In this document: in pieces, positions 1 to 39,550 of the stretch
How positions within the stretch are numbered: position 1 is the stretch's first letter
Layout of the letters: each line of letters begins with the position of its first letter
NCBI RefSeq assembly: GCF_018918095.1
Contig: NZ_JAHLPV010000026.1
Coordinates: forward strand, 1 to 39,550
DNA from: Acetivibrio sp. MSJd-27
GTDB lineage: Bacteria; Bacillota; Clostridia; UMGS1840; HGM11507
Direction of reading: 5' to 3'
DNA: 39,550 bases
Made by a program: the position numbers and the translations under genes
Notes under the pieces: generated by a model
The model's input: only the letters and a program-made list of their open reading frames with translations
The model's database searches: none
Told to the model about the DNA's origin: nothing

Positions 1-77
1 CTAGCATATCCATTATAACACACGTTTTAAATCCTGGCGAGTATGTCCTGTTCTTTTTTCCTGTCTTTCCCATAAAA

Positions 78-117
78 ATATGCACCTCCAAAAGTGTCTA
101 ACTTTTGGGGTGCATAT
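78..117. repeat. Strong hairpin at left edge, possible IS-end or terminator
   Basis: Seen: an almost perfect inverted repeat with arms ATATGCACC(T)CCAAAAGT and ACTTTTGGGGTGCATAT around a five-base loop (GTCTA). One T is bulged. No T-run follows. Inference: a terminator-like structure belonging to a gene left of the window, or the tail of an insertion sequence; the phrase TGTCTAACTTTTGGGGTGCA resembles what I recall downstream of some IS3-type transposase genes, but no transposase is present here. Confidence 0.4.
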
Positions 118-189
118 CATTATGCCATGTCCTTTTTGGTATTGTTTCCATTTTGGATGAGCAAAAAGTCAGTGGCCGAACAGAGATAG

Positions 190-318
190 AAAAGGATACA
201 AGAAGAACTTCAAGATAAAAAGGAAGATGCAGAAGGTGGACATAAAAATTATTACTTTTTTATGAAAACATTACAAAGATTTTATGATACCTTGGTAGAA
301 CCAGATACTAAGATATAA
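190..318 (+). pseudogene. Possible 3' remnant of an unidentified ORF
   Basis: An open frame follows an in-frame TAG at 187-189 and runs to TAA at 316-318. It encodes about 42 residues with a coding-like mix of charged and aromatic amino acids, ending in FYDTLVEPDTKI. It has no start codon at its 5' end. The promoter of the next gene overlaps its stop. Best read as the decayed tail of a gene of unknown function; it may also be chance. Confidence 0.25.
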
Positions 319-319
319 T
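292..319 (+). promoter_or_regulatory. Sigma-A-type promoter for the phosphoesterase gene
   Basis: TTGGTA (292-297) is separated by 16 bases from TATAAT (314-319); a second overlapping TATAAT lies at 319-324. It sits about 45 bases upstream of the signal-peptide start, leaving a short leader. Confidence 0.5.
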
Positions 320-362
320 ATAATGCATTTGGTCGATAGGAACATAAAATTATTTTTGAAAT

Positions 363-2909
363 GTGAGAAGAGATTTGAAAAGAAGTTTGAACAGAGTATT
401 CGCTTTATTTCTGGCATTGGCAATGTTTTTTAACCTTGCTGCGGCGGCATCTGCAGCGCCGTCTGATGAGGTGACTTTACAGTTCGCCTCTTCCTCTCTG
501 CAGCCTGCTTACAATAATGCTGTATTTGTAAACGGGATATTCAGCCAGTATATTACCGTAACAGAGGGCAGGCTGAACATTGAGAAAAGCGTTTTGAAGG
601 ATGGCGAAAATACAGTCTCCTTTATCTGCGGAAACAATAAGACAGGCACATACTATGATAGGACCGCAGCGCCAAATACAAGAAATCACAACGATCCAAA
701 GGTAAAAGATATCGCTCTTACTGTGGATGATACAGTCTATATTCCCACAGGTATTGTAAAACATTTTCCTATTGATCAAACAACTCCTGTCGCCATGGAA
801 GAAAGAACGGAACAATCCACTTATGAAGAGGGCACCTTGTATACCTTTGGTGACGGACAGCCAAAATCGGATCCGGAGGGGTCAAATGGAAATCAGATTG
901 TGGATCTGAGCATTCCTTATATGATTGACTTTACTTTTCAGATTGAGCTGAATGAGAAACCAGGCGGTGAAGACTCGGAAGACTACCACTGGAACGTAGA
1001 AGAAGGAAAGGCTTACAGAGGAGAATACAGAGCCGCTGTACAGGCTCCCAACTTGGAAAACCTATCTCTCACCGTGGACGGCACACGTATTGAATCCGTT
1101 AATGCCGCGGGTGACGCGCAATTCACCATGGAATCCAATGGGATCCAGTCGGTAAGCTCCAATTTTAAAAACGCAATCATTGCAAACGAGGGGAGCCCGG
1201 TATATCTTTCCTCTGACAGCGGCATTTCCGAGATCATTTCCGGTTCCGAACTAAAATTCGGTGAATTGAATTCTGTCTTTATCTATTGCGGAAATTCCAA
1301 TGGATATTATGATGAAACGATAGCTCCAAAGAATGTAAATCACGATGATTTTGAGGTCTGGAATTTTGGGCTTACCCTGGCAAACGGTTCTGTAGTGAAG
1401 CCGGTAAAGGTAAAGGAGTATCGAATTACAGACCGCGAAATTCCTGCAAAAGATAACAATAATGTCATTGAAACCGCATTTGAATCTTCAAAGCAGTTCC
1501 GCATAGGCGATGGCTTTCCGGCAGGAAGCGATCTGGCAAGAGACTATAAGATTGAACTTATCTTCGATTTGACCGATTACTCCAATGAAATCAAGTATTT
1601 CCCTATAAATACCGCCGAGTATGGTGACGGTTCTCATATCGTAAAGCTTCTTGACAAGGAAGAGGAAAAGAGAAGCGCCGAGGTGCTGTTTGACAATACA
1701 AGCCCGGAAATCGAACTATCCTTTACAGATGGAGCGGAACTTTTGCAGGGTACACAAATCAATGCAGGGATTACAGATGCAGTTTCAGGGATAGCTGAAA
1801 TAGAAACCCTCATAGACGGAAAAGGAGTAACGCTTCCATACAATACAGAGGGTCTTAGTCTGGGAGAGCACACTTTTTCCGTGAAAGCGAAAGACACTGT
1901 GGGAAATTCCGCTATGAAAAGCGGCAGTTTCAATCTGGTGACAAATACGATTTCTATTACAAATCCTGGAACCGTAAAAATAGAAGAAGGGCACAAACTT
2001 TCCGTGACACCTTCCATCTCCGGCGGGGGCGATATTACCGTAGACTTTTACGAAGGCACGGTACTGAAGAACATCATCATGAAGGGCAACGCTGCAGGCG
2101 ATATGAGCCTTTCCGAAAAAAGTTATGCGGGGGAAACTTCCCTGCGGAAGGCAAACGGATATTATGAAACGTCTGCTGAAAATAATATGCCCTACCAGGT
2201 ATTCGACGTGATGGTGGACGACCTTTCAGATCCCGTCCGCCTGACCTATACAGGGCATACAAGAGAAGGTGAACGGCTCGCCTTAAGTGTATGGAATGAG
2301 AACAATTCCGCTTGGGACAAGGTTGACAGCGATATCTCGCGGGGCAATGACTTTATACTAACTGCTGATGTAGAACCCAAAACATACGCTGTGGACAATG
2401 TGATCAAAGCGCGTGTTGCTCCTGAGGTCGCCGAAAATGGCTCCAATACAATCCTATGGGTGACGGATACACAGTACTATACAGCAAATTATGCTTCTGA
2501 CGACACCTATAATAAAATTATGGAGTGGGCAAAAGAGCAGTATGCGGCAAATAAAATCTCTTATATTACCCACACAGGAGATATCATAGAAAGTGTCGGA
2601 AACGAATCGCAGTGGCTCATCGCAGATGCGGCTCATGACGTTGTTGACAACGCGGGGATTCCAAATGGGGTTACAAGCGGAAATCATGATGTTGGAACTG
2701 CAGGCAATCTGCGATACGAGCTTTATCATAAATATTTCGGAGAAGAACGTTATAATGATAACTTCTGGTACGGCGGTTCCTTGGAGGATAACAAGCACAG
2801 CTATACACTCTTTACAGTAGGAGATAAGGATTTTATTGCGCTTTATCTCGGAATGGGAGAAGAAAACAAGCCGGAAACCATCGCGTGGGCAAATAGGATA
2901 TTGCCATAG
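363..2909 (+). pseudogene. Secreted double-phosphoesterase protein, 5' part up to frameshift
   Basis: This is the first part of a very large exported protein. A signal peptide opens it (residues about 1-31: basic start, then a Leu/Ala/Phe core and Ala-rich cleavage region). GTG 363 is the first possible start; TTG 375 is an alternative because GAGAAGAG lies just before it. Residues about 30-690 are beta-rich surface modules, including an Ig-like stretch near 440-530. A calcineurin-like metallophosphoesterase domain starts near residue 695, with WVTDTQ, HTGDIIE and SGNHD as metal-binding motifs. The frame then stops at TAG 2907-2909 in the middle of this domain. The rest of the same domain continues in another frame, so the gene is frameshifted here. 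It could be a real lesion, an assembly error or programmed; the first two are likelier. Confidence 0.8.
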
Positions 2910-5286
2910 AAATGCCATCGTTAATCTGCACCAGTACAATAATCCGAATGCCGAATACACAACAGACAGAGCCCCCGAAGTTTTTGAAAAAATCATTGTT
3001 CCCAATGATAATGTGGTGTTGGTGCTGTGCGGGCACGATCCGGGTGCATCCAGAAAAGTGAAGGAGATTCCGGGCACGGACAGAACGGTCATTGAACTGA
3101 TGAGCGACTATCAGTTTGTAAACCGCGGCGGAGACGGTTTTATCAGACTTCTGACCTTTGAGAATGGGAAGCTTATCAATAAAACCTATTCGCCTACTCT
3201 GAATCAATACAATGCCTTTGCGGATGATATAGATGACTTTACTTTGGATATTTCCTTAAAAAATGCGGAGAGAACCATTTCCACGAAGAGCTTTACCGCC
3301 GGTTCAATAACGGAAAACAAGCTGGGAACAGCAACCGCGGCAAGTGGAAGCACAGCTCTTATTAAAACGTCAGCGGAGATTGCGGGATGGTATGTAAAAG
3401 CATCTTTGGGCGAAAAGACAGTTACTTCTGAAGTGTTTGGATTTACGGCAAATCCTGCCCTTCAGCCCAAACAGGTAATCGCTCATGTGGGTGAGAATTT
3501 TACCACAGGTATGAACTTCACATGGACTACGGCGGAGGATGCAGCAACGAAAGTGATTCTCAGAGCGGAAAATTCCGATAAGGATATTACCGTAAATGGA
3601 TCCTCCAGCTTGGGTGCAGGCTCCAAATATTTTCACAATGTTACAGTGAACGGTTTGACCCCGGATACTGCATATACATACTGCGTGGGGGACGGCAGCA
3701 ATATGGTTTCCGGGACGTTCCGCACAGCACCCTCCAGCGAATCAAAGGACAGCTTTAAATTCGTATACCTGGCAGATACCCAGATAAGCAACAGCGCAAA
3801 TGCAAAAGCGGCAGGCGCTGTATTCCGGGAGGTTATGGGAATAACAGATTCAGCCTTTACCTTTATAGCAGGCGATGTCACAGATAATGGAAACAGTGAA
3901 GAGCAATACGAGCTGCTTTTTCAAAACGGCGGTTTGGCAGGAAATGCAGGGGAGGAACTCTTTTTGTCGAAAGCGCTTGCTGTGGTAAGAGGGAATCATG
4001 ACAATGATGCCTTTAACGGTCACATCAATGCCCCTGACATTGCAGATGAAAACACATACTCCTTTGACTATGGTCCTGCAAAGTTTATTATGCTGAATTT
4101 GGAGCATAAATCGGCCGAAGAACGCACGGCTCAAGAGATATTTTTAAGAGAGGAAGTAAAAAAGGCAAAAGCATCGGAACAGTGGACCATTGTAGCTTTC
4201 CATAAATCGATCTATACGGGGGCCTCCCATATCGTGGACAGTGATGTTATTGATGCCAGAAAGTACTGGTCTCCTATTTTTGCAGAACTGGACATAGACT
4301 TTGTGATGCAGGGACATGATCACGTATATGCCAGAGGTTTTGTAAACGGAAGCGGAGAGAACGCAAGTCCTGAAACCACAGGCGAAAAAGTGAATCGACC
4401 GCAAAATGCGCCTCTTTATATGGTGGGGGGACATTCCGGGGGTCTGAAGTGGTACAACCAGGTTCCCTATACCGTATCGGAGGGAGATCCATTGACTCCA
4501 AACTACACATTTTTAGACAGGAATTCCACAGATGACGGCAGCGCTGCGAAAAAGGAACAAAACTATATCGAAGTGACTGTTTCCAATACAGAGTTGAGAG
4601 CTGATGTATATATGTTCAAGTATGATACAGACTTGGATACTGTCACGACTGAAAAGTATCTTTATGACACGATCACGGTCAAACGCAATGTATCTGCTTC
4701 ATCCAATATTCAAGTGGAAAACATAAAATGGCACAAGGGCGAAAAGATCCGGGTTCCTGTGACCGCATCTGCAATTGAAAGTCTTGGCCGTCTATATGCT
4801 GAATTCTCCTATGATGATAACCTTCTGAGCTATGCGGGTGTGGAATCAGCAGCATTTGACAGTCTTGCCGCGAACGGGGATACAAACGGTCTTATTAAGA
4901 TGGATGCGATCAGCGCCAAAGGGATCAAAGCATCGGAAAAAACGGTTGTAGCTTACCTTCTATTCAACTTAAAAGAGGAACCAAAAGAAGGTGCTCTCAC
5001 GACGGTTTCTATATCCAATATGGAGGCAAAAGACGCGGCTGTTACCGGAACTCCGGCAACCATTCCGGTTTATGGTGTGAGCGGCACTCTGGAATTTATC
5101 AACAGAAGCTTGGGCGATGTGAATGATGACAATAAAGTAAACGGCGTTGATGCGCTGATGCTGCTTCAACATATTGTAAACCTTAGAGAACTTTCGGAAG
5201 AGGATTTAAGCGTTTCTGATATGAATAATGACGGAGCTTGGGATACCGCCGACGTATTAGCCATTCTGAATACAAGCGTGCAGTAA
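2836..5286 (+). pseudogene. Same protein, 3' part: second phosphoesterase, cohesin and dockerin
   Basis: This continues the preceding gene in the next frame, and meaningful sequence begins about 2900 (CHRNAIVNLHQY). The ATG at 2836 lies in the overlap and is not a natural start. Order: the end of phosphoesterase 1, with a variant CGHDPG in place of GHxH; a linker; a fibronectin-like purple-acid-phosphatase N-domain (about 3480-3730); a complete second metallophosphoesterase (about 3748-4440) with YLADTQ, AGDVTDNG, RGNHDND, AFHKSIY and QGHDHVYAR; a cohesin-like beta domain (about 4690-5090); and a C-terminal type I dockerin (about 5107-5283) with two calcium loops, DVNDDNKVNGVD and DMNNDGAWDTAD. 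Family knowledge: dockerins bind cohesins non-covalently. The next gene encodes a cohesin with SLH repeats, so surface docking is likely. Substrate is unknown. Confidence 0.85.
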
Positions 5287-5300
5287 CAAAACAGCAATCT

Positions 5301-5333
5301 AAGGAGGGCGGCATTACGCCGTTCTCCTTTTCA
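5301..5333 (+). terminator. Rho-independent terminator after the dockerin protein
   Basis: A 12-bp stem (AAGGAGGGCGGC / GCCGTTCTCCTT, two G-U pairs) with loop ATTAC is followed by TTC. It lies between the dockerin gene and the cohesin-SLH gene, so read-through into the latter may be partial. Confidence 0.7.
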
Positions 5334-5347
5334 AAGCGGAGGAAACA

Positions 5348-6430
5348 ATGAAAAAAATATGTTCTTTATTTCTGACATTCATTTTGATCTTTCAATGTGC
5401 TGTAACGACTTTCTCTGTGGGAGAACCAGTTTTGGCACTGTCGGAAGCTACCGGAAAGCGGGGAGCAGATATTACGGTAGAGGTTCATTTGAAAAACCCC
5501 AAGGATATAAAGGCGCTCCAGTTTAAAATTCTTTTTGATACACAGGTGCTAAGTTTGAAGGCTGACGGTATTGAAAAGGCAAAGCTTTCTGGATTTTTAT
5601 TTGAAACAGCAGACAGTGATGGAGAAATTCGAGCCGCTTTAGCAAGCCAATCCGGATTTTCAGAAGTGGGGAAAACAAAGATTTTGACACTTTCCTTTAC
5701 CATTCGGAGTAATGCCCCGCTTGGAGTATCAGCCCTGACTGTTTCTGAGGGAAAGGCATATCTTTCTGAAACAGAACCCTCCGAGCTCCAGATATCAAAC
5801 GGCTCTGTTTTCGTAAAGAGCTCCGGAGATGGGACTATTACCGTGCGGCCGGAAGAAAAACCGGACAAAGAATGGAAAACTTTTGAGGATATCCAAAACC
5901 ACTGGGCGAAGAATGAAATCGAATTTTTGGCGAACAGAGGAATTGTTGATGGCGTATCGGAAAACTTTTATATGCCCGACATCCATATAAAAAGAGGGGA
6001 TTTCATCAAACTTCTGATGGAATTGGAAGAAAAAAAGGATCCGGCAGAGGAACCTTTTTCAGATGTGGTGAAGAGTGCTTATTATTATGAACATATTATG
6101 GCGGCAAAAAAACTGGGGATTGCTAAAGGGACCGGAGACAACTGCTTTATGCCGGAGGCAGAAATCACTAGGGAGGATGCAATGACGCTCCTTTACCGTA
6201 CTGCGGAGGTTACAGCAAAACCGTTTGGGAAAACGGCTGACTTATCTGCTTTTCATGACACGAATGAGATTTCCAACTATGCAGAAGAAGCGGTAACTGC
6301 ATTGGTTGCGGAAGGTATTGTGCAGGGAGATGATACGAAGGCGATTAGGCCAAAGGCCTCTATCACAAGAGCGGAAGCGGCAAGAATATTGTATTTGTAT
6401 CTGCTTTATTCAAATTCCGAAACAGTATAA
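5348..6430 (+). CDS. Cohesin-SLH cell-surface anchoring protein
   Basis: This 360-aa exported protein starts at ATG after a good ribosome-binding site (GGAGG, about 7 bases upstream). Residues 1-25 form a signal peptide. Residues about 28-155 form a cohesin-like domain (ALSEATGKRGADITVEVHL at its start, then LQFKILFDTQVLSL and GKTKILTLSFTI). Three SLH repeats follow, starting near residues 178 (FEDIQNHWAKNEIEFLANRG), 236 and 300, each with the hydrophobic spacing and the ITR-x-(D/E)A ending usual for SLH. Known: SLH triplets bind secondary cell-wall polysaccharide, and cohesins capture dockerins. The architecture matches single-cohesin anchoring scaffoldins. Its neighbour immediately upstream ends in a dockerin, making it the natural partner. 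The direct binding is inference. Confidence 0.88.
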   Translation: MKKICSLFLTFILIFQCAVTTFSVGEPVLALSEATGKRGADITVEVHLKNPKDIKALQFKILFDTQVLSLKADGIEKAKLSGFLFETADSDGEIRAALASQSGFSEVGKTKILTLSFTIRSNAPLGVSALTVSEGKAYLSETEPSELQISNGSVFVKSSGDGTITVRPEEKPDKEWKTFEDIQNHWAKNEIEFLANRGIVDGVSENFYMPDIHIKRGDFIKLLMELEEKKDPAEEPFSDVVKSAYYYEHIMAAKKLGIAKGTGDNCFMPEAEITREDAMTLLYRTAEVTAKPFGKTADLSAFHDTNEISNYAEEAVTALVAEGIVQGDDTKAIRPKASITRAEAARILYLYLLYSNSETV

Positions 6431-6527
6431 AATAAAGATGTCTCAAGCGCTGGAAAAAATAGAAATCTGAAAGACGGATGCGGAAAAAATGGTCTGTTTT
6501 ATGAAACAATTGAAAACCATTCAGAGA

Positions 6528-6556
6528 AAGAGGAGGTTTTTGCCATCCTCTTTTTT
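6528..6556 (+). terminator. Terminator-like hairpin after the cohesin-SLH gene
   Basis: AAGAGGA and TCCTCTT pair across an 11-base loop and are followed directly by a run of T. It lies about 100 bases after the stop codon of the cohesin-SLH gene. Confidence 0.65.
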
Positions 6557-6595
6557 GTATGCGTTTTTTGGTGTGGCAAAATTCTGCTGCAAACA

Positions 6596-6626
6596 CAAAA
6601 AAAGGGACAGCGCATATGCGCTGTCC
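6596..6626 (-). terminator. Perfect palindromic terminator of the CBM9-like gene
   Basis: GGACAGCGCA and TGCGCTGTCC form an 11-bp self-complementary stem with no free loop bases in the DNA sequence (6605-6626). Read on the minus strand it is followed by C and seven T, as expected for an intrinsic terminator of the gene at 6692-7282. Confidence 0.75.
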
Positions 6627-6691
6627 AAAATAAGGGGGCTTAAATGTATTTGTGAGGTCAATGATAGTATTGCCTCCTTCCTGAATTCTAT

Positions 6692-7282
6692 TCATTTTAT
6701 TAAAAAATTTCCGAAGTGTTGGCTTAAATGAAAATCAGGAGTTGGATTTTCAATAGGATTCCAGCATGCAAAGTGGGGATATTTCGTTTCATCACCGCAC
6801 TTATATACATTTCCTTTCATGCAAAATCCGCTTTCTGCCCGGAAGGAAGGATAATATTTCTGTATCACTGCGAATGGGATTTGATAGGATACCGTCCAAA
6901 CGTTTTTTTCTGCATCAATATGCGCTTCAATGTGCAGGGAATCCAACTCCTCCTCGGTTAGAAACCGCCTATGATGCCTGTCGGGACCGATTTTAAATTT
7001 GGCAAAGCCGTTGGGATTGATCTCAATATTGATATAGTCCTCGGAATGAGCAGGATCGTAATTGCAGAAGAACTCTACACAGCTGTCCGTATGAATATCC
7101 GTGTTGTGAGCTGTCATCTCATTGCGGATAAAATCCTCTTTTGTGCGGAAGCGGACAAAAAAGTTTTTCTCGTCCCGAGTGACCAAAAATTCACTGCTGG
7201 GGTGATATCCGGTTTCGTCCCAGGGAAAGTTGTCAATCGGGGTGAACGTTTGATTTGCTTTTTCAATTGAATAGGTTTTCAT
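6692..7282 (-). CDS. CBM9-like carbohydrate-binding protein, no signal peptide
   Basis: This 196-aa protein is read on the minus strand. The start codon (complement of 7280-7282) follows GGAGG at a normal distance. The sequence fits the family 9-like carbohydrate-binding / DOMON-like beta-sandwich: SCVEFFCNYDP, YINIEINPNG, VWTVSYQIPF and a C-terminal FACWNPIENPTPDFHLSQHFG are features I associate with that family, where conserved aromatics line the ligand face. There is no signal peptide or membrane segment, and the whole protein is essentially one domain. It is monocistronic, opposite to its neighbours, and has its own terminator. Ligand unknown. Stand-alone cytoplasmic members occur in Firmicutes and Bacteroidetes, and their role is not established. 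Confidence 0.75.
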   Translation of the reverse strand: MKTYSIEKANQTFTPIDNFPWDETGYHPSSEFLVTRDEKNFFVRFRTKEDFIRNEMTAHNTDIHTDSCVEFFCNYDPAHSEDYINIEINPNGFAKFKIGPDRHHRRFLTEEELDSLHIEAHIDAEKNVWTVSYQIPFAVIQKYYPSFRAESGFCMKGNVYKCGDETKYPHFACWNPIENPTPDFHLSQHFGNFLIK

Positions 7283-7334
7283 GGTATTTCCTCCATATTC
7301 TTCAAAAAAATTTTATATTTTTATGTGATACCCA

Positions 7335-7364
7335 TTGCCAAACCGTGTCGAAAAATGATATAAT
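7335..7364 (+). promoter_or_regulatory. Promoter of the polysaccharide regulation operon
   Basis: TTGCCA (7335-7340), an 18-base spacer and a perfect TATAAT (7359-7364) lie about 28 bases upstream of the first ATG of the cps-like operon. Confidence 0.6.
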
Positions 7365-7392
7365 AAATATAATCATAGAAGGGGGTCAGCAA

Positions 7393-8100
7393 ATGAACGA
7401 ATCTTTAACAATTCAGCAGATATTCAGAGTGTTGCTGAAAAAATGGTGGATTATACTAATTAGTGTGATCGTGTGCGGCAGTGTGGCTTTTGCATACAGT
7501 ACTTATGTAGTGGCTCCGCAGTATACGTCTATCGGCACCTTGATTGTCAACAATAAGCAAAGTAAGGAAACCACGGCAATCAATATCAATGATATCAATG
7601 CATCACAGAAACTTGTCAATACATATGCTATCATATTAAAAAGTAACGCATTTGTAAATAGGGTAAAAGAAAAAATTAATCTGGACTATACGGTTTCTCA
7701 AATACAAAGCATGGTCACATACTCCAGTGTAAACAACACGGAAGTGCTTGCGGTTTCTGTTGTCAGCGAGAATCCGGAACATTCGGCTGTCATTGCGGAA
7801 ACGGTTCTGGATTTGGCCACGGAAGAGATTGGAAAGTATGCGGAAGTTGGGTCGGTGAAGATTTTGGATCATGCAAACCTCCCCGTTTCTCCCAGTTCGC
7901 CTAATATTCCGTTAAATACGCTTATCGGAATTCTATTGGGTGCAATTCTGTCGGTGCTGATGATATTTGTAACGGAAATGATGGATACAAGGATCAAGAG
8001 CGCAGATGATTTGGGGGATCGATACAGTCTGCCGGTTTTAGGCGTTATTCCGAGTGCTGAACATAAGGAGGAGAACAAGAATGACAAAACTGTTTCGTAA
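7393..8100 (+). CDS. cpsC: Polysaccharide co-polymerase / kinase activator (Wzz, CpsC-type)
   Basis: The start is ATG 7393, preceded by GAAGGGGG, giving 235 aa. A longer frame exists upstream but would overlap the promoter. Two membrane helices frame an extracellular domain: WWIILISVIVCGSVAFAYS near residue 20 and IGILLGAILSVLMIFVTEM near residue 185. The C-terminal cytoplasmic tail (IKSADDLGDRYSLPVLGVIP) is the typical segment that engages the partner kinase. In Gram-positives this protein and the next gene together make a split tyrosine autokinase that controls polysaccharide chain length and export. The stop overlaps the next gene by 20 bases, so translation is coupled. Confidence 0.92.
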   Translation: MNESLTIQQIFRVLLKKWWIILISVIVCGSVAFAYSTYVVAPQYTSIGTLIVNNKQSKETTAININDINASQKLVNTYAIILKSNAFVNRVKEKINLDYTVSQIQSMVTYSSVNNTEVLAVSVVSENPEHSAVIAETVLDLATEEIGKYAEVGSVKILDHANLPVSPSSPNIPLNTLIGILLGAILSVLMIFVTEMMDTRIKSADDLGDRYSLPVLGVIPSAEHKEENKNDKTVS

Positions 8101-8824
8101 AAAATATACGCCAAGGCAGACGCAGGTCTACGGTGATGATAATTTTGCAATTGCAGAGGCCTATAAAACCGTGCGTACCAATATTATGTTTTCTCTCTCC
8201 GACGTTGAAAACGGCAAAGTGATTATTTTGACAAGCCCCGGACCATGTGAGGGGAAATCAACCAGTGCTTTGAATGTGGCGGTAAACTTTGCAAAGATGG
8301 GCAAAAAAACATTGCTGATTGATGCAGACCTGCGAAAACCACGGATTCATAAGGCGATGGGAGTGGAGCATGAAGGATTGGCTAACTATCTGGGCGGATT
8401 TTCCGAATTTGATCAGGTAATTGCATACAGCGAGGAATATGGACTGGATCTGATGGTATGCGGAACCATTCCGCCAAATCCCTCTGAACTGCTTGCAAGC
8501 AATAAAATGACAAAGCTCGTCGATCGTATGAAAGAGCAGTATGATTACATCATCATAGATACGCCTCCGGTCAATGTGGTGACGGATGCTGTGATTCTTT
8601 CGAAACTTGCCAGCGGCGTTGTTGTGGTGGTGCGCGAAGGCAGCACCACATATACAGAACTGTCCAAAGCGATTGAAACTTTGGAGTTTGCGGAGTCAAG
8701 GCTTCTTGGAATTGTTGTAAACGATTCGGTAGGACTTTCCAAAGGATATAAATACAAGGGGAGATATTCCAGATATTATTACAGATATGAAGATTATTCC
8801 TATTCTTATAAAGAAAAAGAATAG
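8081..8824 (+). CDS. cpsD: Tyrosine-protein autokinase (CpsD/CapB-type)
   Basis: The start is ATG 8081, after AAGGAGG inside the end of the previous gene, giving 247 aa. The BY-kinase motifs are all visible: Walker A GPCEGKSTS (about residue 50), Walker A' LLIDADLRKP (about 75), Walker B YIIIDTPPV (about 155). The C-terminus is a dense tyrosine cluster (YSRYYYRYEDYSYSYKEKE), the usual autophosphorylation tail. It has no membrane segments and needs the preceding protein for activation, as known for the family. It acts at the cytoplasmic membrane on polysaccharide polymerisation and export, and perhaps on other substrates. Confidence 0.95.
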   Translation: MTKLFRKKYTPRQTQVYGDDNFAIAEAYKTVRTNIMFSLSDVENGKVIILTSPGPCEGKSTSALNVAVNFAKMGKKTLLIDADLRKPRIHKAMGVEHEGLANYLGGFSEFDQVIAYSEEYGLDLMVCGTIPPNPSELLASNKMTKLVDRMKEQYDYIIIDTPPVNVVTDAVILSKLASGVVVVVREGSTTYTELSKAIETLEFAESRLLGIVVNDSVGLSKGYKYKGRYSRYYYRYEDYSYSYKEKE

Positions 8825-8834
8825 TGGTGATAGT

Positions 8835-9527
8835 ATGATAGACTGGCATACACATATTTTGCCTGAAATGGATGACGGTTCAAAAACACAGGAGATGTCC
8901 TGTCAAATGATAGAGGAACTCTGCTCGCAAGGTGTAGAGGAGGTGTTTGCGACGCCTCACTTCTATCCCGAAAATGGGGAAACTCCATCCGATTTTGTGA
9001 AACGCCGGCAGGTCAGCTGCGGCAAACTGGTGTCCAATCCATTTTATCCGCATATTCATTTGGGCGCTGAAGTCAGTATCTGTGCAGAGATCGCCGGGAT
9101 AGACGGACTTGCATTGCTGAAACTTGGCAAAACGCCATATATTCTGCTGGAACCTCCCTATGAGGACTGGCAGGAATGGGTGTACCAGACAATTTTTGCA
9201 GTGGAGGCGAAACACAAACTGAAACCGGTGATTGCACATGTGGATCGCTATTTTGACATCGTGAGAGACAAGAAAAAGATATGGAGGTTGGCTGAATTGG
9301 GATACACCATTCAAATCAATACCTCCGTGTTTCGAAAAAGCAGATTCCATCCGGTTTATAAATTGATAAAAGAATATGATCGGATTATTCTCGGAACAGA
9401 TACACATAACATGACCTCCAGGCCGCCCAGGATAGAGGAAAAAATTCTTAGGAAGAAAATAGGGGCTTCCAAGTGGCATGAAATGAATAACTATAGCAAA
9501 GATTTATTTGGTGGGGTGAACGGATGA
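8835..9527 (+). CDS. cpsB: Tyrosine-protein phosphatase, PHP family (CpsB/YwqE-type)
   Basis: The start is ATG 8835, ten bases after the kinase stop, giving 230 aa. The metal-dependent PHP signature is complete: DWHTHILPEMDDGS at the N-terminus, ATPHFYP, LGAEVSI, VIAHVDRY and GTDTHN near the C-terminus, supplying the His/Asp/Glu ligands of the metal centre. Known role: it removes phosphate from the tyrosine tail of the partner kinase, resetting polysaccharide assembly. It overlaps the next gene by four bases (ATGA). An upstream start in the same frame (8787) would lie inside the kinase gene and lacks a better ribosome-binding site. Confidence 0.93.
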   Translation: MIDWHTHILPEMDDGSKTQEMSCQMIEELCSQGVEEVFATPHFYPENGETPSDFVKRRQVSCGKLVSNPFYPHIHLGAEVSICAEIAGIDGLALLKLGKTPYILLEPPYEDWQEWVYQTIFAVEAKHKLKPVIAHVDRYFDIVRDKKKIWRLAELGYTIQINTSVFRKSRFHPVYKLIKEYDRIILGTDTHNMTSRPPRIEEKILRKKIGASKWHEMNNYSKDLFGGVNG

Positions 9528-11410
9528 AACGTTTTTTTGCGAGAAACAGAAAGTATACGTTGATATTCATAGACGCGGGGTTTGTTCTGGTCTCTTATTT
9601 GGCGGCAATTCTTTTGTTTCAGACAGGACAGATGTCCGATTCCATGTTCCGCGCGTTTGAGTTTACGGTTTTGTTGTCGGCGCTTCTGTGCGTGCTGCTT
9701 TTTTTTCTATGCAATATATACCGCAATATTTTACTCTATTCCAGCGTCAGAGAATATACGGTGATCTGTCTTGCGGTTATTCTTAAGATGACTGTGATGA
9801 TAAATTTAAAGCTGTATACAGACTTGAATTTGTTGCCGATTCGCTATATTATACTGAGCAGCTTGATTTTGATGTTTCTGACGATTGGTTTCCGGGTGTT
9901 TATCCGGCTTTCCAATTCCTATTTGACGGAATATGCAAACGGAAAACAGACGGAACGCAAGGAAGCACCCAGACAAAAAAGAATTTTAATAATTGGTGCC
10001 GGGAGCGCGGCAAATATCGTGACGAAAGAACTTCAGATGAAAAACCGGTATCATTATGATATTGTCGGGTTGATTGATGATGACATCAGCAAGCACAACG
10101 GATTATTGAATCATATTAAAATTATCGGTGGCAGGGATTGTATCAAAGATGTGTGCAAAGAACGCAATGTCGAGGAAATATTAATCGCAATTCCTTCCAT
10201 CGCCGCGGAGGATAAAAAAGAAATTGTGAATATATGCCATGAGACGGGGTGTTCGGTTAAAATTCTTCCGCCTATTGGTGAGCTGGGGGCTTACCGGTCT
10301 TTAAATGCCACTTTCCGCTCCCTGAATATTGAAGATTTGTTGGAACGGGACAGTATTAAACTGGACAGCAGTCAAATTTCCGCCTATATTAAGGGGAAGG
10401 TTATTCTGGTAACCGGAGGAGGAGGCTCTATCGGTTCGGAACTTTGTCGGCAGATTGCAAAATTTAAGCCTTCTCAGCTTATTATTCTGGATATGTATGA
10501 AAACAATGCCTATGATATACAGATGGAACTGACGCAGAGTTATCCGAAGATGGATATCAAGGCGCTGATCGCAAACATTAAGGATCGAACAAGGCTGGAG
10601 GAGATCTTCGGCAAATACCGTCCGGAAGTATTATTTCACGCGGCAGCATACAAGCATGTCCCGCTGATGGAGGCAGCGCCCCGGGAAGCGGTAAAAAACA
10701 ATGTTTTTGGCACCTTAAATTTGATGCTGTGCGCAGATAAATACAAGGTCAAAAAGGTCATTCAGATCTCTACAGACAAAGCGGTAAATCCCACAAATGT
10801 GATGGGAACGACAAAACGAATCTGTGAAATGATCGCACAGGGATTGAATCGCGAGAGCGAAACGGAGTTTGTTGCCGTTCGATTTGGCAATGTTTTGGGT
10901 TCTAACGGCTCTGTTATCCCGCTGTTTAAAAAACAAATAGAGCGGGGAGGTCCGCTTACGGTTACCCACAGGGATATCACCCGCTATTTTATGACAATAC
11001 CGGAAGCGGCTCAGTTGGTTCTGCAGGCCGCTACCTATGCCAAGGGCGGCGAAATATTTGTTCTGGATATGGGAGAGCCTGTCCGGATTTATGATTTGGC
11101 ACTTAATATGCTCAAGCTGTCTGATTTGGAACCGGGCAAGGATATTGAGATAAAGATTACTGGTCTGCGCCCCGGGGAAAAACTGTATGAAGAGCTTTCC
11201 AAGAGTGAGGAGGATGTCAGGACGGTGCATGAAAAAATCTTTGTAGCAAAACCGTTGGAGATAGATTTTGCACATTTGAAAGGGAAGCTGGATACGTTAT
11301 ATTTATCGCTTGATGGAATGAGTGATTACGATCTGAGAAACTATTTGAAAGATATTGTACCGGAATATGAGTTTAAAGAAAAGATTTCGAAGCAGGGGGC
11401 ATTGGCATAA
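9524..11410 (+). CDS. Membrane nucleotide-sugar 4,6-dehydratase (CapD/PglF-like)
   Basis: This 628-aa protein starts at ATG 9524, overlapping the phosphatase stop. Four membrane helices occupy about residues 10-130. A first Rossmann-like domain (RILIIGAGSAANIVTKEL) follows, then the catalytic SDR domain with VTGGGGSIGSEL near residue 296. The usual YxxxK is replaced by MGTTK (STDKAVNPTNVMGTTKR, residues about 414-430), which is characteristic of the large membrane dehydratases such as PglF, WbpM and CapD. Known chemistry: UDP-GlcNAc to a 4-keto-6-deoxy sugar. It probably supplies a modified sugar for the polysaccharide that the three preceding genes regulate. No glycosyltransferase, flippase or polymerase follows in this window. 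Confidence 0.92.
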   Translation: MKRFFARNRKYTLIFIDAGFVLVSYLAAILLFQTGQMSDSMFRAFEFTVLLSALLCVLLFFLCNIYRNILLYSSVREYTVICLAVILKMTVMINLKLYTDLNLLPIRYIILSSLILMFLTIGFRVFIRLSNSYLTEYANGKQTERKEAPRQKRILIIGAGSAANIVTKELQMKNRYHYDIVGLIDDDISKHNGLLNHIKIIGGRDCIKDVCKERNVEEILIAIPSIAAEDKKEIVNICHETGCSVKILPPIGELGAYRSLNATFRSLNIEDLLERDSIKLDSSQISAYIKGKVILVTGGGGSIGSELCRQIAKFKPSQLIILDMYENNAYDIQMELTQSYPKMDIKALIANIKDRTRLEEIFGKYRPEVLFHAAAYKHVPLMEAAPREAVKNNVFGTLNLMLCADKYKVKKVIQISTDKAVNPTNVMGTTKRICEMIAQGLNRESETEFVAVRFGNVLGSNGSVIPLFKKQIERGGPLTVTHRDITRYFMTIPEAAQLVLQAATYAKGGEIFVLDMGEPVRIYDLALNMLKLSDLEPGKDIEIKITGLRPGEKLYEELSKSEEDVRTVHEKIFVAKPLEIDFAHLKGKLDTLYLSLDGMSDYDLRNYLKDIVPEYEFKEKISKQGALA

Positions 11411-11684
11411 GCATAGAACGCAGTATCCGAACCCGCCGAAACCAACCAAAAACGGAATTTTTCTGTGTTGTCGGGCTTGTCATACGTCAGTATGCCTGCA
11501 CCCTTCCGCCTTGAAAACTTCTCGTTTTATGATTGCTTTCGGTTTGCCATTTTTTTGATTCGATTTTTCGTTAGGACGAGGAAAAAGCGCAGAGTATACT
11601 GGCGTATGTGCGAGCATTTTGACGATGTCATGGCGGAAAAGCGTTCAAAAAAACGGGTTCGTATGCTGTGCTCTATGCTTAAGC
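11405..11684. repeat. Large composite inverted repeat between operons
   Basis: The outer 31-base arms (11405-11435 and 11654-11684) are complementary at 26 of 31 positions. The interior also holds loosely matching inverted blocks, such as CATACGTCAGTATG on the left and AGTATACTGGCGTATG on the right. The left arm overlaps the last codons and stop of the dehydratase gene. Short frames inside (for example 11465-11689) have no ribosome-binding site or recognisable product. It could be a structured RNA, a dispersed palindromic element or a large terminator. I do not recognise a named family. Confidence 0.6.
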
Positions 11685-11687
11685 ATT

Positions 11688-11721
11688 AGGGAGTTGAATA
11701 CAATATGGTTTTCAACTCCCT
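11688..11721 (+). terminator. Terminator-like hairpin after the large inverted repeat
   Basis: AGGGAGTTGAA and TTCAACTCCCT form a perfect 11-bp stem over a 12-base loop. The following GCTGTTTATGG is only moderately T-rich, so efficiency is unclear. It may end the polysaccharide operon. The remaining 11722-11800 stretch holds only a weak imperfect dyad around CTTGTCCTCG. Confidence 0.5.
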
Positions 11722-11812
11722 GCTGTTTATGGCACTGCTATGAGTGCCCTTGTCCTCGTTGAATGACGGGGCAAGCCCTTATTGAAAAAACGCGATACAA
11801 GGAGGAAAAAGG

Positions 11813-13465
11813 ATGAAATTGAAAAAGAGAATCATGTCATTTCTTTTGACGGTGAGTCTTCTTGGCTCAATGTGCAGTGTCTCGGCAGCAGGAATTTCGG
11901 TTCTCGATCAGGCGGCTGCGGCAATGCTTACCTTTACGAAACAAGACCGTGCAGACATGGTCACATTGCTGGCGCCTATGGTTATCCGGGATTCCGGACT
12001 GGATTCTCTGATTGAAGTGATCGATCGGTATGAGCCGGACTCTGATGGGCTGCTCAGTCCATATCTGGAATATGCTTTGCGGTATACAGACAAAGAAACG
12101 CTAAAAAAGGCCGTCAATTCCCTGCGGCTAATCGATCAGTATGTGCGTGAGGACTACATAAAGAAATTTCAGAACAGAGAAGAAAAGCAATTGTCTTCCG
12201 CGGAAAAAAATGCGTTTGATTCTCTGCTTGAAATAACCTATGCCAAAGCGCCCAATGTGAAAGCGCTTTTTGAGGAAGACGATATTACCACCGGTGTCCT
12301 CGCCAATTTGATGCAGGCAGTCTACGAAACCAATGGGAAACAGCAACTTTTTTATTACGACGGAACACAATATACACTGCGCCATCTGGACAGTAGCATT
12401 GGTAAAAAGATTGGTGAAATCTGGGACATTGATGGAAAGTCATGGATAAAAAGTGTGATTCAGGAATTGAACGATAGGGATACGGCAGAAAAAAATCTGA
12501 TTTTCCAAGTGCTGAGTGCTGTAAAGATGGCTGAAAAATATAATTCAAAACCTCCGGTCAACGGAAACGGATCCGGGACGCCGTCTACCCCCTCCGAACC
12601 GGTAACTCCGGATGGAGATAAAAAATATGTGCCGCGTTACCAAACTGTGGAAGATACACAGGGGTTATTTGATATTGACGTGGATAGTTTTGTAGTTATC
12701 CAAGTGGATATGACAGACAAAGATGGAAATGTGGTTTCTGAACCCATGAAAGAAGTGTTCCGCTTAGAGATTGCCGTGTCCGATCCGAAAGCAATGCTAT
12801 ACCGGATTGACAAAAATCAGATCACTCCGGTCCCGTTCAGTGTATGTGACGGTGAAAAGATGACAGTTCTTCTTGAAAAAACAGGATATTATGGCATCAA
12901 GACCAACCCAGATTATTTTATGGATATGCAGGGACTGTGGGGACAGCAATTTGTGGAATCTCTTTACCAGAGAGCTGTTATCAACGGAAAGGAAGATTAT
13001 ACCTTTGCACCGGAAGACTCTATCACTCGTGAAGAATTTGTAAAATTGATTGTTGCAGGATTTGGTTTGGAGGATGAAACGGCAGTCGTTTCCTTCGAAG
13101 ATGTTGCACAGGGGGCATGGTATTATCCATATGTCGCCAGTGCATATCAAAAGGGCATTGTCAAGGGGATCGATGCGGCTCATTTCGGGGTAGGACAGAA
13201 AATTACCCGGGAGGATATGGTTACGATGATTTCCAATATGCTGAATTCAGAAGGTATTTCTTTGGATGAGATAAACTTTCACGATTTACATCAGATCAGC
13301 GGATATGCGTTAAATGCAGTGAAAATTGGAAAGAGCCTGGGGCTTGTATCAGGGGACGACCAGGGATACTTCCATCCGAAAGAGAATGCGACAAGGCAGG
13401 AAGCGGCAAAAATCATTTATATGTTACTCAGAGCCTATGTTTGCGGGGAGATTACGCTCAAATAA
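11813..13465 (+). CDS. SLH-domain surface protein, helical N-terminal region
   Basis: This 550-aa exported protein has a strong ribosome-binding site (AAGGAGGA) before ATG 11813. The signal peptide is residues 1-25. Residues about 30-245 look largely alpha-helical and match no domain I can name. A Pro/Gly/Ser/Thr linker (about 250-268) leads to a beta-rich segment (about 270-365) and three SLH repeats from residues about 368, 427 (FEDVAQGAWYYPYVASAYQKG) and 488 to the end. The SLH triplet predicts binding to pyruvylated wall polysaccharide. It resembles the protein at 27810-29465 in layout. It is followed by its own terminator and is probably monocistronic. Function of the helical part is unknown. 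Confidence 0.88.
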   Translation: MKLKKRIMSFLLTVSLLGSMCSVSAAGISVLDQAAAAMLTFTKQDRADMVTLLAPMVIRDSGLDSLIEVIDRYEPDSDGLLSPYLEYALRYTDKETLKKAVNSLRLIDQYVREDYIKKFQNREEKQLSSAEKNAFDSLLEITYAKAPNVKALFEEDDITTGVLANLMQAVYETNGKQQLFYYDGTQYTLRHLDSSIGKKIGEIWDIDGKSWIKSVIQELNDRDTAEKNLIFQVLSAVKMAEKYNSKPPVNGNGSGTPSTPSEPVTPDGDKKYVPRYQTVEDTQGLFDIDVDSFVVIQVDMTDKDGNVVSEPMKEVFRLEIAVSDPKAMLYRIDKNQITPVPFSVCDGEKMTVLLEKTGYYGIKTNPDYFMDMQGLWGQQFVESLYQRAVINGKEDYTFAPEDSITREEFVKLIVAGFGLEDETAVVSFEDVAQGAWYYPYVASAYQKGIVKGIDAAHFGVGQKITREDMVTMISNMLNSEGISLDEINFHDLHQISGYALNAVKIGKSLGLVSGDDQGYFHPKENATRQEAAKIIYMLLRAYVCGEITLK

Positions 13466-13583
13466 TCAGATACAATTTGTTCAAAAAAGCAAGATGCTCC
13501 GTTTTTTAGACGGACAGGAACTGATTTTTTCAGAGGGGGGCACTCTTCTGTTGAATGGTTGTATTCTGGGGCGAAGAATTTTG

Positions 13584-13615
13584 AAAAGGGCATTTCTTTT
13601 GAGATGCCCTTTTTT
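13584..13615 (+). terminator. Rho-independent terminator after the SLH gene
   Basis: AAAAGGGCAT pairs with ATGCCCTTTT across a ten-base loop and runs into a T tract. It lies about 120 bases after the SLH stop codon and before the transporter. Confidence 0.75.
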
Positions 13616-13694
13616 CACACAATCTAAATTTAGGGAATGAGATTTCAAAAACAGATAACAATAAAAACAGACGCTATCTATGGAGGACTTGTGT

Positions 13695-15020
13695 ATGCGG
13701 GAAAAATGGAAAAGTTCATTTGGCTTTGTGATGGCATCCGCCGGCGCTGCGATCGGATTGGGGAATCTCTGGCGATTTCCTTATCTGGTGGGGAATGACG
13801 GCGGCGGCGCGTTCTTAATACTATATTTAATTTTTATTGTGCTCATTGGCTTTTCGGTCACCATTGCGGAAGCCGGATTGGGGCGATATGCAGCTAGCAA
13901 TATTGTGGGAAGCTTTCGAAAAATTCATCCTGGACTTGCCTTTGCCGGAGGACTGGGCATTTTAAGCGCTTATCTTCTCTTTTCCTACTATAGCGTAATC
14001 GGCGGCTGGATCATCAAATATGCGGTGACTTATCTGACCGGTAGGAGTTTGGAAAATCCGGAGGCTTATTTTGCAGACTTTACTTCTCAGGTATTCCAGC
14101 CCATTTTCTTTCAAGTTATTTTTATTTTGTTGACCGGTTTTATTGTATACAAAGGGATTGCGAAGGGAATTGAAAAATACTCTAAAATTCTTTTGCCTGT
14201 CTTATTCGTTTTGCTGATTGTCACAGCGGTAAGAGGAATCACCCTGCCCAATGCGATGGAAGGAATCCGTTTCTTTCTGGAACCGGATTTTTCAAAGCTG
14301 ACTGCGAAAACCTTTGTGGATGCTATGGGGCAGGTATTTTTCAGCCTAAGTCTAGGATTGGGGGCGGTGATTACTTACGGCAGTTATCTGGATAAAAAGG
14401 AGAATATTATAAAGGCTTCGGTTCTTGTGCCGACCATTGACACCATAATGGCTGTCATCTGCGGTTTTGCGATTTTGCCGCCGTTGTTCTCCTTCGGACT
14501 GGGTGCTTCCCAGGGACCATCATTGATGTTTGTGTCACTGCCGTTGGTATTCTCTAAAATGTTTATGGGGAATCTCTTCGGTATGATATTTTTTCTACTG
14601 GTCTTTTTTGCAGCAGTCACCTCTTCCATCTCCATGCTGGAAATCATAACAGCTTATTTTACAGAAACCTTCCATGTGAGCCGAAAGAAAGCTACTTTGA
14701 TTCTCTGCACCGGGGTGATTCTGCTGGGGATTCCCTGCTCCCTGTCATTCGGTGTTCTTTCGGATTTTCACCTTTTCGGCCTTACTGTCTTCGATCTGTT
14801 TGATAAGCTGATTTCAAATATTCTGCTCCCCGTCGGAGCAATCCTGCTGTGTATTGCGGTGGGGCATATCTGGGGAGTTAAGAATGCGGTGAGGGAAGTC
14901 ACCAATCAAGGAACGCTCTCCTTCCGTCTCTGGAGAATCTGGGGTTTTTTGATCCGCTATATTGTGCCTGCTGTAATTTTTGTTGTTTTTTTGGCAGGTA
15001 TGGGAATCTTGAGGGTGTAA
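13695..15020 (+). CDS. Sodium-dependent transporter, NSS (neurotransmitter:Na+ symporter) family
   Basis: ATG 13695 follows GGAGGA at 13682-13687, giving 441 aa; an in-frame ATG at 13680 overlaps that site and is less likely. The first helix has the family signature GAAIGLGNLWRFPYLVGNDGGGAF with the unwound substrate/Na+ site. About eleven hydrophobic helices follow, typical of bacterial LeuT/MhsT/TnaT-type members. Known role: Na+-coupled import of amino acids or similar small amines; the substrate cannot be read from sequence. It stands alone between two terminator-like regions and shows no functional link to its neighbours. Confidence 0.93.
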   Translation: MREKWKSSFGFVMASAGAAIGLGNLWRFPYLVGNDGGGAFLILYLIFIVLIGFSVTIAEAGLGRYAASNIVGSFRKIHPGLAFAGGLGILSAYLLFSYYSVIGGWIIKYAVTYLTGRSLENPEAYFADFTSQVFQPIFFQVIFILLTGFIVYKGIAKGIEKYSKILLPVLFVLLIVTAVRGITLPNAMEGIRFFLEPDFSKLTAKTFVDAMGQVFFSLSLGLGAVITYGSYLDKKENIIKASVLVPTIDTIMAVICGFAILPPLFSFGLGASQGPSLMFVSLPLVFSKMFMGNLFGMIFFLLVFFAAVTSSISMLEIITAYFTETFHVSRKKATLILCTGVILLGIPCSLSFGVLSDFHLFGLTVFDLFDKLISNILLPVGAILLCIAVGHIWGVKNAVREVTNQGTLSFRLWRIWGFLIRYIVPAVIFVVFLAGMGILRV

Positions 15021-15189
15021 AATTTCCCTTGTGTAATCAGGGGAAAAGTGGTAAAATAGATCTAAATAATGACGCCGTGCTCGGTCTTTCCAACAGCTCG
15101 GGAAGAGGAAATATCCCGGAGTGCGGGGATTATCCGAAGCGGAGCAAAAGCCCCGGCGATGTTTTTGAAGCGGGGCTCGAAACGGCAGA
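15021..15189 (+). promoter_or_regulatory. metG leader with possible promoter and hairpin
   Basis: A weak promoter is possible: TTGTGT (15029-15034), 17 bases, TAAAAT (15052-15057). A hairpin AGCCCCG / CGGGGCT (15149-15177) lies 25 bases before the start codon of metG. I looked for T-box signatures (the GGTGG-ACCGCG block) and see none. Regulation by the hairpin is only a possibility. Confidence 0.35.
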
Positions 15190-15201
15190 ATGGAGAGTAT
15201 C

Positions 15202-17124
15202 ATGAAAGAGAAATATTACATTACGACGGCGATTGCCTATACCTCACAAAAGCCCCATATTGGCAATACCTACGAGGTTGTTCTGACCGATGCGATTGCA
15301 AGATTCAAAAGACTGGTGGGCTATGACGTATTTTTTCTGACAGGAACGGACGAACACGGGCAGAAAATTCAGGAGTCTGCGGAGAAACAGGGAATCTCGC
15401 CAAAGGAACATGTGGACAGGATTTCCGGTGAGGTGCGAAAAATCTGGGATTTGATGAATACCAGCTACGATAAATTTATCCGGACAACGGATGACTACCA
15501 TGTGAGAGCGGTGCAGCATATCTTCAAAAAGCTGTACGAGCAGGGAGACATTTATAAGGGATCTTATGAGGGGCATTACTGTACACCCTGTGAATCCTTT
15601 TTTACGGATACCCAGCTGGTGGACGGCAAATGTCCGGACTGCGGCAGGGAAGTGAAATTGGCCAAGGAAGAAGCCTATTTCTTCAAGATGAGCAAATATC
15701 AGGATCGCCTGATGAAGCATATCGAGGAGAACCCGGATTTCATCAAGCCGGAATCCCGCAAAAAGGAAATGGTCAACAATTTCTTAAAGCCCGGACTGCA
15801 GGATCTATGTGTATCCAGAACCTCTTTCAACTGGGGTATTCCTGTAGAGTTCGATCCCGGTCATGTCGTCTATGTGTGGATTGACGCTCTCTCCAACTAT
15901 ATCACCGCTCTGGGATATGATCCGGACGGAGAAAGAGCAGCGCTCTATGAGAAATATTGGCCGGCGGATGTGCATATCATAGGAAAAGATATCCTCCGAT
16001 TTCACACCATATACTGGCCCATTATGCTGATGGCTCTGGGAGAACCGCTTCCGAAGCAGATTTTCGGCCATCCCTGGTTGCTGTTCGGCGCGGATAAGAT
16101 GAGTAAATCGAGAGGAAACGTCATGTATGCGGATGACTTGGTTCGCCAGTTCGGCGTGGATCCGATCCGCTATTATCTGCTGAGTGAAATGCCTTACGCG
16201 CAGGACGGAAGTATTACTTATGAGACGATTATCGCCCGGATTAACTCGGATCTGGCGAATATCTTCGGGAATTTGGTCAACCGGACGGTTGCGATGGTTA
16301 ACAAATATTTTGATGGTATTGTACCGGAGCCGGTCTGCAAAGAGGATATCGATGATGAGCTTAAGGATTATGCGGAGGAAACCGTGCGCTCTGTCTTAAA
16401 GAGTATGGAGGATTTAAAAGTTGCAGACTGTCTGGAAGCCATCATTAATCTGGCCAGAAGAAGCAATAAATATATTGACGAGACGATGCCTTGGGCATTG
16501 GCGAAAGAAGAAGCGAAAAAGGAACGGTTGGGTACGGTTCTGTACCACCTGATTGAATCTGTTCGTATTCTGGGAATCCTGATAGGCCCCTTCCTGCCGG
16601 AAACCGGGGAAAAGGTATTAAAACAGATCAACGTGAAAACGGTTAACTGGGATTCTGTTATCGGCGGTTTCGGCAAAACGGAGCCGGGAATCCGAGTGAA
16701 TAAGGAAGAACCTCTGTTCCTGCGGATCGACGAGAAAAAGAAGCTGGCGGAGATTACTGAGGAACTGGAAGCGAAGAGAGAGCCGGAACCTCAGAAAACG
16801 TCCCAGATCACCATTGACGATTTTTCCAAAGTGCAGCTAAAGGTCGGTAAAGTGCTGGAATGTAGCAGGATGGAAAAGGCGGATAAGCTTTTGGTGTTCA
16901 AAATTGATATGGGCACTGAGGTGCGTCAGATTGTATCCGGAATCGCAAAATATTATGCACCGGAAGAATTGGTCGGAAAAAATGTGATTGTGGCGGCGAA
17001 CCTGAAGCCGGTGAAACTGAGAGGCGTCTTGTCAGAAGGAATGATTCTGTCCGCGGAGGCAGGCGACAATTTATCTGTGCTGACCACCCTTTCCGATGTA
17101 CCGGGCGGCAGTGATGTGAGATAG
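15202..17124 (+). CDS. metG: Methionyl-tRNA synthetase with C-terminal tRNA-binding domain
   Basis: This enzyme attaches methionine to tRNA-Met in the cytoplasm. ATG 15202, preceded by GGAGAG, gives 640 aa; ATG 15190 in the same frame would overlap that site. Class I motifs are clear: PHIGN near residue 18 (HIGH) and KMSKS near residue 299. A zinc knuckle has paired cysteines (CTPC and CPDC, about residues 131-152). The anticodon-binding helical domain follows, then an EMAP/Trbp111-like tRNA-binding domain (from FSKVQLKVGKVLEC, about residue 538) that promotes dimerisation. The length is normal for the family. It leads a five-gene housekeeping operon. Confidence 0.97.
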   Translation: MKEKYYITTAIAYTSQKPHIGNTYEVVLTDAIARFKRLVGYDVFFLTGTDEHGQKIQESAEKQGISPKEHVDRISGEVRKIWDLMNTSYDKFIRTTDDYHVRAVQHIFKKLYEQGDIYKGSYEGHYCTPCESFFTDTQLVDGKCPDCGREVKLAKEEAYFFKMSKYQDRLMKHIEENPDFIKPESRKKEMVNNFLKPGLQDLCVSRTSFNWGIPVEFDPGHVVYVWIDALSNYITALGYDPDGERAALYEKYWPADVHIIGKDILRFHTIYWPIMLMALGEPLPKQIFGHPWLLFGADKMSKSRGNVMYADDLVRQFGVDPIRYYLLSEMPYAQDGSITYETIIARINSDLANIFGNLVNRTVAMVNKYFDGIVPEPVCKEDIDDELKDYAEETVRSVLKSMEDLKVADCLEAIINLARRSNKYIDETMPWALAKEEAKKERLGTVLYHLIESVRILGILIGPFLPETGEKVLKQINVKTVNWDSVIGGFGKTEPGIRVNKEEPLFLRIDEKKKLAEITEELEAKREPEPQKTSQITIDDFSKVQLKVGKVLECSRMEKADKLLVFKIDMGTEVRQIVSGIAKYYAPEELVGKNVIVAANLKPVKLRGVLSEGMILSAEAGDNLSVLTTLSDVPGGSDVR

Positions 17125-17138
17125 GATAGGAAAACAAG

Positions 17139-17900
17139 ATGTATTTTGACAGTCACGCGCACTATAACGATGAACGCTTTAACGGGGACAGGGAAACCCT
17201 GCTTCCGGCACTATATGAACAGCATCAGGTGACCTGCATCATGAATGTGGGATATGACCTGGAATCCTCCCGGCAGGCTGTGATGCTTGCACGAAAATAT
17301 CCCTTTGTTTACGCTTCTGCAGGGATCCACCCTCACGATGCAGAGAGTATTCAGGAGGGGGACTATGCCTGTATCGAGGAATTACTTCGGGAGGACAAGG
17401 TGAAAGCAATCGGGGAAACCGGACTGGATTATCACTATGACAATTCTCCTAGACAGCTTCAGAAACAGGCTTTTGACAATCATTTAAGACTGGCGGAAAA
17501 ATGGAATATGCCGGTGATCATCCACGAGCGGGATGCGACATGGGATGTGCTGGATCTCTTAAAGACCTATCACGGCGAGGGGGTTTTTCACTGCTTTTCC
17601 GGCAGTGTGGAGACGGCAAAGCAAGTGCTCGACATGGGGCTGTATCTTTCTTTTGCAGGTCCCGTTACCTTCAAAAACGCGCGCAGACAGCAGGAGACCG
17701 CCGCGTATGTGCCAAAGGACCGTTTTCTGATTGAGACGGATTGCCCGTATATGGCGCCGGAGCCCTTCCGCGGACGGCGGAACGACTCTTCCTTTGTGTA
17801 TCTTATGGCGGAAAAAATCGCGCGGTTAAAGGGAATCAGCAAGGAGGAGGCAGCGGCTCTGAGTATGGCCAATGCAAAACGATTGTTTCGAATTGAATAA
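17139..17900 (+). CDS. tatD: TatD family metal-dependent nuclease/hydrolase
   Basis: This 253-aa protein starts 14 bases after metG. TatD signatures are in order: FDSHAHYND (HxH metal site), GETGLDYHYD, VIIHERDA, FHCFSGS and ETDCPYMAPEPFRG. Members are amidohydrolase-fold deoxyribonucleases, with proposed roles in DNA repair and D-aminoacyl-tRNA processing. The metG-tatD pairing is common in Firmicutes. The ribosome-binding site is modest (ATAGGAAAA). Confidence 0.95.
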   Translation: MYFDSHAHYNDERFNGDRETLLPALYEQHQVTCIMNVGYDLESSRQAVMLARKYPFVYASAGIHPHDAESIQEGDYACIEELLREDKVKAIGETGLDYHYDNSPRQLQKQAFDNHLRLAEKWNMPVIIHERDATWDVLDLLKTYHGEGVFHCFSGSVETAKQVLDMGLYLSFAGPVTFKNARRQQETAAYVPKDRFLIETDCPYMAPEPFRGRRNDSSFVYLMAEKIARLKGISKEEAAALSMANAKRLFRIE

Positions 17901-17912
17901 AGAGGTGGTTGC

Positions 17913-18848
17913 GTGGTAACAACAGTGACATTGAGCCCTTCCCTGGATAAGACCTATATTGTAGCTGAGATGAAGGATGATATCCTGAATTATGCGAAAA
18001 AGACGGTGCTTCTTCCTGGTTCTAAGGGAATTAATGTATCCAGACTGCTTTCCAGACTGGAGGTGCCGAATACGGCTATCGGTCTAAGCGGAGGCGCCTT
18101 CGGCGGGCTTTTAGAAAGCCTGATGAGACAGGAAAAGGTGGAATTTGATTTTACTCATAGCCGGTCGGATATCCGGTTTAATGTGAAAATAATTGATTTG
18201 GCGAACAGCGCATTCACCGATGTGAACGAGCGGGGCGAAGCGGTGACAGAGGAAGAATATCAAAGATTTCTGGAGAACTATAAGGTGTATCTTCGTCGCT
18301 CTGACTATGTGGTTCTGGCAGGCAGTCTGCGGGACGGAATGCCGGAGGAAACCTATGCTTCCCTGATTCAGATGGCTCACCAGGAGAAGGTACCTGTTTT
18401 TTTGGACTGCTGCGGAGGCTGTCTGCGGCGAACGCTTGCAGCGAAGCCGTTTTTGGTGGCTCCCAATATTCATGAGCTCTCAGACTGCTTCGGGGAGGAG
18501 TTCGGTTCCCTCGACAAGGTTGTGGAGTGTGCCAAGCAAATACATAAAAACGGGATTGCCTATGCCATTGTTACGATGGGGGCGGACGGAGCCGTACTGG
18601 CGTGCGCGAACGGTGTGTACAAGATGACTCCTCCGCCAGTGCATACCAAAAATACAACCGGAGCAGGCGACAGCTTTCTTGCCGGCATTCTTTACGGAAT
18701 GCTCCGGCACGCTTCGGAGGAAGAGATGCTGCGGATAGCAGGATCGGTATCTACGGCGAAAGTGGCGAGAGAGGATACCGGAATGCCGGATAAAAACGAA
18801 TTATTTGATTATTACAGCCAGACGAGGGCGATCAAGATAGAAGATTGA
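17913..18848 (+). CDS. PfkB-family sugar-phosphate kinase (1-phosphofructokinase / tagatose-6-P kinase type)
   Basis: GTG 17913, behind GAGGTGG, gives 311 aa. The ribokinase-like fold is indicated by the N-terminal TLSPSLDKTY, the glycine-rich PGSKGINVSRLL, and the C-terminal anion-hole/catalytic motif NTTGAGDSFLAGIL with the catalytic Asp. The length and N-terminus fit the FruK/LacC group, which phosphorylates fructose-1-phosphate or tagatose-6-phosphate. No sugar transporter or regulator accompanies it. It sits between tatD and trmK in the same orientation with short gaps, so it is likely co-transcribed with tRNA and DNA maintenance genes. Exact substrate is uncertain. Confidence 0.88.
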   Translation: MVTTVTLSPSLDKTYIVAEMKDDILNYAKKTVLLPGSKGINVSRLLSRLEVPNTAIGLSGGAFGGLLESLMRQEKVEFDFTHSRSDIRFNVKIIDLANSAFTDVNERGEAVTEEEYQRFLENYKVYLRRSDYVVLAGSLRDGMPEETYASLIQMAHQEKVPVFLDCCGGCLRRTLAAKPFLVAPNIHELSDCFGEEFGSLDKVVECAKQIHKNGIAYAIVTMGADGAVLACANGVYKMTPPPVHTKNTTGAGDSFLAGILYGMLRHASEEEMLRIAGSVSTAKVAREDTGMPDKNELFDYYSQTRAIKIED

Positions 18849-18864
18849 GAAAGGCGATGGAAGG

Positions 18865-19557
18865 ATGCAGCTGACTGCCAGGCTGGAGACGGTAAAAAAT
18901 GCGGTTTTGCCCTGTGGAGCGGTGCTGGATGCGGGAACGGATCATGCCTATGTCCCAATTGCTTTGGTACAGCAAGGAATCTGCCGCAGAGCAATCGCTT
19001 CGGATATCAACCGGGGACCTTTGCTCCGTGCCCGGGAACACATTCAAAAAAACGGATTGGACGGTAAAATAGAAACACGTTTGGGCAGCGGGATTACTGT
19101 GATAAACCCTGGGGAAGCACAAAGCGTGATCCTTGCAGGAATGGGAGGCGTTCTGATTGCACAGCTTCTCGAGGAGGACAAAGCGGTTTCCGCATCGGTG
19201 AAGCAGTTCGTTCTGCAGCCCATGAACGCGCCGGAATATCTGCGGCATTCTCTCCATAAAAATCATTTCTGCATCACAGAGGAGTATCTGGCGGAAGAGG
19301 GAGACAAGCTTTATGTGATTCTTAGTGTGGAACACGGCGAGGAAAGATATGAAAAAGAGTGTTATTATCATATCGGTAAACGTCTGTTCCAGCGTTACGG
19401 GGAGCAGGAGATTTTTCTGCGGTATCTCAAAAAGAAAACCAATGCGTTCCGAAAGATGCTGAGCGGACAGCAGAAAGCTTTGCTGCAGGATGAAAAACGA
19501 ATTGCATATCTGGAAAATCTGTTGAGAGAACTGGAGGGGCTGGGCTATGATCTTTAA
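18865..19557 (+). CDS. trmK: tRNA (adenine-22-N1)-methyltransferase TrmK
   Basis: This 230-aa protein starts at ATG 18865 behind GGAAGG. The SAM-binding motif CGAVLDAGTDHAYVPIAL lies at residues about 15-32, followed by AIASDINRGPL and VILAGMGG. A C-terminal coiled-coil-like segment is rich in Lys, Gln and Glu. Known role: m1A22 formation in tRNA. It overlaps the next gene by eleven bases, the typical TrmK-Nif3 coupling in Firmicutes. Confidence 0.93.
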   Translation: MQLTARLETVKNAVLPCGAVLDAGTDHAYVPIALVQQGICRRAIASDINRGPLLRAREHIQKNGLDGKIETRLGSGITVINPGEAQSVILAGMGGVLIAQLLEEDKAVSASVKQFVLQPMNAPEYLRHSLHKNHFCITEEYLAEEGDKLYVILSVEHGEERYEKECYYHIGKRLFQRYGEQEIFLRYLKKKTNAFRKMLSGQQKALLQDEKRIAYLENLLRELEGLGYDL

Positions 19558-20314
19558 GGACTGCATTCAGGTGCTGGAGCGGGTTGCTCCCCCTGAGCTG
19601 AAGGAAAGCTGGGACAATGTGGGACTGATGATAGGGGACGAGACGGATGCTATTCGGGGGATTTTGTTTTCACTGGATGTAACCGAGGAGGTTGCGGAGG
19701 AGGCGGCATCCCTCGGATGCAATCTCATCATCAGCCACCACCCGCTGATTTTTCAGCCGATTCGTTCTTTGAACCGGCAGAGGGACAGCAAGTTATTTCG
19801 GCTCATTGAGAGTCGTATTAATGTGTACTCCATGCATACCAATCTGGACTGCGCGCGAGACGGTGTCAACGATCGGCTGGCGGAATGCTTTGAACTGCAG
19901 GACACCAAAGTGCTCTGTTCGGATGAAGAGGCAGGGCTTGGACGGATTGGGAGGCTTCCTGAAAAAATGAGCTTTGAAGCTTTTTTGTCACTGGTGAAAA
20001 GTGTTCTGAATGTGAAATACGTGCGGTATGTGGGGGATCTGAACCGAGATGTGCGCACGGTGGCGGTTCTGGGCGGCGCCGGGGCAGACTATCTGGAGTA
20101 CGCCCTGAAGGAGGGCGCTGACGTCATGCTGACAGCGGAGGTAAAACATCATATTGGCCTGTATGCCAAGGAGACGGGGATTGCACTGGTAGACGCCGGA
20201 CATTTTGAAACGGAAAATATTGTGCTGGAACCGCTGATGGAAACCCTGCGGGAATGCTTTGATGTTCCTATGTACCTGTCAAAGCGGCACCGGAGTTTTA
20301 TTGAGACGATATAG
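19547..20314 (+). CDS. Nif3-like dinuclear metal centre protein
   Basis: This 255-aa protein starts inside the end of trmK. The Nif3/YqfO/YbgI motifs are present: ESWDNVGLMIGD near residue 20, IISHHPLIFQPI (His pair binding the metals), MHTNLDCARDGVN, and GHFETEN near the C-terminus. It is the short form, without the PII/CutA-like insert found in some family members. It likely forms a hexameric ring with a two-metal centre. The biochemical role is not settled, although proximity to trmK suggests RNA or nucleotide metabolism. It ends the housekeeping operon. Confidence 0.93.
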   Translation: MIFKDCIQVLERVAPPELKESWDNVGLMIGDETDAIRGILFSLDVTEEVAEEAASLGCNLIISHHPLIFQPIRSLNRQRDSKLFRLIESRINVYSMHTNLDCARDGVNDRLAECFELQDTKVLCSDEEAGLGRIGRLPEKMSFEAFLSLVKSVLNVKYVRYVGDLNRDVRTVAVLGGAGADYLEYALKEGADVMLTAEVKHHIGLYAKETGIALVDAGHFETENIVLEPLMETLRECFDVPMYLSKRHRSFIETI

Positions 20315-20361
20315 CAAAAAGCGGGCTGATTCTTATTGAAATGTGAATAACAGGGAAAATG

Positions 20362-20393
20362 TCATGGACTTTGAAAAGGCCATGATATTTTTT
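20362..20393 (+). terminator. Terminator of the metG-Nif3 operon
   Basis: TCATGG pairs with CCATGA over a twelve-base loop and is followed by TATTTTTT. It lies about 50 bases after the Nif3-like stop codon. The stem is short, but the T tract is good. Confidence 0.55.
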
Positions 20394-20931
20394 ATGCCCG
20401 GCGGGTTCCGAAGCGGAAAAACACAGGGTTGCTTTCTTTTTTGGAAAACATTTCATTGTTACAGTTCGATTAAATTTGTTTACTTTTCCGCAAAAAAGTT
20501 GTACGATTATACTCCAAAACAGATAAAATTGGATTATTTTATAACATAGGAAATTGTGCGGAATCGTGCACAATTGCATGTTTCAAAAAAAACGTGCGGA
20601 GCGCAGTTGCGTTTTTCAGAAGGAAAAACTTTTTTATTTTGTCCTACTGGCAAAAATGTATGAATGGAAAGGAGAAGATGGCGAATTCTTACATATAACC
20701 TCGCTGTATGTTCCCCATTTCCAAAGTGGAGGGTAACTTTATTGAAAGAGCAAGCGGCAAGCATCATTTTGCACTTCGCTCGGTTGAAACGCCATTAAGG
20801 TAACTTTTGCTGCGCAAAAATGGACAACCACGCTGTTTTTTTAGCCACAAAAAACAAAAATAATCAAAAAATATGAAAAAAAGATAAGAAAATGAACAAA
20901 ACATGACAAATACATTGTGTCTCCATTTCGG

Positions 20932-20937
20932 TATAAT
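20932..20937 (+). promoter_or_regulatory. -10 element for the surface-gene run (long leader)
   Basis: A perfect TATAAT. The -35 at 17 bases would be AATACA, a poor match. If used, transcription begins about 360 bases before the first surface-gene start codon, leaving a long leader with a hairpin and a short ORF. Confidence 0.4.
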
Positions 20938-21040
20938 AATGATAATGGGAATGTTGTTGCTGAGAGAAAACGGCGGCAATGAAAGATAAGAGATGGGCAT
21001 TGATAAAACAGAAATGGACAAATGGGGATTTGTTCATTTT

Positions 21041-21080
21041 CGCTCTGCCTTTTTGGTGAAAAAGACAGAGCGCTGTTTTG
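21041..21080 (+). terminator. Hairpin in the leader, possible attenuator
   Basis: CGCTCTG-C-CTTTTT pairs with AAAAAG-A-CAGAGCG (13 bp, one mismatch) around a four-base GGTG loop and is followed by CTGTTTTGG. It could end a short RNA started at the upstream -10 or act as an attenuator in front of the surface genes. Confidence 0.5.
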
Positions 21081-21140
21081 GTAAATAGTTGCGTGAAAAA
21101 ATAGGAAAGTAACGAAACTATTTTAAAGGAGGCTGGTTAA

Positions 21141-21296
21141 ATGGAAGTGTTTAAACAGCACGGAGAGGCATATGGCTGAACCCATGCCGGAAACTTCCTG
21201 AATCGCTACGGTTGGGAAGCGGTATCGATGAGGGAACGCGATGAAAAAAGACTTGTTCTGAGGAGAGAAGAAGTGTGTCTTTCAACAACAAAATAG
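21141..21296 (+). other. SD-led short ORF interrupted by in-frame UGA
   Basis: AAAGGAGG (21125-21132) is placed correctly before ATG 21141. The frame gives MEVFKQHGEAYG, then TGA, then continues open as THAGNFLNRYGWEAV and on to a TAG just before the next gene (about 51 codons in all). If the UGA were Trp, an AYGW...RYGW pattern would repeat. A hairpin GGCAT...ATGCC surrounds the UGA, and CTTCC...GGAAG follows it. It could be a 12-aa leader peptide, a broken small gene, a recoded UGA or part of a structured RNA. Elsewhere in this window UGA serves as a normal stop. Confidence 0.4.
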
Positions 21297-21309
21297 GGGG
21301 TAATTATTC

Positions 21310-24300
21310 ATGAAGAGCATGAAAAAAGCATTAAGCTTATTTTTGGCATTGTCGATGCTTATGACTGTATGCGCTGTCAATATACTGGCAGAGGATACCG
21401 TCACGCTGACGGTGCCGAATGGAAACTTTGCAAACACATGTGACGCAAACGGTACCTTGCCGGATGGCTGGAGATCGAAGCCGCTTCAGCTTACGGCGGG
21501 CAACGCATCAGCAACCTATGAAATTCTGAGTACTTATAATAATCCGGTCGATAATGATGATAAAACCGGTGCGTTAGAGATGCTGTATCGAAGCGGCGCT
21601 GGCGGATTTCCGGCAATTGAATCGCCGAAAATCCCTCTGGACAGCGCTTTAACGGAAACCAGAGAATTTACATTGACGGTAGATTACTGCAACAATATTG
21701 CAAGTGCGGCGATCCATTTTTACAATGCGGAAGGTAAGCTTTATAATGGTAGCGAGTGGGTGGACGAGTTGCAGGCTGGTATGGGACAGACCGCATGGCA
21801 AATGAAAGATGCGGTAGGGAACCCTTCCTATATAGCGAAAGCGGCGACATCTGCTTCTTGGAAAACTATGACGATTACAGCTGTTGCACCGGTCGGAACA
21901 AGCAGTGTTTCGGCATATCTTCTTGGGTTCTTAGGTGGCTCTGGCCGTGTAAGATATGACAATGTCACAATCAGCTATAAATCGATCGCATCGGTTGCAG
22001 GATTGCAGCCAGTGAGGAATTTAGTAGCGTCTGCCAGCGACAAACAGGTTACCCTTTCGTGGGGTCTGCCAGCGGATACAACAAACTATGCCGGTGTAAA
22101 AATTGCCGTGAAAAACGGGGCGACACCGGTCAAGGAAGTTTTTGTGGAAGATGCCGCAAAAACCTCCGAAACGATTTCGCAGCTTGAAAACGGTGTGAAT
22201 TATACCTTTGAAGTCTATGCAATGAACGCGGATAAAAGCAAATTCTCCGAGGCGGTTTCAGTGAATGCCGCGCCCGTGGCTCCGAAAGAAGGCGTTGTCA
22301 CTATCCCGAACGGAGATTTTGAGAAGACGGCGGCGGTGAACTCTGCTTTGCCGGATGGCTGGTCTTATCAGGTTTATGTACAGCCAGATGCATTGCTGGA
22401 TCCAGCTCAGCTGTATTATCTGATCGGCAGCGACAGAGGAAATGGAACCAGTGCGGCGGGAAGCAACAGCCTTGTGATGAAGTGTCCTGGGCTGAATGCG
22501 GCGCTTGGCTATAATAAGCCGGCAATGATGGTGATGTCACCTGTTGTGCTGTTGGAAAGTGAATTGACAGAGCCGCAGAAATTTACTTATACATTCGATT
22601 ACAACGCAATTCGTTACAATGCGAATACTGCTATTTTATTTTTCAACGCGGAGGGGAAGGTTTACAACGGAACCGAATGGATTGACTGGACTGTCAAAAC
22701 CGACGACGATTGGAAATTCACGGATTCATCCGGACAAAAAGGATGGTTTTCGACGGATAACGGAACCACGGCAACCGGATGGAAAACAGGAGAGATCATC
22801 ACGGAAGCACCTGCGGGTACAGCCGGCGTAAGAGTTGTTGCAGTAGCAACCGGGGGCGGCGCCAGTTTGTGTGCTCTTGATAATTTAAACATTACTTACG
22901 GAGGTCAGACACCCGAGATTACCGTACCGAACCCGGTGACAAATCTGAAGGCGGTTTCCGGTGACAAACAGGTTACCCTTTCATGGGATTTACCGGAAGA
23001 TACTGCGAACTATGCCGGCGTAAAAATTACAGTGAAATCCGGTTCCAGCACAGTGACAACACTGTATGCGGAAGGGAAAGAAGCAACGTCTAAAATAGTG
23101 AATGGATTGACCAACGGTACGCCATATACCTTTGAAGTACAGTCTATGAATGCAGACAAATCAGAGTTTGCGGACACCGTTTCTGTCACTGCGACCCCGC
23201 ATGAGGAAGGGCAGATTGTTACAATTCCTGTAAAAAACGCAATAAAAGACAGGGCAATGTATGCGGACGATCATCAATTAACGGTGGACTTAGGGATTAT
23301 TTCTTCCAATCCTCCCACAGGATCCGACGGGATTCTTTACAACAATATTGTAAATGCTACAAATGTATTTGATACAGATAACACAAAACTGACTTTCAGC
23401 TCTGACACACCGGGAGTATCGTTTGTTAAGACACCCTATCGTCTCGGATTGACATACTCCGGAGGTTACAGTACTTGGGCTGATGTACAGAAACTCCAGC
23501 TTGTCTATCGGCCGGATGCCTCTCAGGCAGGCAAACAGGTTACGATTCAGGTCAAAGCAACGGTTGCTGAGAGCGATCAGGTATTAGCGGAGGAAACGGC
23601 TTCCTTCAAAGTGACGGTTACACCTGTACCGCAGGACGAATGGAAACCTACAGGAGAAGGACGCGAAACCTACCTTACCGTTCCCAATGGAAATTTTGAC
23701 AGAACCACTACAGCAAACGAATTTAAAAACAATTTTAACAAGGATATTCCCGGCGGTTGGCACGCTTTACTGTGGGCTGCACCAAATCCTGTTATGGGGG
23801 ATGACCGTGTGGGCTACAACGTGATCAATAAGAATGCGACGACAGATGCTGGTGTTGACGGACAGGGCATGGACATCAAAGGCGGTGTTGCAGAGACAAC
23901 GGAGGGGAACATACTGATCGAATCCGGCAGGATTGCGACCCCCAGTACAGCTGCAAGAAAATATACCATGGGCTTCCAGTACAAGGGCGGAAGAAACTCC
24001 GGAAAACCGGCCGCAGCTATGTTCTTCTATAATGCGGACGGGGAACTCTATATGGGCAACGGTGTGTGGAAAGCGGATGCCACCGCAGCGGATATGTGGA
24101 GCAGCAAGGACGCCGAGGGGAATGCCGCATACTTACAGTACGATGTAGTATCAGGCTTTACTTCCGCTAAACTGGAACGGTTTGCACCGGAAGGAACCTC
24201 TTACGTTACCGTCGCGTTTGCCGCAACAGGAGGAACAGCCTACCGTTTTCAGGTTGACAATGTAAGTTTAATGTACGTTGATAATCTGGCGCCTGTAATC

Positions 24301-24933
24301 AATACGGAAAATCCATATACCAAAACCATTTCCTTGGGAGAAACCGTTCGCCTCAATCTGGCAGAGACATTTACAGACCCGGATGGCGATGTGATGACAT
24401 ATACCATAGAAGGGACAAATGGAATAATTGAAAACGGTGTCTTTAGCTACACACCGAATAAACTCGGTTCCGCAACCGCTGCTGTTGCCGCAACCGATTC
24501 TTACGGCGAGAAAACAGTATTAAATTTGACTCTCACAGTGAATGATGCGGTCTCCAGCACCACTGTGAACAAGGATATCAAGCCTGTGACAAAAGCGACG
24601 GTGAATGGTTCCGTGGTGCTAAAAAAAGCGGATGGATCCAATGTAACCTCTTTAAGTCAGCTGAACGCGGGCGAAACATTAAAAATCAATGTAAGTTTGA
24701 AGAATACAAGCGAGCTCCCAGTTACTACCACCTTGCTCATCGTCAAATACGATGCCAACGGCGTGGTTGAATCCGTTACAACGAAAGTTATCGTGATTCC
24801 TTCAACTGGCGGAGATCCGGATTACACCACGGTAAGAGACTATGTGGTGGAGAACAACTCCGGTTCTGTCGAAGTAATGCTTTGGGATTCAGCTACCAAC
24901 TTGAATTCTCTGATTGATCCGATTCGGATTTAA
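21310..24933 (+). CDS. Large secreted modular protein with three repeated beta-sandwich modules and two Fn3 domains
   Basis: This 1207-aa protein has a GGGGG ribosome-binding site and a signal peptide (residues 1-28). Order: module A1 (about 34-225; begins TVPNGNFANTCDANG and includes LPDGW and RYDNVTISY); Fn3-1 (about 230-322); module A2 (about 328-530; IPNGDFEKTAAVN, LPDGW, ALDNLNITY); Fn3-2 (about 539-635), close in sequence to Fn3-1 (DKQVTLSWxLPxDTxNYAGVKI); an Ig-like domain (about 636-775); module A3 (about 788-990; VPNGNFDRTTTAN, PGGW, QVDNVSLMY); a cadherin/Ig-like domain (about 995-1083); and a C-terminal beta region. The A modules resemble CBM4/9-like carbohydrate-binding sandwiches. 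There is no catalytic domain, SLH, dockerin or sortase signal, so attachment is unclear. It heads the surface-gene run. Confidence 0.88.
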   Translation: MKSMKKALSLFLALSMLMTVCAVNILAEDTVTLTVPNGNFANTCDANGTLPDGWRSKPLQLTAGNASATYEILSTYNNPVDNDDKTGALEMLYRSGAGGFPAIESPKIPLDSALTETREFTLTVDYCNNIASAAIHFYNAEGKLYNGSEWVDELQAGMGQTAWQMKDAVGNPSYIAKAATSASWKTMTITAVAPVGTSSVSAYLLGFLGGSGRVRYDNVTISYKSIASVAGLQPVRNLVASASDKQVTLSWGLPADTTNYAGVKIAVKNGATPVKEVFVEDAAKTSETISQLENGVNYTFEVYAMNADKSKFSEAVSVNAAPVAPKEGVVTIPNGDFEKTAAVNSALPDGWSYQVYVQPDALLDPAQLYYLIGSDRGNGTSAAGSNSLVMKCPGLNAALGYNKPAMMVMSPVVLLESELTEPQKFTYTFDYNAIRYNANTAILFFNAEGKVYNGTEWIDWTVKTDDDWKFTDSSGQKGWFSTDNGTTATGWKTGEIITEAPAGTAGVRVVAVATGGGASLCALDNLNITYGGQTPEITVPNPVTNLKAVSGDKQVTLSWDLPEDTANYAGVKITVKSGSSTVTTLYAEGKEATSKIVNGLTNGTPYTFEVQSMNADKSEFADTVSVTATPHEEGQIVTIPVKNAIKDRAMYADDHQLTVDLGIISSNPPTGSDGILYNNIVNATNVFDTDNTKLTFSSDTPGVSFVKTPYRLGLTYSGGYSTWADVQKLQLVYRPDASQAGKQVTIQVKATVAESDQVLAEETASFKVTVTPVPQDEWKPTGEGRETYLTVPNGNFDRTTTANEFKNNFNKDIPGGWHALLWAAPNPVMGDDRVGYNVINKNATTDAGVDGQGMDIKGGVAETTEGNILIESGRIATPSTAARKYTMGFQYKGGRNSGKPAAAMFFYNADGELYMGNGVWKADATAADMWSSKDAEGNAAYLQYDVVSGFTSAKLERFAPEGTSYVTVAFAATGGTAYRFQVDNVSLMYVDNLAPVINTENPYTKTISLGETVRLNLAETFTDPDGDVMTYTIEGTNGIIENGVFSYTPNKLGSATAAVAATDSYGEKTVLNLTLTVNDAVSSTTVNKDIKPVTKATVNGSVVLKKADGSNVTSLSQLNAGETLKINVSLKNTSELPVTTTLLIVKYDANGVVESVTTKVIVIPSTGGDPDYTTVRDYVVENNSGSVEVMLWDSATNLNSLIDPIRI

Positions 24934-24953
24934 GCTACTTGTCAAAGGCAGCG

Positions 24954-24977
24954 GGGCAAAATCCAACGGTTTTGCCC
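24954..24977 (+). terminator. Hairpin between the modular protein and the SLH gene
   Basis: GGGCAAAA-T-CC pairs with GG-TTTTGCCC around AAC. The stem is strong, but only TTACAATAAA follows, so it may be a partial terminator or mRNA-stabilising structure inside the run. Confidence 0.45.
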
Positions 24978-25001
24978 TTACAATAAAATGGAGGTATGAA
25001 C

Positions 25002-27791
25002 ATGGGATACAGGAAATCGATCTCGTTATTGCTTGTATTGCTGTTAAGCATTCACATATTATTTATCCCGGCAGTCGCTTTTGATGACATTGGGGACAGC
25101 GACAATGCCGAGGCAATTGAAACCCTTTCCGGCCTGGGCATCTTGTCAGGCTACAGTGAAGGAAGTTTTATGCCGGATGGGAAGATTACCCGTGCGGAAT
25201 TTGCGGTTATCGTGACCAAACTGACTGGGTTTGAAGCGGTAAACAACGAAACATCGACTCCCACTCCTTTTGCGGATGTGGAGGATACTTACTGGGCAAA
25301 CAACTATATTAATTATGTCAACAGCATGGGCTTCATGATAGGCAATGGCGACGGATTCAGTCCGGAAGCGGAAGTCACTGTCGATGAAGTGCAAAAAGTT
25401 CTGGTTGAAGTACTGGGCTATGGCTTTCGGACCATGAATATGGGATATCCGGACGGATACCGCAGTGTTGGAAGCGAGCTTGGCATATACAGCAAAGTGA
25501 AATCCAAATATACAGAGCCCGCCACAAGAGGCGAAGTCGCTCAGATGGCGTACAATTGTATTGATATCAAAGTGTACAAGAGATCTGTTTTTGGCGGTGA
25601 CAAAATCACATACAGTCAAGGCGAGGATCTGTTAAAGGAATATCTGAAGATTGACACCTGGAAGGGCGTTGTTGTAGAAGATTCTTTGAGCGGTCTGACT
25701 GGGCCTTCCTCCCTTTCTGACAGTCAGATGCGGATTAAAACGGCAAAGACAGGGGAGATTGTACAGATCGATACCAATGAAAACGCTGTAAGCAGCTATC
25801 TTGGGACATCGGTTACCGCTTACACCAAAGAAAATGAGCTGGAAGAGAATGAACTGCAGTATATCAAGCTGAACAAAAACGGATATAAAAGTCTTTTGAT
25901 TACCGCGGATCAATTCGTTCAATTTGAAGATGGAACCGTGCTCTACAATTTGGATCCGGACGGAAATGGCACAGACAAGAAGATAAGTGTGCTTCCATCT
26001 TTGGACATTGTATACAACGGTGTGTACTATGACGGAGACAAAGCTTCTATCATGAATATTGATTCCGGAACGCTGGATTTTGCCGATACCGATGACGACG
26101 GAATGTATGATCTGGTAAAAATTCAGGAAAAGGAATATATTGTTGTTGACAGTGTTTCCGCGGAAGAAGGAAGAATCATCGATAAATATTCCTATGAGAA
26201 TAATATCGAAGTGGATGTGGACGATCCGGACAATTTGATTGAAGTGACAAAGTTTAATCTTCCCCTGACGATAGGCGCGTTGACTTCCGGTGACGTGGTG
26301 GAGGTTGTACGCTCCAAGAATTCTACCGGCAAAAAGTTATATAAACTGACGGTTATAAACAATCAGATTGCCGGGGAAATCACTTCTTACAGCGATGATT
26401 CCGTGTGGATAGGGGATAAAGAATACAAACTTTCCTCCTATTATAAAAACAACAAATCAGAGATTGGAGCACTTCCGACCGGAGTTAATACCAGCTTTAT
26501 TCTAGATTCGGATAACCGGGTTATGTTGGCAGCGGATACGGTAAGTACCTATCTGTACGGCTATTTCGTAGGAATAGAACAGGAATCGGAATTATCCGAT
26601 CCCGTAATAAGAATTTTCACTTCCGGCGGAAAAATGACAGATTTTACGCTCGGCTCCAATGTTTTGTTGGATGGCAAAAGCAAAGCTACCGTAGAGGACA
26701 TCAACACGAATCTCTCCCAGGCGAAATACGGAACCTCTGTGACGACCAAGGACTTAGGGCAATTGATTCGTTATAAGACCAACAAGGCAAATGAGATTAT
26801 TGGAATTGACACAGCACGTGCCAATATTCCGGGCAATGCGGAACAGGATCAGGATGAACTGTCCAATGACAGGAACGGGGAACTGAAATGGTTGAGCGGG
26901 CCGAAGAGCTTTGATGGAACTCTGATGGACGATCAGGCGATTCTATTTGGTATTCCGGCTGATACAACCCGGTATGACAAGTACACAATCCACAAGGCAT
27001 CCACCCTTCCAAATTCAAAATATCAAGTATCTCTATATAATATTGATGAGATCGGGGTTGCAAAAGCTGCTGTGGTGACAGGTGATTCTGTTGCCGAGAT
27101 TGAGAACGATGACCCGGTTTCTATGATAAAGAAACTTGTTGATACGGTAAATGCGGAGGGCGACATCGTGAAGAAAATGTATACAGTAGAATGCAAATCG
27201 GCTTCTGAAAAAGAATTTTTCTTTACAAATGACTCTCAGTGTTTTGAGTACACAGCAAATCCTCTGCCCAATCCAAACGGAGAGATTACAGATCAGAAAC
27301 AGGCGCTGAAAGCTGGAGATGTCGTACGTATACTGGCGGAAGGCAGCAATGTGAGAAAAGTGGAGAGATTGCTTTCCATCGATCATCTCAAAGAAAATGT
27401 ATCTCCCACCAATTCTGCAACAGCTCTTCCAGGAGAAATTACTGCAATGGGCGGCGAAAATAAAGATTATTCTTATCTGCTTCGCTTTGTAACGGGCAGG
27501 TTGATGAGCCGCCAGGACAGATATATCAAGTTGGGAATCATAAATGCCAGTGATGCAACGACGGATTCCGGGCGGAAAGAACTGTCCTACTACCTGCAAG
27601 ATACCGCAAAATTCGTTGTATATTCTGAGAACAGCGCAGGCGCTGCCTCGGTGAAATCAGCTTCTATCGGCGATATGAAAGATGAGCGGGCCAATGGGAC
27701 AAAGGCGTCCTACGTCTTTGCAAAAAGCCGTTACGGCGTACTGCAGGAAGTATTCATCTACAACTTTTATACCGACCCTTGGGCCAACTAG
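25002..27791 (+). CDS. S-layer-like protein with N-terminal SLH repeats
   Basis: ATG 25002 is chosen because GGAGG at 24990-24994 lies seven bases before it; the in-frame ATG at 24996 is too close. The product is 929 aa. A signal peptide (about 1-25) is followed at once by SLH repeats at residues about 27 (FDDIGDSDNAEAIETLSGLG) and 90 (FADVEDTYWANNYINYVNSM). A degenerate third ends near 180 (ATRGEVAQMAYNC). The remaining 740 residues are beta-rich, acidic and without recognised motifs. N-terminal SLH with a long beta-rich body is the layout of classical S-layer proteins, so it may be a structural surface-layer component. The next gene begins 18 bases downstream. Confidence 0.87.
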   Translation: MGYRKSISLLLVLLLSIHILFIPAVAFDDIGDSDNAEAIETLSGLGILSGYSEGSFMPDGKITRAEFAVIVTKLTGFEAVNNETSTPTPFADVEDTYWANNYINYVNSMGFMIGNGDGFSPEAEVTVDEVQKVLVEVLGYGFRTMNMGYPDGYRSVGSELGIYSKVKSKYTEPATRGEVAQMAYNCIDIKVYKRSVFGGDKITYSQGEDLLKEYLKIDTWKGVVVEDSLSGLTGPSSLSDSQMRIKTAKTGEIVQIDTNENAVSSYLGTSVTAYTKENELEENELQYIKLNKNGYKSLLITADQFVQFEDGTVLYNLDPDGNGTDKKISVLPSLDIVYNGVYYDGDKASIMNIDSGTLDFADTDDDGMYDLVKIQEKEYIVVDSVSAEEGRIIDKYSYENNIEVDVDDPDNLIEVTKFNLPLTIGALTSGDVVEVVRSKNSTGKKLYKLTVINNQIAGEITSYSDDSVWIGDKEYKLSSYYKNNKSEIGALPTGVNTSFILDSDNRVMLAADTVSTYLYGYFVGIEQESELSDPVIRIFTSGGKMTDFTLGSNVLLDGKSKATVEDINTNLSQAKYGTSVTTKDLGQLIRYKTNKANEIIGIDTARANIPGNAEQDQDELSNDRNGELKWLSGPKSFDGTLMDDQAILFGIPADTTRYDKYTIHKASTLPNSKYQVSLYNIDEIGVAKAAVVTGDSVAEIENDDPVSMIKKLVDTVNAEGDIVKKMYTVECKSASEKEFFFTNDSQCFEYTANPLPNPNGEITDQKQALKAGDVVRILAEGSNVRKVERLLSIDHLKENVSPTNSATALPGEITAMGGENKDYSYLLRFVTGRLMSRQDRYIKLGIINASDATTDSGRKELSYYLQDTAKFVVYSENSAGAASVKSASIGDMKDERANGTKASYVFAKSRYGVLQEVFIYNFYTDPWAN

Positions 27792-27809
27792 AAAAGGGGG
27801 AACAGAATC

Positions 27810-29465
27810 ATGAGCAAAAGAATCTTATCTATAATCTTGGCGGTATGCCTGGCGGCAGTGATGTTCTCTTTCCCTGTGCTGGCCGCAGCCGATGTCACCT
27901 ATACCGTGGAAAAAGACAAGATTATCTTAGCCGGTCAGACCGATACGACGGCGGCCGATCAAAACGTATCCGTGGTGGTGCTGAAAAATGGCGTCACCTA
28001 TCAGCAATACCAGAATGCGACACCGGAACAGACCGGGGCGTTAACCTTTTTTGCCAAAACAGGAAAGACAACCGCCGGCGGTGCATTTTCCATGGAGATA
28101 AAACTGCCTGAAAATTCCGCGCCCATGTCTATGATTGCTATTTTAGGAGACGCCGCTTTTACAAAAGTCAAGGTAATGACAGTTATCTATGCAACGCAGG
28201 AAGATATCGCTGCGATTGTAACCGCGTTTAATGCAGCGAATACAAAAGATAAGGTGATTGATTTTCTTGATGAGTATGAGACACTACTCGGCACTGTCAT
28301 CACCAAAGACAAACAAAACAATGCCTTTTATAACTATCTGGCTTCCAAGACAGCTTCCTCCAGCGACCAAAATGGTCTGAATCAAATTATCACTTTTTAT
28401 AATGACGGAATGCTGAAGGAATGCATTGCACAGGCGAAAACCGTTGAGGAAATCAACACGGCGGTTGAAGCTTATGATGTAAAATCTCTTTTTGTCAATG
28501 ACGATTTGGAGCTTGTGGCGGAAAGAGAATTGGACAGTAAACTGTCCTCCCTGTTGAGCGGAAAAACATACAGCGAAGCGGAGGACGCCGTTTACCGCTT
28601 GAATGAATCCATCTTCCTGACATTGTTCAACAATACGGCTTCCAGAGATGAGATGATTTCTCTGTTTAACCAGTACAATGAAACGTATGTGGGAGTCAAT
28701 ACAGGAAGCGGTTCCAATTACAGCAAAGCAGATAAACAGTCTCTGTTTAAGACCATAGCGGCGCAGGCGGCAAAAACGCCTTTTCAGGACGGTGACTCTC
28801 TGAAAAAAGCGATTGACAAAGCGGCAACCCCCACCGGTGGGAACACCGGAAACGGAGGTTCCACCGGTGGCGGCGGAAACAATGTGGATGTTTATCCTAC
28901 ACCGACGCCTGCACCGGTTGGATTTGAATTCAATGATATCGGCGGCGTGGCTTGGGCGAAAGACAGCATCTATTCTCTGGTTGACAAGGGTGTTATCGCA
29001 AAGGATCCCTCCAAGCAATTCCGTCCTGACGACAGCATTACAAGGCAGGAATATGTGAAGCTTCTGGTAACTGCTCTGGACATTTACGATGCAAACGCAT
29101 CCTGTAATTTTGTGGATGTATCCAAGGACGAGTGGTATTATCCCTACATCGCCTCCGCGGTTAGTAAGGGAATTGTAAAGGGTGTTTCCGACACCGAGTT
29201 CGGTATTGACCGGAATATCACCAGAGAGGATATCGCGGCACTGACATTCCGCGCGGCGCAAGCCTTCGGAATGGATCTGCCGCAGAGCAATCCGGAAAAA
29301 CAGTTTGCAGACGCACAGGATATCAGTGCATATGCACAGGAAGCGATTTCCGGAATGACAAAGGCAGGTATCATCAATGGGTATGAAGATAATACCTTCC
29401 GTCCGAAAAATACGGCAACCCGCGCAGAAGCAGCTGTTATCATCGGGAAATTCATTAAAAGGTAA
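27810..29465 (+). CDS. SLH-domain surface protein with helical repeats and Gly-rich linker
   Basis: This 551-aa protein has AAAGGGGG before ATG 27810 and a signal peptide (1-26). Residues about 27-130 form a beta domain. Residues about 135-330 are helical, with two loosely similar halves (ATQEDIAAIVTAFNAANTKD and KTVEEINTAVEAYDVKSLFV). A Gly/Asn/Ser/Thr then Pro/Thr linker (about 337-368) leads to three SLH repeats from about 373, 433 (FVDVSKDEWYYPYIASAVSKG) and 498 to the end. It shares the overall plan of the protein at 11813-13465. Its closeness to the preceding gene suggests co-expression with the S-layer-like protein. Function beyond wall attachment is unknown. Confidence 0.88.
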   Translation: MSKRILSIILAVCLAAVMFSFPVLAAADVTYTVEKDKIILAGQTDTTAADQNVSVVVLKNGVTYQQYQNATPEQTGALTFFAKTGKTTAGGAFSMEIKLPENSAPMSMIAILGDAAFTKVKVMTVIYATQEDIAAIVTAFNAANTKDKVIDFLDEYETLLGTVITKDKQNNAFYNYLASKTASSSDQNGLNQIITFYNDGMLKECIAQAKTVEEINTAVEAYDVKSLFVNDDLELVAERELDSKLSSLLSGKTYSEAEDAVYRLNESIFLTLFNNTASRDEMISLFNQYNETYVGVNTGSGSNYSKADKQSLFKTIAAQAAKTPFQDGDSLKKAIDKAATPTGGNTGNGGSTGGGGNNVDVYPTPTPAPVGFEFNDIGGVAWAKDSIYSLVDKGVIAKDPSKQFRPDDSITRQEYVKLLVTALDIYDANASCNFVDVSKDEWYYPYIASAVSKGIVKGVSDTEFGIDRNITREDIAALTFRAAQAFGMDLPQSNPEKQFADAQDISAYAQEAISGMTKAGIINGYEDNTFRPKNTATRAEAAVIIGKFIKR

Positions 29466-29548
29466 AACATGGAGCAAGACGGTGGAAAAATAGAGTTATG
29501 TTATGCTGATTGCTCAGGGGAAGAGCGATCCTTGAAAGGAATTTTAAA

Positions 29549-32041
29549 ATGTTGAAAAACAGATTATTATCTGCAGCATTATCTATTATTTTTTCATGCA
29601 GCATGTTGTTTGCAGCTCCCAGCACGGCTCTGGCTGAGGAAAAAACGCCGGTTTCCGAGATTACCTTTTCCGAACCAGAGAATGTTGGAAAGCCAATTAC
29701 GGCAACCACACTGTTAAACTCCGTTGCAAGTATGGAGGATGGCAAGCCCATCCTCTGTACAACGGTTTCCGGTTCTCCTGCAAAGTTTAATGTAATCGAT
29801 CTGGAGACTGGGAGATTGTTACACAGCTTTGATGCCGAGAAGGGGAACACTATGTGGACTCATGCGGTGGATTCCAAGGGAAATGTTTATACCGCAGGCT
29901 ATACTCGTGCGACGCTGTACCGTTACAGTCCGGAAACGAAAACCTTTGAGGATCTGGGTGCGGTTTCCAAGGAGAGTGCGGTGTGCCAAATCGTTGTGGA
30001 TGACAAAGACAATGTTTATATGGCAACCTATCCCAATGCGAAGCTGGTTAAATACGATGTGGCTACAAAACAGATGATGGATTTTGGCAACGTTTTGCCA
30101 GGGGAAAAATATTTCAAATCCATGGTGTATTACAACGGCTGTATTTACGGCGGAGGGGATGCTGTTGGGACACAGTTTGTAAAGATCGATCTTAAAACTC
30201 TCCAGAAAACCTATTATAAGGCTCCGAAGACCAGTTCCGGTATTAAATCGTATTATACTGCAACACTTGCAGGCGATAAAATCCTAATATATTGCGGAAC
30301 ACAATCATCTGGGTCTATTTACACAGTGTTTGATTTGAAAAAGGAAGCGTTTCTGGATATTGAAATTCCGAAAGCGGCAGGACTTTCCTGCTCCCCAGAA
30401 CTGAACGGATACTCGTATTTTGTATCAAACGGAACCGTTTACAAGTTCAATCTGACAGACAACACCTATGAGCCGACCGATATCAAATATGGATCCGGAT
30501 TCCGAGGGGGAAGCTTTGTGGAATTGAAAACACATCCAAACCTGCCGAATAAGACGTTTGTGACGGTGGTTTACGGAGGTTCCATTTCTCTGATCGATTT
30601 GGAGACAGGAGCCCGCGAGGATTACAGAAATTCGGTGGATCCGACCGGGACTTCTCTGGTAGCGGTAAAAGCGATTGGAAAAGACGTGTATGCGTCCGGG
30701 CATCAGGGTCCCCGCGCCACCTGGTATGATCCGGAAAAGCGTGAAGTGAAAGCGACATTTGCTATGGGACAGTCAACCCCGATTGAAGAGATCGACGGAA
30801 AAGTTTATTTCGGCTGTTATCCGGATGCGAGCCTGAGTGTTTACGACCCTGCACAGCCGGTAAAAGAAGGAACCAACCCCCAAAAAGTAGTGCGGCTCGC
30901 AGATGACAAATCTTTAGGGCAAAGCCGGCCGATGGATATTGTCGGCGCGGGCGGTAAGGTGGTTTTCTCCACGATCGCTGACTATGATATGCACGAAGGC
31001 GCTATCACGGTTTACGATCCGGAAACCGGAAAATTTGACTGCTATAAAAATATCATCAAAAACCAAAGTGTATCGGGACTTACCTATAAAGACGGTATTT
31101 TATACGGTTCCACAACCATTTTCGGCGGTCTGGGCGGCGATCCTTTGGCGCAGGAAGCAAAGATTTTTAAATTTGATATGAACACCAGAAAAGTAATCAA
31201 AGAGGTAACGCCGAAGTTTAAGGAGCAAAAAGGCTTATGCAAAATGGCGGGAGATTTGGCATTTGGTCCGGACGGGCTTCTTTGGAGCATATCGGATGGT
31301 CTGCTGTTTGCTATGAATCCAGAAACCCTTGAGGTTGTGAAAGAGAAAAACATCAATGGATATAACTGGGAGAGCTATTCTTCCAGATGGAATCCGTATA
31401 CCTTAGAGTTTGACAAGGATGGACTTCTTTATTGCACACCCCGCAATACAGCTATGGTTGTGGATATTGAGACAATGGAATATAAAAATATTCTTCCGAA
31501 GGAATATGACAAAAACTGCGGTTCTATCTCAGTGAGCGAAGACGGACATGTATATTTCTATAACAGGGATAGCATCTACCGCGTCCACCGTACCAACAAG
31601 GCGGAAAAAGACCAAATGATTGCATTGATGATAGACAGCGTGAAAACCAAAGTCGGCGATCAGGAGGTAACATTGGATGTTCCGGCGAAAACCGTTCAGG
31701 ACAGGACGATTGTTCCGGTCAGATTTATTGCGGAATCCCTGGGGGCGGAAGTCAAATGGGATGAAGCCACCGAAACGGTTACCATCATTAAAGGTTCTGA
31801 TACACTGAAAATTGTTCTTGGCGAACAGAAAATAGATAAAAATGGTCAGGAAATCAAAATTGATGTCACCGCTTTTGAAGAAAATGGCAGAACGCTGCTT
31901 CCGCTTCGGGCTATTGCGGAGGCGTTTGACAAGCAGGTTTTCTGGGATGATCGCGGGCTGATTCTGATCGGTGACACGCCGGTGGACGCGGAAAAAGACA
32001 AAGCGCTTATCGACGCGCTGATAGAGGAATTAAAGAAATAG
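29549..32041 (+). CDS. Secreted beta-propeller protein with C-terminal stalk (CuAO_N1-like) domains
   Basis: ATG 29549, eight bases after GAAAGGA, gives 830 aa; a TTG at 29510 in frame is less likely because it would put 13 residues before the signal peptide. After the signal peptide (about 1-30), residues about 45-680 form propeller-like repeats (KFNVIDLETGRLLHSF, NVYTAGYTRATLYRY, NVYMATYPNAKLVKYD and so on). Residues about 694-815 hold two copper-amine-oxidase-N-type stalk repeats (DRTIVPVRFIAESLGAEVKW and GRTLLPLRAIAEAF). The 36065-39172 protein is a clear paralogue. Stalk domains are common surface-display parts in Clostridia. Propellers of this kind occur in some polysaccharide lyases and in glycan-binding proteins, but no catalytic residues can be assigned here. 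Confidence 0.85.
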   Translation: MLKNRLLSAALSIIFSCSMLFAAPSTALAEEKTPVSEITFSEPENVGKPITATTLLNSVASMEDGKPILCTTVSGSPAKFNVIDLETGRLLHSFDAEKGNTMWTHAVDSKGNVYTAGYTRATLYRYSPETKTFEDLGAVSKESAVCQIVVDDKDNVYMATYPNAKLVKYDVATKQMMDFGNVLPGEKYFKSMVYYNGCIYGGGDAVGTQFVKIDLKTLQKTYYKAPKTSSGIKSYYTATLAGDKILIYCGTQSSGSIYTVFDLKKEAFLDIEIPKAAGLSCSPELNGYSYFVSNGTVYKFNLTDNTYEPTDIKYGSGFRGGSFVELKTHPNLPNKTFVTVVYGGSISLIDLETGAREDYRNSVDPTGTSLVAVKAIGKDVYASGHQGPRATWYDPEKREVKATFAMGQSTPIEEIDGKVYFGCYPDASLSVYDPAQPVKEGTNPQKVVRLADDKSLGQSRPMDIVGAGGKVVFSTIADYDMHEGAITVYDPETGKFDCYKNIIKNQSVSGLTYKDGILYGSTTIFGGLGGDPLAQEAKIFKFDMNTRKVIKEVTPKFKEQKGLCKMAGDLAFGPDGLLWSISDGLLFAMNPETLEVVKEKNINGYNWESYSSRWNPYTLEFDKDGLLYCTPRNTAMVVDIETMEYKNILPKEYDKNCGSISVSEDGHVYFYNRDSIYRVHRTNKAEKDQMIALMIDSVKTKVGDQEVTLDVPAKTVQDRTIVPVRFIAESLGAEVKWDEATETVTIIKGSDTLKIVLGEQKIDKNGQEIKIDVTAFEENGRTLLPLRAIAEAFDKQVFWDDRGLILIGDTPVDAEKDKALIDALIEELKK

Positions 32042-32208
32042 AAAAAGGGATTCGAAAGGATACCGATAAAGGGCGATCCATTTGATGTATTAAGAAAATC
32101 GAATACAGACAGGCAAAGGCCTTTCTTATCTTTATTCTTAAAATTGAGACAGGCAGATGTCAATGGAATGGCATCCGCTTTATCAAGAACAATGGAGGAA
32201 TGTGAACA

Positions 32209-33780
32209 ATGAAAAAGATAATAGCAGCCGCACTGGCAGCGGTAATGGCGGCGTCCTGCCTGGCAGGATGCGGCAGCAGCGATAACAGCACAACCGGGAC
32301 AAACAGCAATGTGAAATTAGGGGACACGGGAGGACTGGAACTTCCCCTGGACACCAAAAACACAGAACTGCGGTTTTTGGTGTGCTCCTCAAAGGAAAAC
32401 ATGAACGACAGTTATGTTGTGCAGAAACTGCGGGAAGTGACCGGAATCAATGTACAGCTGATGGTATTCCCCAGCTCCACCATTGCGGAGAAACGCAAGG
32501 TGATGGTTGCGTCCAAGGATATCCCGGATATTATGGGGTCCTCCTTTGCAACCATGGACGAGATCAATGACTTGGGCGTACAGGGCGCGTTTGCTCCGGT
32601 GAACGACTACATTGACGTGATGCCCAACTTCAAGAAAATCTTCGTGGACGATCCGGAAAACAACTGGATCTTCAAATCCTATCAGGCGTCCGACGGAAAA
32701 CTGTACGGGCTGCCCTGGTACGAAGTACAGAGAGACGTCAATCACGGGATTCTGTACCGGAAGGACGTTTTTGACAAATTGAATATTCCGATGTGGAACA
32801 GTCCGGAGGAGTTCTATCAGGCGCTGAAAACACTCAAGAGCGCGTATCCGGGCGTAGCGCCCTTCACCTCAAAGAACAAGGACAACCTGTTCAACCAGCT
32901 GTCCATCAGTTGGGGGTTGATCGCATACAAACCATACTATGACGAGGCGGCGAAGGAATGGAAATATTCCGACACCGACCCGCAGATGAAGAATATGCTG
33001 GATTATATGGCGAAGCTTTACAAGGAAGGGCTTCTGGATCCGGAATTCCTGACGCTGACGGAAGCGGCTTGGACGTCCAAAATGACCCAGCCGGACAAGG
33101 CGTTTGTGACCTTTGACTGGATCGGACGTCTGGACACCTTCAAGGAGCAGACGAAGGGAACCTATCCGGAATACGATCTGCGGTACGGCAACCCGATCGG
33201 ACCGAAGCAGACGATCAAAAAGCTTTCGAAAGTATTCGCGTCCTCGACCATAGCAAACAACAAAAATACGGAACTGTCCATGAAACTGAACGACTTTCTG
33301 CTGAGCCCTGCGGGAGCGGAGCTGATCACGATGGGCGTGGAAGGGGAGACCTACACGCTGGACGAAAAGGGAATGGCAGTGTACACAGCGTTTGACGCGG
33401 GCAAGAAGGTGGAGATCGGAGAACTGGAAGAGAAATACGGAATGTTCCTGGAAGGAATGTACCGCCGGTTTGACAAGAGAAGCACCTACTTCAACTTCTC
33501 GGAAAAGGAACAGGAAGCGCAGGATAAAGTGCTCAAGGAGAACATGAGCGAACCGGAGGATCCGATTCTGGCCTTCACGACAGAGGAAAAGGACGCGCTG
33601 AGCGGAAAAGAAGTAAAGCTGAAAACGGCAGCGCAGGAATTTTTCGCGAAATATGTTCTGGGACAGGAGAGCGGAGACGCAGCGTGGAACGCGTGGGTGG
33701 AGAAAGCAAACAACCTGGGCGCCCAGGATATTGTGAAGATCTATAACGACGCCCAGAAGAGATACGATTCCGCGCAGTAG
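32209..33780 (+). CDS. Extracellular solute-binding lipoprotein (ABC transporter, sugar/oligosaccharide type)
   Basis: ATG 32209 follows TGGAGGAA and gives 523 aa. Lipobox LAGC puts the lipidated cysteine at residue 21. The body (NTELRFLVCSSKENMNDSYV, VQLMVFPSSTIAEKRKVMVA, KLYGLPWYEVQRDVNHGILY, FDKLNIPMWNSPEEFYQALK) is typical of family 1 oligosaccharide-binding proteins of the LplA/LipO type. Known role: it delivers a glycan to two permeases. None lie beside it in this window, so it probably shares a transporter encoded elsewhere. The codon choice looks noticeably more GC-rich (many CTG, CGG, GAC, AAG) than in neighbouring surface genes, suggesting high expression or a different origin. A GH20-like enzyme follows. 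Confidence 0.92.
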   Translation: MKKIIAAALAAVMAASCLAGCGSSDNSTTGTNSNVKLGDTGGLELPLDTKNTELRFLVCSSKENMNDSYVVQKLREVTGINVQLMVFPSSTIAEKRKVMVASKDIPDIMGSSFATMDEINDLGVQGAFAPVNDYIDVMPNFKKIFVDDPENNWIFKSYQASDGKLYGLPWYEVQRDVNHGILYRKDVFDKLNIPMWNSPEEFYQALKTLKSAYPGVAPFTSKNKDNLFNQLSISWGLIAYKPYYDEAAKEWKYSDTDPQMKNMLDYMAKLYKEGLLDPEFLTLTEAAWTSKMTQPDKAFVTFDWIGRLDTFKEQTKGTYPEYDLRYGNPIGPKQTIKKLSKVFASSTIANNKNTELSMKLNDFLLSPAGAELITMGVEGETYTLDEKGMAVYTAFDAGKKVEIGELEEKYGMFLEGMYRRFDKRSTYFNFSEKEQEAQDKVLKENMSEPEDPILAFTTEEKDALSGKEVKLKTAAQEFFAKYVLGQESGDAAWNAWVEKANNLGAQDIVKIYNDAQKRYDSAQ

Positions 33781-33854
33781 TCGGATTTTGCCTTTTCTTT
33801 GTATCGGAAAGATGGATGAATTTTGCTTCTGCTGAGGGCTGTGCATCTGGAGAT

Positions 33855-33878
33855 AAGGACTCTGTTGAGTTTCTTTTT
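33855..33878 (+). terminator. Weak terminator-like hairpin after the binding protein gene
   Basis: AAG-G-ACTC and GAGT-T-TCTT pair around TGTT and are followed by TTTC. The stem is short with a mismatch; partial termination is possible. Confidence 0.25.
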
Positions 33879-33918
33879 CGGATGTTGTGCAGGGCATTGA
33901 CATCAGGAGGAACAGTGA

Positions 33919-34014
33919 ATGCCAAAGATGCATGAGAAGGTATGCCGAAAACAAGACACAGGGAATTGGAATAATAGAGGTGCGAGGTGTGAAGCTGAAT
34001 TTTATCGGCATTGA
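33919..34014 (+). other. Short SD-led upstream ORF overlapping the GH20 start
   Basis: The best ribosome-binding site in this gap (AGGAGG, 33905-33910) serves ATG 33919 of a 31-codon frame that ends at TGA 34012-34014. The frame differs from that of the GH20-like gene and overlaps its first codons. It could be a translational-coupling leader or a sign that the 5' end of the enzyme gene has shifted frame. Confidence 0.3.
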
Positions 34015-35818
34015 CCTCGATCAGAAATGGGTATTGGATCGTTTATCAAAAAGGATCGGATTCCATGACGAAAGAGAGTACAATGTTTATTTTAAAAAGG
34101 AACCGCATATTAAAGTGTCGAAAGACGGGCTTAATTTATATGTGGAATGTGCAACAGAATCTGAGATGGGCAGATGCCTGCTTCTGGCAGTTCAGCTAAT
34201 CAAAAATGGGGTAGACACAACGGTTTTGGAGAACGCGCAGTTCCGCACGATGGGTATCATGCTGGACATGTCGCGCGCAGGTGTGATGAAGGTCTCAAAA
34301 GTGAAAGAGTATATGGAATATCTCTGCCTGTTGGGCTTAAATACGTTATATCTCTATATGGAAGACGTGTATGAGGTGGAAGGGTATCCTTACTTTGGCT
34401 ATTTGAGAGGGCGGTACACCAAAGAGGAACTCAAAGAAATCGATGCATACGGGAATCGCCTAGGGCTTGAGGTGATTCCCTGCATCCAGACTTTGGGGCA
34501 TTTTGAGCAGTATTTAAAATGGCAGGAGGCTGCAGAAATCAAGGATACGGATAAGGTCCTGCTGGCCGGGAATGATCAGACTTACTGCTTTATTGAAAAA
34601 TTGATTGAGACACTTTCCGATTGTTTTACCACAAAGAAAATTCACATTGGGCTTGACGAGTCCTTTGATCTTGGATTGGGAAAGTATTTGACAAAGAACG
34701 GTTATAAGCCGCAAGCCGATATTTTTGCGGAACATATCCAGCGGGTGAAAGAGATTCTGAACCGTTACGGGATGGAGCCGATTATTTGGGGAGATATGTA
34801 TTTCTCTTTTGGAAAAGACATCTTCAGTGCATACTGCCCGGATGCGGTGATTCCCGAAAGAGCCAGAGAACTGTTTCCGGAGGAATTTTCTATCACCTAT
34901 TGGGACTATTACCACACACAACAGGAATATTATGAGTCTATGATAGACAAGCACCGCCAGATTTCAAAGAATCTGGTTTTTGCGGGAGGTATATGGACGT
35001 GGAACGGGCTTGTTCCGGATTACCATAAAACATTTGCAACGATGAACGCTGCAATGCCTGCCTGCAAAAGGAAGAATGTGCAGGATGTTTTTGCCGCTGT
35101 GTGGGGTGACGACGGCTGTGAGACGGATTACATGTTCAGTCTGCCGGGAGCGGTTCTCCTGGCGGAGCATTGCTATCGGCCGTATATTGACAACGCGTCT
35201 GTGGACGCAAAATGCAGGATTCTCTTCGGAGTGGATTTGCGCAGTCTGCGGCTGATGGGCGACGCCGTTCACCCCAAAGAAGGGGAGACGCTTTCCGTCA
35301 AACGGATTCTGTACAGTGACATTCTGGCAGGGCTGGCGGACTGTGATACTGCAGACCCCGAAATCGTACAGCATTATCACAGACTGGAACATGAATTTCA
35401 GCGTTACGCGAAAGCGGAAGGCAGTTTTCAGGATTATTTCACTTATCTGACATGCATCTGCAGGACCGCGGCGGACAAGGTTGAAATATCCATTCATATT
35501 CATCAAAAAGACAAGCTGGAGCAGGTCAGGGATGTGTTGCTTCCGGCTCTGAAAGAGGATTATTTGGCCTTGAAAAACATACATATGCTTCTTTGGTACC
35601 GCAATTATAAACCTTTTGGTTTTGAGGTGATGGATGGGCGGTACGGGACAAAGTACGCGCGTATTGACACTGCAATTTATCGAATCGATGCATATTTGAA
35701 AGGTGATATCTCCGCTTTGGAGGAGGTGGATGAAAAACGTCTTCCGTTTGAAGACAACCACAAATGGTGCAACAGTTATGTAGGCATTTCTTCCGCTTAT
35801 CTGGGGAAGGGATGCTGA
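33989..35818 (+). CDS. GH20-like beta-N-acetylhexosaminidase, probably cytoplasmic
   Basis: GTG 33989, six bases after GAGGTG, gives 609 aa. The upstream in-frame extension to 33887 lacks a site and matches nothing I recognise. Residues about 1-70 look like the small alpha/beta zincin-like domain that precedes the barrel in GH20 enzymes. The TIM barrel follows: RTMGIMLDMSRAGVMKVSKV, LGLNTLYLYMEDVYEVEGYP, EVIPCIQTLGHFEQYL, and the catalytic pair in HIGLDES (Asp223-Glu224), where Glu is the acid and Asp orients the substrate acetamido group. No signal peptide is seen, so it probably acts on imported amino-sugar oligosaccharides, perhaps those bound by the preceding lipoprotein. Exact specificity is not known. 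Confidence 0.85.
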   Translation: MKLNFIGIDLDQKWVLDRLSKRIGFHDEREYNVYFKKEPHIKVSKDGLNLYVECATESEMGRCLLLAVQLIKNGVDTTVLENAQFRTMGIMLDMSRAGVMKVSKVKEYMEYLCLLGLNTLYLYMEDVYEVEGYPYFGYLRGRYTKEELKEIDAYGNRLGLEVIPCIQTLGHFEQYLKWQEAAEIKDTDKVLLAGNDQTYCFIEKLIETLSDCFTTKKIHIGLDESFDLGLGKYLTKNGYKPQADIFAEHIQRVKEILNRYGMEPIIWGDMYFSFGKDIFSAYCPDAVIPERARELFPEEFSITYWDYYHTQQEYYESMIDKHRQISKNLVFAGGIWTWNGLVPDYHKTFATMNAAMPACKRKNVQDVFAAVWGDDGCETDYMFSLPGAVLLAEHCYRPYIDNASVDAKCRILFGVDLRSLRLMGDAVHPKEGETLSVKRILYSDILAGLADCDTADPEIVQHYHRLEHEFQRYAKAEGSFQDYFTYLTCICRTAADKVEISIHIHQKDKLEQVRDVLLPALKEDYLALKNIHMLLWYRNYKPFGFEVMDGRYGTKYARIDTAIYRIDAYLKGDISALEEVDEKRLPFEDNHKWCNSYVGISSAYLGKGC

Positions 35819-35839
35819 GGCGAATCCATTGTCCTCATC

Positions 35840-35864
35840 ATTTTTCAAAATGAAAAATTTTTTA
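35840..35864 (+). terminator. Terminator of the GH20-like gene (first hairpin)
   Basis: ATTTTTCA pairs with TGAAAAAT over AAA and runs directly into T residues, about 20 bases after the stop. The stem is AT-rich, so it may work together with the next hairpin. Confidence 0.5.
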
Positions 35865-35877
35865 TGGCATCCTATTG

Positions 35878-35922
35878 AAAAAGGACTGAACCGTGATTTT
35901 TGATTGCGGCGCGGTCCTTTTG
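35878..35922 (+). terminator. Second terminator after the GH20-like gene
   Basis: AAAAGGAC pairs with GTCCTTTT, with an inner ACCG/CGG pairing, and ends in TTTTG. Two tandem terminators separate the GH20-like gene from the next propeller gene. Confidence 0.55.
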
Positions 35923-35971
35923 CACTTTCATTCGGTATAGGAAAAGGGTGGAAATACATAAAAATAAGAGT

Positions 35972-35994
35972 TTCGTCTATATGGATCAGACGAA
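35972..35994. promoter_or_regulatory. Dyad just upstream of the propeller promoter, possible operator
   Basis: TTCGTCT and AGACGAA form a perfect 7-bp dyad with a nine-base centre, seven bases before the -35-like element at 36001. The position suits a regulator site, but no regulator gene is nearby. Confidence 0.3.
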
Positions 35995-36000
35995 TATTTC

Positions 36001-36029
36001 TTGCTGTGGCAGTGTTTGTGCGTTATGAT
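36001..36029 (+). promoter_or_regulatory. Promoter of the second propeller gene
   Basis: TTGCTG (36001-36006), a 17-base spacer and TATGAT (36024-36029) lie 35 bases before the start codon. Confidence 0.45.
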
Positions 36030-36064
36030 CAAAACAGAAAACACAAAGAAAAGGAGAGGAAGAC

Positions 36065-39000
36065 ATGACAAGAACAAAAAAGATTTTAAGCGTTTTACTG
36101 GCAGTTTCCATCTTGTGTTCCGTCGTCCCTTCTGCGCTTGCCGCAGAGCCGGCAGGACCGTTTAAATCTCAGAAGCTGAATTCTAAGACATTTTTAGATG
36201 CTTATTCTCTGGGTGTTCCGCACACACAGTCGATTGGGATCGACAGCGTGGCCGGAATGGAAGACGGCGTACCTATGGTATATGCAACCTCTTCCGGCAA
36301 GCCGGGGAACTTCAATGTCATTGACATTGAAAACGAGAAGCTGGTGCGTTCTTTCTCCATGGGAGACTCCACTTCAAGCTGGTCTCATATCACCGACGGC
36401 AAAGGAAATGTGTGGATAGCCGGTTGTGAGCCTGCACAGCTCTATAAGTATGACACGAAGACGAAGGAGTTCAAGGGATACGGACAGGCTTTCAAACAGG
36501 GTGCGGCGTATAACCTTACTTTGGATGAAGAAGGTAACGTATATTTCGGAACGTTTCCGAACGCTTATGTGGTGAAGTTCGATATCAACACAGAACAGTA
36601 TGAGAATCTGGGACAGGTATTCCCCAATGAACGCTATGCGAGAAGCATTGAATACTATAAGGGAAAGATATATGCCGGCGGGCAGTCGGACAACACCAAA
36701 ATGGTGGAGATGGATCTTAAGACGAAAAAAATTACCGAAATTCCATTGCCTCAGCTGGACGGGAAGACCATTAAACCGACTACGGTCTATACCATGCGGA
36801 GATCCCGGCAGTATATTTTCGTCAACCTGAACGGAAAATTCGGGGATTACGGCGAATGGATCCAGTGTGTTTACAATGCGGACACCGGAAAATGGAAGGA
36901 TATCCTGACCAATGCGGGTTCCTTATATGCCTCCACCGAATTTGAAGGGGACGTATATCTAAAGGCCAATGACAAGCTGTGTATATTCCATTTGGATACC
37001 GGTACGCTGGAGCGGACCGAGAAACCCTATACCTGGTCACCCCGGGGCGTGACAGGTGTGTACGTCAACGGAAGAAAATGTCTGGCGACGGCGGATTACA
37101 GCGGTTACGCCGGCGTGTACGATATTGAAAAAGGCGAATACCGGAAGATCACAGAAGCACCGATGAAGGGCACGGGAGCCGTTCTGCAGAGTCTTGTCTG
37201 TAACACGGAAACCGACCGTTTGTATTGCGGCAGCGTAATGGGTGCCAGCTGTGCGGAAATCGATGGAAAGACGGGCAAATTGATTCGGCGTTTCTCTCTG
37301 GGACAGCCGGAGGGCTTGTATATTGAAAACAATACCATGTATGCGGGAATTTATCCGGCCGGGCAATTTGACAAGCTGGAGATCGGCGCGCCGGATGATC
37401 AGGAAGTAAAGCGGACCAAGCTGTTTACATTTGGAGAAGAACAACAGCGGCCTTATATCATCAAGCCTATGGAGGACGATTACTTTATCATAGGGTCCGT
37501 TCCGAACTACGGACAGCTGGGCGGCGCTTTAACCATCTACAACAAAAAGACCAATGAGTTTAAAGTATACCGGAATGTGGTGCAGGATCAATCGGTTGTA
37601 GGGCTGGCCTATAAGGACGGCCTGATTTACGGCGCTACCTGTATTTCGGGCGGACTGGGAACCAATCCAAGTCAGCCTTCCGCGAAACTTTTTGTGTTCG
37701 ATCCGAAGATCGGACAGAAGACGAAGGAATGGGTTCCTCAGTTCCCCTCCAGAATGGGAACGCCGATCCGGCATATCGGAGATCTGGAAGTAGGACCTGA
37801 CGGAAATATCTGGGGCGCATGCCAGGAGATGCTCTTCTGTATGGATCCCAAGACACAGGATATCAAAAAGACACTGTTTTTAAACGACGTAAAATGGTAC
37901 GAAGGCTCCCTGTGGCGTCCAGTGTACCTGCGCTGGGGCAAGGACGGGTTACTGTATACCTCTCAGGGCAACGTCCCCAATGTGATTGATATTGACACGA
38001 TGGAATATATCCGTCTTACCAAGCAGGCGGGCGGTTCCTCCCCAATGATTTCTCTGGACAGTCAGGATAATATTTATATTACGGTGGACACCGAGCTCAG
38101 AAAAATCTGCAGTGTTCCGCGCAAGTTAGACAATGCAGCACTCAGAAATATTTATCAGGGCACAGATGGCGGTATGGCATTGTTTGTTGACAACCGTTAT
38201 GCCATTGTAAACGGAGGAATGGCGCAGATTGATCCGGAGAATATCGATGTCACCCCAATTGTAAAGGATGACAGAACCCTTGTACCTGTAAGGTTTATCG
38301 CGGAGAGCATCGGTGCTTCCGTGGGATGGGATGATCCGACCCAGACCGTGACCGTCAACCGCGGTTCCGATGTGATCAAACTGGTTTTGGGAAGCGATAA
38401 AATGCTGGTAAATAGCACGGAACAGACATTGGATGTTCCGGCCCAGACCTTAAACGATCGCACTTTGCTGCCGCTTCGCGCTATTGTGGAAGCACTTGGA
38501 CAAAAAGTGTTCTGGGATGACAGAGGACTGATCGTCATTCAAAGCGATGAGAGCAAACTGCCGTCCGACAAGACGGTTATCGATGATACTGTGTATTTCT
38601 TCGACAGTTATGCTACGGCGGAGTACAGCAAATATACCGACAAAAAAGTGATACTGGATGCCCATAAAGAATACAATGAAAAATATGCTGCAAACAAAGT
38701 GGAAGTTCCCAATTTCAGCTTTGAAAACGGCACAGTGGGCACGAAAGAGGTTGACAACTGGAAATTGCTGACGAAGAATGGGGAAAATACCGATTATTAT
38801 CTGAGCGATGAGATGGCAATCGATGGCGAAAAGGCTCTTTACCTGGAGGATACCAATACCAAAGGGGGCGTCGGCGTTATGGTGGACGCGATCCCTGTGA
38901 AGGAAGGAGCAAAGCGGTACGTCATGAAAACCGATATGTTTATCACCGAGGGAAGATGCTCCATCTATCTGCGTTTCCTGGACGCCAACAAAAAGGAGAT

Positions 39001-39172
39001 CAAAAGTGAGGCAAACCATGTGGAAACAGGCGTGGGAGAATGGCAGACAGCGGTGATAGACGCGGAAGTTCCGGCGGGCACCGCCTATGTTCAGCCTTTG
39101 ATGAATGTTACAGCCTTCTTCATGACAAAAGCATATTATGATAATGTCCAACTATATGCTTTTGACAAATAA
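36065..39172 (+). CDS. Secreted beta-propeller/stalk protein with C-terminal carbohydrate-binding-like module
   Basis: This 1035-aa protein has AAAGGAGAGG before ATG 36065 and a signal peptide (1-27). Residues about 40-690 are propeller repeats close to the 29549-32041 protein: NFNVIDIENEKLVRSF, SWSHITDGKGNVWIAGCEPA, NVYFGTFPNAYVVKFD and NVIDIDTMEYIRL all have direct counterparts there. Two stalk repeats follow (about 707-826; DRTLVPVRFIAESIGASVGW and DRTLLPLRAIVEALG). It then extends, unlike its paralogue, with a CBM4/9-like beta-sandwich (about 880-1035; EVPNFSFENGTVG, KALYLEDTN, YYDNVQLYAF). This suggests a surface protein that recognises or processes a glycan. It has its own promoter and a strong terminator. 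Enzymatic activity cannot be assigned. Confidence 0.87.
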   Translation: MTRTKKILSVLLAVSILCSVVPSALAAEPAGPFKSQKLNSKTFLDAYSLGVPHTQSIGIDSVAGMEDGVPMVYATSSGKPGNFNVIDIENEKLVRSFSMGDSTSSWSHITDGKGNVWIAGCEPAQLYKYDTKTKEFKGYGQAFKQGAAYNLTLDEEGNVYFGTFPNAYVVKFDINTEQYENLGQVFPNERYARSIEYYKGKIYAGGQSDNTKMVEMDLKTKKITEIPLPQLDGKTIKPTTVYTMRRSRQYIFVNLNGKFGDYGEWIQCVYNADTGKWKDILTNAGSLYASTEFEGDVYLKANDKLCIFHLDTGTLERTEKPYTWSPRGVTGVYVNGRKCLATADYSGYAGVYDIEKGEYRKITEAPMKGTGAVLQSLVCNTETDRLYCGSVMGASCAEIDGKTGKLIRRFSLGQPEGLYIENNTMYAGIYPAGQFDKLEIGAPDDQEVKRTKLFTFGEEQQRPYIIKPMEDDYFIIGSVPNYGQLGGALTIYNKKTNEFKVYRNVVQDQSVVGLAYKDGLIYGATCISGGLGTNPSQPSAKLFVFDPKIGQKTKEWVPQFPSRMGTPIRHIGDLEVGPDGNIWGACQEMLFCMDPKTQDIKKTLFLNDVKWYEGSLWRPVYLRWGKDGLLYTSQGNVPNVIDIDTMEYIRLTKQAGGSSPMISLDSQDNIYITVDTELRKICSVPRKLDNAALRNIYQGTDGGMALFVDNRYAIVNGGMAQIDPENIDVTPIVKDDRTLVPVRFIAESIGASVGWDDPTQTVTVNRGSDVIKLVLGSDKMLVNSTEQTLDVPAQTLNDRTLLPLRAIVEALGQKVFWDDRGLIVIQSDESKLPSDKTVIDDTVYFFDSYATAEYSKYTDKKVILDAHKEYNEKYAANKVEVPNFSFENGTVGTKEVDNWKLLTKNGENTDYYLSDEMAIDGEKALYLEDTNTKGGVGVMVDAIPVKEGAKRYVMKTDMFITEGRCSIYLRFLDANKKEIKSEANHVETGVGEWQTAVIDAEVPAGTAYVQPLMNVTAFFMTKAYYDNVQLYAFDK

Positions 39173-39180
39173 TTATTTCC

Positions 39181-39222
39181 AAAACTGCACGGCGTTGTAA
39201 AAACAGCGCCGTGCAGTTTTTT
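39181..39222. terminator. Strong bidirectional terminator
   Basis: AAAACTGCACGGCG pairs with CGCCGTGCAGTTTT (14 bp) over a short loop with further TGT/ACA pairing. T runs on both strands suit termination of the propeller gene from the left and of the small Cys-rich gene from the right. Confidence 0.85.
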
Positions 39223-39251
39223 GTGATATGAAGAAACAAGCAAGAAATTAC

Positions 39252-39428
39252 TTATTCCGCTTTTTCTGCATCCGTTCTCTCCTCATGATGCGCGCATGCC
39301 GCGTCATCCGGTTTCTTGTTTCTGACACATTTGTGCGTACAGTGACCGCAGTAAACCTTTTCAAAAAACGTTTCTTTCCTGTAGTGCTGAATAAAAAATC
39401 TACAGCTTTTGCATGTTTTTTCTTCCAT
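39252..39428 (-). CDS. Small Cys-rich conserved hypothetical protein (zinc-ribbon-like)
   Basis: This 58-aa protein is read on the minus strand, from ATG (complement of 39426-39428) to TAA (complement of 39252-39254). It has a regular spacing of metal-ligand residues: CKSCRFFIQHY, then YCGHCTHKCVRNKKPDD, then ACAHHE. The pattern CxxC-QHY-CGHC-KPDD-C-H resembles small uncharacterised firmicute proteins I recall, which supports it as a real gene; zinc or iron binding is inference. No good Shine-Dalgarno sequence precedes the ATG, and a hairpin lies ten bases upstream. The bidirectional terminator follows its stop. Frames on the other strand over the same bases look like shadows. Confidence 0.7.
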   Translation of the reverse strand: MEEKTCKSCRFFIQHYRKETFFEKVYCGHCTHKCVRNKKPDDAACAHHEERTDAEKAE

Positions 39429-39438
39429 GTTATCACGT

Positions 39439-39475
39439 ATAATTAAACCATCTCGAAAGGGGTGGTTTTAATTAT
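39439..39475. terminator. GAAA-capped hairpin, likely terminator for a gene beyond the right edge
   Basis: ATAATTAAACCATCTC pairs with GGGGTGGTTTTAATTAT (16 pairs, two G-U, one bulged T) around a GAAA loop. Read on the minus strand it is a GC core followed by TTTAATTAT. It lies just upstream of the Cys-rich gene, so it could terminate an upstream gene or be part of that gene's leader. Confidence 0.45.
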
Positions 39476-39504
39476 ATCTCCTTTCTTAAAGTTTTTGATT
39501 ATAT

Positions 39505-39532
39505 TTGCAGGAGTAGCTACCTGCGATATAAT
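39505..39532 (+). promoter_or_regulatory. Possible promoter reading out of the window
   Basis: TTGCAG (39505-39510), 16 bases, TATAAT (39527-39532). No gene start follows before the window ends. It could drive a + strand gene beyond the edge, or be chance in an AT-rich stretch. Confidence 0.3.
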
Positions 39533-39550
39533 AAAGACAAGCACTGTGGA

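Follow-up and report, generated by a model that had tools for sequence, protein, structure and literature searches.

A phosphoesterase gene with cohesin and dockerin modules beside a cohesin–SLH gene: a probable non-cellulosomal anchoring pair

An interrupted phosphoesterase gene and a gene encoding one cohesin and three SLH repeats lie side by side at this locus. The window, the whole 39,550-nucleotide stretch that we analysed, corresponds to contig C26 in a draft genome of 3.05 Mb (104 contigs, 98.8% complete) from a bacterium in a small order with few sampled genomes. Three ORFs matter, all on the plus strand: 363-2909 and 2836-5286, which overlap in different frames and encode the two halves of the enzyme, and 5348-6430, which encodes the anchor protein. 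The features are as follows:

363-2909, plus strand: ORF 1, N-terminal enzyme half, 848 aa, GTG start
2448-2822, plus strand: partial Metallophos domain (Pfam) in the last part of ORF 1
2836-5286, plus strand: ORF 2, C-terminal enzyme half, 816 aa, internal TTG start, no signal peptide
about 2898-2909, plus strand: frame break within phosphoesterase domain 1, with the frame 0 stop TAG at 2907-2909
3031-3045, plus strand: GHDPG of domain 1 in place of the homologues' GHYHG, without the second GHxH His
3466-3720, plus strand: PAP N-terminal domain (PAP-N) in ORF 2 (Pfam)
3757-4329, plus strand: phosphoesterase domain 2, intact (Metallophos E 9e-15)
4702-5049 (fold about 4690-5090), plus strand: cohesin on the enzyme, from a custom profile and predicted fold
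5110-5265, plus strand: type I dockerin (PF00404, E 6e-10 in the genome search)
5116-5151, plus strand: dockerin calcium loop 1, DVNDDNKVNGVD, with N replacing G at position 6
5218-5253, plus strand: dockerin calcium loop 2, DMNNDGAWDTAD
5301-5329, plus strand: hairpin between the enzyme and anchor genes, a 12-bp stem followed by a short U run
5348-6430, plus strand: anchor gene, 360 aa, with a signal peptide (by eye), one cohesin and three SLH repeats
5417-5824, plus strand: anchor cohesin (PF00963 E 3.8e-10; Cohesin E 1.4e-9 in a Pfam scan of the ORF)
5879-6394, plus strand: three SLH repeats of the anchor (SLH E 1e-30), whose motifs read KRGD, TRED and TRAE
6524-6556, plus strand: terminator-like hairpin downstream of the anchor gene

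Only the second of the two phosphoesterase domains is intact. ORF 1 begins with a signal peptide (by eye) and continues through an N-terminal beta-rich or Ig-like region into the first half of domain 1. By Pfam, the custom profile and fold prediction, ORF 2 carries in order the rest of domain 1, PAP-N, domain 2, the cohesin and the dockerin. Domain 2 retains every metal motif of calcineurin-like/PAP phosphoesterases (D, GDxxD, GNHD, H, GHxH), here DTQ, GDVTD, GNHD, AFH and GHDH, and purple acid phosphatases are its closest solved relatives by sequence. Domain 1 is frameshifted and reads GHDP rather than GHYH, so one metal-ligand His is gone. An earlier note on this DNA had described one protein ending at 5286 with two calcineurin-type domains; this holds for domain 2, but domain 1 is split and has lost its His, and a single intact protein over 363-5286 is rejected because the halves lie in different frames.

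Either the assembly is wrong at the break or the break is recent. Beyond the TAG, the homologous reading resumes in a different frame. Domain 1 homologues in three genomes (L060, L061, L065) are continuous across the break and, in an alignment of 279 columns, share about 41% identity with the two halves joined as one chain; relative to them, the junction in the window lacks a few residues. Alternative frames contain about 50–60 stops each, whereas both halves are otherwise open (848 and 816 codons) and have normal codon-position composition. Judged from the sequence, openness on this scale points to a misassembly or to decay that has only just begun. The break leaves the secreted half without a dockerin and the dockerin half without a secretion signal, so the encoded copy, as assembled, may not work at all. 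We therefore infer the working form from its domain relatives and the otherwise open frames. Programmed frameshifting is not favoured, since no slippery heptamer is visible by eye and residues of the homologues are absent at the junction.

The enzyme ends in a cohesin followed by a dockerin. PF00404 scores above its curated cut-off across two DxNxDGxxxxxD-like loops, confirming the earlier assignment of a type I dockerin with both calcium loops. The cohesin, earlier placed at about 4690-5090, is upheld by the custom profile and the predicted fold but missed by PF00963 up to E 10. That profile, built from 13 cohesins including the anchor's own and not the enzyme's, recovers it at E 1e-8. An AlphaFold2 model of 4660-5286 (pLDDT 88) shows a beta-sandwich and then three dockerin-like helices. 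The best PDB match to this cohesin is the non-cellulosomal cohesin 2XDH (Foldseek E 8.7e-11; TM 0.78 on target length), with many cellulosomal cohesins ranking behind it. A profile of the cohesin–dockerin (Coh-Doc) tandem recovers solved cohesins and dockerins from sequence alone.

The next gene encodes one cohesin and three SLH repeats, as first described. The anchor cohesin scores above the PF00963 cut-off and adopts the cohesin jelly-roll; the top structural matches of its model (pLDDT 83) are all cohesins. Structure prediction, proposed earlier as a check, thus returns cohesin folds for both regions, with the OlpA (3UL4) and OlpC (4DH2) cohesins among the structural matches. The SLH repeats carry TRAE-like motifs behind a signal peptide (by eye), the makeup of a surface anchor. 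Sixty-seven stretches of the genome match the anchor protein, nearly all across its SLH part, so SLH anchoring is normal for this host and its surface proteome is SLH-rich.

A stable hairpin separates the two genes. The 61-nt spacer folds with an MFE of -21.7 kcal/mol (z -4.7), and co-transcription is therefore not assured. The hairpin may be attenuator- or terminator-like, or an mRNA stabiliser. It could give the two products unequal mRNA levels, much as intergenic stem-loops are reported to do in the R. cellulolyticum cip-cel operon (PMC4423207, PMC10311766), or it could simply be a terminator. It was not seen in the relatives L150 and L160.

In the host genome, one dockerin and two confident cohesins were detected. 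A PF00404 search of the 3.05 Mb assembly detected a single dockerin, and the custom cohesin profile found exactly two cohesins across the whole genome, both in the enzyme/anchor pair. The pair thus looks self-contained, and within the cell only these two cohesins were detected as possible partners for the single dockerin. The genome-wide search suggested in the earlier note bore out both cohesins and returned no further dockerins or confident cohesins; the proposal that the enzyme recruits further dockerin proteins loses its support for this cell, because no other dockerin was found. These counts also reject a cellulosome: the host genome yielded one dockerin and two single cohesins, but neither a multi-cohesin scaffoldin nor any dockerin-bearing glycoside hydrolase.

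Similar gene pairs recur in the family and class. Among 391 genomes of the class, cohesins occur in 130 and dockerins in 163 (E 1e-6), so it is common for these modules to be used in low copy, with no large scaffoldin. Dockerin cargo across the class includes LRR_5, lectin and Ig-like proteins, which makes the earlier statement that such pairs normally surround carbohydrate enzymes too narrow: they are common here and their cargo is often not a CAZyme. A genome of the same family and another genus (G003) has a 408-aa frame with a cohesin and three SLH repeats and, about 23 bp on, a 234-aa dockerin frame whose dockerin lies below the Pfam cut-off (E 5e-4) and scores 5e-16 with the custom profile. 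Consecutive genes encode Doc, Coh-Doc and Coh+SLH proteins in G164, and Coh-Doc, Coh+SLH and Doc proteins in G181; Coh-Doc tandems are common across the class. We also surveyed 26 loci (15 + 11), picked only for listed cohesin hits and leaving out genomes with large scaffoldins. In seven (L136, L137, L139, L140, L141, L145, L148) a dockerin-bearing gene directly adjoins a separate cohesin-bearing gene, a count that is only indicative, given the bias of the sample towards strong cohesin hits and the shortness of some contigs. The partner cohesin protein has SLH in L137, L150 and L160, Cu_amine_oxidN1 in L139 and, by eye, a VPQTG-type tail in L140. The custom profiles found nothing in L162, a locus picked for a PF00963 match.

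Two arrangements in these genomes are recorded separately. In G002, of the same family, a weakly cohesin-like 329-aa frame stands directly before a 187-aa dockerin frame (L026, 4937-6467). At L167 (6062-13999), two neighbouring genes each have a Coh-Doc-Coh arrangement.

No close copy of the whole enzyme was found in the genome contig collection, only relatives of its phosphoesterase domain in Paenibacillus and Saccharibacillus, and the phosphoesterase core is absent from all eight other sampled genomes of the order. In G064 (L057), a Metallophos protein has a subthreshold C-terminal dockerin.

We favour a dedicated, non-cellulosomal anchoring pair, with a probability of roughly 0.6. The dockerin at the C-terminus of the secreted phosphoesterase would bind, with calcium, the one cohesin of the anchor protein, whose three SLH repeats would attach the complex to cell-wall polysaccharide. 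The enzyme's own cohesin, just before the dockerin, may brace the dockerin or link enzyme molecules head to tail. Binding, its calcium dependence, the surface location and the substrate are what we infer for the pair; the genome counts, the cohesin folds of both modules and the adjacent dockerin and cohesin genes in G003, G164, G181 and 7/26 loci all argue for it. The minimal two-gene anchoring idea of the earlier note fares well on the same counts and adjacency. Set against it are a dockerin gene out of frame at about 2901-2909, with no signal peptide on the dockerin half, the stable intergenic hairpin, and the prospect that the dockerin and the anchor cohesin have different partners.

The strongest alternative, though doubtful, is a decaying locus: a phosphoesterase gene that has recently become a pseudogene, beside an anchor gene left as an orphan. 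This would account for both the broken frame and the lost GHxH His of domain 1, and the phosphoesterase core occurs in 0/8 other sampled genomes of the order. However, the long open halves with their normal codon-position composition and the preserved motifs of domain 2 argue against it, and the break could be a draft-assembly error.

Self-assembly is unlikely. Here the enzyme dockerin would bind the enzyme cohesin of another molecule, giving chains capped by the SLH anchor. Both modules do sit on the enzyme and Coh-Doc tandems are common in the class; R. bromii Amy4, a member of the amylosome, in which calcium-dependent docking has been shown, likewise has both, and self-aggregation has been proposed for it (PMC5814915). 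The tight Coh-Doc spacing and the commonness of the tandem are also compatible with a structural support role, however, and, since the enzyme and anchor cohesins have diverged, a single dockerin may fail to bind both. Least probable is docking across species, with the dockerin or cohesin modules facing partners on other cells: the 130/391 and 163/391 genomes offer plentiful partners, but dockerin and cohesin-anchor genes lie side by side again and again across families, which fits partners encoded together.

The anchoring pair resembles several known systems and matches none of them fully. The R. bromii amylosome (Amy4/Sca1, Sca2, Sca5) likewise combines an enzyme bearing cohesin and dockerin with separate cell-anchored cohesin proteins, but it has amylase cargo, several dockerins and scaffoldins and sortase anchors, where this locus has one dockerin, a phosphoesterase and an SLH anchor. 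Cellulosomal SLH anchoring scaffoldins of the OlpA, OlpC and SdbA type likewise use cohesins to hold dockerin partners on the cell; unlike the genomes that use them, this host has no detected multi-cohesin scaffoldin or dockerin-bearing glycoside hydrolase. Cohesin and dockerin modules outside cellulosomes are found in Archaeoglobus fulgidus (2XDH) and in Clostridium perfringens GH84/GH33 proteins (2JH2, 2VO8), although the cargo there differs from the phosphoesterase here. None of these is known to have an adjacent dedicated SLH anchor. Paenibacillus PAP-like metallophosphoesterases (L017, L018, L020, L022) share the PAP-type core at 32–35% identity and have SLH fused in the chain, whereas here the anchor is a separate protein that would be joined through dockerin and cohesin.

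On our best reading, the enzyme/anchor pair exemplifies a non-cellulosomal anchoring unit that recurs and has been little described. We suggest, more tentatively, that such one-plug, one-socket display units are widespread in the class, carry varied secreted cargo and are separate from cellulosomes. In each, a gene for a dockerin-bearing (often Coh-Doc) cargo protein would adjoin a gene for a cohesin with an SLH, sortase-like or other wall-binding tail; the cargo would include phosphoesterases, LRR proteins and lectins. No paper combining dockerin, cohesin and metallophosphoesterase emerged from a full-text search of open-licence literature. Should the pair bind, it would be a very small closed cohesin–dockerin system, with one dockerin and two cohesins per genome, so specificity and stoichiometry would be easy to test. 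Binding would also suggest that cohesin–dockerin docking is a general means of surface display in the class, with cellulosomes as one elaborate case.

Two extra weak PF00963 matches, at C7:110040 and C26:24640 (E about 0.017), were considered as further cohesins and rejected because the custom profile recovered neither. The C26 match (24640-24825) lies at the C-terminal end of a 1207-aa protein encoded at 21310-24933, and the C7 match (L023, E about 0.017) falls in a 2009-aa frame; each lies just upstream of an SLH gene.

The host genome also contains two similar blocks, at 24996-33780 of the window and at 313-7008 of a C7 locus (L025). In both, the genes encode, in this order, an SLH protein (about 930–940 aa), an SLH-type protein (about 550 aa) and a solute-binding-type lipoprotein (about 525 aa); they are positioned at 24996, 27810 and 32209 in the window and at 313, 3160 and 5416 in the C7 locus. 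Two secreted propeller-like proteins with Cu_amine_oxidN1 domains, encoded at 29510-32041 and 36065-39172 of the window, flank a GH20 enzyme gene at 33887-35818.
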